64,000 nt of DNA from Pempheris klunzingeri. Lineage: Eukaryota > Chordata > Actinopteri > Acropomatiformes > Pempheridae. Shown piece by piece: positions 1-64,000 of this stretch (position 1 is its first letter; the number at the start of each line of letters is the position of its first letter). The stretch covers positions 10,351,618-10,415,617 of the forward strand of contig NC_092013.1 of assembly GCF_042242105.1 (NCBI RefSeq), read 5' to 3'. Below the pieces are notes generated by a model. That model made no database searches and was not told the origin of the DNA. It was given only the letters and a program-made list of their open reading frames with translations. The position numbers were made by a program, and so were the translations under genes.

Positions 1-101
1 GCTCTTTTTCAAATTTGCGGCTGCACTTGAGAGTCCCCCTCCCTGCTGGTCTCCACAGGAGTTCATTGTAACAAAAGGTGCACTGAATGTACCGAATGAG
101 C
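1..101 (-). other. os9: os9 3' untranslated region (partial)
   Basis: This stretch follows the os9 stop codon (TGA at 104-102 on the minus strand). No AATAAA in gene orientation is visible here, so the polyadenylation site lies beyond the left edge. Confidence 0.7.
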
Positions 102-3100
102 TCATATGTCCACATCGTCTGAGTCGGAGGTGCTGGATGACTGGGACTCCTCCTGGGACTCTCCCCACACAAACCTATAGTTGTTCTCCAACTCCTGCTG
201 CCTCTTTTGCTCTTTGTAAACCTCTTCCGTGCCTCCAGTCTGAAAGACGAAAAAAGGAAACGTTTAAAAGCAACCACAACCTCTTTGATTGTGGTGATAT
301 GCTGAATGCTAATGACAAAACAGACGCATTATACTCTGCTTAATGTTTTCTAGACAGTACAGCAAAGGCCGACAGGAGAGAGAGGAGTGTAGTTGTGGTG
401 ACAGGTACAGTATGTGGGTGTCAGGGACACATCTCGTCTCGTGGTCTATAAAGTTACAACAGGGCGTCTACACGTATCAGCAAGTTGAGATTAAGACTTT
501 TAATACCACAATTCAATTAAGTTTAAGGCCAATTTTGCAATAAAAATAAACAGTGTGAACGTGTCAAATGTGAGTCATACGAACACACATGCTGACAGTT
601 CAAAAGTCTAAGCACATCAAAAAGGCGATACCTGGTTCAGTTAAAGAACATCTGTCTCAATATTAAATCTAATAATGTGAAAAAAATCTGTTTGTCCTTA
701 ATGATGTTAATCAGTATAACGGTCTTACAGCCAGAGATGCCGATATTACGTGTTCAATGTGGCTGAACTATGACAGGATACAGAGACGTTTGAAGTCGAC
801 TCCGAACTGATTTCATTAAACATTAAATGTTCTGGCATTTTCTTCTTGGAGTGGATTTTAGAGCAGGCTGGCAGCATTCACTGAATAAATATTTAAGACC
901 TTCCCAACAGATTTTTAGACTATTTGATACATTACAGACATTTGAGGACAAACCTGAAGCCCATTGGTCACTACCGGTTCCCTATTTCACAGACAGATTC
1001 GACTGCTGGATGTAGCTTTTAACCCTTGTTTTGCAGCTCTTGAGCACAAATGAACCCAATAAAAAGTCACTATCACTTTTACCAGGAGATTTATGAGGAG
1101 TTCTCTGAAGGACTTTGTATCTTCTTCAGTCAGCCACTGGTCACCTGCTTCCTCTGCATTTTTTCGTGTCAAGATCTTCACCTCAATTTTACCTAAAAAG
1201 AGAAACAGGGGAATAGACGGGCTTGACAGTTAAACACATGCACTCCCAAGTGGCTCAGAGAAAGAAAACTGTGGCAAAACAACAAATAATCATAGTGAAG
1301 AATGGTACAAACACAACAGTGGATGAGAAAGAAAGAACACACATGACTTACACACCTTTTGTTTACCTTTGTCTTTGAGATAAGCTTCGTCTAACTGCTG
1401 TCAGAGATTTTTTTTGTTTGAATTGTTCAATTGTTAATAAAAAAATATCTAATTTAATGAGTCCCTGCTCTTCTGTCGAGCTAGTCATTTTGGTCTTCTA
1501 TCAAAACATATTTACTTAATTGCCCGCCGCTTGAACAATTTAGGAAACACTTCATTCTACTGGCATGATATGAAGTGTCTTCTGAACAGCTAAACCTTGG
1601 AAAAAAACCTAAATCTGACAGTTGTGTGCTTTCTGACAAAAATGAGACGAGAAATACAGACCTACTATATGCTCAAGATGACAGATGGAAGAGAGAAAAG
1701 GCCGTGAGTGTTTCGGGCACTCCCCCCTCATACCTTCTGCCTTCAGTCCTGCTTTCTCTAGCTGCTCTTTAACCACGTCCTTTATGTGCTGCCACTGGGG
1801 GTCTCCTTCGCCCATCTCCTGAACTTTGACCTCCCCATCAGGGCTGCTGCCCGTCTTATACTTAGTAATTTTGATCTTAACATGGTCGTCAGCCGCTTGG
1901 TCTGGGGTGACGAGACAAAAGAGGGACAAACAACACAGTTGACCTCAAAAACCCACCAGCAGGGCCACAGGATGGAGGAGGTAGGAGCCAAGAATGTGTA
2001 ATCGAAAAAGCTGTCTTATAAGTCTCATAAGAAATACTATTACTGTGATTAATTTCAGTTATTTCAATTTTGATTTCATTACTGGAAAACACCCACAGAT
2101 ACATCGATGGCAGCAGAACAAAAGCCACTAACTAACCAGAAGAATTCAAAATATCAATCTCACATCAAACTAACTCCATGTGTGCGTCTATTCTGGGATG
2201 AAAGATGCCGCAACAAACATCGACTGCACATATGGATGAAATATGAGGATGATGGAGGCGGACACAGATATGAATATGGCTTAAGAGAGGCAGGCTGCCT
2301 GGTTACCTGGTTGCTTTGGAGCCAGGCTGGGGCTGCCTCTGGTTGGGTCGTTTGCTCTTTGAACTCCTGCTGTTTGCTGCTCTGGGTCCTGGACGTCTTT
2401 CTCCTCTAAATGATCAAGTAGCTTGTCCAGTGTCGTCTCCAGTGTCTGCGTAGCTTGAGTGCGGTCAAATTCCCCTTTCAGGCCTTCCGTCTCTAACTCC
2501 TGCTGGGCCTACAACACGTAGAGACCAGCCATGTTACCAGCCTGATGATCTGTACTCAATCTTTGTGCTAAAATTACATATTGTTGCTCATCTGAAACCT
2601 CATTTATGATGTTGTCAAACTCCTTCTGCATCTCCTCTTTTATCTCGTCAATCTTATCCGAGGGTACTGAGAGGTCGGACATCTCATCCTCAAACTCCTG
2701 TAGCAGGCGTTCATCGTCATGTTTCTCTTCCTCCCCAAGCTTCTCCGTCACCCCGTCGCTTGTCGGATTCTCTTGACTTTTAGCTTGGTTTTGTGCTTTC
2801 TAAAAGCCAAAAAAAAAGCTGCATTGAATACCCACTCACCACAAAGAAAAAAAGGGGTGTACAAAAGTTTGTCACAGTGACAAGTACTGACCTTCCTGTT
2901 ACTCTCTTTGAGATGTTGGACAAATTTCATCAGGTCTGCTGGGTCAGTGATGATTTTAAAGTTGAATTTCTCAACTGAAATATAGATTTAAAGAAAGAAA
3001 TTGGTATAAGCCCAAAACTGAACAACAACACAAAAAATAAATGTATAACATGTTACCAGGAAGTGCTCCATTTGAACAGTTTTGTCAAGTTGGAAATCAG

Positions 3101-6100
3101 ACAACATAACGGCACAGAAAAGAGAAACTCTGTGGTTCTATTTGTCTTGTTTGCAGATCTCTTATGCAACAGGACATTAAATCCTGGACCTGAGCTGTGT
3201 GTGTGTGTGTGTTTCTTTGTGAGATAATGAAGGCAAGAACAGTAAACTGCAATACCTTCATCACCATCATCTATGACTTCATTGTCTGTGAGTGAGTTGT
3301 AGTCCTCATCTGCTGCCTGTACGTGGACAAAAAAAAAACCCAATCTGGTTAGAGATGAGGAATGAGGAGGGAAAGTGTCAACCAACACCCTCTAGTGGTT
3401 GGGGTCTGGCATTTAAAATAAAGCTAGTGACACCACATTGTTGGCGAATATATACAACAATGAATTATGTGGAAAGAAACGTACATTTTTAAACAAATTA
3501 TAAATAGTGTGTCAATTTAGTCTTGTCCTTATTGACAGCAAAAAGATTGAGTAAAAGTGTGACAATTTATTCTATCAAAAATATTATAAAGCTTTAATAT
3601 TTTGACATTGTGGATATGGTAGCAGTAGCCAAGGTGTAAATAATAATATTTTTTTTTCAGTTTGGAGCGCTACGATTGTGCTGTAAAGCTGTTTGAGTGA
3701 AAAAATAAACAGACTGCAGAGAAGCATCATTCATTAAAGGAGAAATATACAAAGGTATTTTTAAACCTGGGCCCTATTTGTACATATTTTGGTGTCTAAT
3801 TGACTAATGGGTAAAAAAAAGTTTTGGAATTGGTCCAGTAGATCCTCTTGCTGGCAGGCGTAAAACAGGCTACAATGGCTGCAATGTAATCACTGAGGAC
3901 AACTGAGCCCATCAAAGTATATCCAGTAAAAGTGCTCGTTTTTGCCACCGCCATTGCTATTCTAAGTGCCTGATTGTGGAAAGGACTACAGAGATGTAGA
4001 CAAAAACAGCAACTTTACCTTGCAGGACACAAGATACTTTGTTTGAGCTGTGCTTTAAAGAGTTAGTTAAAAATACTAATATCACACAAATAACAAAAAC
4101 AATCGAAGCAGAGGTAGACCAGTGACTCCCAAGTTCTGAGAGGTAAAATTACCATTTTTGTCAATGGAGTCTGGTGGCTTTGAATGGAGTGATATATCGT
4201 CTGTTTCTGGTTAAACAAAAATGAGCCTTAATCATTATTCATCATGTCTTTTTATACGGTCCAGGTTTAAAAAGACCCGAGTTGTCTTTCAAAAGGAAAA
4301 AGTGATTCTGAGACATATTTCTGTACCTGATTCTCCTGTTGAGAAGCAGTTGTTTTTGAGCTCCCCGGCTTTGTGACTCCCTCCCAGAAGTCAGAATCTT
4401 CTGCCTCCTCTGACCCGCCATCCTCAGGTACATCAGCAGTGTCTGTTTCAAAATGAAGGCACATGCTCATGTCTAGTAGTATAGATCTGGCATGATAGAA
4501 ATAAGAAAACCATTTCCATATTTAGTGCACTCACAAATAACTAATCCCTGGAAGGTAATTTGCCTTTTAAAAAAAAAAGAGTCACCTTTTCTGTCTGACT
4601 GGTTCGGGTCATCACTGGGCAAAGGTGATGTCTCTTCTGCTGTGACTTCCACTGCTCCATCTGCCCCTTCATTACCAGCCAACATCTCATCAAGACTCCT
4701 CAGCTCCTCTGAGATCTGCTCTACTTTACGCTTTGTGTCCGCTGGCACCAGACAGAGGACAGCAGGAGGAGGGAGGGAAATTTCTTATTGTTTTAAACTG
4801 TCATATATTAAAACACTAATAACCGTCGAAAAGCTGTACATATTTGTATCTTATATCTGATATCACCATCACATTTTAAATACTCCTTTCTCACATCCTG
4901 CTCCAGTATACTGCTTCAACAGTTAAATGCATCAAATTAATGAAGTAAGATTCTCTCCAAGCACTGCGGCACGGTGACCTTCATTTTTGTTAACTCACAG
5001 ACTTGAGCCTTGACATAATCCATGTACTGTTGGGCACTTAGTGCTGGCTGGCACACGATACTCTGGGGCTTGGCAGTGGACGGAGGCCGCAGGAAGGGAT
5101 GCTGGCAGGTGCGACTGGTGTGAACTGTCAGCACATAGCGGCACGACTGCGGCTCGTCCACTCGGGCGATGTAGTCACTCGAGCCTTCCTCACACACAAA
5201 CTGGGAATAATAGATTAAAATTGAGATAATATAAGATTATTCTTTTATTAGTGCCACGACAGGGAAATTTACATTTGGGCAAGAGCTGCTGTAACAGGCT
5301 GCCAGTCATACGGCGTCGTCTTGAATATAATTACTCTAGGAGGATCACTTAGTAAAAAGGCAAATTTCACTGACTTCATATCTCTGTTTGCAAAACTGAA
5401 CCCGAAACATAAACAAATTAAATCACACAGGCAGCGTGGAATTCAACTACATCCTGTATTCATGTCTCACCCGGACTTCAGTCTCTCTGGGATTTCCATT
5501 TAGGTCACACTTGGAGCCATTTACGTAGGTCTGACTGTGGTACCGCTTCAGCCTGTGCTGCTTGGAGGCCTGGGAAATAAACAGAAAAGATATTTTGATG
5601 AGACAATGAGGTTTGGCGCATCACCCAAAAGTTGAAAGTAGTGCTTGTGAAGTTTGTGAGCTTTTAATGCTTCAAAGACAGTCATCACTAGTGAAATTCA
5701 CATAATTTCTGCCCAACATACAAAATTAAACAGGGACATCAAATACCAAATAATGTGAAAATGCACACCTGCGGGATTCGACTGATAACTACGAGGGTTC
5801 AGCTCTTATTAGACAAACATGCAAAATGTTCCATGCTTGTCTTGTAATGTAATGTGTACCAGAAATCAAAGACCATCAACAATGGATTAAAACAAAAAAA
5901 CAACCACTAACACAAAATTGATGCAAATTTACCTTTGCTGTTTCATTGCTCCAATCAAATTCAGATTCATAATAACCTAAGAACAGAATGTCCCCTTTGA
6001 TCTCAGTGTCTGGGGAGAAAACAACAACATGCGTCAAAGAGGCTCATCTGTCAAGCTGTTTGTCATGAAAAACACATTAAAAACACAGTTACCTTCGAGG

Positions 6101-6423
6101 TGGTACTGTCTGATATGCTGACCATGGCAGAACTCATATGTCCACCAGTCTTTCGTCTGCAGGGAGCACAGACAGCAAACGCATCAGTGCACAGTAACTG
6201 ACAGACACATTTTCCTTTTCATTCAGGCGATTGATTCATTCATCAACGATATCACAGATGATACACCTTGAACAAATGTTGTTTTCAAGCCCACTTGGAC
6301 ACCTCGGAGCAGACTTTCCAACTTGTTGCCTTGTTAGCCAAGTCCACTTGACTGGATGATAATAAGTGGCTGGGATGACTGAAAATTGATACGTCAGGAT
6401 GTAGCCAAGACAGGAGGATTAGG

Positions 6424-6486
<63 letters not shown>

Positions 6487-9400
6487 GTTTTGTGTGTATG
6501 TGTGTGGCAAAAGAGAGAAATCAAGATGCATGTTGTAGCGACAGATAGTCACTGAGAGGCTGAGGTTGGGCTGTTTGCTGCTTGTCTGACACGCTCTCAA
6601 AACAGGATTCGCTGAGATAAAAAAAAAGGAAGGAAAAATAGTCCCAGCGATTAGGCTGGTAGAAACAGCGGTCAACAAAAAATACGACGACCCAACAACT
6701 TGCTCCTCTCTTTGTTACCCCTGAAGCTGTGCAGGTGAAGACGTGAATATAATAGTTAGCTGTCCCCGCTCATATCTGTGTGACTTAATTATCGATGCGA
6801 TTGTGAGATACCAAATAATTTGAATTCATTCATCCACTCCTACGGCTCCTACACGTTTAAAAAAAATTAAAAAATTAATAAATCAGTTGCATCTGTTGAA
6901 TAAATGTGGCATTTTGTTGTGTAGAACAGCACCTGTTTTATTCGTTAAAAGTCAAAATCATTTTCTATTTTGTTTCAAGTGAGTTGGCCCACCCCGCTAT
7001 GTGGAAAACCCCCAGATACTGCATATTAACTCGCTTTCTTACTAAAATATAATTCCCCACATAGCCACCACTAACTGATAAGTATCTACAGACCTTAAAA
7101 AAGAGCCCCTTTAATATTCCTCACAGCCACAATCTCCTGGTAGCAACAGAAGTTCCTTGTTTTTAAAGCAACCAGAGGCAAGTATCTCATGAGGAAGTAA
7201 AGAGGACATAAGTATGTCAAAGGGCAGCGGGTTGGAACACTTTTGTAACATGTCCTTGACTGCCCTACCGGATGAGGAAGGAAAATATGATTATTTTAAG
7301 GGAACTGTAGCGGCCACCTCGGCCACTTTCCCTTCAGTCACACTAGAGAAGAAGGTTTGTAAACAGAGGACAGACAGAGTTTAAATTCCACAGCCAAACA
7401 GTCAAATAGACAATGGTGAAAGGAATCAGTGACGCTCGTCCTATTTCATTTTTGGCTGACAAGATCTCTGTTGTAAGAGCCTTAATTTAACTCTTAACTG
7501 ACCCAGTGAAAACACAAGAGAGACGTGCATCTCTTCTCACTTCAGAACAGTTATTATAGTCACTCCACTTTCTTGTGTAGCGGAAAATCGATCATTGATG
7601 TTTTATGATGCAGCACATGGAAGCTATAGTGTGTCTTGAGTTACAGGACTGTGGCTGCACTGGAAAGACCACATGTATGAATTCACTTAAATGGATTCAG
7701 AGGCCTCGTTCAGACTTTTTCTCTTGTGTCCAGATGTATCAGGACTGTGTGGATCAGGTTGTGACAGGCTGCTGTCGACACATCAAAAATATGTCTCAAA
7801 AACATGAACAGACCCCTCGTGATCTGCTTTCACCTCCAAACTCTTCAAGCGCTAAACAGACGGACATACACACGTATGTTCTGTCATACACCTGGATAAA
7901 AGGACTGTGTGTGGATGTGCAGACTATCCACCTTCTTTACACCATGACTGCGACTATCCTCCCATTAAAACCTTACAGGGCACTCACTCTTTCTGAGCCA
8001 TACAAATACTTAGAAATTTGACAGCAGACTATCATTCAAGATTCATATTCAACATTTGACTCAAAAATCAAACATGAAAATAGGCTTCTTTTTAGGGACG
8101 TCTGTCTTCTTCAGATTGTAAAATTACTGTGCACTCAATCTTCATGTCTGTCCTTGACTATGCAGATATTCTGTACTGTACTGGTGCCCCTTCAACTCTT
8201 CAGCAGTTAAACCTTGTGTATCACAGCGCATTATGCTTTATCTCAAATGACAAATTCACCATCTTGCGTAATTCATTTACAAAGCCTGACTGCTGAAGCT
8301 TCCAAACTATTTATTCTAACAACTACAGTACACAATCCAGTAACCACTTAACCTTAGATACCCCTGAAGTAAATTGGCAGAACTGATTTCAAGTTCGATG
8401 GCATCTTTTAAATGGAATGAACTGCAATCTGCCCTGAAACTTAAGTCACACATTCTCCATGTTATCTGCTGTTTTATAAAAAAAATTTTGAACTGTATCC
8501 GTTTCTTTCATTCTTGCTCATTGTGTTGTATTGACTGTGTTTGTGTGAATGTTGCTTGTTCTCAGTTCCCTCTTGGAAGGGAGATCTTAATCTCGATGAG
8601 ACTGCCTGGTAAAATAGATTAAAAGATAGAAAAGGAAAAAAGAAAGAAAGCTTTCACACTACAGCGAATATTAATCCACATACAAAAGTCCCATCATCAA
8701 ATATAGCTGGCGTGATCTGATTCCAGTAACCTCTGGATGTGGTCTAACATGCATTCAGAGCAATGTGCTTGAATCAACCGGAATACATTTTAGTGACAAG
8801 TGTGACCAGTGTGATGAAGTCTGCATCAACAAACAGCTCAACCTGGGATGGATGAAAGTTTTACACAGCTTTTGACTTTAGGATCACGCAGTTGAGAACT
8901 AACCTTCACTAGACACTGGGCATTGTGCATTGGACTGAGCAGGTCTGGGATGTCAGGCCCGGTGTAGCCTTGAGAGTCTGGCTCAGAGGAAAGATCCTGA
9001 TGAAAGCGGACAGCCTGGGCTGGAAGCCGGCACTCATACAGCTGCTTGTACTTGCTGGACACCATCATGACTTCTTCTGTCTTGGTCTACAGGAGAAACG
9101 GTGCCTTTAAGTGTCACAATGTCATACCTTAAACAGCCTTTCAGAGTTTAAAGCTTATTAATGTACAATCTGGAGGTGAGGAAGTTGAGGTTGTGTTGTG
9201 ACAGCTGTCAACGATGGCTGCTGCGTAGGACACTTAGAAATAACTTCTGCATTGACGCTTCTTCGTGTAACTTGCAAGCAAATTGTACAATTTAAATCCG
9301 GTTTCTTGCCCAGCTGACAGACATGTTATTCTCTACTCGCGTTTGGTGACATTAATGGAAGATATTTCACGCTAGCTAACAGTGGTTAGCCTACTTTCTA

Positions 9401-9596
9401 GCTAGCATGCTAACCGTTAGCTTCCCCCAAACACACACACACTCACCTGCCCCAAGATAACGGGATCGGGAAGAATTTGAATTCCATATTTCATCTCATT
9501 CAGCTCCTCCAAATTCAAAAAGGCCGGCACACAGAGGGGACATATCAACAAGAAAACGTACAGTCTTTTTAGCCACCGTACTAAGGAAGCAGCCAT
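102..9596 (-). CDS. os9: OS9 endoplasmic reticulum lectin (complete coding region, 15-16 exons)
   Basis: OS9 is a lumenal ER lectin that binds trimmed N-glycans on misfolded proteins and hands them to the SEL1L-HRD1 complex for degradation. Coding exons, in gene order: 9596-9447, 9086-8904, 6156-6093, 6009-5933, 5569-5471, 5200-4999, 4741-4586, 4442-4327, (optional 4206-4153), 3316-3256, 2974-2892, 2799-2578, 2508-2307, 1901-1734, 1192-1083, 239-102. Phases agree throughout and give 676 residues (694 with the optional exon), against about 667 in human. Residues 1-28 form a signal peptide (MAASLVRWLKRLYVFLLI...). The MRH mannose-binding domain spans about 112-215. By alignment to human OS9, the sugar-binding residues W115, W116, Q128, R186, E207 and Y213 are all present. 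N-glycosylation sequons are NET (154) and NGS (175). The middle is acidic, and the C-terminus ends in Ser/Asp-rich DSDDVDI. An in-frame upstream ATG at 9614 would add six residues; I chose 9596 because MAAS matches the mammalian start. Identification is by recall of the family, not by a search. Confidence 0.96.
3722..4075. repeat. probable interspersed fish repeat in os9 intron
   Basis: The stretch starting TTAAAGGAGAAATATAC and running through blocks such as GTCTAATTGACTAATGGG and GAGGACAACTGAGCCCATC resembles a high-copy non-coding teleost repeat. No coding capacity is seen. Family not assigned; boundaries approximate. Confidence 0.45.
4153..4206 (-). other. os9: possible in-frame cassette exon of os9 (54 nt)
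   Basis: On the minus strand the segment is preceded by a TTTAACCAG acceptor and followed by an ATG|GTAATT donor. It is 54 nt, phase 0 at both ends, and open for 18 codons in the os9 frame. Its neighbours (4327 and 3316) also join each other in phase 0, so it could be included or skipped without breaking the protein. The encoded peptide (KQTIYHSIQSHQT...) does not resemble the acidic linker around it, which lowers my confidence. Confidence 0.35.
6427..6482. repeat. (GT)n microsatellite in os9 intron 2
   Basis: An almost perfect GT run of about 27 units, followed by a degenerate GTGTGTTTTGTGTGTATGTGTG tail split by interruptions. It lies deep in the intron between exons 8904 and 6156. Confidence 0.95.
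8127..8625 (+). mobile_element. L2/Rex1-type LINE fragment, reverse-transcriptase C-terminus
   Basis: In one plus-strand frame from about 8143 the sequence reads SVLDYADILYCTGAPST, then LVYHSALCFIS, the end of a fish L2-like non-LTR reverse transcriptase (the family shows SILDYGDVLY and YHSALRFI). Later, around 8395, a second frame gives FKWNELQSALKLK, matching the STWNELQ(T)DLKL C-terminal block. Frameshifts and stops show that it is dead. It lies in os9 intron 2 on the strand opposite the gene. Family-level assignment is from memory. Confidence 0.7.
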
Positions 9597-9652
9597 GATT
9601 GAGTCTCTCCTCATAGCCCCATTTGTCTGACAGCAACACAACTCAGGACGCC

Positions 9653-9704
9653 TGACGTAAAGGCAGCTGATTGGTCGGCGTGATACGCGCCGCTCTGTGA
9701 TTGG
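9653..9704 (-). promoter_or_regulatory. os9 proximal promoter with two CCAAT boxes and an ERSE-like element
   Basis: Read in os9 orientation there is CCAAT at 9704-9700 and again at 9674-9670. Exactly nine bases after the second comes TTACG, within TTACGTCA (9660-9653). CCAAT-N9-TTACG has the spacing of the ER stress response element (consensus CCAAT-N9-CCACG) and keeps the final ACG. TGACGTAA is also a CRE/UPRE-like core. The element lies about 60-80 bases upstream of the ATG, so it may fall near or inside the start-site region. Function is inferred from family knowledge that OS9 is induced by ER stress. Confidence 0.45.
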
Positions 9705-10207
9705 CTAATCTGTGTGTCCGTCAACGCGTTTCCAGTTCTGGGGTGTGTTCGTTTCTGACACCTGAGTGCACGGCTGCTCTGCCTCCTGGACTACAAAAAT
9801 CACCATTAAACAACACACATGTCGGCTGTCAGCGTTTGTCTGGCCATAAAAGAAGCTCACACATTGGTGCAGAAACCGGGCATCCATTGGCCTGATGGAC
9901 CAGGCGTGTCACAAGCCAATTTGACCAAAATACAATCATGCGGGTAATTTTCGGAGTCAGTAACACGGGACTGCTGTTTATTAAGATGCCTAACGTCCAC
10001 ATTTTTACAAATAGAGCTATAAACTTCCTCAGGTTCCTAATAACCACACGTTGAAATGTCAACTTCAAGATATATTTAATCTCAAAAGTGATTATTTACA
10101 TAAAATACCCAGTATTGAAATAGAGGGAGGATGCAAAACATGCATTCATTCCCATACATGACACCAGACACACAAACACATATGTGCACAGACGCCCACA
10201 CCCACCC

Positions 10208-10211
<4 letters not shown>

Positions 10212-10246
<35 letters not shown>
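10212..10246. repeat. (CA)n microsatellite
   Basis: A perfect (CA)n run in the gap between the head-to-head os9 and b4galnt1 genes. Confidence 0.95.
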
Positions 10247-10248
<2 letters not shown>

Positions 10249-10389
10249 CACACATCAGTGTTGACTTGTGTGTATGAGCAGGTCTAGATGGTTTTTCCAG
10301 ACATCGTGCTGTGGCTCATATGCAGCTCATGAGGTATGTTTGCATGTTGCGGTCGCCTGCCGGAGCTCCGTGATGCTGCCGCTCCGCTG

Positions 10390-10650
10390 ACTGACCGCTG
10401 AGTGCTGCGTTGAGGTGCGGTGCGCTCTCCTCTGTGCTGCTGCTGCTGCTGCTGCTCCTACTGCTGCAGGGGGAGCGTCCGTCCGTCCACAGCCCGCAGT
10501 GCTGCGATGTGCGGCCGCTTCATTCGTCTTCTGGCTGCTCCGTTTTTCCATATCTAATCCCATTTGCGAGAGGAATAAATTCTCTAAGAGGGGCGACCTC
10601 CGTGCAGGCGGGAGGTGAAACGGCAAAAACTGTGCGTCTTTGAATCTGAG
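10390..10650 (+). other. b4galnt1: probable untranslated first exon and promoter of b4galnt1
   Basis: A GC- and CpG-rich block (including GCGGCCGC) that contrasts with its AT-rich surroundings ends in a good splice donor, GAATCTGAG|GTGAGCG, at 10650/10651. The coding exon at 14613 is preceded by an acceptor with only nine untranslated bases, so an upstream leader exon is required; this is the best candidate. A (CTG)n tract of about seven to eight units lies at 10437-10457. Open frames across it begin with TTG or GTG, not ATG. The transcription start cannot be placed. Confidence 0.45.
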
Positions 10651-13600
10651 GTGAGCGCTCCTGTTCGTATGATTTGACTGTGATAACCACAGGCCTGCAT
10701 CTCTGTCTTCAGCATGTTATTTTTGTCCATTTTTCCACTTCGGGTGAACATTTCACGGTTTCTCTACCGGATCAAACGGAATAAGAGAAGAAAAGACAGG
10801 TGTTAATTATCCTGGAGCCAAATAATTGTCGATATTATGGCTTAATGCAATCAATATTTATTTCAAAGGATACGTTTCAGCTTGCATGCAATCGACAGCC
10901 AAATCAAGCTTTGTGTGAATGATTTTTGTTTTCCTGCAGTCTTTTTCTCGACAAGGCAGGCTAATAGGCCCGTCTGAGAGATGGTGTTATATCTGCAGCC
11001 AGTCATTTGTGCTCGCTGGTCCGGATTGCTGGACAGATGATTGCATTACTTTGACATGTTTCTCATGTTTAGGGACGCTGGGCAGTAAGGAGGAGCAGCT
11101 GATGCAGGATACAACAAATGCGGTGTTTTTTTGAGTCCGAATGAGGCAATAAATCTGTCACGCACACGTTGGGAGGGACCCACAGAGCTGATGTGTGTCT
11201 GTAGCATGTTCACTGTTCTCCTCAGCTCCCAAGCTTTTAGGTTAATTAAGAACAGCAGCGGGCCTAATTCACCATGTAGTTTGGCTCTGATTGGCCTGCA
11301 TCCTCATTACTTAGATCATCTGTCACCTCAGTGTAAAGACGGTCACACTATCACAGCGGATCAGCAAGGCATAAAACACAATAAAAACAAGACACGGAAA
11401 CATTAAATTGCATGTAAAAGACAATAAAAGCACAAGAAAATAAATAGTTAAAGCTTAAGAGAAGATGCATTAAAAGACAATAAAAGCATACAAATTAAAA
11501 GAAAGTTATGTAGCCACAGTAATCAGTAATGTTTTATGGTCTGATTTAAATGACAGAACTAATAGCTGCTTCACTTTGCTTGGTTCTGATTCTGGGAACA
11601 CTAAGTAGACCTGCAGCAGATGACCTGAGGGGTCTGGACGCCTCATACCTTTATAAGTAAGTCAGTTATGTGTTTATGCATCAATCAAAATGCCCAATTT
11701 CAATCCCCATGCTGGGCAATAGGACCGGGCAGTGCTACTATAAACACAGTTTAACAGGACACAGATCAAATATAATGTGATATGTTATATTTTTCATAAT
11801 CTTTTGAAGCAAGATGATTCTCATAATCTTCAACTTCAGTCTGTATTATGTTATGACCTGAGTTAAGCTGTCACTCAGTCTGTTATTGGAGACTGGATTA
11901 TGTAAAGTTGTCATTTAACAATCTGTTGTAAATTTGACTCTAAAATTGTAGTTAAAATCTGAGGAAAAAAAACTGAACAGGTTTGAGGTGCATAATAGTT
12001 GGTTTGCATGGTTTTACACATTAGTTGTAATTGTTATTTCATGCTCTGTATTTTCTATTTTTAGTTTGCTGTGTTTGTTACCACCGGAATAATCAGAGTG
12101 TTATAGACAACTGCGGCACCTATAAATTTAGAAAGTACGGACAGTGCAATCCTGTTATTGGGAGAGTTGTGCAACCGAATGTTATTCAAGTCTACACTTT
12201 GTGAAAAGTAGTTATACTCTGTGATAGACTAATGAGTCTGCTGTAAGTTGTATATTCAATGTATCCAGCATGTCTAATGGAATGAAGGAAGTGCTCTTTG
12301 AAAAGAAAAAAAAAGGATCACTTTGAGAAAACATTTCCTCTGAGAGATGTCTAAGTGCTCCCAAAACAGCCCAGCTGATTGGCTACTCAGTGCTGAGCTC
12401 ATCTCTTTCCCTAATATTGATTTTTTCCCCTTCCTGTATACCACAATAACATTTAATTGGTCACATCCTGTTACAGCTGCAAGCAGGGCAACAGGAGCAG
12501 GGGGGAAAGTACCCAGATATGTGCGATTGAATGCAGAGCCAGTTCAGTTTAGTCATTTATTTGCAAAAAAAAAAAAAATCAAGGTTCAAAAAGCTAAACA
12601 GGCCATGAGGCAGGCATGGGTCCAGGCGACTGAAAAGCAGAGGAGGGAAGTGGGAGCAGGTAGCGGGTTAGTGGATGGGGCAGTGAGGTGATGGGGGGGG
12701 TCTGAAGCTGTCTGATGGACAGCTGGAGGATGTGGAGTTGGAGGAAAGCACGTGGTGCAGGACAAGTGAGCAGAGGCTGGAGAGCATCACAGAGGGCTGG
12801 GGGTGAGAGTGTGTCGCTGAAGGGACGCAGAGTGAGACACGCCCAAACCCTTCAGGATTTCCCCTGGGGGCTGTGAGAACACGCAGGCAGCTGGTGAAGC
12901 GCCATATGGGCGCTCCGCTGTGATGATTCAATTGCTTTGTTCTGTTTTGTACATATTTTATACTCCTGTGGGAACTACAGAAGTCTGTAACGCTATGATG
13001 ATTTTTTGTTCACCCCTGTATTTTATATTTTAATTGCTTTCTGTTTCTAGATGGGGAAGGCGCTCACTCATTTCTGGGACTATCTACACAGTTTCTGGAG
13101 ATGCAAGTGCCCACAGAGGATGCCCTTTCACTGACTGGATAGAGGCAGTTGGGTATGTTTCTTCATTTTTAATCACATTTTGCCCTCTCTTGACATGTAC
13201 AAAAACATTCAAATCAGTTTTTACAGAACAATATTATTGCTTTTAACAAGCATGGTAAAGTCATTGTGTTCATGTTGCAGCAAAACAAACAAGAATTACT
13301 GCATCCCTTTCCCTCAATTCTTTAACATCTTCTTGTTGACTGAAAAGCAAAATGGTGGAAGTTACAGTCCAAAATATTGTACATTTTGCACGGATGGTGG
13401 GATTAGAGCAATTGAAGAGAGTATCGTGTATCAACAGTGAAAATATTTATTTCATCACAGCCATATATTTATATTTATATTCATTTTGCTATTGCTATTT
13501 TTTCTTTTACTATTGCTTCTTTTCACTCTCCCTGTACTATTGTTGCTGCTGTAACATGAGAAGTTCCCCCTATGGGGGATCAAATAAAGAAAAGTCTAAA

Positions 13601-14603
13601 GTCTAAACAGAAATTCGGTGATTGTCAGTTTAGATCAATGTAGCTGTAGCTTCAGGAAGCAAACCAACCCACCCATCCTCACACACAACACACACACACA
13701 CACACACACACATACACAGAGCGGATACAGAGTTTTTGTTCATCCCAGCTGTAAGGTAGGAGAAAGAGCTTATTGTGTAACGGGACATTTCTGAAAAGTG
13801 AAACATCTGCTTTCTGTAAATGTGGCGCAGATGGAAAGAGATGAGATGATAGAGGAAAACACGAGAGACGGGGGAGAAGAGAACTTTAGTTTTACACAGA
13901 TTGAGCTAGCCGGTCTGATTCGTTCTGCTAACCCAGCAGCCTGGTGCCAAACTGCTTGTATTGTTTGCCAGGCTGTATGTATTATTACTTTTAACTCTGC
14001 CTGTGTGTGTTTCCATGAGTGAAACCAGGGTTTAGTTACATGTTAAAGGTGGTGAGAGCCCATGAGTCTGCATGGTTAAACAATACAAGATTCAGAGGCT
14101 ATTTCAGTGGTTGTTGTTGTTGTCTTAGATGGCAGAGACACCATACAGAGTAACATAGATATGTAGATCCTGATGATAATTAAGTGAAATCAGATCGATC
14201 ATATCATGTAGAGTACAGCTCTGTGTTCACTCAATGCTTCTACATCTGTTTTCTTTGCACCGTTAAGTGGATCCTCCAGAAATGTGACCACAGCACATCT
14301 GAAGAATGCTCCGCGGCTCTGGAGCCATAATGATGACGTACAGCATAGATTTTTTTTTTTTCAAGTCTGACTTACATAATATGTCCAAATGTATGAATGG
14401 GGACCACACCCACACCCGTTGCTCTGTGCAAAATATCATTCTTTGGTCTCAGCTAGAGCTAATGCTAATGTTTCAACCTCCTAAAGTTAGTCAAATCAAG
14501 TGGATATCATACAAGTCTTAAGACTTTTTAGCATGGAATTCCCTTTCTCTTGTTCCCTGGATGGTTTAAGCATATATAAATGTACATATGTGCGTCTGTG
14601 TCA
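10651..14603 (+). other. b4galnt1: first intron of b4galnt1
   Basis: No coding exon is recognised in this stretch. It holds a (CA)n tract at about 13687-13712, AT-rich sequence, and blocks around 11380-11640 that look like decayed interspersed repeats (repeated AAGACAATAAAAGC motifs). The 3' end is the GTGTCAG acceptor just before 14604. Confidence 0.5.
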
Positions 14604-14612
14604 GGTTTTAGG

Positions 14613-17600
14613 ATGCGCTCCCTGAGAAAGACGGTGTTGCTCGCCATCCTGGTGTCCGTGGTGCTGGTACTGGCACTCCTCCATTCATGGCCCACTCGGG
14701 CTTACACCACAGTGGATGTGTGGCAGCGACCGGTGCCGATAGTAGAGAGGCATCTGGAGGAGAGGCTCCCAGAACCAGACCACAGATTAGGCAACATCCC
14801 CTTTCGCGTGAGGGAGAGTGTGGCAAGGTAAGTGTCAACAAAGGGCATTTTTAAACCAAGTTATTAATTTATTGAATTTCTAAACACCTCAGCATAGCAG
14901 AGCTCAGCTAAAACCTGATTTCCTCTGATGATTCTTCCAGCTTGTTGGCTCGAAACGGATGTGTATGTGAGGGTGAGAGTGGAGGAGTAAACTTGCCCTT
15001 CGCCCAACTCTTATTCCCGCGGGTGTCAGCGCACCCGCTGCACACTGCCTTTGAGGCCTCTGAGCTGGAGGAAATGAAGAGGAGACGGGCCAAAGAGTAC
15101 AAGAGTTTCCAGAAGAGGTAAACGACACCGTAAAGCACAGACGTCACTAATTGTTGCCAGAAGAGCAGAATAGAGTAATTAATGAAGCATGAGCAAAAAA
15201 AAAAAACTACTAGAAAAGCACTCCCTGAATATCATTTTAATTTACGTTTAACATATTAGATGCAAAATGCAGCGTCAGTCATTTCTGGATAATGTTTAAT
15301 ATCAGAAACTTTCTTACTCTCCCTCTCTCTTTGACGGAGAACGTCACTGACTCTTCACCTTTTAGCTTGGTATCACTCAGGATTCATTATTCCATGTTTG
15401 ACTGATCCAGAACAGAGCAGCAATGATATTAAAGAGATCAAAATGAAAACAAAATCACATTATTCATGTTCTTTTCTCCCTATACTGGCTCCCTTGATGC
15501 CTTAAACATTGAATAGCATTTCTGCTTGATGTGGTTTTTCCAGCCAAGAATAAAATCACAAGGTGATAAAAGGTCTGTTATTAATAGCTGCCGTTGAATT
15601 CTCTCTACTGGATTTTGTGTTTTCAAAGAGCAAAAACTCACTTACTGGATTTAAGGGTATTTGTCTGCTTGTTCTATTCCCGTCTATGCTTGTGGATGTT
15701 TGTTGTGTGTGACGGTTCAGTGTGCATCTTCATGATGTTTTTTTTTTTTCCCACTCAGGTCACAGACACCTGCAGATGTTCTCATGATTGCAGAAGCTAA
15801 CAGTCCCTTACAGTATCCAACGCAGGGGGTGGAGGTCCGACCCCTGAAAACAATCATCATCCCAGGTAGGACTTCAGTCACTGGATTAGATCATTTAATT
15901 AAAGCACTGCTCACTACCACAGCTAATAAGTCATCTTATTAGAGCTGGCTCATATGTGACCTCGTCAATCAATCAAATTCTTTATTGTCATTTTTGTGCA
16001 ATGTTTATAAAGTACACTTTTATAAAGTAGAGGAAATATGTGTTTGAAACACAGTTAAAAGGCAGTGTGGAGTAAAAGGCCATCATTAAAGCAAGTTCAC
16101 ATACTGAGGTAAAAAAAAAAAAAAAACTCTAACTGTTTACACGTTGTGGTTTAGCAGTCTAATTGCTGTGGGGAAGAAGCTATTCATCAGGAGTAAATGC
16201 TCCTGTATGTTTTCCCCGCTGGAAGGATAGAGAACAGGCAGTGGGGAAGGATGGGAGGGATCGCTGGGGATGCCGCATCCTCTGCTGATGCAGCGTCAGA
16301 GATGGAAGAGAAGCACCAGTGATCCCTTCTGCATTGATTTATTAAACATCAACATTCAACAACATTTCGATCACAAGGGCCTTTCTCAAGACATATCAAT
16401 AAAGTGTATCTCTGTGTGTGCGTGTGTGTGTGTGTCCATGATCCCACACAACAGCTGACGACCACAGGATTCCCTCAACTGTCAAAAAACGTATTACATC
16501 TATAATACAATATCTCTAATCTTACACTCTCAAGATCATTCCAAACAACATTTCCACGTTTGAGCAGTAGTTTACACCATAGCAGGAAAAAAATCTCATT
16601 CTATAAAACACACAGGTCTAGTTAGAGATTTGGCAGTAGGTTGGATTGTATCAGATCAGGTCCTCATTCGTTCCCAAAGGTGCAAGAGTGTCTAATTCAG
16701 TGCCACCTTTCAGGAGGGTTCCTTAGGTGACCTCCTTGTCATACCAGTATACCAGTATGAGGTCAGGGATGTTTCATATGTGTCAAACTAAAGGCCAAAG
16801 GCACTGTCCTGTTTTGCATCGCTAATAGTAGAAAGATGTTCGGCCATATGTGAACTCTTGTCATAAAGTCTGGAGTACAGAGAGCTCACTGGACTTCACT
16901 TATCTGTATGACCTAAGGAGCATGTTTGATACATTTTTAGCACAAATAAATCTATTTAAAAAAATCAGGACACACAGAGAGCAAATGAAATGAAAGTGAA
17001 ATGTAGATTAAATATGTCCTAATGGGTGTAGCAACTAAGCCTGTCTATTGTATCATATTCTTTCAGGATTGGCCATACATGACCTTCCCAGAGACCACTA
17101 CTCGGTAAGTTTTTCAGTTTGTCTGTCTTGACTTTGGCATATTTCTGATATCTGCTGTTCTTTTATCCATCAACTTTTGTTTCCATCTCGCCGCAGATAA
17201 ACATCACTGCCACGCTGGGAACCCTGAATGTGGCAGCAGAGGTAGACGGGGTGAAAATCAAAGGCGATGGCGAGATGCACATGACTCTGTCAAGCAGCCT
17301 CCTGCCGAGCCTGAACCGACAGCTGCAGTTTGTCACCTACACAAACACACTCTTCCACCCGAGCACAGTAGACACAGGTGAGGCCTCAAACAAAAGCCCC
17401 CTCTCTTCCTCTTACTTTCAGTTAAATGCAAAAAGCCCCAACATGGCCTCCAGTGTGCACCAGTTTCCTTCATCAGATTGTCTAATAGCCAGACATGCCA
17501 GTCTGGTCATACAGTATGAAGAAGGATAAATCCCTTAGATAGATGTGGTTATAGTTAACTTATTTTTATCAGCCTTCTTGTATTTTTAGCATTTTTCAGT

Positions 17601-20600
17601 TGCAGTTTGGTTAGGCTTAGGCACTAAAGCTACTTGGTTAGCTTTAGGAAAAGATCATGGCTTGGGTTACAACAATAACTCAAATACAACTGTAAAAGAC
17701 ACATGAAACACAGAATATACTCTTTTCAACATACAACTGGGTGTAAATAGCCAACGTGGCTACTGACACCCAGGTGAAAATAGCATCTGCCTTCTTTCAT
17801 CTGATTGAGACATAATGCTAATCTTACTGCATAGTTGGCTTCATAATAGCAGAATTCATTGTTGTGTTGTGCCCTTTTGCATTTAGGTTTTCAGTTATTG
17901 CAGTGGTCGCGCTCTCATTCAGGGCCGCCACAGGTATCAGTATTCTCATGCAATAAGAATATTTCCCAAAATGTCCCCCCACCCCTGCCTCCAAAAAAAA
18001 CCTGATTGTTGTCTTGGTGTTCTTTTTATTCCTTTTAAACTTTCTGTTGTCACCACATAGAAATATGTCTGTAAGCAGGAGGAAATGTTTGCAGAGGTTT
18101 AGACACTATCTCTTTGTGTGGAGCTGGGCAGCCAATCAGGAGGCAGTCTAATAATACAGCCTGTTTGATCTGCTTCAGCAGAGAATCAACAGTGGTGATC
18201 AGGGACAAAGCCTGAGGACAAACAACAACTGGAGACCAAATTTAACTCTCTGACTTGTCTGCCAGCATTTTAGAGTGACATGATGTTGATTAAATCTTCA
18301 GTAAATGGAGTAAACGTCTGATTAACACAACTGGAACCAGAAAGGAGCCAATCAGCCACAGTTGGATCCTGTTACGCTAATCAAATTAGTTAGAAGTCGT
18401 TTTTGTTTTTGTTTTGTGTCTTTTAGTGCAGTTCGCGACAGAGGGGCATCAAGCCATCATCAGTATCAAGATTCGTCATGGCGTGACACCCAAACTCTAC
18501 AACACAGGATCCAAAGGAGGTAAAACACACAACCAAAGTCAAAAATCACGTCATTATTTAAACTGTACACCTGCTATTTTTGAAATGTCAATATTTGCTA
18601 AACAAAAATGTTTGTTTGATTTTCTTTCTCTGTAGAGTACAATGTCAGTGCCCTGGTTACCATAGCCACAAAGACTTTCCTGCGTTATAACAAGCTTCAA
18701 GATCTAATCGACAGCGTGAGAAGATACTATCCTACTGTCACCATAGTAATCGCTGATGACAGCGAAAATCCCAAAACCATCTCCGGGCCTTACATCGAAC
18801 ATTACATCATGCCTTTTGGAAAGGTGAGGGAGTGAATTTATGTCACACGCAGCCCAACAGAAACCTGAGCATAACACAAAGAAAGTGACTCCTGTCTTTC
18901 CTCACTCTTAACGATGGCCCGTGCCACAGCAGATGCGGTTCAAACAGAATTGATTTATTGTCAGATAGTTTTCAGCTTCAGGGTGGGAAAAGGCCAAAAT
19001 AATAACACGTAAATATATACTATATAATAAAACGTGTATTAAAACACAGGAGAAAAAGGAATCAAAAGAAAAGGCTTCTCACCCCTACAACTACCCGGGA
19101 CTGCTTTTAGTCTACATTTGCAATATTCACAATAGAGATTAGTTAACTAACCAAAATGCAAAGTTGGCACACAGCACGGTCCAGTTGGGGTCCAGGAAGG
19201 AGAAGGAAAGGAGTCAGTAGGTGCCATTTTACAGTAGGCGCCATCAGTGCTCAAGTCAATCAGCAGAAACACACAGTCACATCCAAATGCACATTATGAC
19301 CTGGGTCATAATACCCTTCATAACACTCTTTTAATTTCACGTCTCTGCTGTCGCTGTCGATGCTGTTTGGTATTCAAGCTCTGTGTCACGTGCCATAGGG
19401 TTGGTTTGCTGGACGAAACCTGGCCGTCTCTCAGGTGACCACAAAGTACGTGCTGTGGGTGGACGACGACTTCATCTTCACAGCCAACACCAAGCTGGAG
19501 AAACTGGTGGATGTTTTAGAGAGAACCACTCTGGATCTGGTGAGAGACAGAGTATTATAATGTTTCGTTTTTAAAGGCGCAGTGTGGTGTTTCCATTGAG
19601 ATGTCAACATAAGCTTGTGTGTGTGTGTGTGTGTGTGTGTGTCCATCCAGGTGGGTGGTGCAGTGCGAGAGGCCACAGGTTATACTGCCACCTACAGACA
19701 GACCATCTCCATTGAGCCAGGGGAGGAGGATGGCGACTGTTTACACATGAGGAGAGGATTTCATCACGTCATCCAAGGCTTCCCCAACTGTGTTGTGACT
19801 GACGGGGTCATCAACTTCTTCCTGGCTCGCACCGACAAAGTCCAGCAGGTCGGCTTTGACCCACGGCTGGCCAGGGTAGCTCACCTGGGTGAGTACAGTG
19901 AAACACCTCAGACAGAATTATTTCCCTATCGAACACACAATTAAGATGGGAAAACACAGCAGCAGGATGTGAAAAATGAATAATTGTGTCGCAGTACCAC
20001 ACCTCTATAGATACTAAATCTACTGAGCATATATGTTTATGCATGTATGTACTCAGATGAAAGCATGACAGCAGACTTAGAAAACCGACTGCATCACCAT
20101 CAGCCAATGTTTTACGAAGAAGCTTTAGTAATTTATGTTTTATAGATTCACATCTCATTTCGGTTACTGAGATAATATCATGTACCGAGAAATTATACTG
20201 TGAAATTTTCTTATTAGAGTCACTGCTCTGCTGTAATTAAACTATTAAAATAAATGCATTAAATAAAATTGAATTCAATTTAGATTTAGTCTGCTGATAT
20301 CTGGTTTCCCAGTTCTCCCCCCTCAGCTCTTAGGTTGATTAAATCCTCGTATTCCACCCTGTCTGCATGTTTTTACGGCTGTTTATTTTACATGACCTGC
20401 CGGGTATCTTTGAAGGCGTTCCACAAGAATTTACAATAACATATTTAGAGTGATAATGACTGACCCAAGCAATGAGGTTTAAGAGGTTAATTTAATTAGT
20501 TTTTAAATGACAATGAGTTGAAGATTTATATGCGTTTTGTTCATGTTTGCTCTGCAGAGTTTTTCATCGACGGCTTGGGATCTCTCCACGTGGGCTCTTG

Positions 20601-20775
20601 TGACGATGTCATTGTCAATCATGCAACCAAAATCAAGCTCCCCTGGGCCAGCCAATCAGAGAGCGACAAGACTTACGCCAAGTTTCGTTACCCCCTGGCC
20701 TCCTCTGACGCCACACACACGAAAAATGGCCTCCTGTTCTTCAAAAACCGATTCCAGTGTTTGACTCATAATTAG
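14613..20775 (+). CDS. b4galnt1: beta-1,4-N-acetylgalactosaminyltransferase 1 (GM2/GD2 synthase), complete
   Basis: The enzyme transfers GalNAc from UDP-GalNAc to GM3, GD3 or lactosylceramide in the Golgi, committing them to complex gangliosides. Coding exons: 14613-14827, 14941-15117, 15759-15865, 17067-17104, 17197-17377, 18427-18519, 18636-18823, 19399-19539, 19651-19888, 20558-20775. Phases agree and give 531 residues, against 533 in human. It is a type II membrane protein: a short basic cytosolic tail (MRSLRK), then a hydrophobic anchor at about residues 7-23. The glycosyltransferase-A catalytic domain starts near residue 290 ([16 protein letters not shown]). The metal/UDP-binding acidic motif WVDDDF (D355-D357) lies in the 19399 exon. 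[31 protein letters not shown] and [17 protein letters not shown] match the family closely. The chosen ATG gives the expected anchor; an in-frame ATG at 14580 lies before the acceptor. It is head-to-head with os9 and tail-to-tail with arhgef25. Confidence 0.97.
15960..16420. repeat. interspersed repeat cluster in b4galnt1 intron
   Basis: TTCTTTATTGTCATTTTTGT followed, around 16150-16260, by TTAGCAGTCTAATTGCTGTG and GGGGAAGAAGCTATTC resembles a common fish non-LTR repeat. A second unit around 16340-16400 has AACATTTCGATCACAAGG and CCTTTCTCAAGAC. Class and exact limits are uncertain. Confidence 0.45.
19616..19642 (+). repeat. (TG)n tract abutting a b4galnt1 splice acceptor
   Basis: About 13 TG units end only eight bases before the intron's final base, so the (TG)n-CCATCCAG sequence serves as the 3' splice region of the 19651-19888 exon. 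Confidence 0.95.
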
Positions 20776-23250
20776 CTCCCCTCCTCCTCATCCCGAGGGT
20801 TCCTCTGCTCTTCCTGAGTTGCCAAAGAAGTCCTCCTCCACCGCCTCCCGTCAGATAAGATTTCAGACAAACACTTTGGTTTGCCTTTTCTTGAAAACCT
20901 TGACAAGAGTTTTCAGGCTTTACCGTAGAGAAAATGTGCCATTAGAGCAGTTTTTAGCATGTTTGTTTCAGTCAGTGCAGAGTTAGAAGTCGTCATAATG
21001 CGGTGGATATCCTGAAGCCAGATATGAAAGTTGAGGCTCTGCTCTGGAGTGGAAACAGTAGAGAATCAGCCGTAGTAACTAACTTGTCGTCCGGTTTACA
21101 CAGACCAAGTAAATCAGAGCTTAATCTTGATTTAAGGCTTTTTGTTTGTTAAATCTTATCTGGCTCTACATCCTCGAGTTGTTCTAACGCCGGGACCCAC
21201 CAGGTAGCACCAATACAGTCTGAGTCCCCTCATCGTCATTCTACGCTGATGTGAGCAGAGGTCCACGTGTCCTCCTTCGATTTGCACTATTCAAAAAGAC
21301 TGAGCCTGGAAAAGCAATAGTGACGCCTGAGAGCCCAAGACGAGGACTCACTCTTAGCGAGGACGGCGGGAAAGTTCCTAGAAGGTGACAATCCTGTAGA
21401 CACCAAGCAAAGGTATCCTTTCTACCAATGCCACATGAAGAACGCTTTCAGAACTTTTTCCACCTGTGGTACCTGCGCTCTGTCACTGACTGGTCGTGCC
21501 AAAGGTTCAGCTGCTGGCTTTGGGGTGTTTTTATCTGTTTGTGTTATGGTTTTGCTACCCCTCCCCACCCCTCTACCCAGAATCCTGTGTGTCAATTGTG
21601 AGCGATTAATCACGTCTGAGGAGGAGGAGGAAGTTTTGGTCCAATCCAGTCATGGGGTCACACCAGGTGTTAGCTGATCTGGGAGCAGGCTTGTGTTTTT
21701 TTTGTCTTCTGCTGTCCTTCGCTCTCTCTCTTTCTCGGCTTCGCCAACTAACTCCTGAGGAAGATGAGCGTTTCTGTCCAGTGTACGCTGATGAAGAAGA
21801 CCGAAGTGATTGCATCTTTACATGCTGCCTAAAAGAAAAGAACCAAAGTGCATGTTTATTTTTCCTCATTATGAAAGAAAAGAGAAGGAAAAAAAACAAG
21901 CACATTGAGACAGAATTAATGAGAGTGTTGGGCTTCACTATACGGTGAACAGCACATGGTGAAGACCTTATGTTTCTTTTCTGTGTGAAACTATTGGGCT
22001 CCTTTCCCCAATGCCCCCAGTTTCACAGATAGGTGTAAAATCACCCCGCACCCAGCTCCACAGTCACCATTGGCCGGAGGGGACACATGATTTTACGACC
22101 TCAGCCCAAGAAAACCAGTTCACCCCCACTGAACTTTCTCTTTCTCATCGTCTCCTGAAGTGGAGAGACCACTTCTCTTTCTGATGTCTCTCCTCAAGTG
22201 GAGAGACCAGTTCTCTTTCTGATGTCTCTCCTCAAGTGGAGAGACCACGCTCTTTCCTGCTCCCTCTCCTCCTGCAGAGGAGAGAAGCTCAACTCAGCTA
22301 GGCTCTGTCTCAGTGTGGTCTGTACCAGAACAGCCACCTCCTTCATGGTAGCGACACAAGGTCCTGCCTGAAGTAAACAGATCAGAGCCAGCAGGCACGA
22401 CCCAGAGTCTGCCAGCTGATAACCAACAACAAGAGCACAGAGCTGCTAACTAATAGGAACAAAGGAGCGACCAGATTCCTCCAGCCTGCAACCACACAGC
22501 AACGGACAAGAACCACACCTTTCCTCCAGCAACGAGCTGAGAAAGCAGCATCCTCAAGCACAACAAGAGTTTGATGATAAAGGAAACACTGGATGAGTAG
22601 TCAGAGCATGAGAGGGAAAACAGAGGGAGATGAAGTCAATGAGACGGTGGAACAGTGAGGCTTGAAAATTCAGTTTGAGTTACTGTATGTGAAAGACTGT
22701 AATACACTCATGCCTGAAGCGATGTTGCTGTTCTTCAATACCATGGCCTTTAGATGGTGCCCTTGTATCACTCTATTGTTTCCTAATAAGTCAGATTACT
22801 TTTTAACAATCATTTGTCATGAGAAAAGAGGTGTCAGAGATTTATCTACTTTTCTTTTTTTTTTTTAAATCTCAAGAGGAATATTTTAAAACTGTTTTGT
22901 GTGATGTTTCTGTCTGTTATGGATTTCTTTTCTTTTTGTTCACCAACATGCGATCGACGTGAAGCTCTGTGGACGGGGGTTCTGAATCTAACTTCATCAG
23001 CGACACTATTATGAGAGGCTTTTGTGTAGTTGTGTGTTCTGTCTCGTGTCAGGATCTGTAACCGTTGACAGGCCTGTTGCTGAGCTGAAAACTTTTATTT
23101 TATTTTTCTAACAGTGATATTGTGTTAGCACTGAAATTTAACTTGCCTGCTTCACCCGAAACCCACTGGTGTGAGTCGTCTGATCACGGCATAACGAGCA
23201 TTTTTTAAATTTATTTCAAATGTTGACATATTAAAATGTCTGTGGAAACA
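20776..23250 (+). other. b4galnt1: b4galnt1 3' untranslated region (probable extent)
   Basis: No coding sequence follows the TAG at 20773-20775. A possible polyadenylation signal is ATTAAA at 23230-23235; no nearer canonical AATAAA stands out. The stretch contains the stem-loop array at 22150-22284. The 3' end is not firmly placed. Confidence 0.4.
22150..22284 (+). repeat. array of four short inverted repeats (tandem stem-loops)
   Basis: The unit GTCTCTCC-TCAAGT-GGAGAGAC (8-bp stem, 6-nt loop) occurs at 22186-22207 and 22224-22245, 38 bases apart, joined by a conserved TTCTCTTTCTGAT spacer. A related imperfect copy precedes it (22150-22169). A fourth hairpin, CTCTCCTC-CTGCA-GAGGAGAG, follows at 22264-22284. 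It is both a minisatellite and a series of hairpins. Confidence 0.8.
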
Positions 23251-24960
23251 CTTCTCTTTCATTTCCTAAAATAATGTGCTGTATGTTGTGGGGTGGCAAG
23301 GTGAAAACAGAAAGTGGCGTAAGTCTTTATTATAGTCAAGTGTCCTTCAAGGCTTCCTTGGCCACCTCTAAAAGTGTACTACTCTTAATATAAAACAAAA
23401 TGTATTTAAGCAAATTTCATAGTTGTAGTTTTTATCAGTGATGTTGGACTGTGACATCCTCAGCCACAAGTAGATAGATATTCTCAGTAGATATTCAGTT
23501 TTTACTGTGTGGTATCAGTAGAGTTTAGTGTCTGTTTCTCAGTTGGAATAGTTGACTCTTGCGCCATAAAATCTGGATTCATGTAATCTTTCTTATTGGT
23601 TTATTAGAGTCATTATTTTGTGACTAATACCAAACTATTACTAAATGCATTCCAAGAGTGAATCTTTTTTAAGGGGCGAGGAAGCAAATTAAAGCAGCAA
23701 AAGTCTCAAATGATTTACTGTTTACATTGTTTATTTTGTCACCTGACATTGATATATTACAATGTCAGTGTTTTTTTAAATGGTGTATCAGTGAGGTAAT
23801 ACTGGGGGAAACAAAAGTGGGTCATTTATTATGTTAATCTTCTATTAGCCTGAAATTAATGTGAATTCTGTGTGACAAAAAAACTCTCATCATCAGGGGG
23901 GTAGGTTTGGTTGGAAAATTTGCGTAAAAAGCATGTTTTTCTTTCTTGGTTTGTCCGAGCTGCACCTCCACAGTTCAGCCTCGTAATCACATTGTTCGAC
24001 AACAGCTCACCTCTCATTTAATTAAACCTGTTCATGAATTTGAATATTCACAATATGAAATTTGACATTAACAAATCATGGAATTTCAAAGTGGCAACAT
24101 GATTCACCACTTCACCGACACAAACATGAGCGTCTTCAATCTCTCCACTAGGGGTCACTGTATACTGTGCTAAATGTGATTCAGTACAAAGATCAAATTA
24201 AATGCAAATTTCAACACATTTTTGATTTAATCTTGAAAAGAAAATTGCAACCAAGCCTCTCAGACTTCTGCAAATAAATACACATATTTCAGAATAGAAA
24301 ACCTACTGTGTAAAGGCAATTGAGGCAAAGAAAGTCATGAGGACACCCTGTATATGAGATGAGGTGGGTGCCAACTGGGCCTCTGGCACAGAAAGTTGAC
24401 TAATAGGACAGACAACAGAAACAGAATCTGCAGGCACAATACTACAACAGAGAAACACAAAAAGACTATAAACAGATGCAAAATGACTACATAGAAATGG
24501 AAAATGTCACAGAGATGCAAAACGACTATAAAGAAATAAAAAATAACTACAAAGTCATAACATGACTATAAAAAAATGTAAAATAAGAGCAAAGAGGAGG
24601 AGAAAAACCAGAAAGATAGACAAAATGAGCATAAAGAGATGCAAAAGAGATGAAAAGCAACTACTAGGAGTTGCAAAATTACCACAAAGAGAAGCAGAGC
24701 TAAGAAACAGGTGCGCAACAACTACAAAAAGACACAAAACGATGCAGCTGTCTTGCTTGTCGTCGTCTCTTTCTGTGTGGGTGTGTTGCTCTTATGTAGG
24801 AGGCCGGACGGTCCGTTATCTCATAATCTGTCCATGACTGGGGAACATGTGAGGAGATGTTTTATGTTGCAGCATACAGTAGCTCAGTAATTTTGTAGAC
24901 AATATTTTTTAAAGAACAAATGATGCTGACAAATATCTGAACAGCATTTCTCTTTAATTT
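23251..24960. other. gap between convergent b4galnt1 and arhgef25
   Basis: No gene is recognised. Human SLC26A10 would be expected hereabouts, but no SulP transporter or STAS-like reading frame is seen. The only organised feature is the degenerate short-period repeat at 24425-24745. Confidence 0.5.
24425..24745. repeat. degenerate minisatellite, about 20-25 base period
   Basis: Variants of GATGCAAAACGACTATAAAG recur many times with drift (for example near 24475, 24515, 24630 and 24725), giving an A-rich, T-poor strand. The long low-complexity open frames on either strand here come from this composition, not from a gene. Confidence 0.7.
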
Positions 24961-24994
24961 TGTGTGCATATCAGGACACCACAAGTCAAAGAGC

Positions 24995-25000
24995 TTTATT
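24995..25000 (-). terminator. candidate polyadenylation signal of arhgef25
   Basis: AATAAA in gene orientation (TTTATT on the plus strand), about 770 bases past the arhgef25 stop codon. It is the first convincing signal noted downstream of the gene and implies an approximately 0.8 kb 3' UTR. Confidence 0.45.
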
Positions 25001-25771
25001 GATATGATTCCACATGAGATTATTTACATTCAATATGACAGTGACAGACGAGCACCTCTGTTTTATCTTTGTTCCCTTTTTCCTCTTTCTACACGATTAG
25101 GACGCGTGCTTTGTGTGAGTTTGCAAATGTGCTTGGTTGTGATAACACTCTAACAATGGCTGAGTTAAAATAGCCCACCAAGGGGAAAACACAGCTATTT
25201 GCTAATCTGCAGGGAATGCACAGAAATACACAAATCGTATGGATTCAGATCCCACAGTAGAGCTGAGATCTACAGTCTCTCAGTGAGTTCAAGGATGCAG
25301 TTATTTGAGAGTGTGACTTCGTAAAGGGAGTTGAGAGCCCAGTTCGCAGGGGGAATAAAGTGGAATTGGTCCCTTATGAAAATATAATGCATTACAAAAA
25401 TATCCAGAAAGGAATTCTCAGTGGAAAAAGTAAGAAATTTATACATATGCAATATTAAGAGGTGCTTCAAAACCATATTTTTACACATTTCATCTCATCT
25501 GTTCTCACCATCTGTGGATGTGTATAGATGCAGAGTATACACACACACACAGACGAACACACTCAAACCAATGTGATTATACAAGATCAAATCCAGATTA
25601 GCCTAAACCGTGGCTGTATTTGAAAGAACTTTAGGACAATATGTGAAGACACAGAGACCTTGATGACTTCTGTGCAGGAGTGAAACAAACGATGCTGACA
25701 GAACACGCTGACTCAGCCGAGGCACTCCTGCTCCGGGAGGACAAAGTGAGTTCATTCGTCCTCGCCGGTCA

Positions 25772-28700
25772 TTACTGCTCGTTCTCCTTGAGCTGATCCA
25801 GGCTGTTTGGTCGATGAGCCGAGTAACTCCCACCTTTATTCAACGTGGTCGCCTGGAAACTGGCGGTGACACTCTGAGAGGAAAAAAAAGCAAACAATTA
25901 GATGTTGTTTGTACTTTAAATCTGCAACTGCAAATAGAAGAATGAGCATTCCTGCTTTATATTTCTAGTGTTACAGAACGATTGAACTTGTTTAGACACA
26001 GCAATGACAGGCAGCACCTCATGATTTTCAAAGATTCCTCATTACTAAGACAATTAATGTTCTTTGTTACTTTGTGAATTGGCAGAATAAAATTGAAACA
26101 ATACACAAACTGCCAGGTACAATTTCAAAACCACTAAATTATTAGATAGAAATGAAAAAGGATTCATAGAGTTAATCACATCACCTTGATATAAAAAATC
26201 TTGACAATACATTTTACAATTGTACACAAATCCAGTCCTTTGAAATATTTTTAAAGCTGCATTAATTGTGTTTTATTTGGCCACTTGGGTGAAGCAACAT
26301 ATTATCACAAAAGTATTGAAGCTAACATGTTAGCAAACATTTGCTTATTTACACACCCAGCAGTCATAGAGCAAAATTATCATGTATTTGCATTTGCGCT
26401 GTAAGTCCAATATATTCTCTCTTTTAGCTCCTGTTTTGGTTTCTATCAACTCCTGAGGGAAATAGCCTGCTCTTTAGCTGCTAAACGCTCCAGTGTGATC
26501 TCCAGCTAGTCGCTAACTGTGTCCGTCTGTGTGCTGTTTGGTACTGTGGGTTTTTACAGCTTTTGTTGTGTTTGTAAAACTAGGTTGATGAGAGCAGCGA
26601 AGATGAACCAAAACAGTAGAGTTGTAGCTCATAAAAGCAAAAGGATAAAGTGAAAGACACCAAAAAGCTCAAGAAAGTTGATGGTGTAAAGTGATCACAT
26701 GACACAGAGTGATTTGATCAAATGTTAATATATCAATATTGATAATGTGGCTGAAGAAGGGGTGTATGAGTTGGACCAGAACCTCAAATGTATGTTTAAA
26801 CTTAACTGGTTCTGGATTTTATTTTAAAAGAAATAAGATTACAGAGCTGTAAAAATGTCATGTTGTTCAGAAACAGATATCAACTATAAAAAGTCTGACA
26901 AAGGCTTCACCCTGAAGGCTAAACAGCGTAGAAAAACTGGTTTTAGGAACAGGGGAAACCTGTCTGAGTTCCTGCACGTAACGCAGGATGGAAACACTGC
27001 TGATCCAACAACAAAAAGAGAGAGAATAAGAGTACAAGAGCGACTTTGTGGAATCGAGCCAGATTAGAGCGTCTAATAAGAACACCCTGATCAAACCATT
27101 TCCTCCTCTACGTGGAAGTCTGAGTGAAAAAGATAAAACAGCAGGTCAGGGAGTTTTCCACAGAGTGGATGACTGAAAGACACCGACTGGAGATCAGGTC
27201 GAGCAGGTTTGTAAATCCACGCAGAGACAACAGCAGGATATTTGACAAAGGCAACCAGAGAGTCATTTCCCCTCATCATCAGTGATCATGACAACAAAAC
27301 GACCGCAGGCTGCTGACACTGAGATAAAACTAAACCAGTAATTTCATTTATCCTATGCACACACTAACTAACTTGCTAACTTGATACACTTGATAAGAAA
27401 GACAGAGGTGGAAAGTGCTGTTCTGTTTCCAGGTCAGTTAAACTTTTCATTATGTACTTGATGGTTCTAGTTATTTAGTAGTTACATTGCAGATATTTTT
27501 TTATATACATAAATGTCCAGAAAGAAGTTTAAAGTGATGCATTTATATCATCTCCCTAATGATGCCCTGTGAGGCTAATGTGATCTGTACTGTTGAGCTG
27601 CACATTAAATAAAATTGACTTAACCACATAAAGATGAACCATAAACATTTAGTGAAAAGGCTGTTCTGGGTTTACACATGTACAAATCAATCCACAACTT
27701 TTACTTTTAACACAAAACATTTCTTAAGAGTGACTTATTGTGTGACTTTGTGATAGCAGGCTGAAAGACAACATCTCACTCCCTGGTAGAAAGTGTTTAT
27801 GGGCAGAAATGTACTGTGTTGCACCTGTAACCACAGGTAGGGGGGTAAGTAAACAGATGATGATGATGATTTACCCCTTTGTAAAGTAAGACTGATGTAC
27901 CTGGGCGCTGTGCTGGCTGCAGGGCGGCAGGCCATTGGCCATCCCGCGGCCGTGTCTCTCCTCTGAGCGCAAACTGAGCTGCTGATGGGAGGAAAGCGGA
28001 GGCTGAGCCGACTGAGGTGTCGCAGCACCAGGATTAGAATCCTTGAGACAGAAAGAGAAACCGATGAAAGAGGATGTCAGAGAAAGAGAAATGTATGAAT
28101 CTCATACAAGTGTGCGAGGCAGCCTTGCTGTTCACTCACCATCTTCGAGGCCAGGCTGTGTTGTGGTGGATGCAGCGAGGGCAGGGAGGTGTTGTGGATC
28201 AGCAGGCAGGGCTGCTGACGTCGTTCCATGGATGCCGAGGAGTGAGGTCGCAGGCCAGGGGCTGAAGCAGTCGTAGCCGTCATGTTCCTGCCCAGGCTGT
28301 TTGACTTGCTTTCCCTGCGTTGGTACTCTATAGGAGACTGCAGGGCTACAGTGAGAAGGAAGAGATGTCACATTACTCACACGAACCAGACTCTTAAATC
28401 TGTGATTTATTGAAGAAACACTGAACCCCGGTACCATTAAGGAAGTTCCTCTGAGTCTCTAAGATCTGGACCACGTCATTGAGCCAAGCTTGCTGTATTT
28501 CCGGAGATGATGCCTGCATGATGAAGCGCGTCACGCTGCCATTAGTCCCACGGGAGGTCAGGACCAGACAGCATGGATCCTCCTCGGAGTGCTCCTCCAC
28601 GCCCAAACAGCTGACCTGAAGCACACAGGGCATTTATTCAACACTAAACACTAAAGCAATGATATTTCAAAGGTGATTTAATACACAGTAAGTGTTATGC

Positions 28701-31700
28701 GCACCTTGATGCTGTTTTTAAAAGTGTACCCAGGCAAAGAGAAGCCTTTTTTCTTATCTATTGGCTCACTGAAGATGACCAGCTGCTCAAACAGGAAGAC
28801 CCGCCTCTCTCTGGCTCTGGACAGGACGCCGCTTTCCTGCTCGCTGACAGAGAAGGTATCCTGCTGGAGCAGCTTCCCCTGAGCTGTGATTTTCCCCTGA
28901 AACAGTGAGTAAACATTGTCAGAGCCCGTAAGTCGCCCTGGATATGTGTTTCATCTGTGGTGACAGACAGAAAAAAATCAGTATCTCACCTCAAAACCTT
29001 GGAGCCTGCCCACGTTCATCATATCATTACAGCGTTTTGGCACAAAACACATCACCTCCACCGCCCTCTGATGGGAGGAATTGGACGAAGGAGAATCAGG
29101 AAGTGAATATGTGATATACAGACTCAGAATACAGCTTTATACACTCAGTTGCCAGTTTAGCAGGAGCATCTGACTATCCTCCCTTCATGAAGGTGATAAT
29201 GTTCAGTTTTTGTTTAAAGTTTTTAGAGAGATTTTTTAGAGGATGTAGTTTGTGGTACTGTTGAGCTGTATTGCATTATACCAAGGTGTTTCTGTCATTT
29301 AGCTCACTGATATAAACGGGTATAGGATATAAAATATCAGAAACACCTGTTTCTAATAAACTGAGTGTGTGTGTGTATTCACATTCTATAAGGAGCTCTT
29401 ACCTGCAGCTCCTCAACATCCCGTCCTGCTTTGCTGTAGTACTTCAGGAAGTCCTGCCAGTCAGAGAGAGGCTTATTTAGAGTTTTAAGCACACTGCTTC
29501 GTTAAGGAACAAAAGTTAAAAAGTATATAAAAAGTTATAGCTGCTATAGATTAAAAATAAGGCAAATGTGTGTTGACCTCACATTGGTCTTCCTCAGGGT
29601 TTCTGGGAAGACCTTTACGAAGCTGTGAGACCTTTCAATTCCTTCCTTGCAGGCACTGATTGTATCTTGTACATTGTAATTCAAATGATTTAAAAGTAAT
29701 ATTAAGATGCAGAAACATGTGAAACAGTAACCTTCAGCAGTAGCTGGTACTTCATGATCCTTTGAACAGGTTTGATGAGCAGATCATTGAGCTGCAGCCT
29801 GTGACCCAACTGCTGCCTGAGATCCTGTCAGGTGACAAAAAAGAGATTCAAGATTCAAGACGTTTATTGTTACCCAGATGTACATGTGAACTCAGAACAT
29901 GTGAACAGAAAACATAAAAGGAAAAATATAAAAATAAAATAAAAGATATGGAAAGATGTATAAAAGCCAAATAAATACAAGTGGAATATAAGGTAATAAG
30001 GTATAACTAAACAAGGCCTATGAATATAAAAACAGCCATATTTCCTGACAACAAATATAAAAAAAGTATATAACAAATAAGGTATAACAGCAATAGAGGG
30101 ATATGGAAAGCATAAATAAAAGCAATAAAAAGTGCTTATACAATCAGAAAGTGTTCCAAGTAAAAAGTTTTTGAGCTCCAGTAAAAGTGGCTGTAATGTA
30201 AAAGTTTACTCACCTCAAAGTAGGTCTCAATGTACTCGGAGACCACATGTTCTGATTTGGGTTTGTTCTGACAGTAAACCACATACATGTGAAGACGTCG
30301 TTCCTGGAAACGAAAGAGAGAGAGAGAGCTCATGTGACAATTATTCAAAATAATCTGTGTGTGAGGGACAGCGTGAAGAACGGACAGAGACAGAATTAAG
30401 CTTCAGACTCCAAGGTCCTTCTCAGTTTTGATTTGTTCCCGTTCCCTCTCTTTTTTTGGGAGTTACACTCAATCAGTGCACGACCTTTTGCCTCATTAAA
30501 TAGTTCCAGTGGCTGAGAAATAATGGTTTAATTTGCCGTGGCTTAATTAGGCATGCCACACTACACTGAGTGGAGTGGATAGAGAAGCTGAGCTGGAAAA
30601 TGAAAATATTTGTACTATTTTTCTACAGTAGTTTATTTATAGTTTACAGATATTGGTATGTAGCGTGCTCTGAGTGTTCTTTTTACTGTTTTACATCACT
30701 AAATCTGTGTAATCAGTATCTTTCATTTCAGCAATCATTTTTTGTGATTCTGTTTGTACCTCCTTTGGATCAGTTGGTAGAGATCTGTTTTCACTTTGAC
30801 ATGAAATAGTCCAAAGTTCAGAGTAAAACAGTTACATGTGAAAAATTCCAAGGTCAAAGTGAATACTTTTTTATCGAGCTCTGAGATCTGTAATTCCAAC
30901 TCATTTTCACACACAGCGTGGTCTCAACGGAGCATCTTTAACACTCACTGTCGGCTTTCAGGGGTCTATAGTCGAACCATAGTGATTAAAAGACCTTTGT
31001 TCTGCAGCTGCACCTGCAGACAACTGATCTGCAAGATGAAGACACATCTGGATGGCGGCTGGCCAGGGCTTTACACACAGTCAGTGGGCCAATCTGTGAG
31101 ACGGCTGCAACCTTCAGCCAAAGTGAAAACATGCGGAGAGACGAGAAAAGAGACCTTTCATCTGCACTTGTTACGCGCTGCTCTGTAGACTCACGTGTTT
31201 GATGAAGAGCTCAGCCACGCTGTCTGGGTCACCCACACATTTCTCCAGCTCTCCCAGGAAATAACTGTGTGACATGAAGCAGAGAAGGTCAAGCAGGAAC
31301 AATCATGTAGCCAAACACACACACACACACACACAAAGGCAGGAAACTAACCGCCACAAGGGACGTGACACAAGCTGAACCATCATGAAGAGATTGTTCA
31401 GATTCAGAGGAAGTGAGAGGGGAAAAAGACAGGAGAGACTCTCTGACTCACTCCTTATGCCAGTCGTAGATCTGGTGGATGTTTCCAAACACAATCCTGT
31501 CCTTCCCTTTCATGTCCTCTGGAACTCCCTGATTGGTCATGGTGGCCATGTAGCCCTATACATATACACACAGAGAAACATGTCATTAATCACATTTTCC
31601 AGATGGAAAAATAACATTTATTTTGTGTATAAATGTCATGAGCGTGGAGGAGAGACACACCTGTACTATGAGCCCAAGATCCTCCACATACAACCTTTCG

Positions 31701-34700
31701 GTCTCTATCAGCTCTGTCAGCACATATCTGAGAAAGAGATTTGGAAAGAGCAAATAAAGGGCAGGAACAGAGAATTTACATTTTTTTCAAAATGAATTCA
31801 AAAATGTATACACGTTAAAGGAAGTTAGACATTGTGGGAAATACGCTACAAGTAAGATGAGAGGTTTGGTACCACTCTAATGTTTGCGTGGTAAAAATGA
31901 AGCTACAGCCAGTTAGTTTAGCCTAGCTTAGCTTAGCTTAGCATGAAGCTCTGTCAAAAGGTCACAAAATCTGCTTCTAATCTGCAGCTCAGATTAATAC
32001 ATTATGTACATATAGCAAACAAAACAAACATTTCGCAAAATGTCAAACTAGTCCTTTAATGCAGAGATCGACACCTACAAGCTCTTCTCTAAGGCAAGGT
32101 TTCTCTCCTCCTCGCTGTCCACTGTAGCAGACCACTGGCTGGCTGAGTCATCAGTCACAGTGCAGCCGTCGTCCCCTTGGAGAGTGTTGATGCTGGATTT
32201 TTGACTCTAAAACACACAAACAAGACAGTACAGCGTTTGGTAAACATCACTGTAATATATTATGTAAGAGGAGACAGACAGCGAGCAATCCTGTTCTGTC
32301 GGGGAGAGAAAAGTACATTTATTCAAGTACTATACTGAAGTATCATTTTCATGTACTTTCCGTGGGTATTTTCAATTACTTCACTGCATTTATTTGATAG
32401 CTACAGTTACTAGTGACTTTTAAGATTAAGATTTCACATAAAAAAACACATATATGCTGATAAAATCCAATGAATTTGAAGACTAAACCAGCGACTCTTA
32501 ACATTTTTGGCCCATGCAACTCCGTACAAAAAGCAGCACCTACAGAGGGTCCCTTATGTCTAGTGAGTAGCAGAACATTTTATCCTCTTTATTCTCCCAT
32601 TAATTATCACAGTGGGGCAGCTGTGGCTCAAGTGGTAGAGCGGGTTGTCCACTAATCACAGGGTTGATGGTTCTTCTGTCCACACGTTACCATGACTGAA
32701 GACCAATGGTCAGGCCAGCATCTTTCTGTCGTCTGAATGGGTGAATCAGAGCCAAACTGTGAAGCCATTTGGATAAAAACTATATATGAATGCAGCCGCT
32801 GGACTGAACCTCAACCAGCTACAACATTAAAATTGCACTTTCACATTGATGAATCAGTATTAACGATCAAATAATATCATGTAATAATATATCAGTCACA
32901 GGGGCCATTCTTCTGCATAATTTGTACTTTTATTTTTGATACTTCAGGATCTTTTTGCCGATAATGCTTCTATACTTGTATTTAAGTATATATTTGTTAA
33001 TATAATATCTGATGCTTGCTCATGTGGGGATTCTTGAATGCTTAATTTTGAATTTTTGAATCGTTGGGTCTCCCTCTTAATTAAAGAATTTGGTCTAGAC
33101 CTGCTCTTTATGGAAAGCATCTTGAGATAACATTTGTTATGAAATGGCGCTATATAAATAAAGATTAATACTTGGCATCCTTAAATTGTTGTACTGGTGC
33201 TTTTACTTCAGTAAAGGATCTGAATACTATGAATATAATATGCTGTGGTGAAGAGACGTCAAATCAGTGGGCATCCACAAACGTAAATCATTATGCTTCA
33301 TCTACAGCCTCCCCTGACCGTGCCAGTGCACATCTGTAGAAAAACATGAAGATGAGCCGTCTCTGATCGTGGGGACCACATCAGTTGGGCAATTTTACCG
33401 ATCCCTTTTGGAAAGTCATGCCACCCCCAAATCCTGAGAGTAACCTGAGAGTCATAATCACTTTTTAATGTCTCTCCTTGCAGCCGAGCACACTGTTGGG
33501 CAGAGAAATTTGGAAAAGAAGAATCAGGTCTGACAGATGAAGATGAATAATGAGCAACATTTGTACAATTTGTCAAGCTGGATGATGAAGGTCGGGGAAA
33601 CTGGCCACGGCATGGAGAGTTGTTATATAACATAAGATCAGTCCTCACCTAAATGCAGTATAATCTAATGTGAATTTGACTCTAATCTTCTTGACACACT
33701 GTAGTCTCCCCTCATTTTGGCCTCTTGGGCACTAGATGATGATCAGTTTGTAGGTCAAATATGCACTTTCCATTTATTTTCTCAACATTTTCTTCCAAGG
33801 TCAGTCTTTTTTGCTCTGTTGCTCTCTTTGAGTCGCCTGTTAATGTCTTTGCCCAGCAGACATCCTGCTAATGAAAATCATCTGAGGCTGATTCAAACCC
33901 CATCTCCGCTCTGGTTCTGATCCATTTAAACTGCTGAGCTTAGCTTGCTTGTTGCTCTAAATGTTTCCTCCCTCTCTCACAGTAATTTCTCATCAGCCTG
34001 AAATCCATTAGCTCCTCCGAAGACCACAAGGAGATTAAAGGTATAGTTCGACATTTTGGGAAATATGTGCCGAGGGTTGGACTGGAAGATCAATGTCATT
34101 TTCATGTCTGTAGGGTTGCTATGAAGCTGGAGTCAGTATCGAGTTAGCTTAGCTTAGCATAAAGACAGGAGTAAACAGCTGGCCTGGCTCTGTCCAAACA
34201 TAACAAAATCTGCCAACCAGCTCTGCTAAAGCTCAATAATTGTTGCATCTTAGACACAAAAAAACAAGAAACAGCCAAATCACTCTCTTAGTGATACTTT
34301 ATCATAATGACATGGTCACGTGAGACCTATATTTTGTTTGTTTAATCAGTATGAAAACCGAAAAGTAAGAATGACAACTTGATTTTTATTGGGGTTAAGT
34401 GTGGGACTAGAAATTTACTGCTCCCGTCCATGAAATAGTTGATCTCATAAATCCTCAGTAAACAGTGAATTGTCATTTTTATACTTTCAGACAAACGAGA
34501 CAAAGTAGTGATCTTCTGAGCTCCAGTCTTTAAGCTAGGCTAAGCTAACCGGCCACTATAGCTTTACATTCACCAGATAGACGTGAGAGTGGTAAGCAGG
34601 CAAGACAGAAATTTTCCAAAAAGTCCCAAACTATTCCTTTAAAAAAATGACGAGGCTGTCTGTTTACCCTGACCCAGCCAGGACAAGAATAAAGGGCCGA

Positions 34701-37700
34701 GGAGCCAAAGCAAACATAAAGATGAAGGTGTCTGTGGAGTAATATCGTCCCAAGGGGCCAGTGAAAGTGAAGACAGCCATTTATCAAGTAGAACAATGTA
34801 CTTCATGTTAAAGGGTCATTTCAACCCTTTAAACTTTCCTCTTCTCTCTTGTGTAAAGCTTGTGTAACTTGACTCCCTCACGTCTGAAGGAGTGCTGACC
34901 AAGATTCACACGCCTGTTTCTCACTGTGCACATTGGCCTCCTCTTCCTCCTAGTTCCTCCTAATTTTGGCGGACTACACCGACACCCTTCTTATTTTTAT
35001 TTGTAGGTATTGGCTGTTGGGTTTGTGGGATTTCTCAAGTGTATGAGAGCAGGTGGAAGTGATTGCTTATGTGACAGGAGCAACTCCAGAGTTTTGTCCA
35101 CATCTTCGACGTCGTTAAGGTACGTCTAGTCCAACAGCCAACTCCAGTATTTATGTTCACGTATGGCCGGCGGCTCTGGAGATCCCCCGGACTAATTAGC
35201 TACACTGCTCACCCCCAACCTTGACCCTGTTTCAGCCTGTTACAATCTACTTGGCTAGTTAATTACATCCAGATGTTGTCTAGAAAAGCCCACAGGATTG
35301 ATTCCACTCCACAGGGCCTATGTCCTAAATACAGTGTAGGGTTAACAGAAAGTCATTGTATGTGCGTGCGCATGTGTGTTTGTGTGTGAGTGCTCACACA
35401 AAAATTCGCAGCAAAGTGTGAAAATCTGTGCTATTCATTTGGCACAATAGGTGGAAGTGAAATGATGTGTGCAAATAAAAAGCTCTTCACATGCCAATAA
35501 AACTGAACAGGGCGCAGAGGAACACATGCATGCTTATAATTCATAGTTTCAGCGTGAGTCGTTTTCACATTTAAGTGTGTGTGCTTCAATCATTCATGTG
35601 TCGTGAACTCATGGTTTGATGAAGATAACTGTGAGAGGAATGAGGACTTTTGACTTATGCAGTTTACATTATTCATGCTTCATTTGGGGTTTTTCAACTG
35701 CTTTGCCTGGTCAGCTACTGTAATTATATATTATTAAGTGTACTATAGGTTCCTCAAACTGTTTCTATAATGCCCTTGTGGGCAACCAAAGTAAAGCAGA
35801 TTATGATAAGATTATTTCTACCGTCACCTTGATTGCTTGTTTGTATGATTCAGTTTTCTAGATCTTTAGTTTTTATTGTATTATCGAGTCAAGGACATAT
35901 CCCAATCTTTTCCATCAATTTATCAATCTATCCCTGACAAAATCTGGTGTGTTCTGGTGGGTAGCTGATCGCCCAGACCCAGCCTGTGGCCACTGTTATA
36001 TAATATATAATATGTATATATAACATGGAATATGTGGTAATATAATGTATCTTTTATCTGTAACTGGACCTCTGAGTAGAATAGAATAGAACAACATAGT
36101 ACTGAATAAAATAATAGGGTAGAATAGCATGGTATAGAGGAGAATAGAATAACAAATAAACAATAGAACACTAGATTAAACTAGGATAGACTAGAATAGA
36201 ATAGAATAGAAACATTACCAGACTGTGCGTGTCTCTGCCTTGCAGGATCTCAGGTAAGTGGCCCTGACAGGGCGGCTGTGTGGGAGCTGCTGGACTCGAC
36301 GGACCGTCTTTCCGCACCTGTTCAACACAAACACGCTGACGATTACAAACAGGGAAATGAAACAGGGTATGAACGCAGCCTGTACGTGTCTGTCTTTAAG
36401 CCCCACCGTGTCTCCAGGGGAGGGGAGGATGGTATAGTTGTCGTGCGTTTCCAGAGGCCTCGGCTGAGGTTCACTGTGGGAAAGCAGCGATGGCGGCTGC
36501 CTGCTGTCTGACCTGTACATCTGCTTCTCGACTTTTCCCGTTCCTCCTCTGGCATCAGAGCTCAGCTTGCGAACGGGATTGGTGAGCCATTTCTTGAGGG
36601 CACTGACAGGGTGGCGTGATCCTCCAGACGTGGAGTGTGAGTGTGTGGGGCTGGAGCTGCCTGAGGCCTGGTGGGGCACCGGGCCCACCGATGGGGTAAT
36701 ACTGCCGTCACTGCCCGCCACAGCGTACGACTCTGCTGCAGAGAGACAAAGAGGGAAAAGGATTGGGTTAACGCACAGCAGCTAATTGGGGGGTACATCC
36801 TCTCAGGTCAGATGCTGCAGACAGATTTCTGCACAAAAATGTTGTTCAATTTCCTGTGTTAAGCCCTAACTGTAACTTTAGTCGCTGCAGCTACTGTAGA
36901 CACTGATCCTAAACCATTATAAACACAAAAACAGATCCGTTCTCATGAGGGAGCACTCAACGTCCAACTGGAAATTATATACCATATGTCATATTATATG
37001 TACTGCAACTTGCATTTGCTGGAACTTTTTTTTAATAACAAATAATTTGATATTATTTGACTACATTGAATACTGTACTATAGCTTCACATATCAAAATT
37101 AGCATTTATTTATTTTATATGCTTATCATTTGACTTTAAAGTCTTAATCTGCAAAGTAACTAGTAAATAAGTATAACTACCTCATAATTGTAATTAAGGA
37201 AATGTGTTTGAGTAAACGGTACTGTTACTTTCTCCACTGAATCATGAATAGGCCAACACACAGTTAAGACACTGAATTATGCTATTAAACACAAACTCTC
37301 CTTTACCTCAACTACAACTGGACTCATTTTACTGACTTTCTAGAGATGATTTAGTTACTAAAAGAAGCATTTACAGGATATAAACTGAATTATTTTTCCA
37401 GTCTCCAGTGGATTATGTGATCTAAAGTCACTCACAACTGAACGCATCGTGTCTGCTCTGTACTGCCCTCATTCTTTCTACAGTTCAGGCTGGACCATCA
37501 CTGGAGCTGACACCCTTTTTACAGCACAGCTGGATTTTGTTTCCAGCTTTAAGTCTCTTGACTATGGAAACTGGTACCTAATCCTCAACCACACTGTTTT
37601 AATCAAGCACCCTAACATTAACATTTCACTCTGTTCTGCTGATCATAGCAAAGTGGAATCTTTCAGGAGCCCCACTTTGTCATTTTGGACTCTTCCCAGA

Positions 37701-40700
37701 AGCCACTATTCCCTGTCAGCACATTTATGTAAGCTGTAATCATAATAACAAGCTTTCAAGAAGCCAGTGGAAATCTGGGTCAGCCATTTGCCAAAACGGC
37801 CTGATACTGCCATTAACCAAGACACCATATCAACAGTAAAATACTAAATAATGTGCTTCTCTTTCTGCTCCATTTCAGTTCTTTTATTTCATGGGAAGCA
37901 ACAAAACCTTCCCTAAATACATAACAAAATATTAAATTCACTGTTCATGGCATTGGTGATGATCATTTCTGATGATTTTATGCAAATGCATGCACTGTAT
38001 ATTTATCATGTTAACTTGCTGACACATTGAGCTGACTGTCAGACAGAAGTTCAGGCTGCTGCAAAAAAAATCTAGACATGTAAAGTCGGCTGGATTCGAA
38101 TAAGACTGTAATTAAACTAATTCATCGCCTGGTTCTTCTCTCAGGCAGTGAATGACACAAACTCATTTCTATAATGGGATGATTAAGAGGGAGGGGAGGA
38201 GGGCTGGGGTGTGTGTGTCCTTGTCTGTGTGTGTGACATAAGCGGCAGAGAGAAAGAGTGTTTGTGTGTTTTGTGGCTCTTGAACCAGTCGACTGTTGGG
38301 ACAGTTGCTTATCTCTAAATGAAAAGGTCATGCTCACCAATAATAATCAACCAGTTTTAGGAAGATAGAGGAAGAAAAATCAATCTAGACTGATGGAGAG
38401 AGGGAGCAGGAGAGAAAGAAGAAGGAGCTCAGCTGCAAGACATTGTTCATTGAGAATGAGTCTAGTAGTAGTAGTAGTTTCAGGACAATCCAGCCAATAA
38501 TTGTTGGGATATTTCTGTCTGGACCTAAGTGATGGAGCCTCTGACCAACAGTGTCGTTCCTAGAACCATGGTGGCTATGAACACACACAGTAAAAGCTGG
38601 TGTTGTTGATTCAGATCTGTCTCACAACCAGACATACATCCATCCATTTTCCGCTGCTCACTGGGGGCAGGATCGACTAAACAGGGTAGTCCAGATATCC
38701 ATCTCCCCAACAAATTCCAGCTCCTCCTGGTGGATCCCGGAGGAGTTCCCAGACCAGATGAGAAATATAATCTCTCCATCGTGTTCTGTGTCTATCCTGG
38801 TGTTTCCTCCCTGTTGGATGTGCCTGGAAAAGCTTCAAGGATGGCACCCAGGAGGCATCCTGATCAGATACCCGACACACCTCAACAGGTTCCTTTAAGC
38901 ATGAAGGAGCTGCAGCTCTACTCTGAGCTCCCTCTGGATATCTGAGCCCAGCCACACTATGGAAGAAACCCATTTTGCCATGACAAGGATGGTATCTGCA
39001 TTGCTCCTCCTCGATCTGAGGTTTGACAATCAGTTTCCTTCACAGCTCCCTTACTGACATCCCAGTTTTCAAAAATGGTAACTACCACCCAGGTCCCCCA
39101 TTCTGCAGGCAGGTTGTCCCCTTACATCCCCAACACTGTAGGGACATTTCTGCCAAGACAACTCAACAACATCATTACAAAAAACCACAAAATGGCTACA
39201 CTAAAATTACTTTCTGACCATGTCCTCAACTATGTGACCCAAATAAAATAAAAACAGAACAGAGCAAATTCAACAGAATCATTTGGTGCAAACTTCTGTA
39301 GATGCCCAAATACACACACATATCACCCAGAGCACCCTGAGCAGAGACAGCCATCTGGTCTCCTTGTTTATTATCTATCAAGGTCAGGTCATACAGCACC
39401 ACTAACAGCCACCTTACCATCTGTTGAAATGATGCAACAAGAGCACCTTACTGAAGGTTTTTCCACAAATACATCAACATTTTCTATGAATTGGCCCTTA
39501 ATGGTGCGTAATGGCCACTGTGACGTCCAAACCACCACTGAGCTGAGCGACTCAGCTTGTCATGTTTGTTTGAGTCTCTTATGTAATGTGTCATTTTCCC
39601 ACAGAGCAACAGCTGGATGGCCATCCGGACTAGAGGGAGAGTCAGCGGTGCATGCATGCATGCTGTGAATGCATCCTCGCATCCACGCTTTATGGACATC
39701 CCAAATATATTAAATATATTCTTCTTGTGTAAAACTGTCCATGAAAATAGCGACTAGTGAACTGTGAATGTTTTAACAGAATTAAAACAGAATTTTCTGT
39801 GACCATTTTCACATTTCATTGGGGCAGAGTTGTGTTACCAGTCATGGATTTATGGCTTTATGTGCAACAGAGATAGTGCATACAGCCTGTTGGATGGATT
39901 AAGATTGGGTGGGGCTTCATTCTCTCTATAACCCCATTGGCTCAGACAACACACCTACCCAGATGGAGCGAGATGGCAGCAAACGAGACAAAACGTAGAC
40001 TGTAGTATTGAGGCACTGGCAGCTCAAACGCTGCAAGCAAATTGTAAGCAAATTGTACTTCAATGTGGCTAAACATCAGTTTGATATGCAAGAGTAGAAA
40101 CTAACTAACTAACTAAAGCGTATTACTTCCATGACCTACTTTAGAAAGTCTCTCTCTCTGTGTCTCTCTCTCGTAAAGCAGATGGTTGGGAGACACTTAA
40201 CTACATCTTCCCCCACTAAACCCCCATAAATGGTCATGGTCAGCAACAGCAGGAACTATTGAGATGTTGTTGGAGTGCCGCTTCAAAAAGTATGATGACA
40301 CTTCACCAAGTGTGAGCATGACTAAAGCTTTACACATGAGCCAGGCCGTTATTTGCCTGTATATGGGAGCTGTTGGTGCTTCGTATTCTGTGCGTGCTGA
40401 TGGATGAAATCATCATTATTGCAATCAAATCCAGTCCTTTTTGGCTTAAATTGTGTGCTTCACTTCCTGTTGGAGTCCTGCCAAGGCCCACACCGTTGTC
40501 ATCACCAAAACTACAAATCAACCACTTTCCCTCATGCCTAAACAGGGTTGATGCACAGTTCGTCAATCCAGGAGAGTGACAGATTAGTAGAATTAAAAAC
40601 GCACATATACACACACACACATAAATGTGCCATCTTCTTTGCTCCACATTAAACTAATGAGCGGTTTCATTCCTAAACACAAGACACACATAACACGTAG

Positions 40701-43700
40701 GTATGAAATGTTACATTACAGTTGCTTTCACTTTAAAACGCTAAAGAGAAATAGTTGACAGCGTGTAAAAATACAGAATGGAGCTCAAGGTTAAACCACG
40801 ATCTGATCAGCTGACCTGCCTGTGTGTTCAACTACACACCTAGACAGAGTCTATCTATCCCGCTCCATTTACTTATTGGCCTCCACTGCTTTGTATTGAA
40901 AAACCAACTCCAACCAACCAAGCCTGTCTGTGTTATTTACTAAATTAAATATTACTGCTGTCAACCGATTATGCTGCTGCTAACTGCTACTGCTAAGCGC
41001 TATACACAGACCAGCTGCCATAACTGCAGCACAAAATTATTCAGTACGTAACATCAAACTAAGATACATCAGGCATTTGAACATACATTTCACCTACATT
41101 GCCGTACCAGATATCAATACAAGTGCCATGCCTGTGATTTGTTGACTGTTTCAGCTCTCAGCATCTGCCTGACCCATTATTTTAGTTGACTGTATTTGCT
41201 GGTAAACTATGACAACTATGACTATGATTATGATTAATATCCCTTCATAACCCATGTGATTACATCCTGTATGTTGACAGCATGTTGACCCAGTTTATAC
41301 AGTGTAGCAGGACATCTACGCATCATGCCACCACTTCCTTTTTCGCACGGAGCTGCAGGCTGCTGATGTGGGCTCTCCCTCGTACAATGCGGTCACCTCT
41401 CATAGTTTTTCTTTGTCTACTCTATCACTCCTAAATGAAGATCTGGTTAAGACTCTAAGGCTCCCAGAGCCCACACTAAAGATGAAGTAGCACCTTTTAG
41501 TTACAGCACTACAGAGCTTGACAAAACTTCCAGAACATGTAAGATTTGCCACAACTTTACATACAAAGTTAGTACATTCTTAAACCTGCATTTATTTTTT
41601 TAGCCACTTGGTGTTAGTGCAACACTGACACATTATCTCCTTATAAAGCTGATAGGGCATGTGTGTGTAGCTCAAAAATGATGTTGATCCAAAAGAGTAA
41701 AATTTGAGCAACATAAAACCAAAACAATGAGTTGAAAAATGTTAAAATGCTCCGCAGAATTGGGTGATATCTCCATGTTGGCCCTTTCATATGCAAGTAG
41801 TCATTTGATCAGTTGTGGACATAAAAATATTGACTAAAGCAGCTTTATCACCCATAATGATGCACCTCACACTTACATCTTGGCCTATATTTATTTTATG
41901 CTTTCAATTTCTTTTAAAACATTTTAATGTTTTAATCTACATTTCTGGATTGAAGTTTTTGAAGCATTACTTAATCGCCTCTGCTCTACATATAAATGTA
42001 CCTTGCCTAAGAGGATACTGAGTTCTCAGTGTCTTTCAGACCCTTTCCTTTAGTGAGACAGAACCAATGTTTCATTGTCTAAGTGCACTTTAATGCCATT
42101 CAAGTTCCGTGGTTCAGTGACAATAGCAAAACCATTAAATGTAAAAGTGCAAAAATGGCTGATAGCCTGCAGATAGGCTACTGTAGATGTAGGTGCTCTG
42201 AGGTACTGAACACTTTTCTGCTTGTTAGTCATCATGTTTACTTCTTCACATACTGGCAGTGATGACCTCACACACACTGGTGGGCTAATGGACTATTAGT
42301 CATTGCAGTTTCTGAGCCGGAGTGATGTCTATGTAATGAGACAGGGAGATTGTTGGAAGGACTTTTAAATAGATTTCTAAGTTTCCCAAACATAGTTTAT
42401 CTTGAGGTGTTTGTCTGTCCTTATAAATAGCTTTTGGCCATTTGTGCCAAATAAAATGAAACACTCAGTGAGTCTGCAGAATAAAGGAGTTACAGGGGAG
42501 GTGCATGGAGATCAGAAGACTGCAAAAACAGAGGTGAGAGCCCCAAATTATGTAAGACCACCTGAAAATGATATAAAAGGCTTTCTTGCAACCAGAAAAT
42601 AGAAAAGATACAAAAGAAGAGACAAATAGATTAGATGACAAAATGAGAGGCAGTGCTATCCTGACTGTGACTGCTAGGCATTTTCTAAACACAAAGAAAG
42701 CTCATCCACAGACTCGCAAACAGACAAAAGAAGTATTGTTAGAGTCAGATGGGAAGAAAGCACAAACATCACAGAGGCAATGTGTGTCTCAGAAAGTATC
42801 AGAAATGTTCTAGTAAGCTTTGCAAACAAAGGTGAAGCAGGCAACACAAGGCTGTCTATGTTTTTTCCATTTCACACATCTATTTGCAGGGTCTGTCAGA
42901 GAAGTGCAGCTCCTCACTGAGGAGAGCTGCTCTCTAATCACTCCCCGAGCAACTGGAACAACAGAGGATTTAAGGGTCGGGGAGGTAATGGGGCATGTTT
43001 GTGCGTCTATGTATGTGCATGCTCGAATGTGGGTTTGCGTACAAGCAGTGTCTCAGTATTGTGGGGGTACAGATTAAGAAAATCTCATATGAAAATAGTA
43101 ACTAACCCTATGCAAACATCTGATTAACTGTGGTACAAAGTTATCAGATTAGTAAAAAGTGTAAGTCAAAACATCAATAAATCATTGAAAAACTTGAATA
43201 ACTAATGGAGTATTTAAAAGAAGTACAAAGCCTTACAGTTTTCCTTAAACCTCCAATCAGTGTGCTTTCTAGCTACTGTGTGTGTGTCTACGGGGGTCTT
43301 CTAGCATCGTTTTTTAGGGAAAGGAATGTCGGGACAGTGACTCATTGACTCTATTGTTGCCATGACTCATTGAGTCAGCCGCATATTCAGAGACGCTGCA
43401 GAGATCCAGATGTGACTCTATCATTGACTTTTAGTCTGTTTGGAACATGAATCTGGTCTTGCGGTATCGGCATCACATAAGCACAGATTGCTGATGTACT
43501 GGAAGTGAATCCTGAAGAAAGTATCAATAAAACTGTCATCTGTCGAAGTTGTACAAATACACTAACAATACTGCCATTGTGTCATGTTGGACCAGAGTTT
43601 CCTAAAGTCTCTCTTTGTATTTTATGGAGCTGTGGATCAGCTATGGAGTGATCTTGTCAACAAGGACATAGCAACTTTATTGTGGCTAATTTGCAACAAT

Positions 43701-44859
43701 TTCCAGGCCTTTTTTGTGCATGGCTGACAAATACAATATACTTTATATCGTACAATAGACACCGCATTTGCCTTCACAGATAAACTGAAAACAGGGACAA
43801 AAAAGCCACCGACATGCTGTAGTGTGCAACACTATTTGCTGGTAACATTATGGGGCTGTAGCTCGGTTGATACATTAAACATGACTTAAATTGCTGCTAA
43901 CAGTATCTAATTACCTAAATTAATATGAGGAAATTCATTGTTTCAGCTAATCCTTCCAAGGGTAAAAAAATGTTTGGGTGCTGTGGTCATGTCATAACAA
44001 TGCAAACAATATCGTACACCTGCACAATTTACCACTGATGAATATAAACTAGCATATCAAGGCAAACGTGAGCTAATGTAATATAACATGCTAATAGTAG
44101 GAAGGGGCGTGCAACAGGATGACTAGCAACCACTTTGAAGCTAAAGTGGATTCAAAATAATAATGAAGAAAGTGTTTGGATGGTGTGTGTGGGGGGGGGC
44201 TACAAGAGATGGACTGTAAGCAGAAATAATGTTACTGAGTGCATTTCATAGATTTTTGCACAGATAGATGCAGGTTGCACTCAAGATTGTTACAGAATCT
44301 ACAATATAATCAGTGGAGTGTTCTAAATCCTGTAAAAGTGAATAATTTCTTATATTATGTCGTGAACATGAGGTAAATTTCTGTAGGAAGCCTTTTGTCT
44401 ACACAGCGCCATCATTTTTCTGACTATATAATGCTGCTGGCCTCTCACAAACAGTAAGACTAGACAGTGAATGGATCAAAAACATAATAAAATGAATTAA
44501 AATGTTGCACAAAATCTGCATAGTGAAACGCTGATGAGATTTTACTCTGCTTATTGCGAGAGAAACAAACTTTGGCTTTGATAGATGATACATAAGAAAG
44601 TAGCAACATCTCCATCGTGCACAAGCAACAAAAACAACTGTTGGCAACAACTTCAGGAATTTGGAAAATCATCCTAATATGAATGTGTAATCAGTGAAAA
44701 CTTTGCTCTGCAGTCAGAGAACAACCACAGTGAAAGTCCCCCTGAAGAGCAGAGGGTCTACGTACCTCTAACCCGGACAGAGCAGCAGCCACATTTGCTG
44801 AGCAGTTTTCTGAACAGGTGCTGACACCCACACCCTCGCTGGTGGTGACCCCCTCTCAT
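25772..44859 (-). CDS. arhgef25: ARHGEF25 (p63RhoGEF/GEFT), Gq-activated Rho guanine nucleotide exchange factor, complete
   Basis: The protein loads GTP onto RhoA-type GTPases when activated by Gq/11 alpha subunits at the plasma membrane. Coding exons in gene order: 44859-44766, 36732-36407, 32206-32079, 31727-31661, 31555-31452, 31264-31195, 30303-30214, 29824-29732, 29453-29403, 29067-28990, 28896-28705, 28615-28435, 28345-28140, 28041-27901, 25873-25772. Phases agree; total 640 residues (human about 580). The N-terminus [20 protein letters not shown] keeps the palmitoylation cysteines C23, C25 and C26. The DH domain runs from about 183 to 345 ([38 protein letters not shown]). The PH domain runs from about 368 to 490 ([15 protein letters not shown]). 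The Gq-binding helix ([20 protein letters not shown]) crosses the 28435/28345 junction. The Ser/His/Pro-rich tail ends LKENEQ. The exon 2 donor is weak (ACG|GTGGGG); CAC|GTACAG 21 bases further is also in phase. The 29732 exon donor GTTACT is unusual. Confidence 0.95.
29845..30140. repeat. A-rich interspersed repeat in arhgef25 intron
   Basis: AGATTCAAGATTCAAGACG followed by TTTATTGTTACCCAGATGTA and a long run of ATAAAATA-type sequence resembles the 'tttattgt' repeat at 15960-16420. Non-coding; boundaries approximate. Confidence 0.4.
31815..32060. mobile_element. palindromic MITE, shorter copy
   Basis: The left end TTAAAGGAAGTTAGACATTG and the right end, reversed as TTAAAGGACTAGTTTGACAT, are inverted repeats. 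The interior has the TTAGCCTAGCTTAGCTTAGC and CATGAAGCTCTGTC blocks typical of a very abundant teleost element, also present at 34035-34642. It ends about 19 bases from the splice donor of the arhgef25 exon at 32079. Confidence 0.7.
32612..32797 (+). mobile_element. tRNA-derived SINE
   Basis: GGGGCAGCTGTGGCTCAAGT then GGTAGAGCGGGTTGTCC forms a tRNA-like head with an A-box (TGGCTCAAGTGG) and a degraded B-box (GGTTGATGGTTC). It is followed by TGAATGGGTGAATCAGAGCC and a tail with TTTGGATAAAAACTATATAT, matching a well-known fish SINE layout. It is in an intron of arhgef25, opposite the gene, and decayed. Confidence 0.75.
33070..33172 (+). repeat. SINE/LINE 3' end fragment
   Basis: TATGGAAAGCATCTTGAGAT, then AACATTTGTTATGAAATGGC and GCTATATAAATAAAG are the common 3' terminal sequence of fish SINEs. 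Only the tail is seen. Confidence 0.6.
34035..34642. mobile_element. palindromic MITE, full-length copy
   Basis: Starts TTAAAGGTATAGTTCGACAT and ends, reversed, TTAAAGGAATAGTTTGGGAC. The two arms repeat each other's blocks inverted: TTAGCTTAGCTTAGCATAAA at 34145 and AAGCTAGGCTAAGCTAACCG near 34531. Elements of this kind occur in thousands of copies in teleosts. It sits in arhgef25 intron 2. Confidence 0.75.
36076..36211. repeat. (AGAAT)n pentanucleotide repeat, imperfect
   Basis: AGAATAGAATAGAA units recur at both ends of the block with diverged copies between (AGAGGAGAATAGAATAAC and similar). Confidence 0.75.
36733..44765 (-). other. arhgef25: arhgef25 intron 1 (about 8 kb)
   Basis: No coding exon is recognised. 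It contains a decayed interspersed repeat at 38630-38945, AT-rich single-copy-looking sequence, a short CATG run near 39650, and repeat-like blocks near 41590-41700. The 3' end on the minus strand is a tandem acceptor, GCAGCAG. Confidence 0.6.
38630..38945. repeat. decayed interspersed repeat (LINE 3' region type)
   Basis: CATCCATCCATTTTCCGCTG, then GGATCGACTAAACAGGGTAG, GGAGTTCCCAGACCAGATGA and AATCTCTCCATCGTGTTCTG follow the layout of a very common fish repeat that ends in 'catccattttc..gctg'. Class not assigned with certainty. Confidence 0.65.
44766..44859 (-). other. arhgef25: arhgef25 first coding exon encoding the palmitoylation motif
   Basis: It opens with ATG at 44859 and ends AGAG|GTACGT with one base of the next codon. 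The 31 codons include KCGCC, matching human p63RhoGEF residues 22-26 exactly; these cysteines are the known plasma-membrane anchor. It is separated from exon 2 by an intron of about 8 kb. Confidence 0.9.
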
Positions 44860-47347
44860 GATGATCCACTCCTGCTGCTAGACTTAAGACTATCAGAAGC
44901 AGGCATCATGCTGGACGGACACACACATAAACACATGCACACACTCTATTCCTGTAGTAATACCCTGAGGAGATGGGAGGAAATGTGTACAGAGAGCTCC
45001 ACAGTCATAGTCCAAATCTGAGTAGAAACTCCTGGCAAGCCCAAAAATTGCTGCTCCTATCCCATGATTTGTAAAGTAACAGTGGAAAAACCAAAGACAC
45101 GGTGCTCTCCTCCACTCCCAAAGCTTCTCTGTGTGGTCAGATAGCGGGCAAAGATTATGAGAGGGTCCAAAAGTAAGTGAGGGAGCAACAGAGAGGCAGG
45201 GAATGGGAGGGGCTGTGATGAGGGAGGGGGTGGTGGCTAACATGCTGCACTGCTGCGCCAGCATCTGTTTCCCAGCCCCACCTCCTCTCATTTCTCTCCC
45301 CTCCCCTTCTGCTGCTGACCCCCTCTCTCTTCACACCTCCCTCATCAGCTCCTCTCCTCAGTATTCGCCCTGTGGCCGTGGGACCTTTAGTGCTGTCATC
45401 GCATGAGCAATGACATTGGCTTTTTCCTGAACTAAGCAAAAAAATTTTCCTCTGTACAGAGTAATTTTCTATTCAGTGCTTTATTATTTATAGCCATGCT
45501 AGCGGTGTGGCTATATGGATCGTAGTATCTGTCAGATTGGTGGTCCAGAGCAAAATATCTCAAGTTCTATGAGATGGATTAGCATACAATTTTATACAGA
45601 CATTGATGGTTTCCAGAGGATGAATCCTAATGAAGGTCAAAAATGTGAAAAAGAAAGACCAAATACCTCCAAAACTAACGACACTCCCATCAATCTGAGC
45701 TGTATCTTTGTGTTAACTACCAAATGTTAGCAGACTAACACGCTAAACCAAAGTGGTAAACATTATATGTGCCAAAGGTATGAGGTTAGCATGGTCGTTG
45801 TGAGTGTGCTAGCATGCTGGTGTTAGCATTTAGCTGCAAAGCATGGCTGTGCCTGAGTACAGTTTCACAGATCCGCTATCAGAAGACTCTCATTAAAACA
45901 AATATGGATTCTCATCTGAACAATTTAATTTACAGCAAGATAAATCAGTAAAATATAATCTAAATCTAATTTAATTCATATTGATCTAAATATAATTGCA
46001 TGCATTAATGCACTTTAATGCATTAATGCACTGCTACAAGTAAATACCCACTAAACCCCAGGTAGCTGTAGATGCACACAGAACACACACACAAATTCCT
46101 GTATTTTAAGTCAGCAGTTTCCAGCCTGGGGGTCGGCCTCCCCCAAGGGGTCCCAAGATGAGTCTAAGGGGTCATTAGATGATAAACAGGGTATAAGAGC
46201 AGAAAGAATATAGTAAATTTCTGCTGCACAAAGTTATGCAAACTGTATCGAGAGGTCACCAGCAGACATACTGTAGTTTTGGAGGAAATTCAAAAGCCTT
46301 TCTGGGAAATTCTCTCCACCTTGACGTCATTGTGGGATTTATATTTTAAGTCACATTCCCTAAAAGCCTCAGTTACTTACTTGTATTTGCACATGCAGAG
46401 TGATTTAAAATCTAATCAACAAAGGCAATCTATCATGATCTGTTTATAAAACTAGTAAAGAACCCTCTTCTCTGATCGGGAAGGCAGTTGCCTGCTCTTC
46501 TTTGTCACCACAGGTACCAAAGCATTTCCTCCGCTGTGGAAAAACCAACATGTGGAAATATCCGACACACAGCACACTGAGCTGGCAGGATGGAGGCAGA
46601 CCGTTTTAATCTTAAAGCCACGATTAAGCATTCATGACTAGATGATCTTCTGAGCACAGCTGTCCAGGCTCGTGGCAGCCGGTAGTGTGATTCAAGGAGA
46701 TTTATGCATAAACTCATACAAACCCAAACACAGACAAAGCCAGTGAAGAAGAGAAGAAATAGGAGAAGAAGAAGTTGTCCCTAACACACCTCCTGTTTCT
46801 ATGTGACACATGTAAATTACACAGCACACACACACACACACGGATAAGCACACATTCACGTCACAGGTTGACTAACACAACCCTGGAATCTCAATCCAGC
46901 GAGGACAGATTACAGTTATAAAAATATCAAAATGCTCTTGCTCTCTTGGCCACTGAGTTAAGCTTTTAAAAACTCTGCAGACATGATGATCCCAGTGAGC
47001 TGAAAAGCACTGATCTCTCCACAATGTAGGATTACTGTATGTGCATGCATGTCTATGTGAGCGTGCACACACCTAATTAACCAGTATTTAATCACCAGGA
47101 TAAGGTAATGCGTGCTCTTTGTATTTGGTGTTGCTTTTAGTGTTTTAAATCTCTGATTCAGCCATGATGTCATGTGTGCAAAGTGAAACAGTTTGAGTCA
47201 AATCACATCTCAAGTGATGTTACCGCTGCTCTTCCTCTTTGTCAGATAGCTCCCCACTATGGGTGGCATAGGAGGTGCACACAGAGGAGAAATATATCTA
47301 TAAATTCACTAAAGACATGAGTGCAGCAGATAAACTCACTGAGTTAC
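44860..47347. other. sequence between the arhgef25 first coding exon and the upstream alternative exons
   Basis: A CT/GA-rich block at about 45200-45370 (CCCTCCCC-like runs) may be promoter-proximal to the 44859 exon. The rest is AT-rich with no exon recognised. Confidence 0.35.
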
Positions 47348-47453
47348 CTTTGCATCCTGCAGCCACACTGAACTTCCTGGCCCACTTGAACTGCGTCTGG
47401 ACGTCCTGATTGTTTTTAGCTGACAACAGTTTCTCCCGGCTGGTGTCTGAAAT
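47348..47453 (-). other. putative alternative coding exon of arhgef25 (second of two)
   Basis: Preceded by a TTTTTGCTTCATGTGTTAG acceptor and followed by AAAG|GTAACT. The open frame encodes 35 residues beginning ISDTSREKLLSAKNNQDVQT and including FKWARKFSVAAGCK, plus one spare base. That is phase 1, identical to the phase in which exon 1 enters arhgef25 exon 2 at 36732. I do not recognise the peptide. Coding status is inferred from frame, composition and splice phase. Confidence 0.5.
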
Positions 47454-48450
47454 CTAACACATGAAGCAAAAATATGAGTGAGCAGGTGAAATAAAAAAGA
47501 CAATGATTTAATGTGAACTTAAAAACACCTTGTCCTCTTTACCAAATGCATTTATTTGTAGCTATATTTGTATTTAAATGTACAGTATAAGTGTGACAGA
47601 GTTAGGACCTAAACAAACACTTTTCCGCTCTATTTCCGCTCTCTATTTTTGCCTCATCTTAAGTGGTTTCTTATCTTATCTGAGGAATTTGTCTGAGAGG
47701 GTTAAACTGATCAGGGTACAGGACAACATCAAATCCCACGCTGAAGTCTGAAGATTAAGTTCAGTTCATTTTATCTCATATCTAATCTATAAAACACAAC
47801 AGGACTTGATTTTTTTATGGATACTGCCACAGAAACTACCAGAATAGACCTTGATGAGCACAAGATGAAAAAAATAAAAAGAACTGTTTATAAAGTTTAT
47901 ACCGCAGCTGCAGCTTGTTTAATTTTGATGGACTTGGCATCGAAAATTCACACTAGTCTGTGCCTCGCTGTGTGTGCATTCTCCAAATTAGAAAGCACTG
48001 TTGCATAAATAGCAGCAAAATGTTGTCAGCACATGAGCTAAATGAGCACAAGTCAGGACACGTTTTCTTAACCATGGCTGAGAAGGACTTATCCTCACTT
48101 CAGTTTTTAAGACAAATGAACACGACAGTGTTCAGATTATAGAATGAGCAGCAACAATGAGTAAATAGCAAATCATTTATTCCAGATTTACATGAAAGAA
48201 TCAGGTTAATATTGCAAAACTGCATAAATGGAGAGGTTTGACTGAAGCAAATTAAAAATCATCTGGCACAGATACTGAGGTTTCAGCATGTATACAATAT
48301 TCTGACTTTCAGATGAGGTCTTCTTGGGTCTCACTCTTACTCAGCATATGTGAATGTGTATAATAATTACAAGTAGCCAAAGTTTATACATGCACGTTTT
48401 TAGGATTGAAGCTTGTTATTTCCATCCACTGGAAGAATGAAGACACTCAC

Positions 48451-48513
48451 TTTATCAACACTGTATCCCAGAAGTTGTTCAGTCCTCTCTTGCACTTTTG
48501 CCAAAGTCTTCAT
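48451..48513 (-). other. putative alternative first coding exon of arhgef25
   Basis: ATG at 48513 with A at -3, an in-frame TGA 18 bases upstream, 21 codons beginning MKTLAKVQERTEQLLGY, and a strong donor GATAAA|GTGAGT. It ends in phase 0, which matches the phase 0 start of the 47453-47348 exon. Together they encode 56 residues that would replace the palmitoylated N-terminus. No 5' leader boundary can be seen. Confidence 0.45.
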
Positions 48514-51048
48514 TTTGCATCCGTCGCTTCAGTTTTTCATTGAGTTTGTCCTAATGTGTCTCATTCTTGTCCCCTCTTTTAAGCATCCATGCCTGATCCT
48601 TTTAATTTAATCAGAATGTAGAAATTAACTAGAAATGGCTTCAGAAAAAGATCTCTGCCATGCTGCCTGATGTTTAACAGAAGGACAAAAGTAGGTGATC
48701 TGTGCTTTGCACCAGATCTTTTTCTCCTCTGAGCAGACGAATTGGACAGCTGTCCAATTTCAGAGGGATCTGTCCTCAGGCCGCTCTGGATAAGAGGGGG
48801 TCAATCTGTCCAGACAGGTCCAGCCATGTCCCACAGGTCCCATACGCTAGTTTCAGGAAATGACCATACCCAAAGCAGGAGGTTTAACAAAACTTTAACT
48901 AACTTAAGTGTTTAATTACAGACCATACTGCCTATAAGAACTTTTCCTCTTTTTATTTTTGTTTGTTTTGTTTCATTCACTTCCAACTTTTGTTCCAGTT
49001 TGTACACTTAAAGACTGCACCACAAGTACTAAAGAGGACCCAAACAAATACTTAAATCCTCACTTCACAGAACGATGGATCTCAGATTAAAATCACGTTA
49101 ATGCAGTTTGCACATTCCTGATATTCAGGACACAGATATAACTGTATCAGTTTCAGTTTCACTCTATTATGACCAAATTAGAAAGGCTGAAGTCAGATTA
49201 GAGTGTGTGAGAGATCCCCATCCTGTGGTAAATCTGAGAACCAACATGACTCAGCCTCAGCTGCTGCTGCTGTTCTGTGATACGACTTTTGCTGCTGTTT
49301 GGTCCCATCTGTTCAGGGTACATCTGATGGGATTTGATCGTCCTTTAGTCAGTCTTAACAATTAATTAGATTCCTCTGGCCTAAGCAGCTTACAGTTGAC
49401 ATTTTATACATTTAAAATTGGATTAATTACTTATTTCTGGATGGAATACAAAATACTGTCGGTGATTTGTATATTTTAACGAGGAATTTGTGCATAAATG
49501 CATATTTATTCATTCAAGACAGAAAACAAGGTGTGGTTGTTGTTGTCGTCCGATTGTTCTAATTGATTCTCTCACAACTTTACCTTTCCATGCTCCTCTT
49601 ATCATGTTCTCATTTATTTTTCAGACAAAACATCTCATCCTGATTTGTGCCATTTTATTGTGGGTGCCTGTGAAAGTTCTGCAAGAAACTTTCTGTAGTT
49701 TAGCCACATAAAAAAACTGGTATAAGCACCAGGTAGAGTATGGACAACACTGGCGTTGTGCTGAGAACGACAGTGGCCAGAGTAGTGCGTAATCCTCTCC
49801 ATAAAGCTGTTGTAAGTGGGATGAGCTAAGCACAGAGTCTTCACATATAGACACACAGTATCTATATACGAAGACTGTGCCAAGACTCCTCCTCTCAGTT
49901 TTATGTCATCACGACAACATGTGGGATGGAATGGGTAGAGTACCTCTATTTACGAGCCCAGGAGGAAGCTGTGACCTCCCAGATGCTCTGAAAACACAGT
50001 AGGAGTGTTGGAGGAAGTCCGAAGTCGTCCAGAAGAAGTCACAAAGGTGTGGTGTACATTGGCCAACACGTGGGTGCATCTACATTCACAGCTGATTGAT
50101 CACCTTGTATGGTAAGTGTATGATATTAATGGTCATATATCAGCGTCCGTTAGTTTGACCAAAGTGAATGTACGTACTGTCTGTGATGACGAAGGACGGT
50201 AGATGCTGCAGCTCTGAATTTTCACTTCTTTATTTTGGTTTCATGACTTATGGTTTCGCAATGGTCTGTGACATAAAAAAATTTGACATGTCTGTTCTCA
50301 AACATTTTTCATAGTAAGAAATGTTTTCTTTAAAAACACAGTCGTAACAACTAATGTCGTGAAAATATATTTAAAAAAAAATTATGTTTTGAATATTCAC
50401 AAATATTCACCCTTCTGCTGGTTTGATTTCACAGTGTCAGGAACACTTGAGTGGACTGTAAACATTTCCATATGATTACATACAAGCATCAGCGATAGTA
50501 GAAATACTTCAAAATCATATATTAGCTTCATAAAGCAGCAGTTGAGCCACAACCTGAGTTGACCAGTGCCACATGCGACTGAGGTTATTCTGAGGTGGGT
50601 TGTTCCTCATTTAGCAATCCTGTATGTTCAGCAGGGCTTTTAGATGCTGATCCAGTTACTCAACAGTAAAGGCACACTGAGCTCATAACACACTAATAAT
50701 CCCTGACTGACAGACTCATGTTAACCTTTGTCAATCTGACAATATGCAAACTTCTGATCTTTCAATGCAGCAGATCTAAAGCTGTATATATACATCATGT
50801 TTAATCAACGACTTAATGTCTACAATGATGAGATGATTTTAACTTTGCATTATGTGTAATTACAGAGAGCTTTCTAAAGAGGAAAGATTCATCCTCTCTG
50901 AGTTTCTACCTCTAGAGCAGACCTGATTGGATGTTTTTTGCTACACACAGAAGCCAGTGCCTTCTACTGGACTATTTTCTATTTTTTGATTGTCTCGCAG
51001 ATGTAGCCAAAGGATACAGTCTCATCTCACCTGTTCTGCTGTTGGAAG
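48514..51048. other. intergenic region between arhgef25 and ankrd33 (head-to-head)
   Basis: No gene recognised. It must hold the ankrd33 promoter and leader and probably the distal arhgef25 promoter. TTGTCTCGCAG ending at 51000 would be a plausible acceptor for the ankrd33 first coding exon, with about 48 bases of leader before the ATG. Confidence 0.4.
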
Positions 51049-54000
51049 ATGGCCACTGCAGCAGAGGACCCCCACCTGGGCTCAGGCCCTGATGAGGATG
51101 ACGAGTCTGTGTCGGGGAGCGAGTCCGACTCAGACAGCATCCTCTCTGATGACTCGGTGCTTCCAGTCTACACGTCTGAGATGACAAACGGACGTACAGC
51201 AGCAACACTGTACCAAGCATGCGCCCGTAATGAACCCGTCTCTCTGCAGAAAGTTCTGGAGAGAGGGGTCACAAAAGAGGAGGCCATGGAGGTGGACATC
51301 AATGGTTGGGTGAGACTGTTATTCATAACGGTGTTAATTCAGAACCTGTATTTCACAGCTCCTGTCTGCTGAAGTGTCTAAAACCCTCCCACTGTCATCG
51401 ACTATTACCAACAGAATGGCTTGATGGTGGCTTGCTGCAAAGGTTTCGTGGACATTGTTTATGGGCTTCACGGCTGTCCCTTCATTGACATAAATCACCA
51501 GGACAATGAAGGCAACACTGCTCTGATAATTGCATCCCAAGCAGGTAGGTTGTGCAGACACACCAAACACTGACAAAACAAAAAAACAAAGCAAAGGTCG
51601 AGTTCATTGGATAAAACAGTAAAGTACAACACGAACAACTGAGCTGCCTCAATAATGGTGTAATTCGCCAGTAGCAATCATCACATGTGGCAATATGGGA
51701 CTTATATAGACTGAAACTGGCAGACTTTATCATTTCAGTTCATCTTGATGCAAAACACCATCTGAGTCAAGTGAATTGAGACTTTTGTGAGCAGCGAAAC
51801 CAGTGTTCAAATGTTACACATTCTCCAGCACACTTTGTTGATCTGTCCTCTGTTTTTATCTCCAGGTCATATCAACACAGTCATGTACCTCCTAAACTAC
51901 TATCCTGGTATAGAAACTGAAATAATTGATTGTCGAGGTTTCACAGCCCTCATCAAAGCTGCAATGACCGGCCGTAATGACATCGTGGCTGCCCTTGTGA
52001 TGGCTGGTACGTAAGAGCTGAAGCACAGCTATGATTCTTCTGGCACAGATGATTTCAATGATTCATTATGTTTTTTGTTTGTTTGCTTTAAGACATATTT
52101 ACCATTTTTCTTAATTTCCCACTTTTTGTCATTAGAGTCTGCTATTTTAGTTAATTTTGATCACATTTTTGCATAATGTTAGCGTTCTTTCTGAAAATGT
52201 ACACATTCTGGAATTGCTGGCACCATACTAATACATCACATGTTGTTCATTGATAGAACATTATACCTAAAAAGGTAATTTTATATTGCACATTAATTTT
52301 GACTTGAATACAGTAAAGACAACCGCTCAGATGCATTTCAAGGCCTAACTTTTACAAACCCAATTCTCTGCACTCATACAGGAGCTGCTGTACAATGATA
52401 TTAATAGGTCTTTTTTGAAACCCTGTCATGAGCTCATTAACCAGGACTCCAAATGAGCAGTTACAGCACTGGTGGTGAGAATAGCTGAGCCCGCGGTTTA
52501 CCTGTCCATATTTGAAGTCAGCTAGCTATGTTTGCGAGTGAATGTGCTAGTGACGCCAGGCTGGTTTAAGGGATCATTCTGAGGACATTACACATCTTAC
52601 CACACCCTCCAGTAATCTCTGATTTACGGGTCTTGAAGGGTGGTTGTAGATTAGCCACTTTCATGGCTATGTTTAGACTGCACGTTTTCCTAAAATCACT
52701 GCCAGTCAGATTTGTCTAACTGCAAATAACTGCTATTTTCTTTACGGATTAATCAGCTTTTATTTTCATGATTAATTGCTCGAACTTGTAGTCTGTGAAA
52801 TGTTAAATAATGCTGAAAAATGGTCATTTCTCAGAGCTGAAAATGATGTCTGCAGTTTGCTTGTTTTGTCCAAGTAACAATGCAAAACATTAAGATTTCT
52901 AATTTACTGTCATATATGATAAAGAAAAACAACAACTCGTCACTGAATCATTTTCTTTCAATCTACTGATTAATTAATTGACCAATAATTGCACCTCTAT
53001 CTCACAGCTAAGGTCCTCCCATAGACTATATAAAACAGGGATGGACAATCTGAATAAACTGACATGTAGCTCAGTAATAATGACGTTACTTATACTATAA
53101 TAATAATATAATTACTAATATAAACATAAATAATACTTACTATATTTCATATATTTGCTGGTGATGTTACAGTATTGTCATTACTACAGTAGGACCTGAT
53201 CACTGTGTGACAGACCTGTCCAGCTGAAAACTAACTGGCTGAACTTTCGATTAGATGTCATTAGTTGTTGTACCTCTCTCCAGTTTTAATATATGGAATT
53301 AATTTAACATTATTTTATTGAAAATCAATCAAAAATCAATCTGTATATTTAAATATGTAGACATTATGTTGGTAATGCTGTAAAGGTGGTTTATTGTAAG
53401 GCTCTAATTGCTGCCTAAACAAACCTGTGCCAACAGGCCTTTTTCATTTTGACATGTTGAAAAAGTATAGATGTAAATAAATCAATGACTGAATTTCATT
53501 TAGCTGTTTCGGTTTGAGAGTCGAGGTATTGTGCATGCTGTCTCACTGTGATGACTTACTGAGACACTCGAATACAAGAGAGTCGTTGTTATGTTATTAT
53601 TAACACCTGCGTTTTGCCTTTTTGGTGAGTTTTGGTGGTTTTGTCACTTTATAGCAGAGAATATACAGGTGTGATTAATCATGACAAACAGCTACAGGGC
53701 CTGGGGTGTGTGCATGCCGCTTGACTAATATGGCATACTGAAACACCATCTCTCTCTAAAGTGGACTAGAGCTATGATTAATAATGACACCTGCGCTTTT
53801 CCTGCTATGAAAAGCCAGAATGGCAACCATTAAAAGGGCCTATCAGCTCTCTGCTAATCTGAATAACGTGAAAAAAAGATGAATGCATTATTCATTTGAA
53901 AATTATACCTCTGCTAATTCCTTATCTTTATTTCCAGGGGCTGACCTAAATGCAGTAGACCCCACAAAAGGAAAATGTGCTCGGGAATGGGCGCTGAAAA

Positions 54001-54779
54001 CAGGTCGCTATGAGACCTTGCATCGTCTCCGCCGCCTTAATCTGCGGCCGAGGGCAGAGCAGTTCTGTGAGAGTTATGTCCCTGAGTGGCCTGAGCTCAA
54101 GGAGAGGGTGGAGAAAGCCACAGCTGAGAAAAGTGCCAGGGAAAAAATTACCCAGCGGATCAAAAACACATTTGGATTCAGATTTCCTCGTGACCCCGAG
54201 GACAATGGGTGCTTGGACCACATGGTGCGCATGACCACCAGTGTCCATAGTCCCCTAATTTCAACTGGATGCCGTCCGCTCTGCCCTACGAGCCCTCCTG
54301 AGGTGGGGAAGAGGCGTCTGGCTGTGCCAGAGCTGGTAAAGAAACACCCACCTAAGGAGTTAGAGGAAGGCTCCGTGTGCCACAGCACCGGCTCAGTATC
54401 ACACATCATTCCCACAATCCACTCTGCAGAGTCCATCAATGCATCGTGCTGCGCTGAAAGTGAGCGGCGAAGCAGCATCCTCTTAACTGCTTCCAACAAA
54501 GTTGCATCTACATTTATTCCCCGCAGCATGGCGAGAAGGAACAGCGTGTTCCCCTCCGGCTGCATCCCAAAGATCAACGTCAACAGGCCCACAGAGTCAA
54601 CGCCAAAGAAACAAAAGAAGAAGAAGATGGACAAGGGCTTCCTGGAGCCACCCAAGTGGAAATACAAGGAGATCAAGGATGAGAAAAAGAAGGACAAGAA
54701 GAGAGCAGAGAAAGAAAAGGCAGACAAAGATAAAAATGAAAAGAAAAAAGAAAAACAGAGCAAGAGGGCCAAAAAATAA
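51049..54779 (+). CDS. ankrd33: ankyrin repeat domain 33 protein, complete
   Basis: The mammalian orthologue is a retina/photoreceptor ankyrin protein described as a transcriptional regulator; function here is inferred by orthology. Exons: 51049-51309, 51415-51544, 51866-52006, 53938-54779; phases agree and give 457 residues. The N-terminus is acidic and Ser-rich (GSESDSDSILSDDS). Ankyrin repeats occupy roughly residues 60-200: NGLMVACCKGFVDIV, DNEGNTALIIASQAGHINTV, GFTALIKAAMTGRNDIVAAL, then AGADLNAVDPTKGKCAREWA. The block LDHMVRMTTSVHSP and the tail PPKWKYKEIKDEKKK match the mammalian protein. The last about 60 residues are extremely Lys-rich and could serve as nuclear localisation or nucleic-acid contact. 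The third intron (52007-53937) is the longest. Start context is GAAGATGG. Confidence 0.93.
52007..53937 (+). other. ankrd33: ankrd33 intron 3
   Basis: AT-rich, no exon or clear repeat recognised. It ends in a TTTATTTCCAG acceptor. Confidence 0.6.
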
Positions 54780-55019
54780 GAGATTAAAAAGGGGGCTGCT
54801 CTGCTGTACAAATCATCCCTTCTGAGAACAATATGCTTTTTAAAAATGTGCTCTACTCAGGGATTGAAACTGTCAAACCAAATATTTTGGAAACATTCAG
54901 CAAATATTGAACCTATGACCTAAAGGGCAAATAGGTTAGAGAGGAAACATTATTTTCCTTCCTAAAACCTGAGATGAGGACTGCAAAGCCTCTTTGGGAG
55001 GAGTTTCTAAGATTACATA

Positions 55020-55684
55020 CAGTACTGTGCAAAAGTATTATGCAGGGATGAAGAAATGTTGTAAAGTTGTTGTAAAATTTAATTGTTCATTTTTATCAAT
55101 TGACAAAAATTGCAAAGTGAGCAAACAGAAGAACACTCTAAATCAAATCAATACTTGGTGTAACCACCCTTTGCATTCAATGCAGCATCAATTCTTCTTG
55201 GTACATTTGCACACAGTTTTCGAAGGGACTCAGCAGGTAGGTACATTTTGACTCAGTCCAGAGAACCTGCTGCCAGTTCTTATGTTTTCATGCATAATTG
55301 AATCGCTTGGCCATGTTTCCATGTCAGAGGTTTGGGTTTTTGGCTGCAATTCTTCCATGAAGACTTCTGCGGACAGTAGATGGGTGTACCAGGGTCCCAC
55401 TGGTTTCTGCTAATTCTGAGCTGATGGCACTGCTGGACATCTCCCGATTTCGAAGGGAAACAAGCATAATGTGTCTTTCATCTGCTGCACTAAGTTTCAC
55501 TAAGTTTGCTGTTTTGAAGGCAAAGGGTGGTCACACCAATAATTGATTTGATTTAGATTTTTCTTCTGTTCACTGACTTCAATTTGGTAAATCGACAGAA
55601 AGAAACAATTAAATGTTATATTTTTGAAAGCATTCTTATTTTACAGAATTGTTCACACCTGCCTAAGACTTTTGCACAGCACTG
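55020..55684 (-). mobile_element. decayed Tc1/mariner-type transposon with terminal inverted repeats
   Basis: Ends CAGTACTGTGCAAAAGT and, reversed, CAGTGCTGTGCAAAAGT, matching at all but one position and flanked by TA on both sides (55018-55019 and 55685-55686), the Tc1/mariner target duplication. On the minus strand near 55500-55330 a frame reads LSAADERHIMLVSLRNREMS, then STVRRSLHGRIAAKNP, the helix-turn-helix part of a Tc1-like transposase. Stops follow, and at about 665 bp the element is too short for the catalytic domain, so it is inactive. It lies downstream of ankrd33, possibly in its 3' UTR. Confidence 0.85.
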
Positions 55685-55739
55685 TATATTTTGAGTTAGG
55701 ATAGAAAAAGTTTATTTTTTGATGAAAATATTTACTGTA

Positions 55740-55745
55740 AATAAA
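55740..55745 (+). terminator. candidate polyadenylation signal downstream of ankrd33
   Basis: AATAAA about 960 bases after the ankrd33 stop, just past the Tc1-like element. If used, the transposon relic is part of the ankrd33 3' UTR. Not proven. Confidence 0.25.
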
Positions 55746-56244
55746 CATATGGAGTCAAAACAGAAGAGGACCTTTTGACCATGAAACCCATGTTTACTGA
55801 GTGAGTTTCACAGATGCTAAAGCATTTTGGCATTTACGGTACCTACCTCATCTTTCATAACAAAAAACAAAAACCTCAGGCAGACACATTGTATGTAGAC
55901 AGAATACTCCTATGCAAGACCTAAATATGTTCATACATGCATACGCTATAGCTCATTTAAATAAGTGGCATTTGTTGTTATTTTTGTAAATAGCTAGCCA
56001 AAAATCAAATGTAAATACTGTACAATGTGTGTCTAACATGCATCAAAATGGAGGAGCTGTTTAATCCTCAGGCTCAGTTCTAAGTTTTATTACCATTTTC
56101 TGATATTGCCAATAACACATCAATAATCACATGACATCTCCTGCTTTTATTAACTCTATGAGTGTATGGATTCAATTAGCTTGAAGTTATAATAAATATA
56201 GGACAGTGAACGTTTCCATTAAATCAATTCATTCGTTGGTGTTT

Positions 56245-56640
56245 AAAGCTGCACTAGTCAATGTTTTCATATTGACAATGGATGAAACGAAGTGAATGGT
56301 GTCGCTCAGAGTGATGAACCCACGATGAGTTACCATCAAACTCTGCAGTCTCCATCAGAGCTGTGGAGGTTTTCCTGCCTAGTTGTTTTGGTTTTCCTGC
56401 CTTCAACTCCACTCTCAGATGAACCCAGTGTCTCAATCAACAGCTAAAGAGCCAGATATTTTTCTTAGGGGATTGTTGAGACCAAAACAGAGCTAAAAGC
56501 AGAGCGAATATTGGACTTCTCCAATTGATGCAAACTCTAAATGAGTGCTGATGTTCCTGTATTGTATTCAAAAAAAATTCTGTGGCCAGAAAACATACAA
56601 AAAATGTAAAAAAAATCTTTTCTCCTCTCTTGCTTTTGGA
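56245..56640. repeat. probable interspersed fish repeat
   Basis: Opens TTAAAGCTGCACTAGTCAAT and contains GAGACCAAAACAGAGCTAAA and GCAGAGCGAATATTGGACTT, blocks of a common non-coding teleost repeat. No coding capacity. Limits approximate. Confidence 0.5.
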
Positions 56641-56965
56641 CATTTCCTCCCATCCACAAGAAACTCAAGGCGTGCATGAACCTTTTTAAGTCAAGTTTAC
56701 AGCTCGGTCTTAAAATATTCCACCTTTTCTCCCAAATTTGACAAATTTCTAAAAAGCAGAATTCAAGTTTTTCATCATCATCTTCCAGCTGAAATAAATC
56801 AGTATAAATGGGGACATTTTACTAAAACAGTACCTCCCTTATGTCCTCCTAGATTAAACAGCAAACCAATGTCCTTTCTTCTCTGGAGTGTATGTATGTG
56901 ATTTATGTCATATTAAAGCATCCTGTCTGTCACATCCAGGATTACAGTTTATCCTCACCATTAAC

Positions 56966-57019
<54 letters not shown>
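56966..57019. repeat. (GATA)n tetranucleotide repeat
   Basis: About 13 GATA units, ending GATGGATAG, roughly 180 bases upstream of the acvr1b start codon. Confidence 0.95.
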
Positions 57020-57174
57020 GGATAGCTCTCTTTAATCCCCTCTCTCTCTCTCTGTGTGCTGCTGCCTGCTGGTGGAGTATGTTAGTAAACTACCTCTGAG
57101 CACTGACAGCCTGGTTAGCTGTCATCATCACGCTTCGCCACATCTAGCTTAACGTTAGCTAACTAAACGCGTTA

Positions 57175-57209
57175 ATGCGATGAGCCGGGACTTCATTGAC
57201 CATGGCTAA
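57175..57209 (+). promoter_or_regulatory. two upstream start codons at acvr1b
   Basis: ATG at 57175 opens a minimal reading frame (ATG CGA TGA). ATG at 57180 opens a nine-codon frame that ends with TAA at 57209, overlapping the acvr1b start at 57202. Both are out of frame with the receptor. They matter only if transcription starts upstream of 57175, which I cannot see. Confidence 0.45.
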
Positions 57210-60200
57210 CCTGCGGATTTCCTTAGCCGTCGTGGTTGTTCAGGCCGTCCTGTACAGAGGCTGCCAGGGTGAGTAACTAATTGTTTTGTTTTTGTTCACG
57301 GGGCTCAGTGCCGCTGCCAGCATCGAGGCGAAGGACTGTGGAGCTAGCCGACGCTAGCTAGCTGCTAGCTAACGTTAGCTAGTTTAGCCTAACGACAAAA
57401 TGCATTGACCCATAGATTGGAAACCAGGTCAGCCTTCGTTTTAACAGACATGGATGTTATTTAAACGGCTTTAACGTAAATGTAGCAAACACAAGGTGTC
57501 TCACCGTCTCCGTGTCGCTGTCGGGCTAGTGAAGCTAGTCTGAAACAGCAGTTTAAAGGTGTGTTTGGGGCGCGTGGACTGACAGCTCAGTGAGTGCTGT
57601 TACTGTAAACAGAGCTACTCCTGCATGGACAGCACATTTTGTAGTACTGGTCATTTTACTGTTGCTGTTTGCTGTTACACAGCTAAAATGATTAATTATC
57701 TGTTTGCGTGACAGTAATGCTATCCATTGAGACGGTGGACCTGAAGTTAGATAATGGTGCCATGAGGATTTATATTACTGCGTGTGTCAAGCTTTCAGAG
57801 AGCTCAAATGTTCATGTACTCAGATTAATCGTAGGCAACACACTAGTAATCTGATATCTACTGCATCCAGACTCAGATATGGAGATGAAACTCTTTTTTA
57901 CAGTGATGCTATAAAGATAGATAATACACGCTTGTTAATATGGTGTATTATACTAAGTTTCCTTCTATGTGATGGTAGATTATTTCACAGTTTGTTTATG
58001 ATTTGGAGTCTGGTGTTTGCACTCAATGTCTAAGATAGTTTCATCTCCATTATTTCACTTTTATGTATAGTAAATTGGATTATATTAAACAGTAGGTTAA
58101 TAACTTGTGGGGCTTATTTGATGGAATGTCTTTAAAGAAATCCTTACTTACTGATTTAAGTTATGGATGTAGGGCTTTGCAGACTATCTCCTTAATTAAT
58201 TTATCTTTTTTTTTAATCTGTTAGTCCTCAGAAAATAGTGGGGAAATGGGTATTATAAGACAGGGAAAAAAAGAGATTACATTTTTCCACGAAGTGGCAA
58301 ATCCTCGCATTTTAGAAGTGGAAACTAGATAATCTTTGGTGTGTTTGCTTGAAGAATGACTGATATAATTTTGGTTTTATTTTCTCTCAAATCAATCAGT
58401 CTATCATCAGAAACAGATATTGACGGACAGAGAAACAGATATTAAAGGAACACATGCCACAATGTAAATAGTTGACAATTTTTGTCATGAAAAGGTACAA
58501 ATCATCAAAACCCACAACTTTGGGGACAAAATCATGTCAAGAAATGTGGAAACTGCTCCCTCTCTTTTCCTCAGTCAGTGCAGTCTCTGTAATAGTGCTA
58601 CTAACACATCTTAACAGTGATACAAGCCATTTCTCTACATCCCTACACAGTCTGCTGTATTGAGATGTTACTTCTTTTCCTCTTTATTTTAAAGGCATGG
58701 AACATGAAGTTGTTGTTTGTGGTGTCAAACAAACATTGTGCTCTGGTTGAAAACAGAAAAACTGCAGCAAAGGTGACAGAGCAGCTGAATTCTAGTGGTG
58801 AAATGAGCTTTATGTACTTTACTGTTGCCTTTTTACCAGGATTGAACTGCAGTGGTCAGTATTGGCTGTATTTCGGCATGGAGGATTCCCACTCTTTTAT
58901 TCTCTGAGGCCTCCTTTGTGATTTTGAAACAATCAGCCCAACGTGGATTAGAGTTGTTATTTTCATAGCTATGGAAAGTCTGAAATAAAGTCTGTCTCAT
59001 TACATGTTTAGTCAGCGTTTATCTTCCTTATTTCTGGTCTAGTTGTTTTGTTTCTTGTATTTGACAACCAGCATCTGCCAAGTAGGTGTTGACATTGCGT
59101 GAGTCAGTACCACAGAAAAGATGTTGTAACGCATCAACTCTACATTTCTCCTGCCTGACGCAGATGACACTGAAGTCCGGCTGCATGTGTGTGGGTTTTT
59201 TAACAAACACATCCAGCACACAGGATCAAGCAAGGTCATTTTCTGTGGAGAACCCACCGGGGGGCTTTTTGGAAATTACTGGAATGTCACATCATGTCTG
59301 TGTCTTAATAACATTACTGAATTTCAGGGAGGAAGTCTCGGTTTCTTGTTAGACAAATTACAGTCACAACTGATCATTTAATCTCTACTCCTACATGCCC
59401 TCACATAAACTCTCCACCCATCCTCCCAAAGCCCCTGCCGCCCTAACACACCCCACCTCAAACACTTCCTCTACTTCCTGACCTCACCAGTGCCATCTTC
59501 TGCCTCTCTCTCTCTCTCTCTCTCTCTCCTGACCTCTCTAGCTTGTCTTTGCAGGACATTAGTCATCAAAAACACTTTCGCTTAGTACTTGAAATTTTGC
59601 TGCAAAGGTTTTCTCTCAAACCTCATCAAGTAGCTGCCTCACACAGGTCTCACACAAACCAAATTAATCATTTTTAGCAACTAAAAAACTGAGAAGTCAT
59701 CCTAAAGAAACCACAATAGCAGTTCATCACTGACAGAATATTTACTAGTTATTGTCCTTTATGTTTTGGGGCTGCATGTAAGGATATGTTCCTTGTTGTT
59801 TGTAAATCTAAAGCTTTTGATGTTATGCCTACGGTTAGTATTGGCTGTAACTTCCCTCTACTGCACAGGCGGTGTGCTGTAAATTCCTCCACAGCTGAAT
59901 AGAAAATAATGTACTAATATGTAAAGTACTCAAAGATTTCACTTACTGTAGATGTTTTGTAACAAAATATTCACACTTTGCACACGCAGTATTTGTTTGC
60001 AATGCTTGCAGACAGTTTAGTATTAAACTATTATTTTTCACACTGTGTTTCGTACTCTGTTCCATCTGTGCAGCTCTGTGGTGTAACTGCACTACTGCCC
60101 TGTGTGAGAAGACCGGCTCCCAGTGTGAGACCGATGGAGCCTGTATGGCATCCACTTCCTTCATTGATGGCGAGGAGCAGCACATCCGTATCTGCATCAC

Positions 60201-60998
60201 ACGGGACAAGCTGGTGCCCCCTGGACAGCCGTTCTACTGCCTCAGCGCAGAAGGCTTGCTCAACATCCACTGCTGCTACACTGACTACTGCAACAGCATT
60301 GACCTGCAGGTACCCTCAGGTGAGAACCATGAAGTATCACACAGCTTGTACACTATGATCAGTGACACTGGTTGCTATCACTGGGTGTTTGACCTTTTTT
60401 AAGTTTATTTTTTTGTACATTAAATGTGAACACAGATGTACTGTATAGCCATCACACAGCTTGGAGGAAATGCACAAAATAATCATGTCTTCACTTAGAG
60501 TACAACACACCTGCATAGTGAATGAGCAAACCCCAGTCAAGAGCATACAATACATTGTCCTGTGCATATTGTTCAATAACAAAGGTCTGAAAACATGCAT
60601 TTATTCATTGTGTGTAATGTTATCCCAAAGCATCTCAGAGCCTGTGAAGAGTTTCATGCACGCTCTGGTGACTCATAGTTCCTCAGAAGATAAAGTGTTT
60701 CCTGTGGAGTTTTGTACAGTGTCCTAGAATATTTTGCCTAGCGTGTGAGGAGAGTGTCAGTGTGGGACTGTTATTACAGCAGATTGTTGACAGTATCCTT
60801 CCCTGGTATGAACAAAAACCGCAAGTTCATATGAAGCTTTTAACCAAAAAGCAGCACTTTAGAAGCCCACTATAAACAAAAAGACTAATATTTCAACCTG
60901 AAGTTGCCCTGATCTGTTTGCTGGCTCACATACACATAGAGTGTGGTCCCTCATCAAAAGTGTGAACTGTGTAATACTGTATGAAATATGTGTGTGTA

Positions 60999-61047
<49 letters not shown>

Positions 61048-64000
61048 TAAAATTACAAAGCTTTCCTTTCTACAGCATGCATGTTTGGTGTTCTTCAAGT
61101 GATTATGGTACCAGTATGATTTATGCTAGAACCAGCTATAAGGATTTTGAACACAAATAACCTCAAAGACCTAGAAAATAAATCAAGGGTGGAGTTGAGG
61201 AGAAACTCAACTAGGGCATTAGAAAGACAAAGCACTGAGAGAGAATAGGCAGACAGTTAACAGTTTTACTATGTTGTTTCTCACAGTAAAAGCCTTTCAG
61301 AGTAGATAATTTAGCATTTCTTTGTTGAATAAAAGGGAATTATCAATAGAAGTCAATGCAGTCAAATTTTGACTCAGTCTTACAATCATGGAATCTGTCT
61401 CACGTGTGTACTCAGTGCCAGATGTTGAATTTTAATTCTCTTCTGCTTTCTTTTCAGTTACAACTCATTTAGGACTGGGGGGAGGCTACGGCCCAGGTGG
61501 GACATGGGGGCTGGTGGAATTAGTCGCTGTGATTGCAGGGCCGCTGTTCCTACTGTGTCTGCTGCTGCTGGTGGGTGTGTTCCTGTATCAGTACCACCAG
61601 AGGGCCTACAGCCACAGGCAGAGGCTGGAGGTAGAGGACCCCTCCTGTGACCACCTCTACCTGGCCAAAGACAGGACCCTGCAGGACCTCATATACGATC
61701 TGTCCACGTCTGGCTCAGGCTCCGGTCAGTGCACGACGTGATAACATAGCTGCAGGCCAGAACTGATGTCGTTTATTCTGTGTCTTTTTTTAAGATCACA
61801 TTTATATACTCTCCTCTGTTCTCATCTTTTCTGAGCAGGTCTGCCTCTGTTTGTTCAGCGGACCGTGGCCAGAACAATTGTCCTCCAAGAGATCATTGGT
61901 AAAGGGCGTTTCGGGGAGGTGTGGCGAGGACGTTGGAGGGGCGGTGACGTGGCGGTGAAGATCTTCTCTTCCAGAGAGGAGCGCTCCTGGTTCCGTGAAG
62001 CTGAAATCTATCAGACCATCATGCTCCGCCATGAAAACATCCTGGGCTTTATAGCCGCTGACAACAAAGGTGCAAACCTGCCACATCACAACATGTTTCC
62101 TTTTGTAGTCTTAGAGTAGATCAAAAATTTACAGCTGAAGGTATAGATGAATGTGTTTTTATTGTAATAATTCATTATTCTCAAGTAACGTTTTTCTTTT
62201 TGGGGTATGTCTATACTTGTGTCTTGCCCAGATAATGGCACATGGACCCAGCTGTGGTTGGTGTCAGACTACCATGAGCACGGCTCCCTGTTTGACTACC
62301 TAAACCGTTACTCTGTCAACACCGAAGGAATGATCAAACTGGCACTATCAGCTGCCAGCGGCCTCGCACATCTGCACATGGAGATTCTTGGAACACAAGG
62401 TAATGATTGTATAAATGTATATATGTATAAATTTGTATTTAAGCATGCTTCTTTTTTTTCCCTGGCTTCCGCCTTCGATAAAGGTGATGGTGACACTCCC
62501 ACCTGGAAGATGAACCAGCTAACACATGTTGTGTTTGGCCGTTTCTGTGCTAATCAGTATGATATTCACAGGTTCTCTTCAATGTTCTACCAAAGCCACA
62601 GAAAAGACTCATCGAATACACCCCAGGCCTGGGCAAAGCATTTGCCACCTTTGAATTGTTTGATCTTAGCAGGTCTACACGTCTTTGTGATTAAAAGAAT
62701 GTTTAATTAAAGTCTAGCGTTTTAGCACTAATAGTTAAAAAAAAGAAACATGTTCCTAATGTTTCCTCCCTCACTCAGACTGGCACAAAGCCTCTCATGT
62801 TGACAACTGACCTTTGCAATCTATTGCAAAACTCTGATGCAATTGAACTGAGTCATAAAATAGTATATGTCACAACAGTATGCAGAATTTGATTACATGT
62901 TACACACAAAAAAACTAAATTAAGTAGTTAATAAAATAGGTGTGTAACATTTCCCATAATTTCCTGTTTATAAAAAGAGAAAACAAACTAGAGACTCAGA
63001 AAAATAGAGAGATTATGTTCTTGAAGATATACTTCTGTTAATGAAGATGACAGCTTATGCAATAGAAAAGATAAATAAATAGTGAAAGTGTTCTGATTTT
63101 TTAAATGTCATTAATTGAATGGTTTTCAACCTATATATTATACTTTATTCCTTTGGTATGGCCAAGGGAAATCATATCAAAGTTGTAAGTTCTCATCATG
63201 TTTAACTCTTGTTATGGTCATGTACAGTTTGACATAACAAACATAAGACAATATTTACTGCTAACATCTAAAATAAGTAACTAAAGGGGCACTCGGAGAG
63301 CGCAGACCTCCGCCAAGGCCAGTAGTTCAGTCTTCTGTGATGTACAAATCTAAAAGTGCAACCAATTTATCTGGCTGGATGTAATTCCAAAACTAGAAAA
63401 ATGATGTCAAGAAACTGTTTGGTTGTATGTTTAGTTACGCTGCACCATAGTCAGTATTATTGCTTGCTAGAGTTGGATGCTCTCCAGAGGTTAATGGGCT
63501 CCTCCGTGGTCCATGCTGCATCATTCCACCAAGTTTCATGAAAACCGGGCCAGTAGTTTTTCTGTAATCCTGCCAACAAACACAAACGGCACAGAAAACA
63601 TAACCTCCCTGGTGGAAGTATTAATAACCACCTAATGAAACTTAGAGGTCTACTAGCTGTCCTTCTAACTAGTACTACTTCACTACTCTGCTTAACTAGC
63701 TCTTATGGAAATCGAGCACAGTGGAGTGTTTTCTATTTTTATCAACCAAAATGATGCCCACAACTGCAAAATTGCATAACTTGAATAAATTACTTAACTT
63801 GAGTTAAGAATTCACAAGTGTCATGTTCATTTATGCGCTTTTAGGGAAGCCGGGCATCGCCCACAGAGACCTGAAGTCCAAGAACATCCTCGTGAAGAAG
63901 AACTGCACCTGCGCCATCGCTGACCTGGGCTTGGCCGTCCGTCACGACTCCGCCACAGACACCATCGACATTGCGCCCAATCAAAGAGTGGGCACCAAGA
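57202..64000 (+). CDS. acvr1b: activin receptor type-1B (ALK4), 3' truncated by window end
   Basis: A type I serine/threonine kinase receptor at the plasma membrane; after activin or nodal assembles it with a type II receptor it phosphorylates SMAD2/3. Exons seen: 57202-57268, 60074-60319, 61458-61724, 61839-62069, 62232-62399, 63845-64000 (exon continues). Phase 1 at each junction. Signal peptide residues 1-22; Cys-rich ectodomain with CETDGACM and the closing [13 protein letters not shown]; transmembrane segment about 126-147; GS box TSGSGSGLP (188-196); P-loop GKGRFGEV (214-221); catalytic lysine K234, the same number as human ALK4. The L45 loop [12 protein letters not shown], assembled across 62069/62232, is the ALK4/5/7 type that selects SMAD2/3. 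HRDLKSKN is in the last exon. ACVRL1, the usual human neighbour, differs in the L45 loop and ectodomain. Confident as ALK4; duplicate a/b status unknown. Confidence 0.95.
57269..60073 (+). other. acvr1b: acvr1b intron 1
   Basis: No coding exon recognised. The 5' part is rich in GCTAGC/GTTAGC palindromic motifs. A (TC)n tract lies at 59503-59528. It ends in CCATCTGTGCAG. Confidence 0.55.
59503..59528. repeat. (CT)n microsatellite in acvr1b intron 1
   Basis: An uninterrupted CT run of about 12-13 units. Confidence 0.9.
60988..61046. repeat. compound (TG)n/(TA)n microsatellite in acvr1b intron 2
   Basis: TGTGTGTATGTGTATATGTG passes into an uninterrupted TA run of about 17 units. Confidence 0.95.
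63275..63625. repeat. interspersed fish repeat in acvr1b intron 5
   Basis: GGGGCACTCGGAGAGCGCAG with ACCTCCGCCAAGGCC at one end, and AAAACCGGGCCAGTAGTTTT, AATCCTGCCAACAAACACAA and AACATAACCTCCCTGGTGGA at the other, is the layout of a widespread teleost repeat. Class not assigned. Non-coding. Confidence 0.65.

Follow-up and report, generated by a model that had tools for sequence, protein, structure and literature searches.

The window, by which we mean the whole 64,000-nucleotide stretch of Pempheris klunzingeri DNA analysed here, carries on its minus strand a gene that is, judged from its sequence, arhgef25. Its DH-PH exons (28287..31726, minus strand) were recognised by a structure match, by Pfam (RhoGEF and SOS1_NGEF_PH) and by tblastn. 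One DH exon of 32 residues was compared with solved structures: its best match was 2rgn_B (Rho guanine nucleotide exchange factor 25; 1.5e-13), followed by Trio (5.9e-12) and Kalirin (2.7e-07), which for this one exon places the DH domain closest to ARHGEF25. Upstream of these exons lie the common exon that both N-termini discussed below would join (36407..36735, minus strand; the 3′ boundary at 36407 comes from donor prediction) and, further upstream, the known first coding exon of the p63RhoGEF580-type, palmitoylated isoform (44766..44859, minus strand), which encodes 31 residues, ends in phase 1 and carries the KCGCC motif. This 580-type exon is identified by its sequence, by tblastn with the human protein and by a copy at a sister locus; tblastn with the human protein was also used for the common and DH-PH exons. 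The common exon can be entered at 36735 or 36732, a CAGCAG tandem acceptor whose two sites lie one alanine apart and leave the frame intact with either choice. A strong 3′ splice signal (score 7.9) at 44964, about 100 bases before the 580-type start codon, suggests an untranslated leader exon for the palmitoylated form.

According to the passages at hand of the paper that describes them, human ARHGEF25 has three products: p63RhoGEF580, which is palmitoylated and membrane-bound, GEFT, and p63RhoGEF619 (PMC5105084). The last of these, published in 2016, uses two alternative first exons without palmitoylation sites, is cytosolic and is recruited by Galphaq. The authors describe its N-terminus as well conserved across vertebrates (the species compared include zebrafish and pufferfish, per the figure legend), with a conserved GRTD at residues 10-13, a motif for which those same passages give no function. 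When translated, the 619 construct printed in the Methods of that paper starts MKPPDRPAPGRTDRILGVMGGMLRACALPGQ and enters the common exon at ...QPE-SYSIAG. In zebrafish, arhgef25b is an expressed gene, and the passages at hand of the paper that reports this say nothing on its first exons (PMC4482254). A literature search for an alternative promoter of arhgef25 found no paper.

A preliminary description of this locus had proposed two further minus-strand exons upstream of the 580-type exon, and their phases and splice signals are confirmed at the base level. Exon A (48451..48513, minus strand; 63 nt, phase 0) encodes MKTLAKVQERTEQLLGYSVDK in 21 codons; its start codon sits in the context GCAAAATGA, an in-frame TGA is the sixth codon 5′ of this ATG (48529..48531, minus strand), and its 3′ end is a GTGAGT donor in phase 0. 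Exon B (47348..47453, minus strand; phase 0 in, phase 1 out) lies between an acceptor ...GTGTTAG and a donor GTAACT and encodes ISDTSREKLLSAKNNQDVQTQFKWARKFSVAAGCK plus one base. Together they would yield 56 residues with one cysteine and no cluster, that is, a predicted N-terminus without the KCGCC anchor, as had been claimed. The entry phase at 36732 is served alike by A plus B and by 44859-44766, and the common exon reads on in frame (ESYAVAG) from either; the frame is lost if exon A is joined to the common exon without exon B.

Scored with splice matrices, the donor of exon A ranks within the best 7 and that of exon B within the best 13 of the 911 GTs on the same strand between about 36740 and 51000, and the acceptor of exon B is within the best 71 of 990 AGs there. 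Of the possible phase-0 first exons (length 24-249 nt, donor score 1 or more), two have their donor between 47525 and 51000, one of them being exon A. Splice grammar alone nevertheless proves nothing, because, when the dinucleotides of this 14-kb stretch were shuffled, 34 of 100 shuffles contained at least one A-plus-B chain of equal quality, with a mean of 0.66 per shuffle; the real strand has 2 such chains (two or more were seen in 19 of 100 shuffles) and the opposite strand 0. The codon usage of exon A is unremarkable, in that 161 of 1255 GC-matched open non-coding stretches reach its score. This counts against the exon, but 3 of the 11 known arhgef25 exons, each left out of training, likewise score below zero (the training set kept 11 blocks after arhgef25 block 31526-31451, which has a stop in the frame taken, was dropped).

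Searches with the 56 residues gave a weak and unconvincing Pfam match (DHX37_C, E 0.023, under its curated cut-off) and, in the PDB, an equally unconvincing one to a protein named CAP REPEAT (0.0021), in which no individual stretch reached the threshold by itself. Viral contigs scanned with the 56 residues, and genome contigs scanned with exon B joined to the beginning of the common exon, contained no relative, as expected for a fish gene. Within the fish's own genome, a search at E up to 0.001 returned just the two exons themselves, which speaks against a repeated element, and none of the listed repeats of at least 40 nt (25 of 34 inverted pairs) lies over exon A or B. The hydrophobic moment of the 56-residue peptide is ordinary (shuffle p 0.37) and gives no ground for proposing an amphipathic helix.

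The genome searched, 646 Mb including the window, has a further arhgef25 locus, on contig C11, where both the common exon (E 2.2e-14) and the 580-type exon (E 1.5e-7; 35 residues in this copy) have counterparts. Two coding stretches (51046-51333 and 53943-54770) of the gene that neighbours arhgef25 upstream in the window likewise have matches at this locus, with E values of 1.1e-23 and 2.2e-31; because the neighbour is shared, the two arhgef25 loci are duplicated segments, presumably derived from the fish genome duplication. This neighbour may be an ANKRD33-like ankyrin gene, but a Pfam search found no match for either stretch. Weak matches to the region of the arhgef25 common exon at G000:C8:10183378-10183509 and G000:C10:26462104-26462271 (E 0.002 and 0.04) may be relatives, for example Trio or Kalirin.

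The sister locus has, some 10 kb 5′ of its 580-type exon, an exon that starts with ATG and comprises 96 bases and 32 codons, phase 0 (G000:C11:12002329-12002234, minus strand; locus L013). It encodes MKALQKNQGRTDQMLGAMADVLTSVAMPNQQW, with GRTD at residues 9-12, and has a GTGAGT donor and an in-frame stop upstream. Its alignment to exon A scores 48, a value reached by none of 20000 shuffles and well above the 21 of the next best of 761 ATG starts. Eleven of 20 residues are identical, and the 20 aligned codons divide into 4 identical, 7 synonymous and 9 residue-changing ones, with 8, 6 and 12 differences at the three codon positions in turn. At the DNA level 34 of 60 nt are identical, which one of 79880 ungapped windows reaches, this one being the site itself, and 11 of the 30 bases before the ATG are common to the two loci. 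Exon A reaches its donor 11 codons sooner than the sister exon does, giving a first exon of 21 codons here versus 32 there. In tblastn over the sister 40 kb, exon A finds this exon with E 0.001, and the human start finds it with 3.4e-04. A gapped blastn of the two 5′ regions listed the 580-type and common exons and not exon A, and the sister exon is also missing from the matches that the 56 residues gave genome-wide at E up to 0.001; the similarity is thus modest and rests on the protein level plus position. Despite the weak case from splice signals, homology to the sister exon makes exon A a conserved coding exon, and its proposed role as an alternative N-terminal coding exon of arhgef25 holds.

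The sister exon is also the bridge to the human protein: it scores 57 against the p63RhoGEF619 N-terminus, again with none of 20000 shuffles as good. Compared directly, exon A is much less similar to the human sequence, with a score of 14 that 15 of 1088 window ATG starts equal or exceed, and in a tblastn with the human 72 residues it stands far down among the matches listed (E 46). When alignments to the human N-terminus are anchored, none of the 135 minus-strand starts in the 5′ region scores better than exon A, which shares first place (shuffle p 0.0042), and exon A is the sole match among 2549 window ATGs to the pattern M[KR]...RT[DE].[IL]LG, which was formed after exon A had been seen. 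Through its homology to the sister exon, exon A is taken to be the fish counterpart of the p63RhoGEF619 first exon. The N-terminus that had been called hidden and unrecognised therefore has a human counterpart that was published in 2016 with the same consequence, as the passages at hand of that paper describe (PMC5105084), and the switch between anchored and soluble protein is already known from the human isoform.

Like p63RhoGEF619, the predicted fish form would enter the same common exon from an alternative N-terminus (human ...QPESYSIAG, fish ...GCKESYAVAG), has a homologous first exon, linked via the sister locus, and lacks a cysteine cluster, with one cysteine in each species. Unlike it, the fish form has ERTE (residues 9-12) in place of the GRTD that the human paper calls well conserved but does not use to define the isoform, its second part is unrelated, and its net charge is predicted to be +5 in 56 residues, as against 0 in 71 for the human sequence. 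With p63RhoGEF580 it shares the gene, the common exon and the entry phase, whereas the 580-type exon has five cysteines in 31 residues and A plus B one in 56. GEFT (474 aa) is also without an anchor and cytosolic, according to the same passages (PMC5105084), but there the first exons are absent altogether, not replaced.

Exon B fits in phase between exon A and the common exon, as the second of two alternative N-terminal exons would, and includes a basic-aromatic stretch, FKWARKF (QFKWARKFS in full). Its codon usage resembles that of coding sequence, in that its score under the full training set is reached by 4 of 1271 open non-coding stretches and by 0 of 386 GC-matched ones; the GC-matched count becomes 17 of 386 with arhgef25-only training and 1 of 386 with neighbour-gene-only training. 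No relative was found at the sister locus, either by a splice-filtered search (13 candidates, best score 19) or by one without splice filters (1215 candidates, best score 26), both scores being judged chance-like by eye. Nor does exon B resemble the tail of the human 619 N-terminus (shuffle p 0.16). This missing homologue would be explained if exon A were the 619 first exon and its true second exon lay elsewhere between 48451 and 36735, exon B being a chance frame, and a second phase-compatible exon at 40030-39955 does pass the same splice thresholds. We regard this as a real but minority prospect: the coding-like usage of exon B appears in exactly the frame needed, the exon at 40030-39955 has a codon score below zero in that frame, and exon B does not resemble the second part of the human N-terminus either, which may mean that this exon evolves fast. 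Exon B is accordingly retained here as the probable second exon of the 619-type isoform.

Starting from the observed sequence, phases and exon A homology, we think it likely that the fish gene, like human ARHGEF25, gives rise to both N-terminal forms, with exon A and probably exon B replacing the anchor exon. A transcript would start at a putative promoter upstream of 48513 and use exon A first, then probably exon B; the palmitoylated exon at 44859-44766 would be skipped, with a join to the common exon at 36732/36735, and the product would be of the p63RhoGEF619 type and lack the KCGCC anchor. On the model of the human isoform, this protein would be cytosolic at rest, and active Galphaq would carry it to the plasma membrane and switch it on. 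The word soluble calls for caution here, in that the predicted product has a net charge of +5 and contains QFKWARKFS, unlike the human N-terminus with its net charge of 0.

A different use of the same exons is conceivable, in which A and B serve as leader exons and are spliced to the strong acceptor at 44964 or a similar one; the frame of exon A would then amount to no more than an upstream reading frame, and the gene would still produce the anchored protein. With all seven acceptors tested (44859 to 45600) the A-plus-B frame does hit a stop before the 580 start, but the protein sequence of exon A is conserved at the sister locus and resembles a human N-terminus known from the literature to lead straight into the common exon, and we consider the leader arrangement improbable. 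That A and B are both chance open frames with good-looking splice signals, as the chains in shuffled sequence and the neutral codon usage of exon A might suggest, is scarcely credible given a sister exon at the corresponding position of its gene that outscores every other ATG start against exon A and is equalled by no shuffle.

What is new relative to the human work is the presence of a 619-type first exon in both arhgef25 copies, together with the divergence of the copy in the window (ERTE, a shorter exon 1 and an unrelated exon 2). The homology indicates that the first exon behind the published human choice between anchored and cytosolic p63RhoGEF has been kept in both fish copies, and the copy with the altered GRTD offers a natural comparison for asking what this motif does. 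More speculatively, both copies may have kept the anchor-free start after the duplication while the one in the window was remodelled, losing GRTD, shortening exon 1 and gaining a new exon 2 with the QFKWARKFS patch, such that its anchor-free form differs from human p63RhoGEF619 in location or partner; we hold this only tentatively and rate it as rather unlikely. If it were true, the QFKWARKFS patch could bind acidic lipids.

Elsewhere in the window, a 73-nt inverted repeat (55115-55187 / 55507-55579; 85% complementary, 319 nt apart) is possibly a small mobile element, and a direct repeat at 22151-22271 is listed as three copies of 45 nt at 38-nt spacing.
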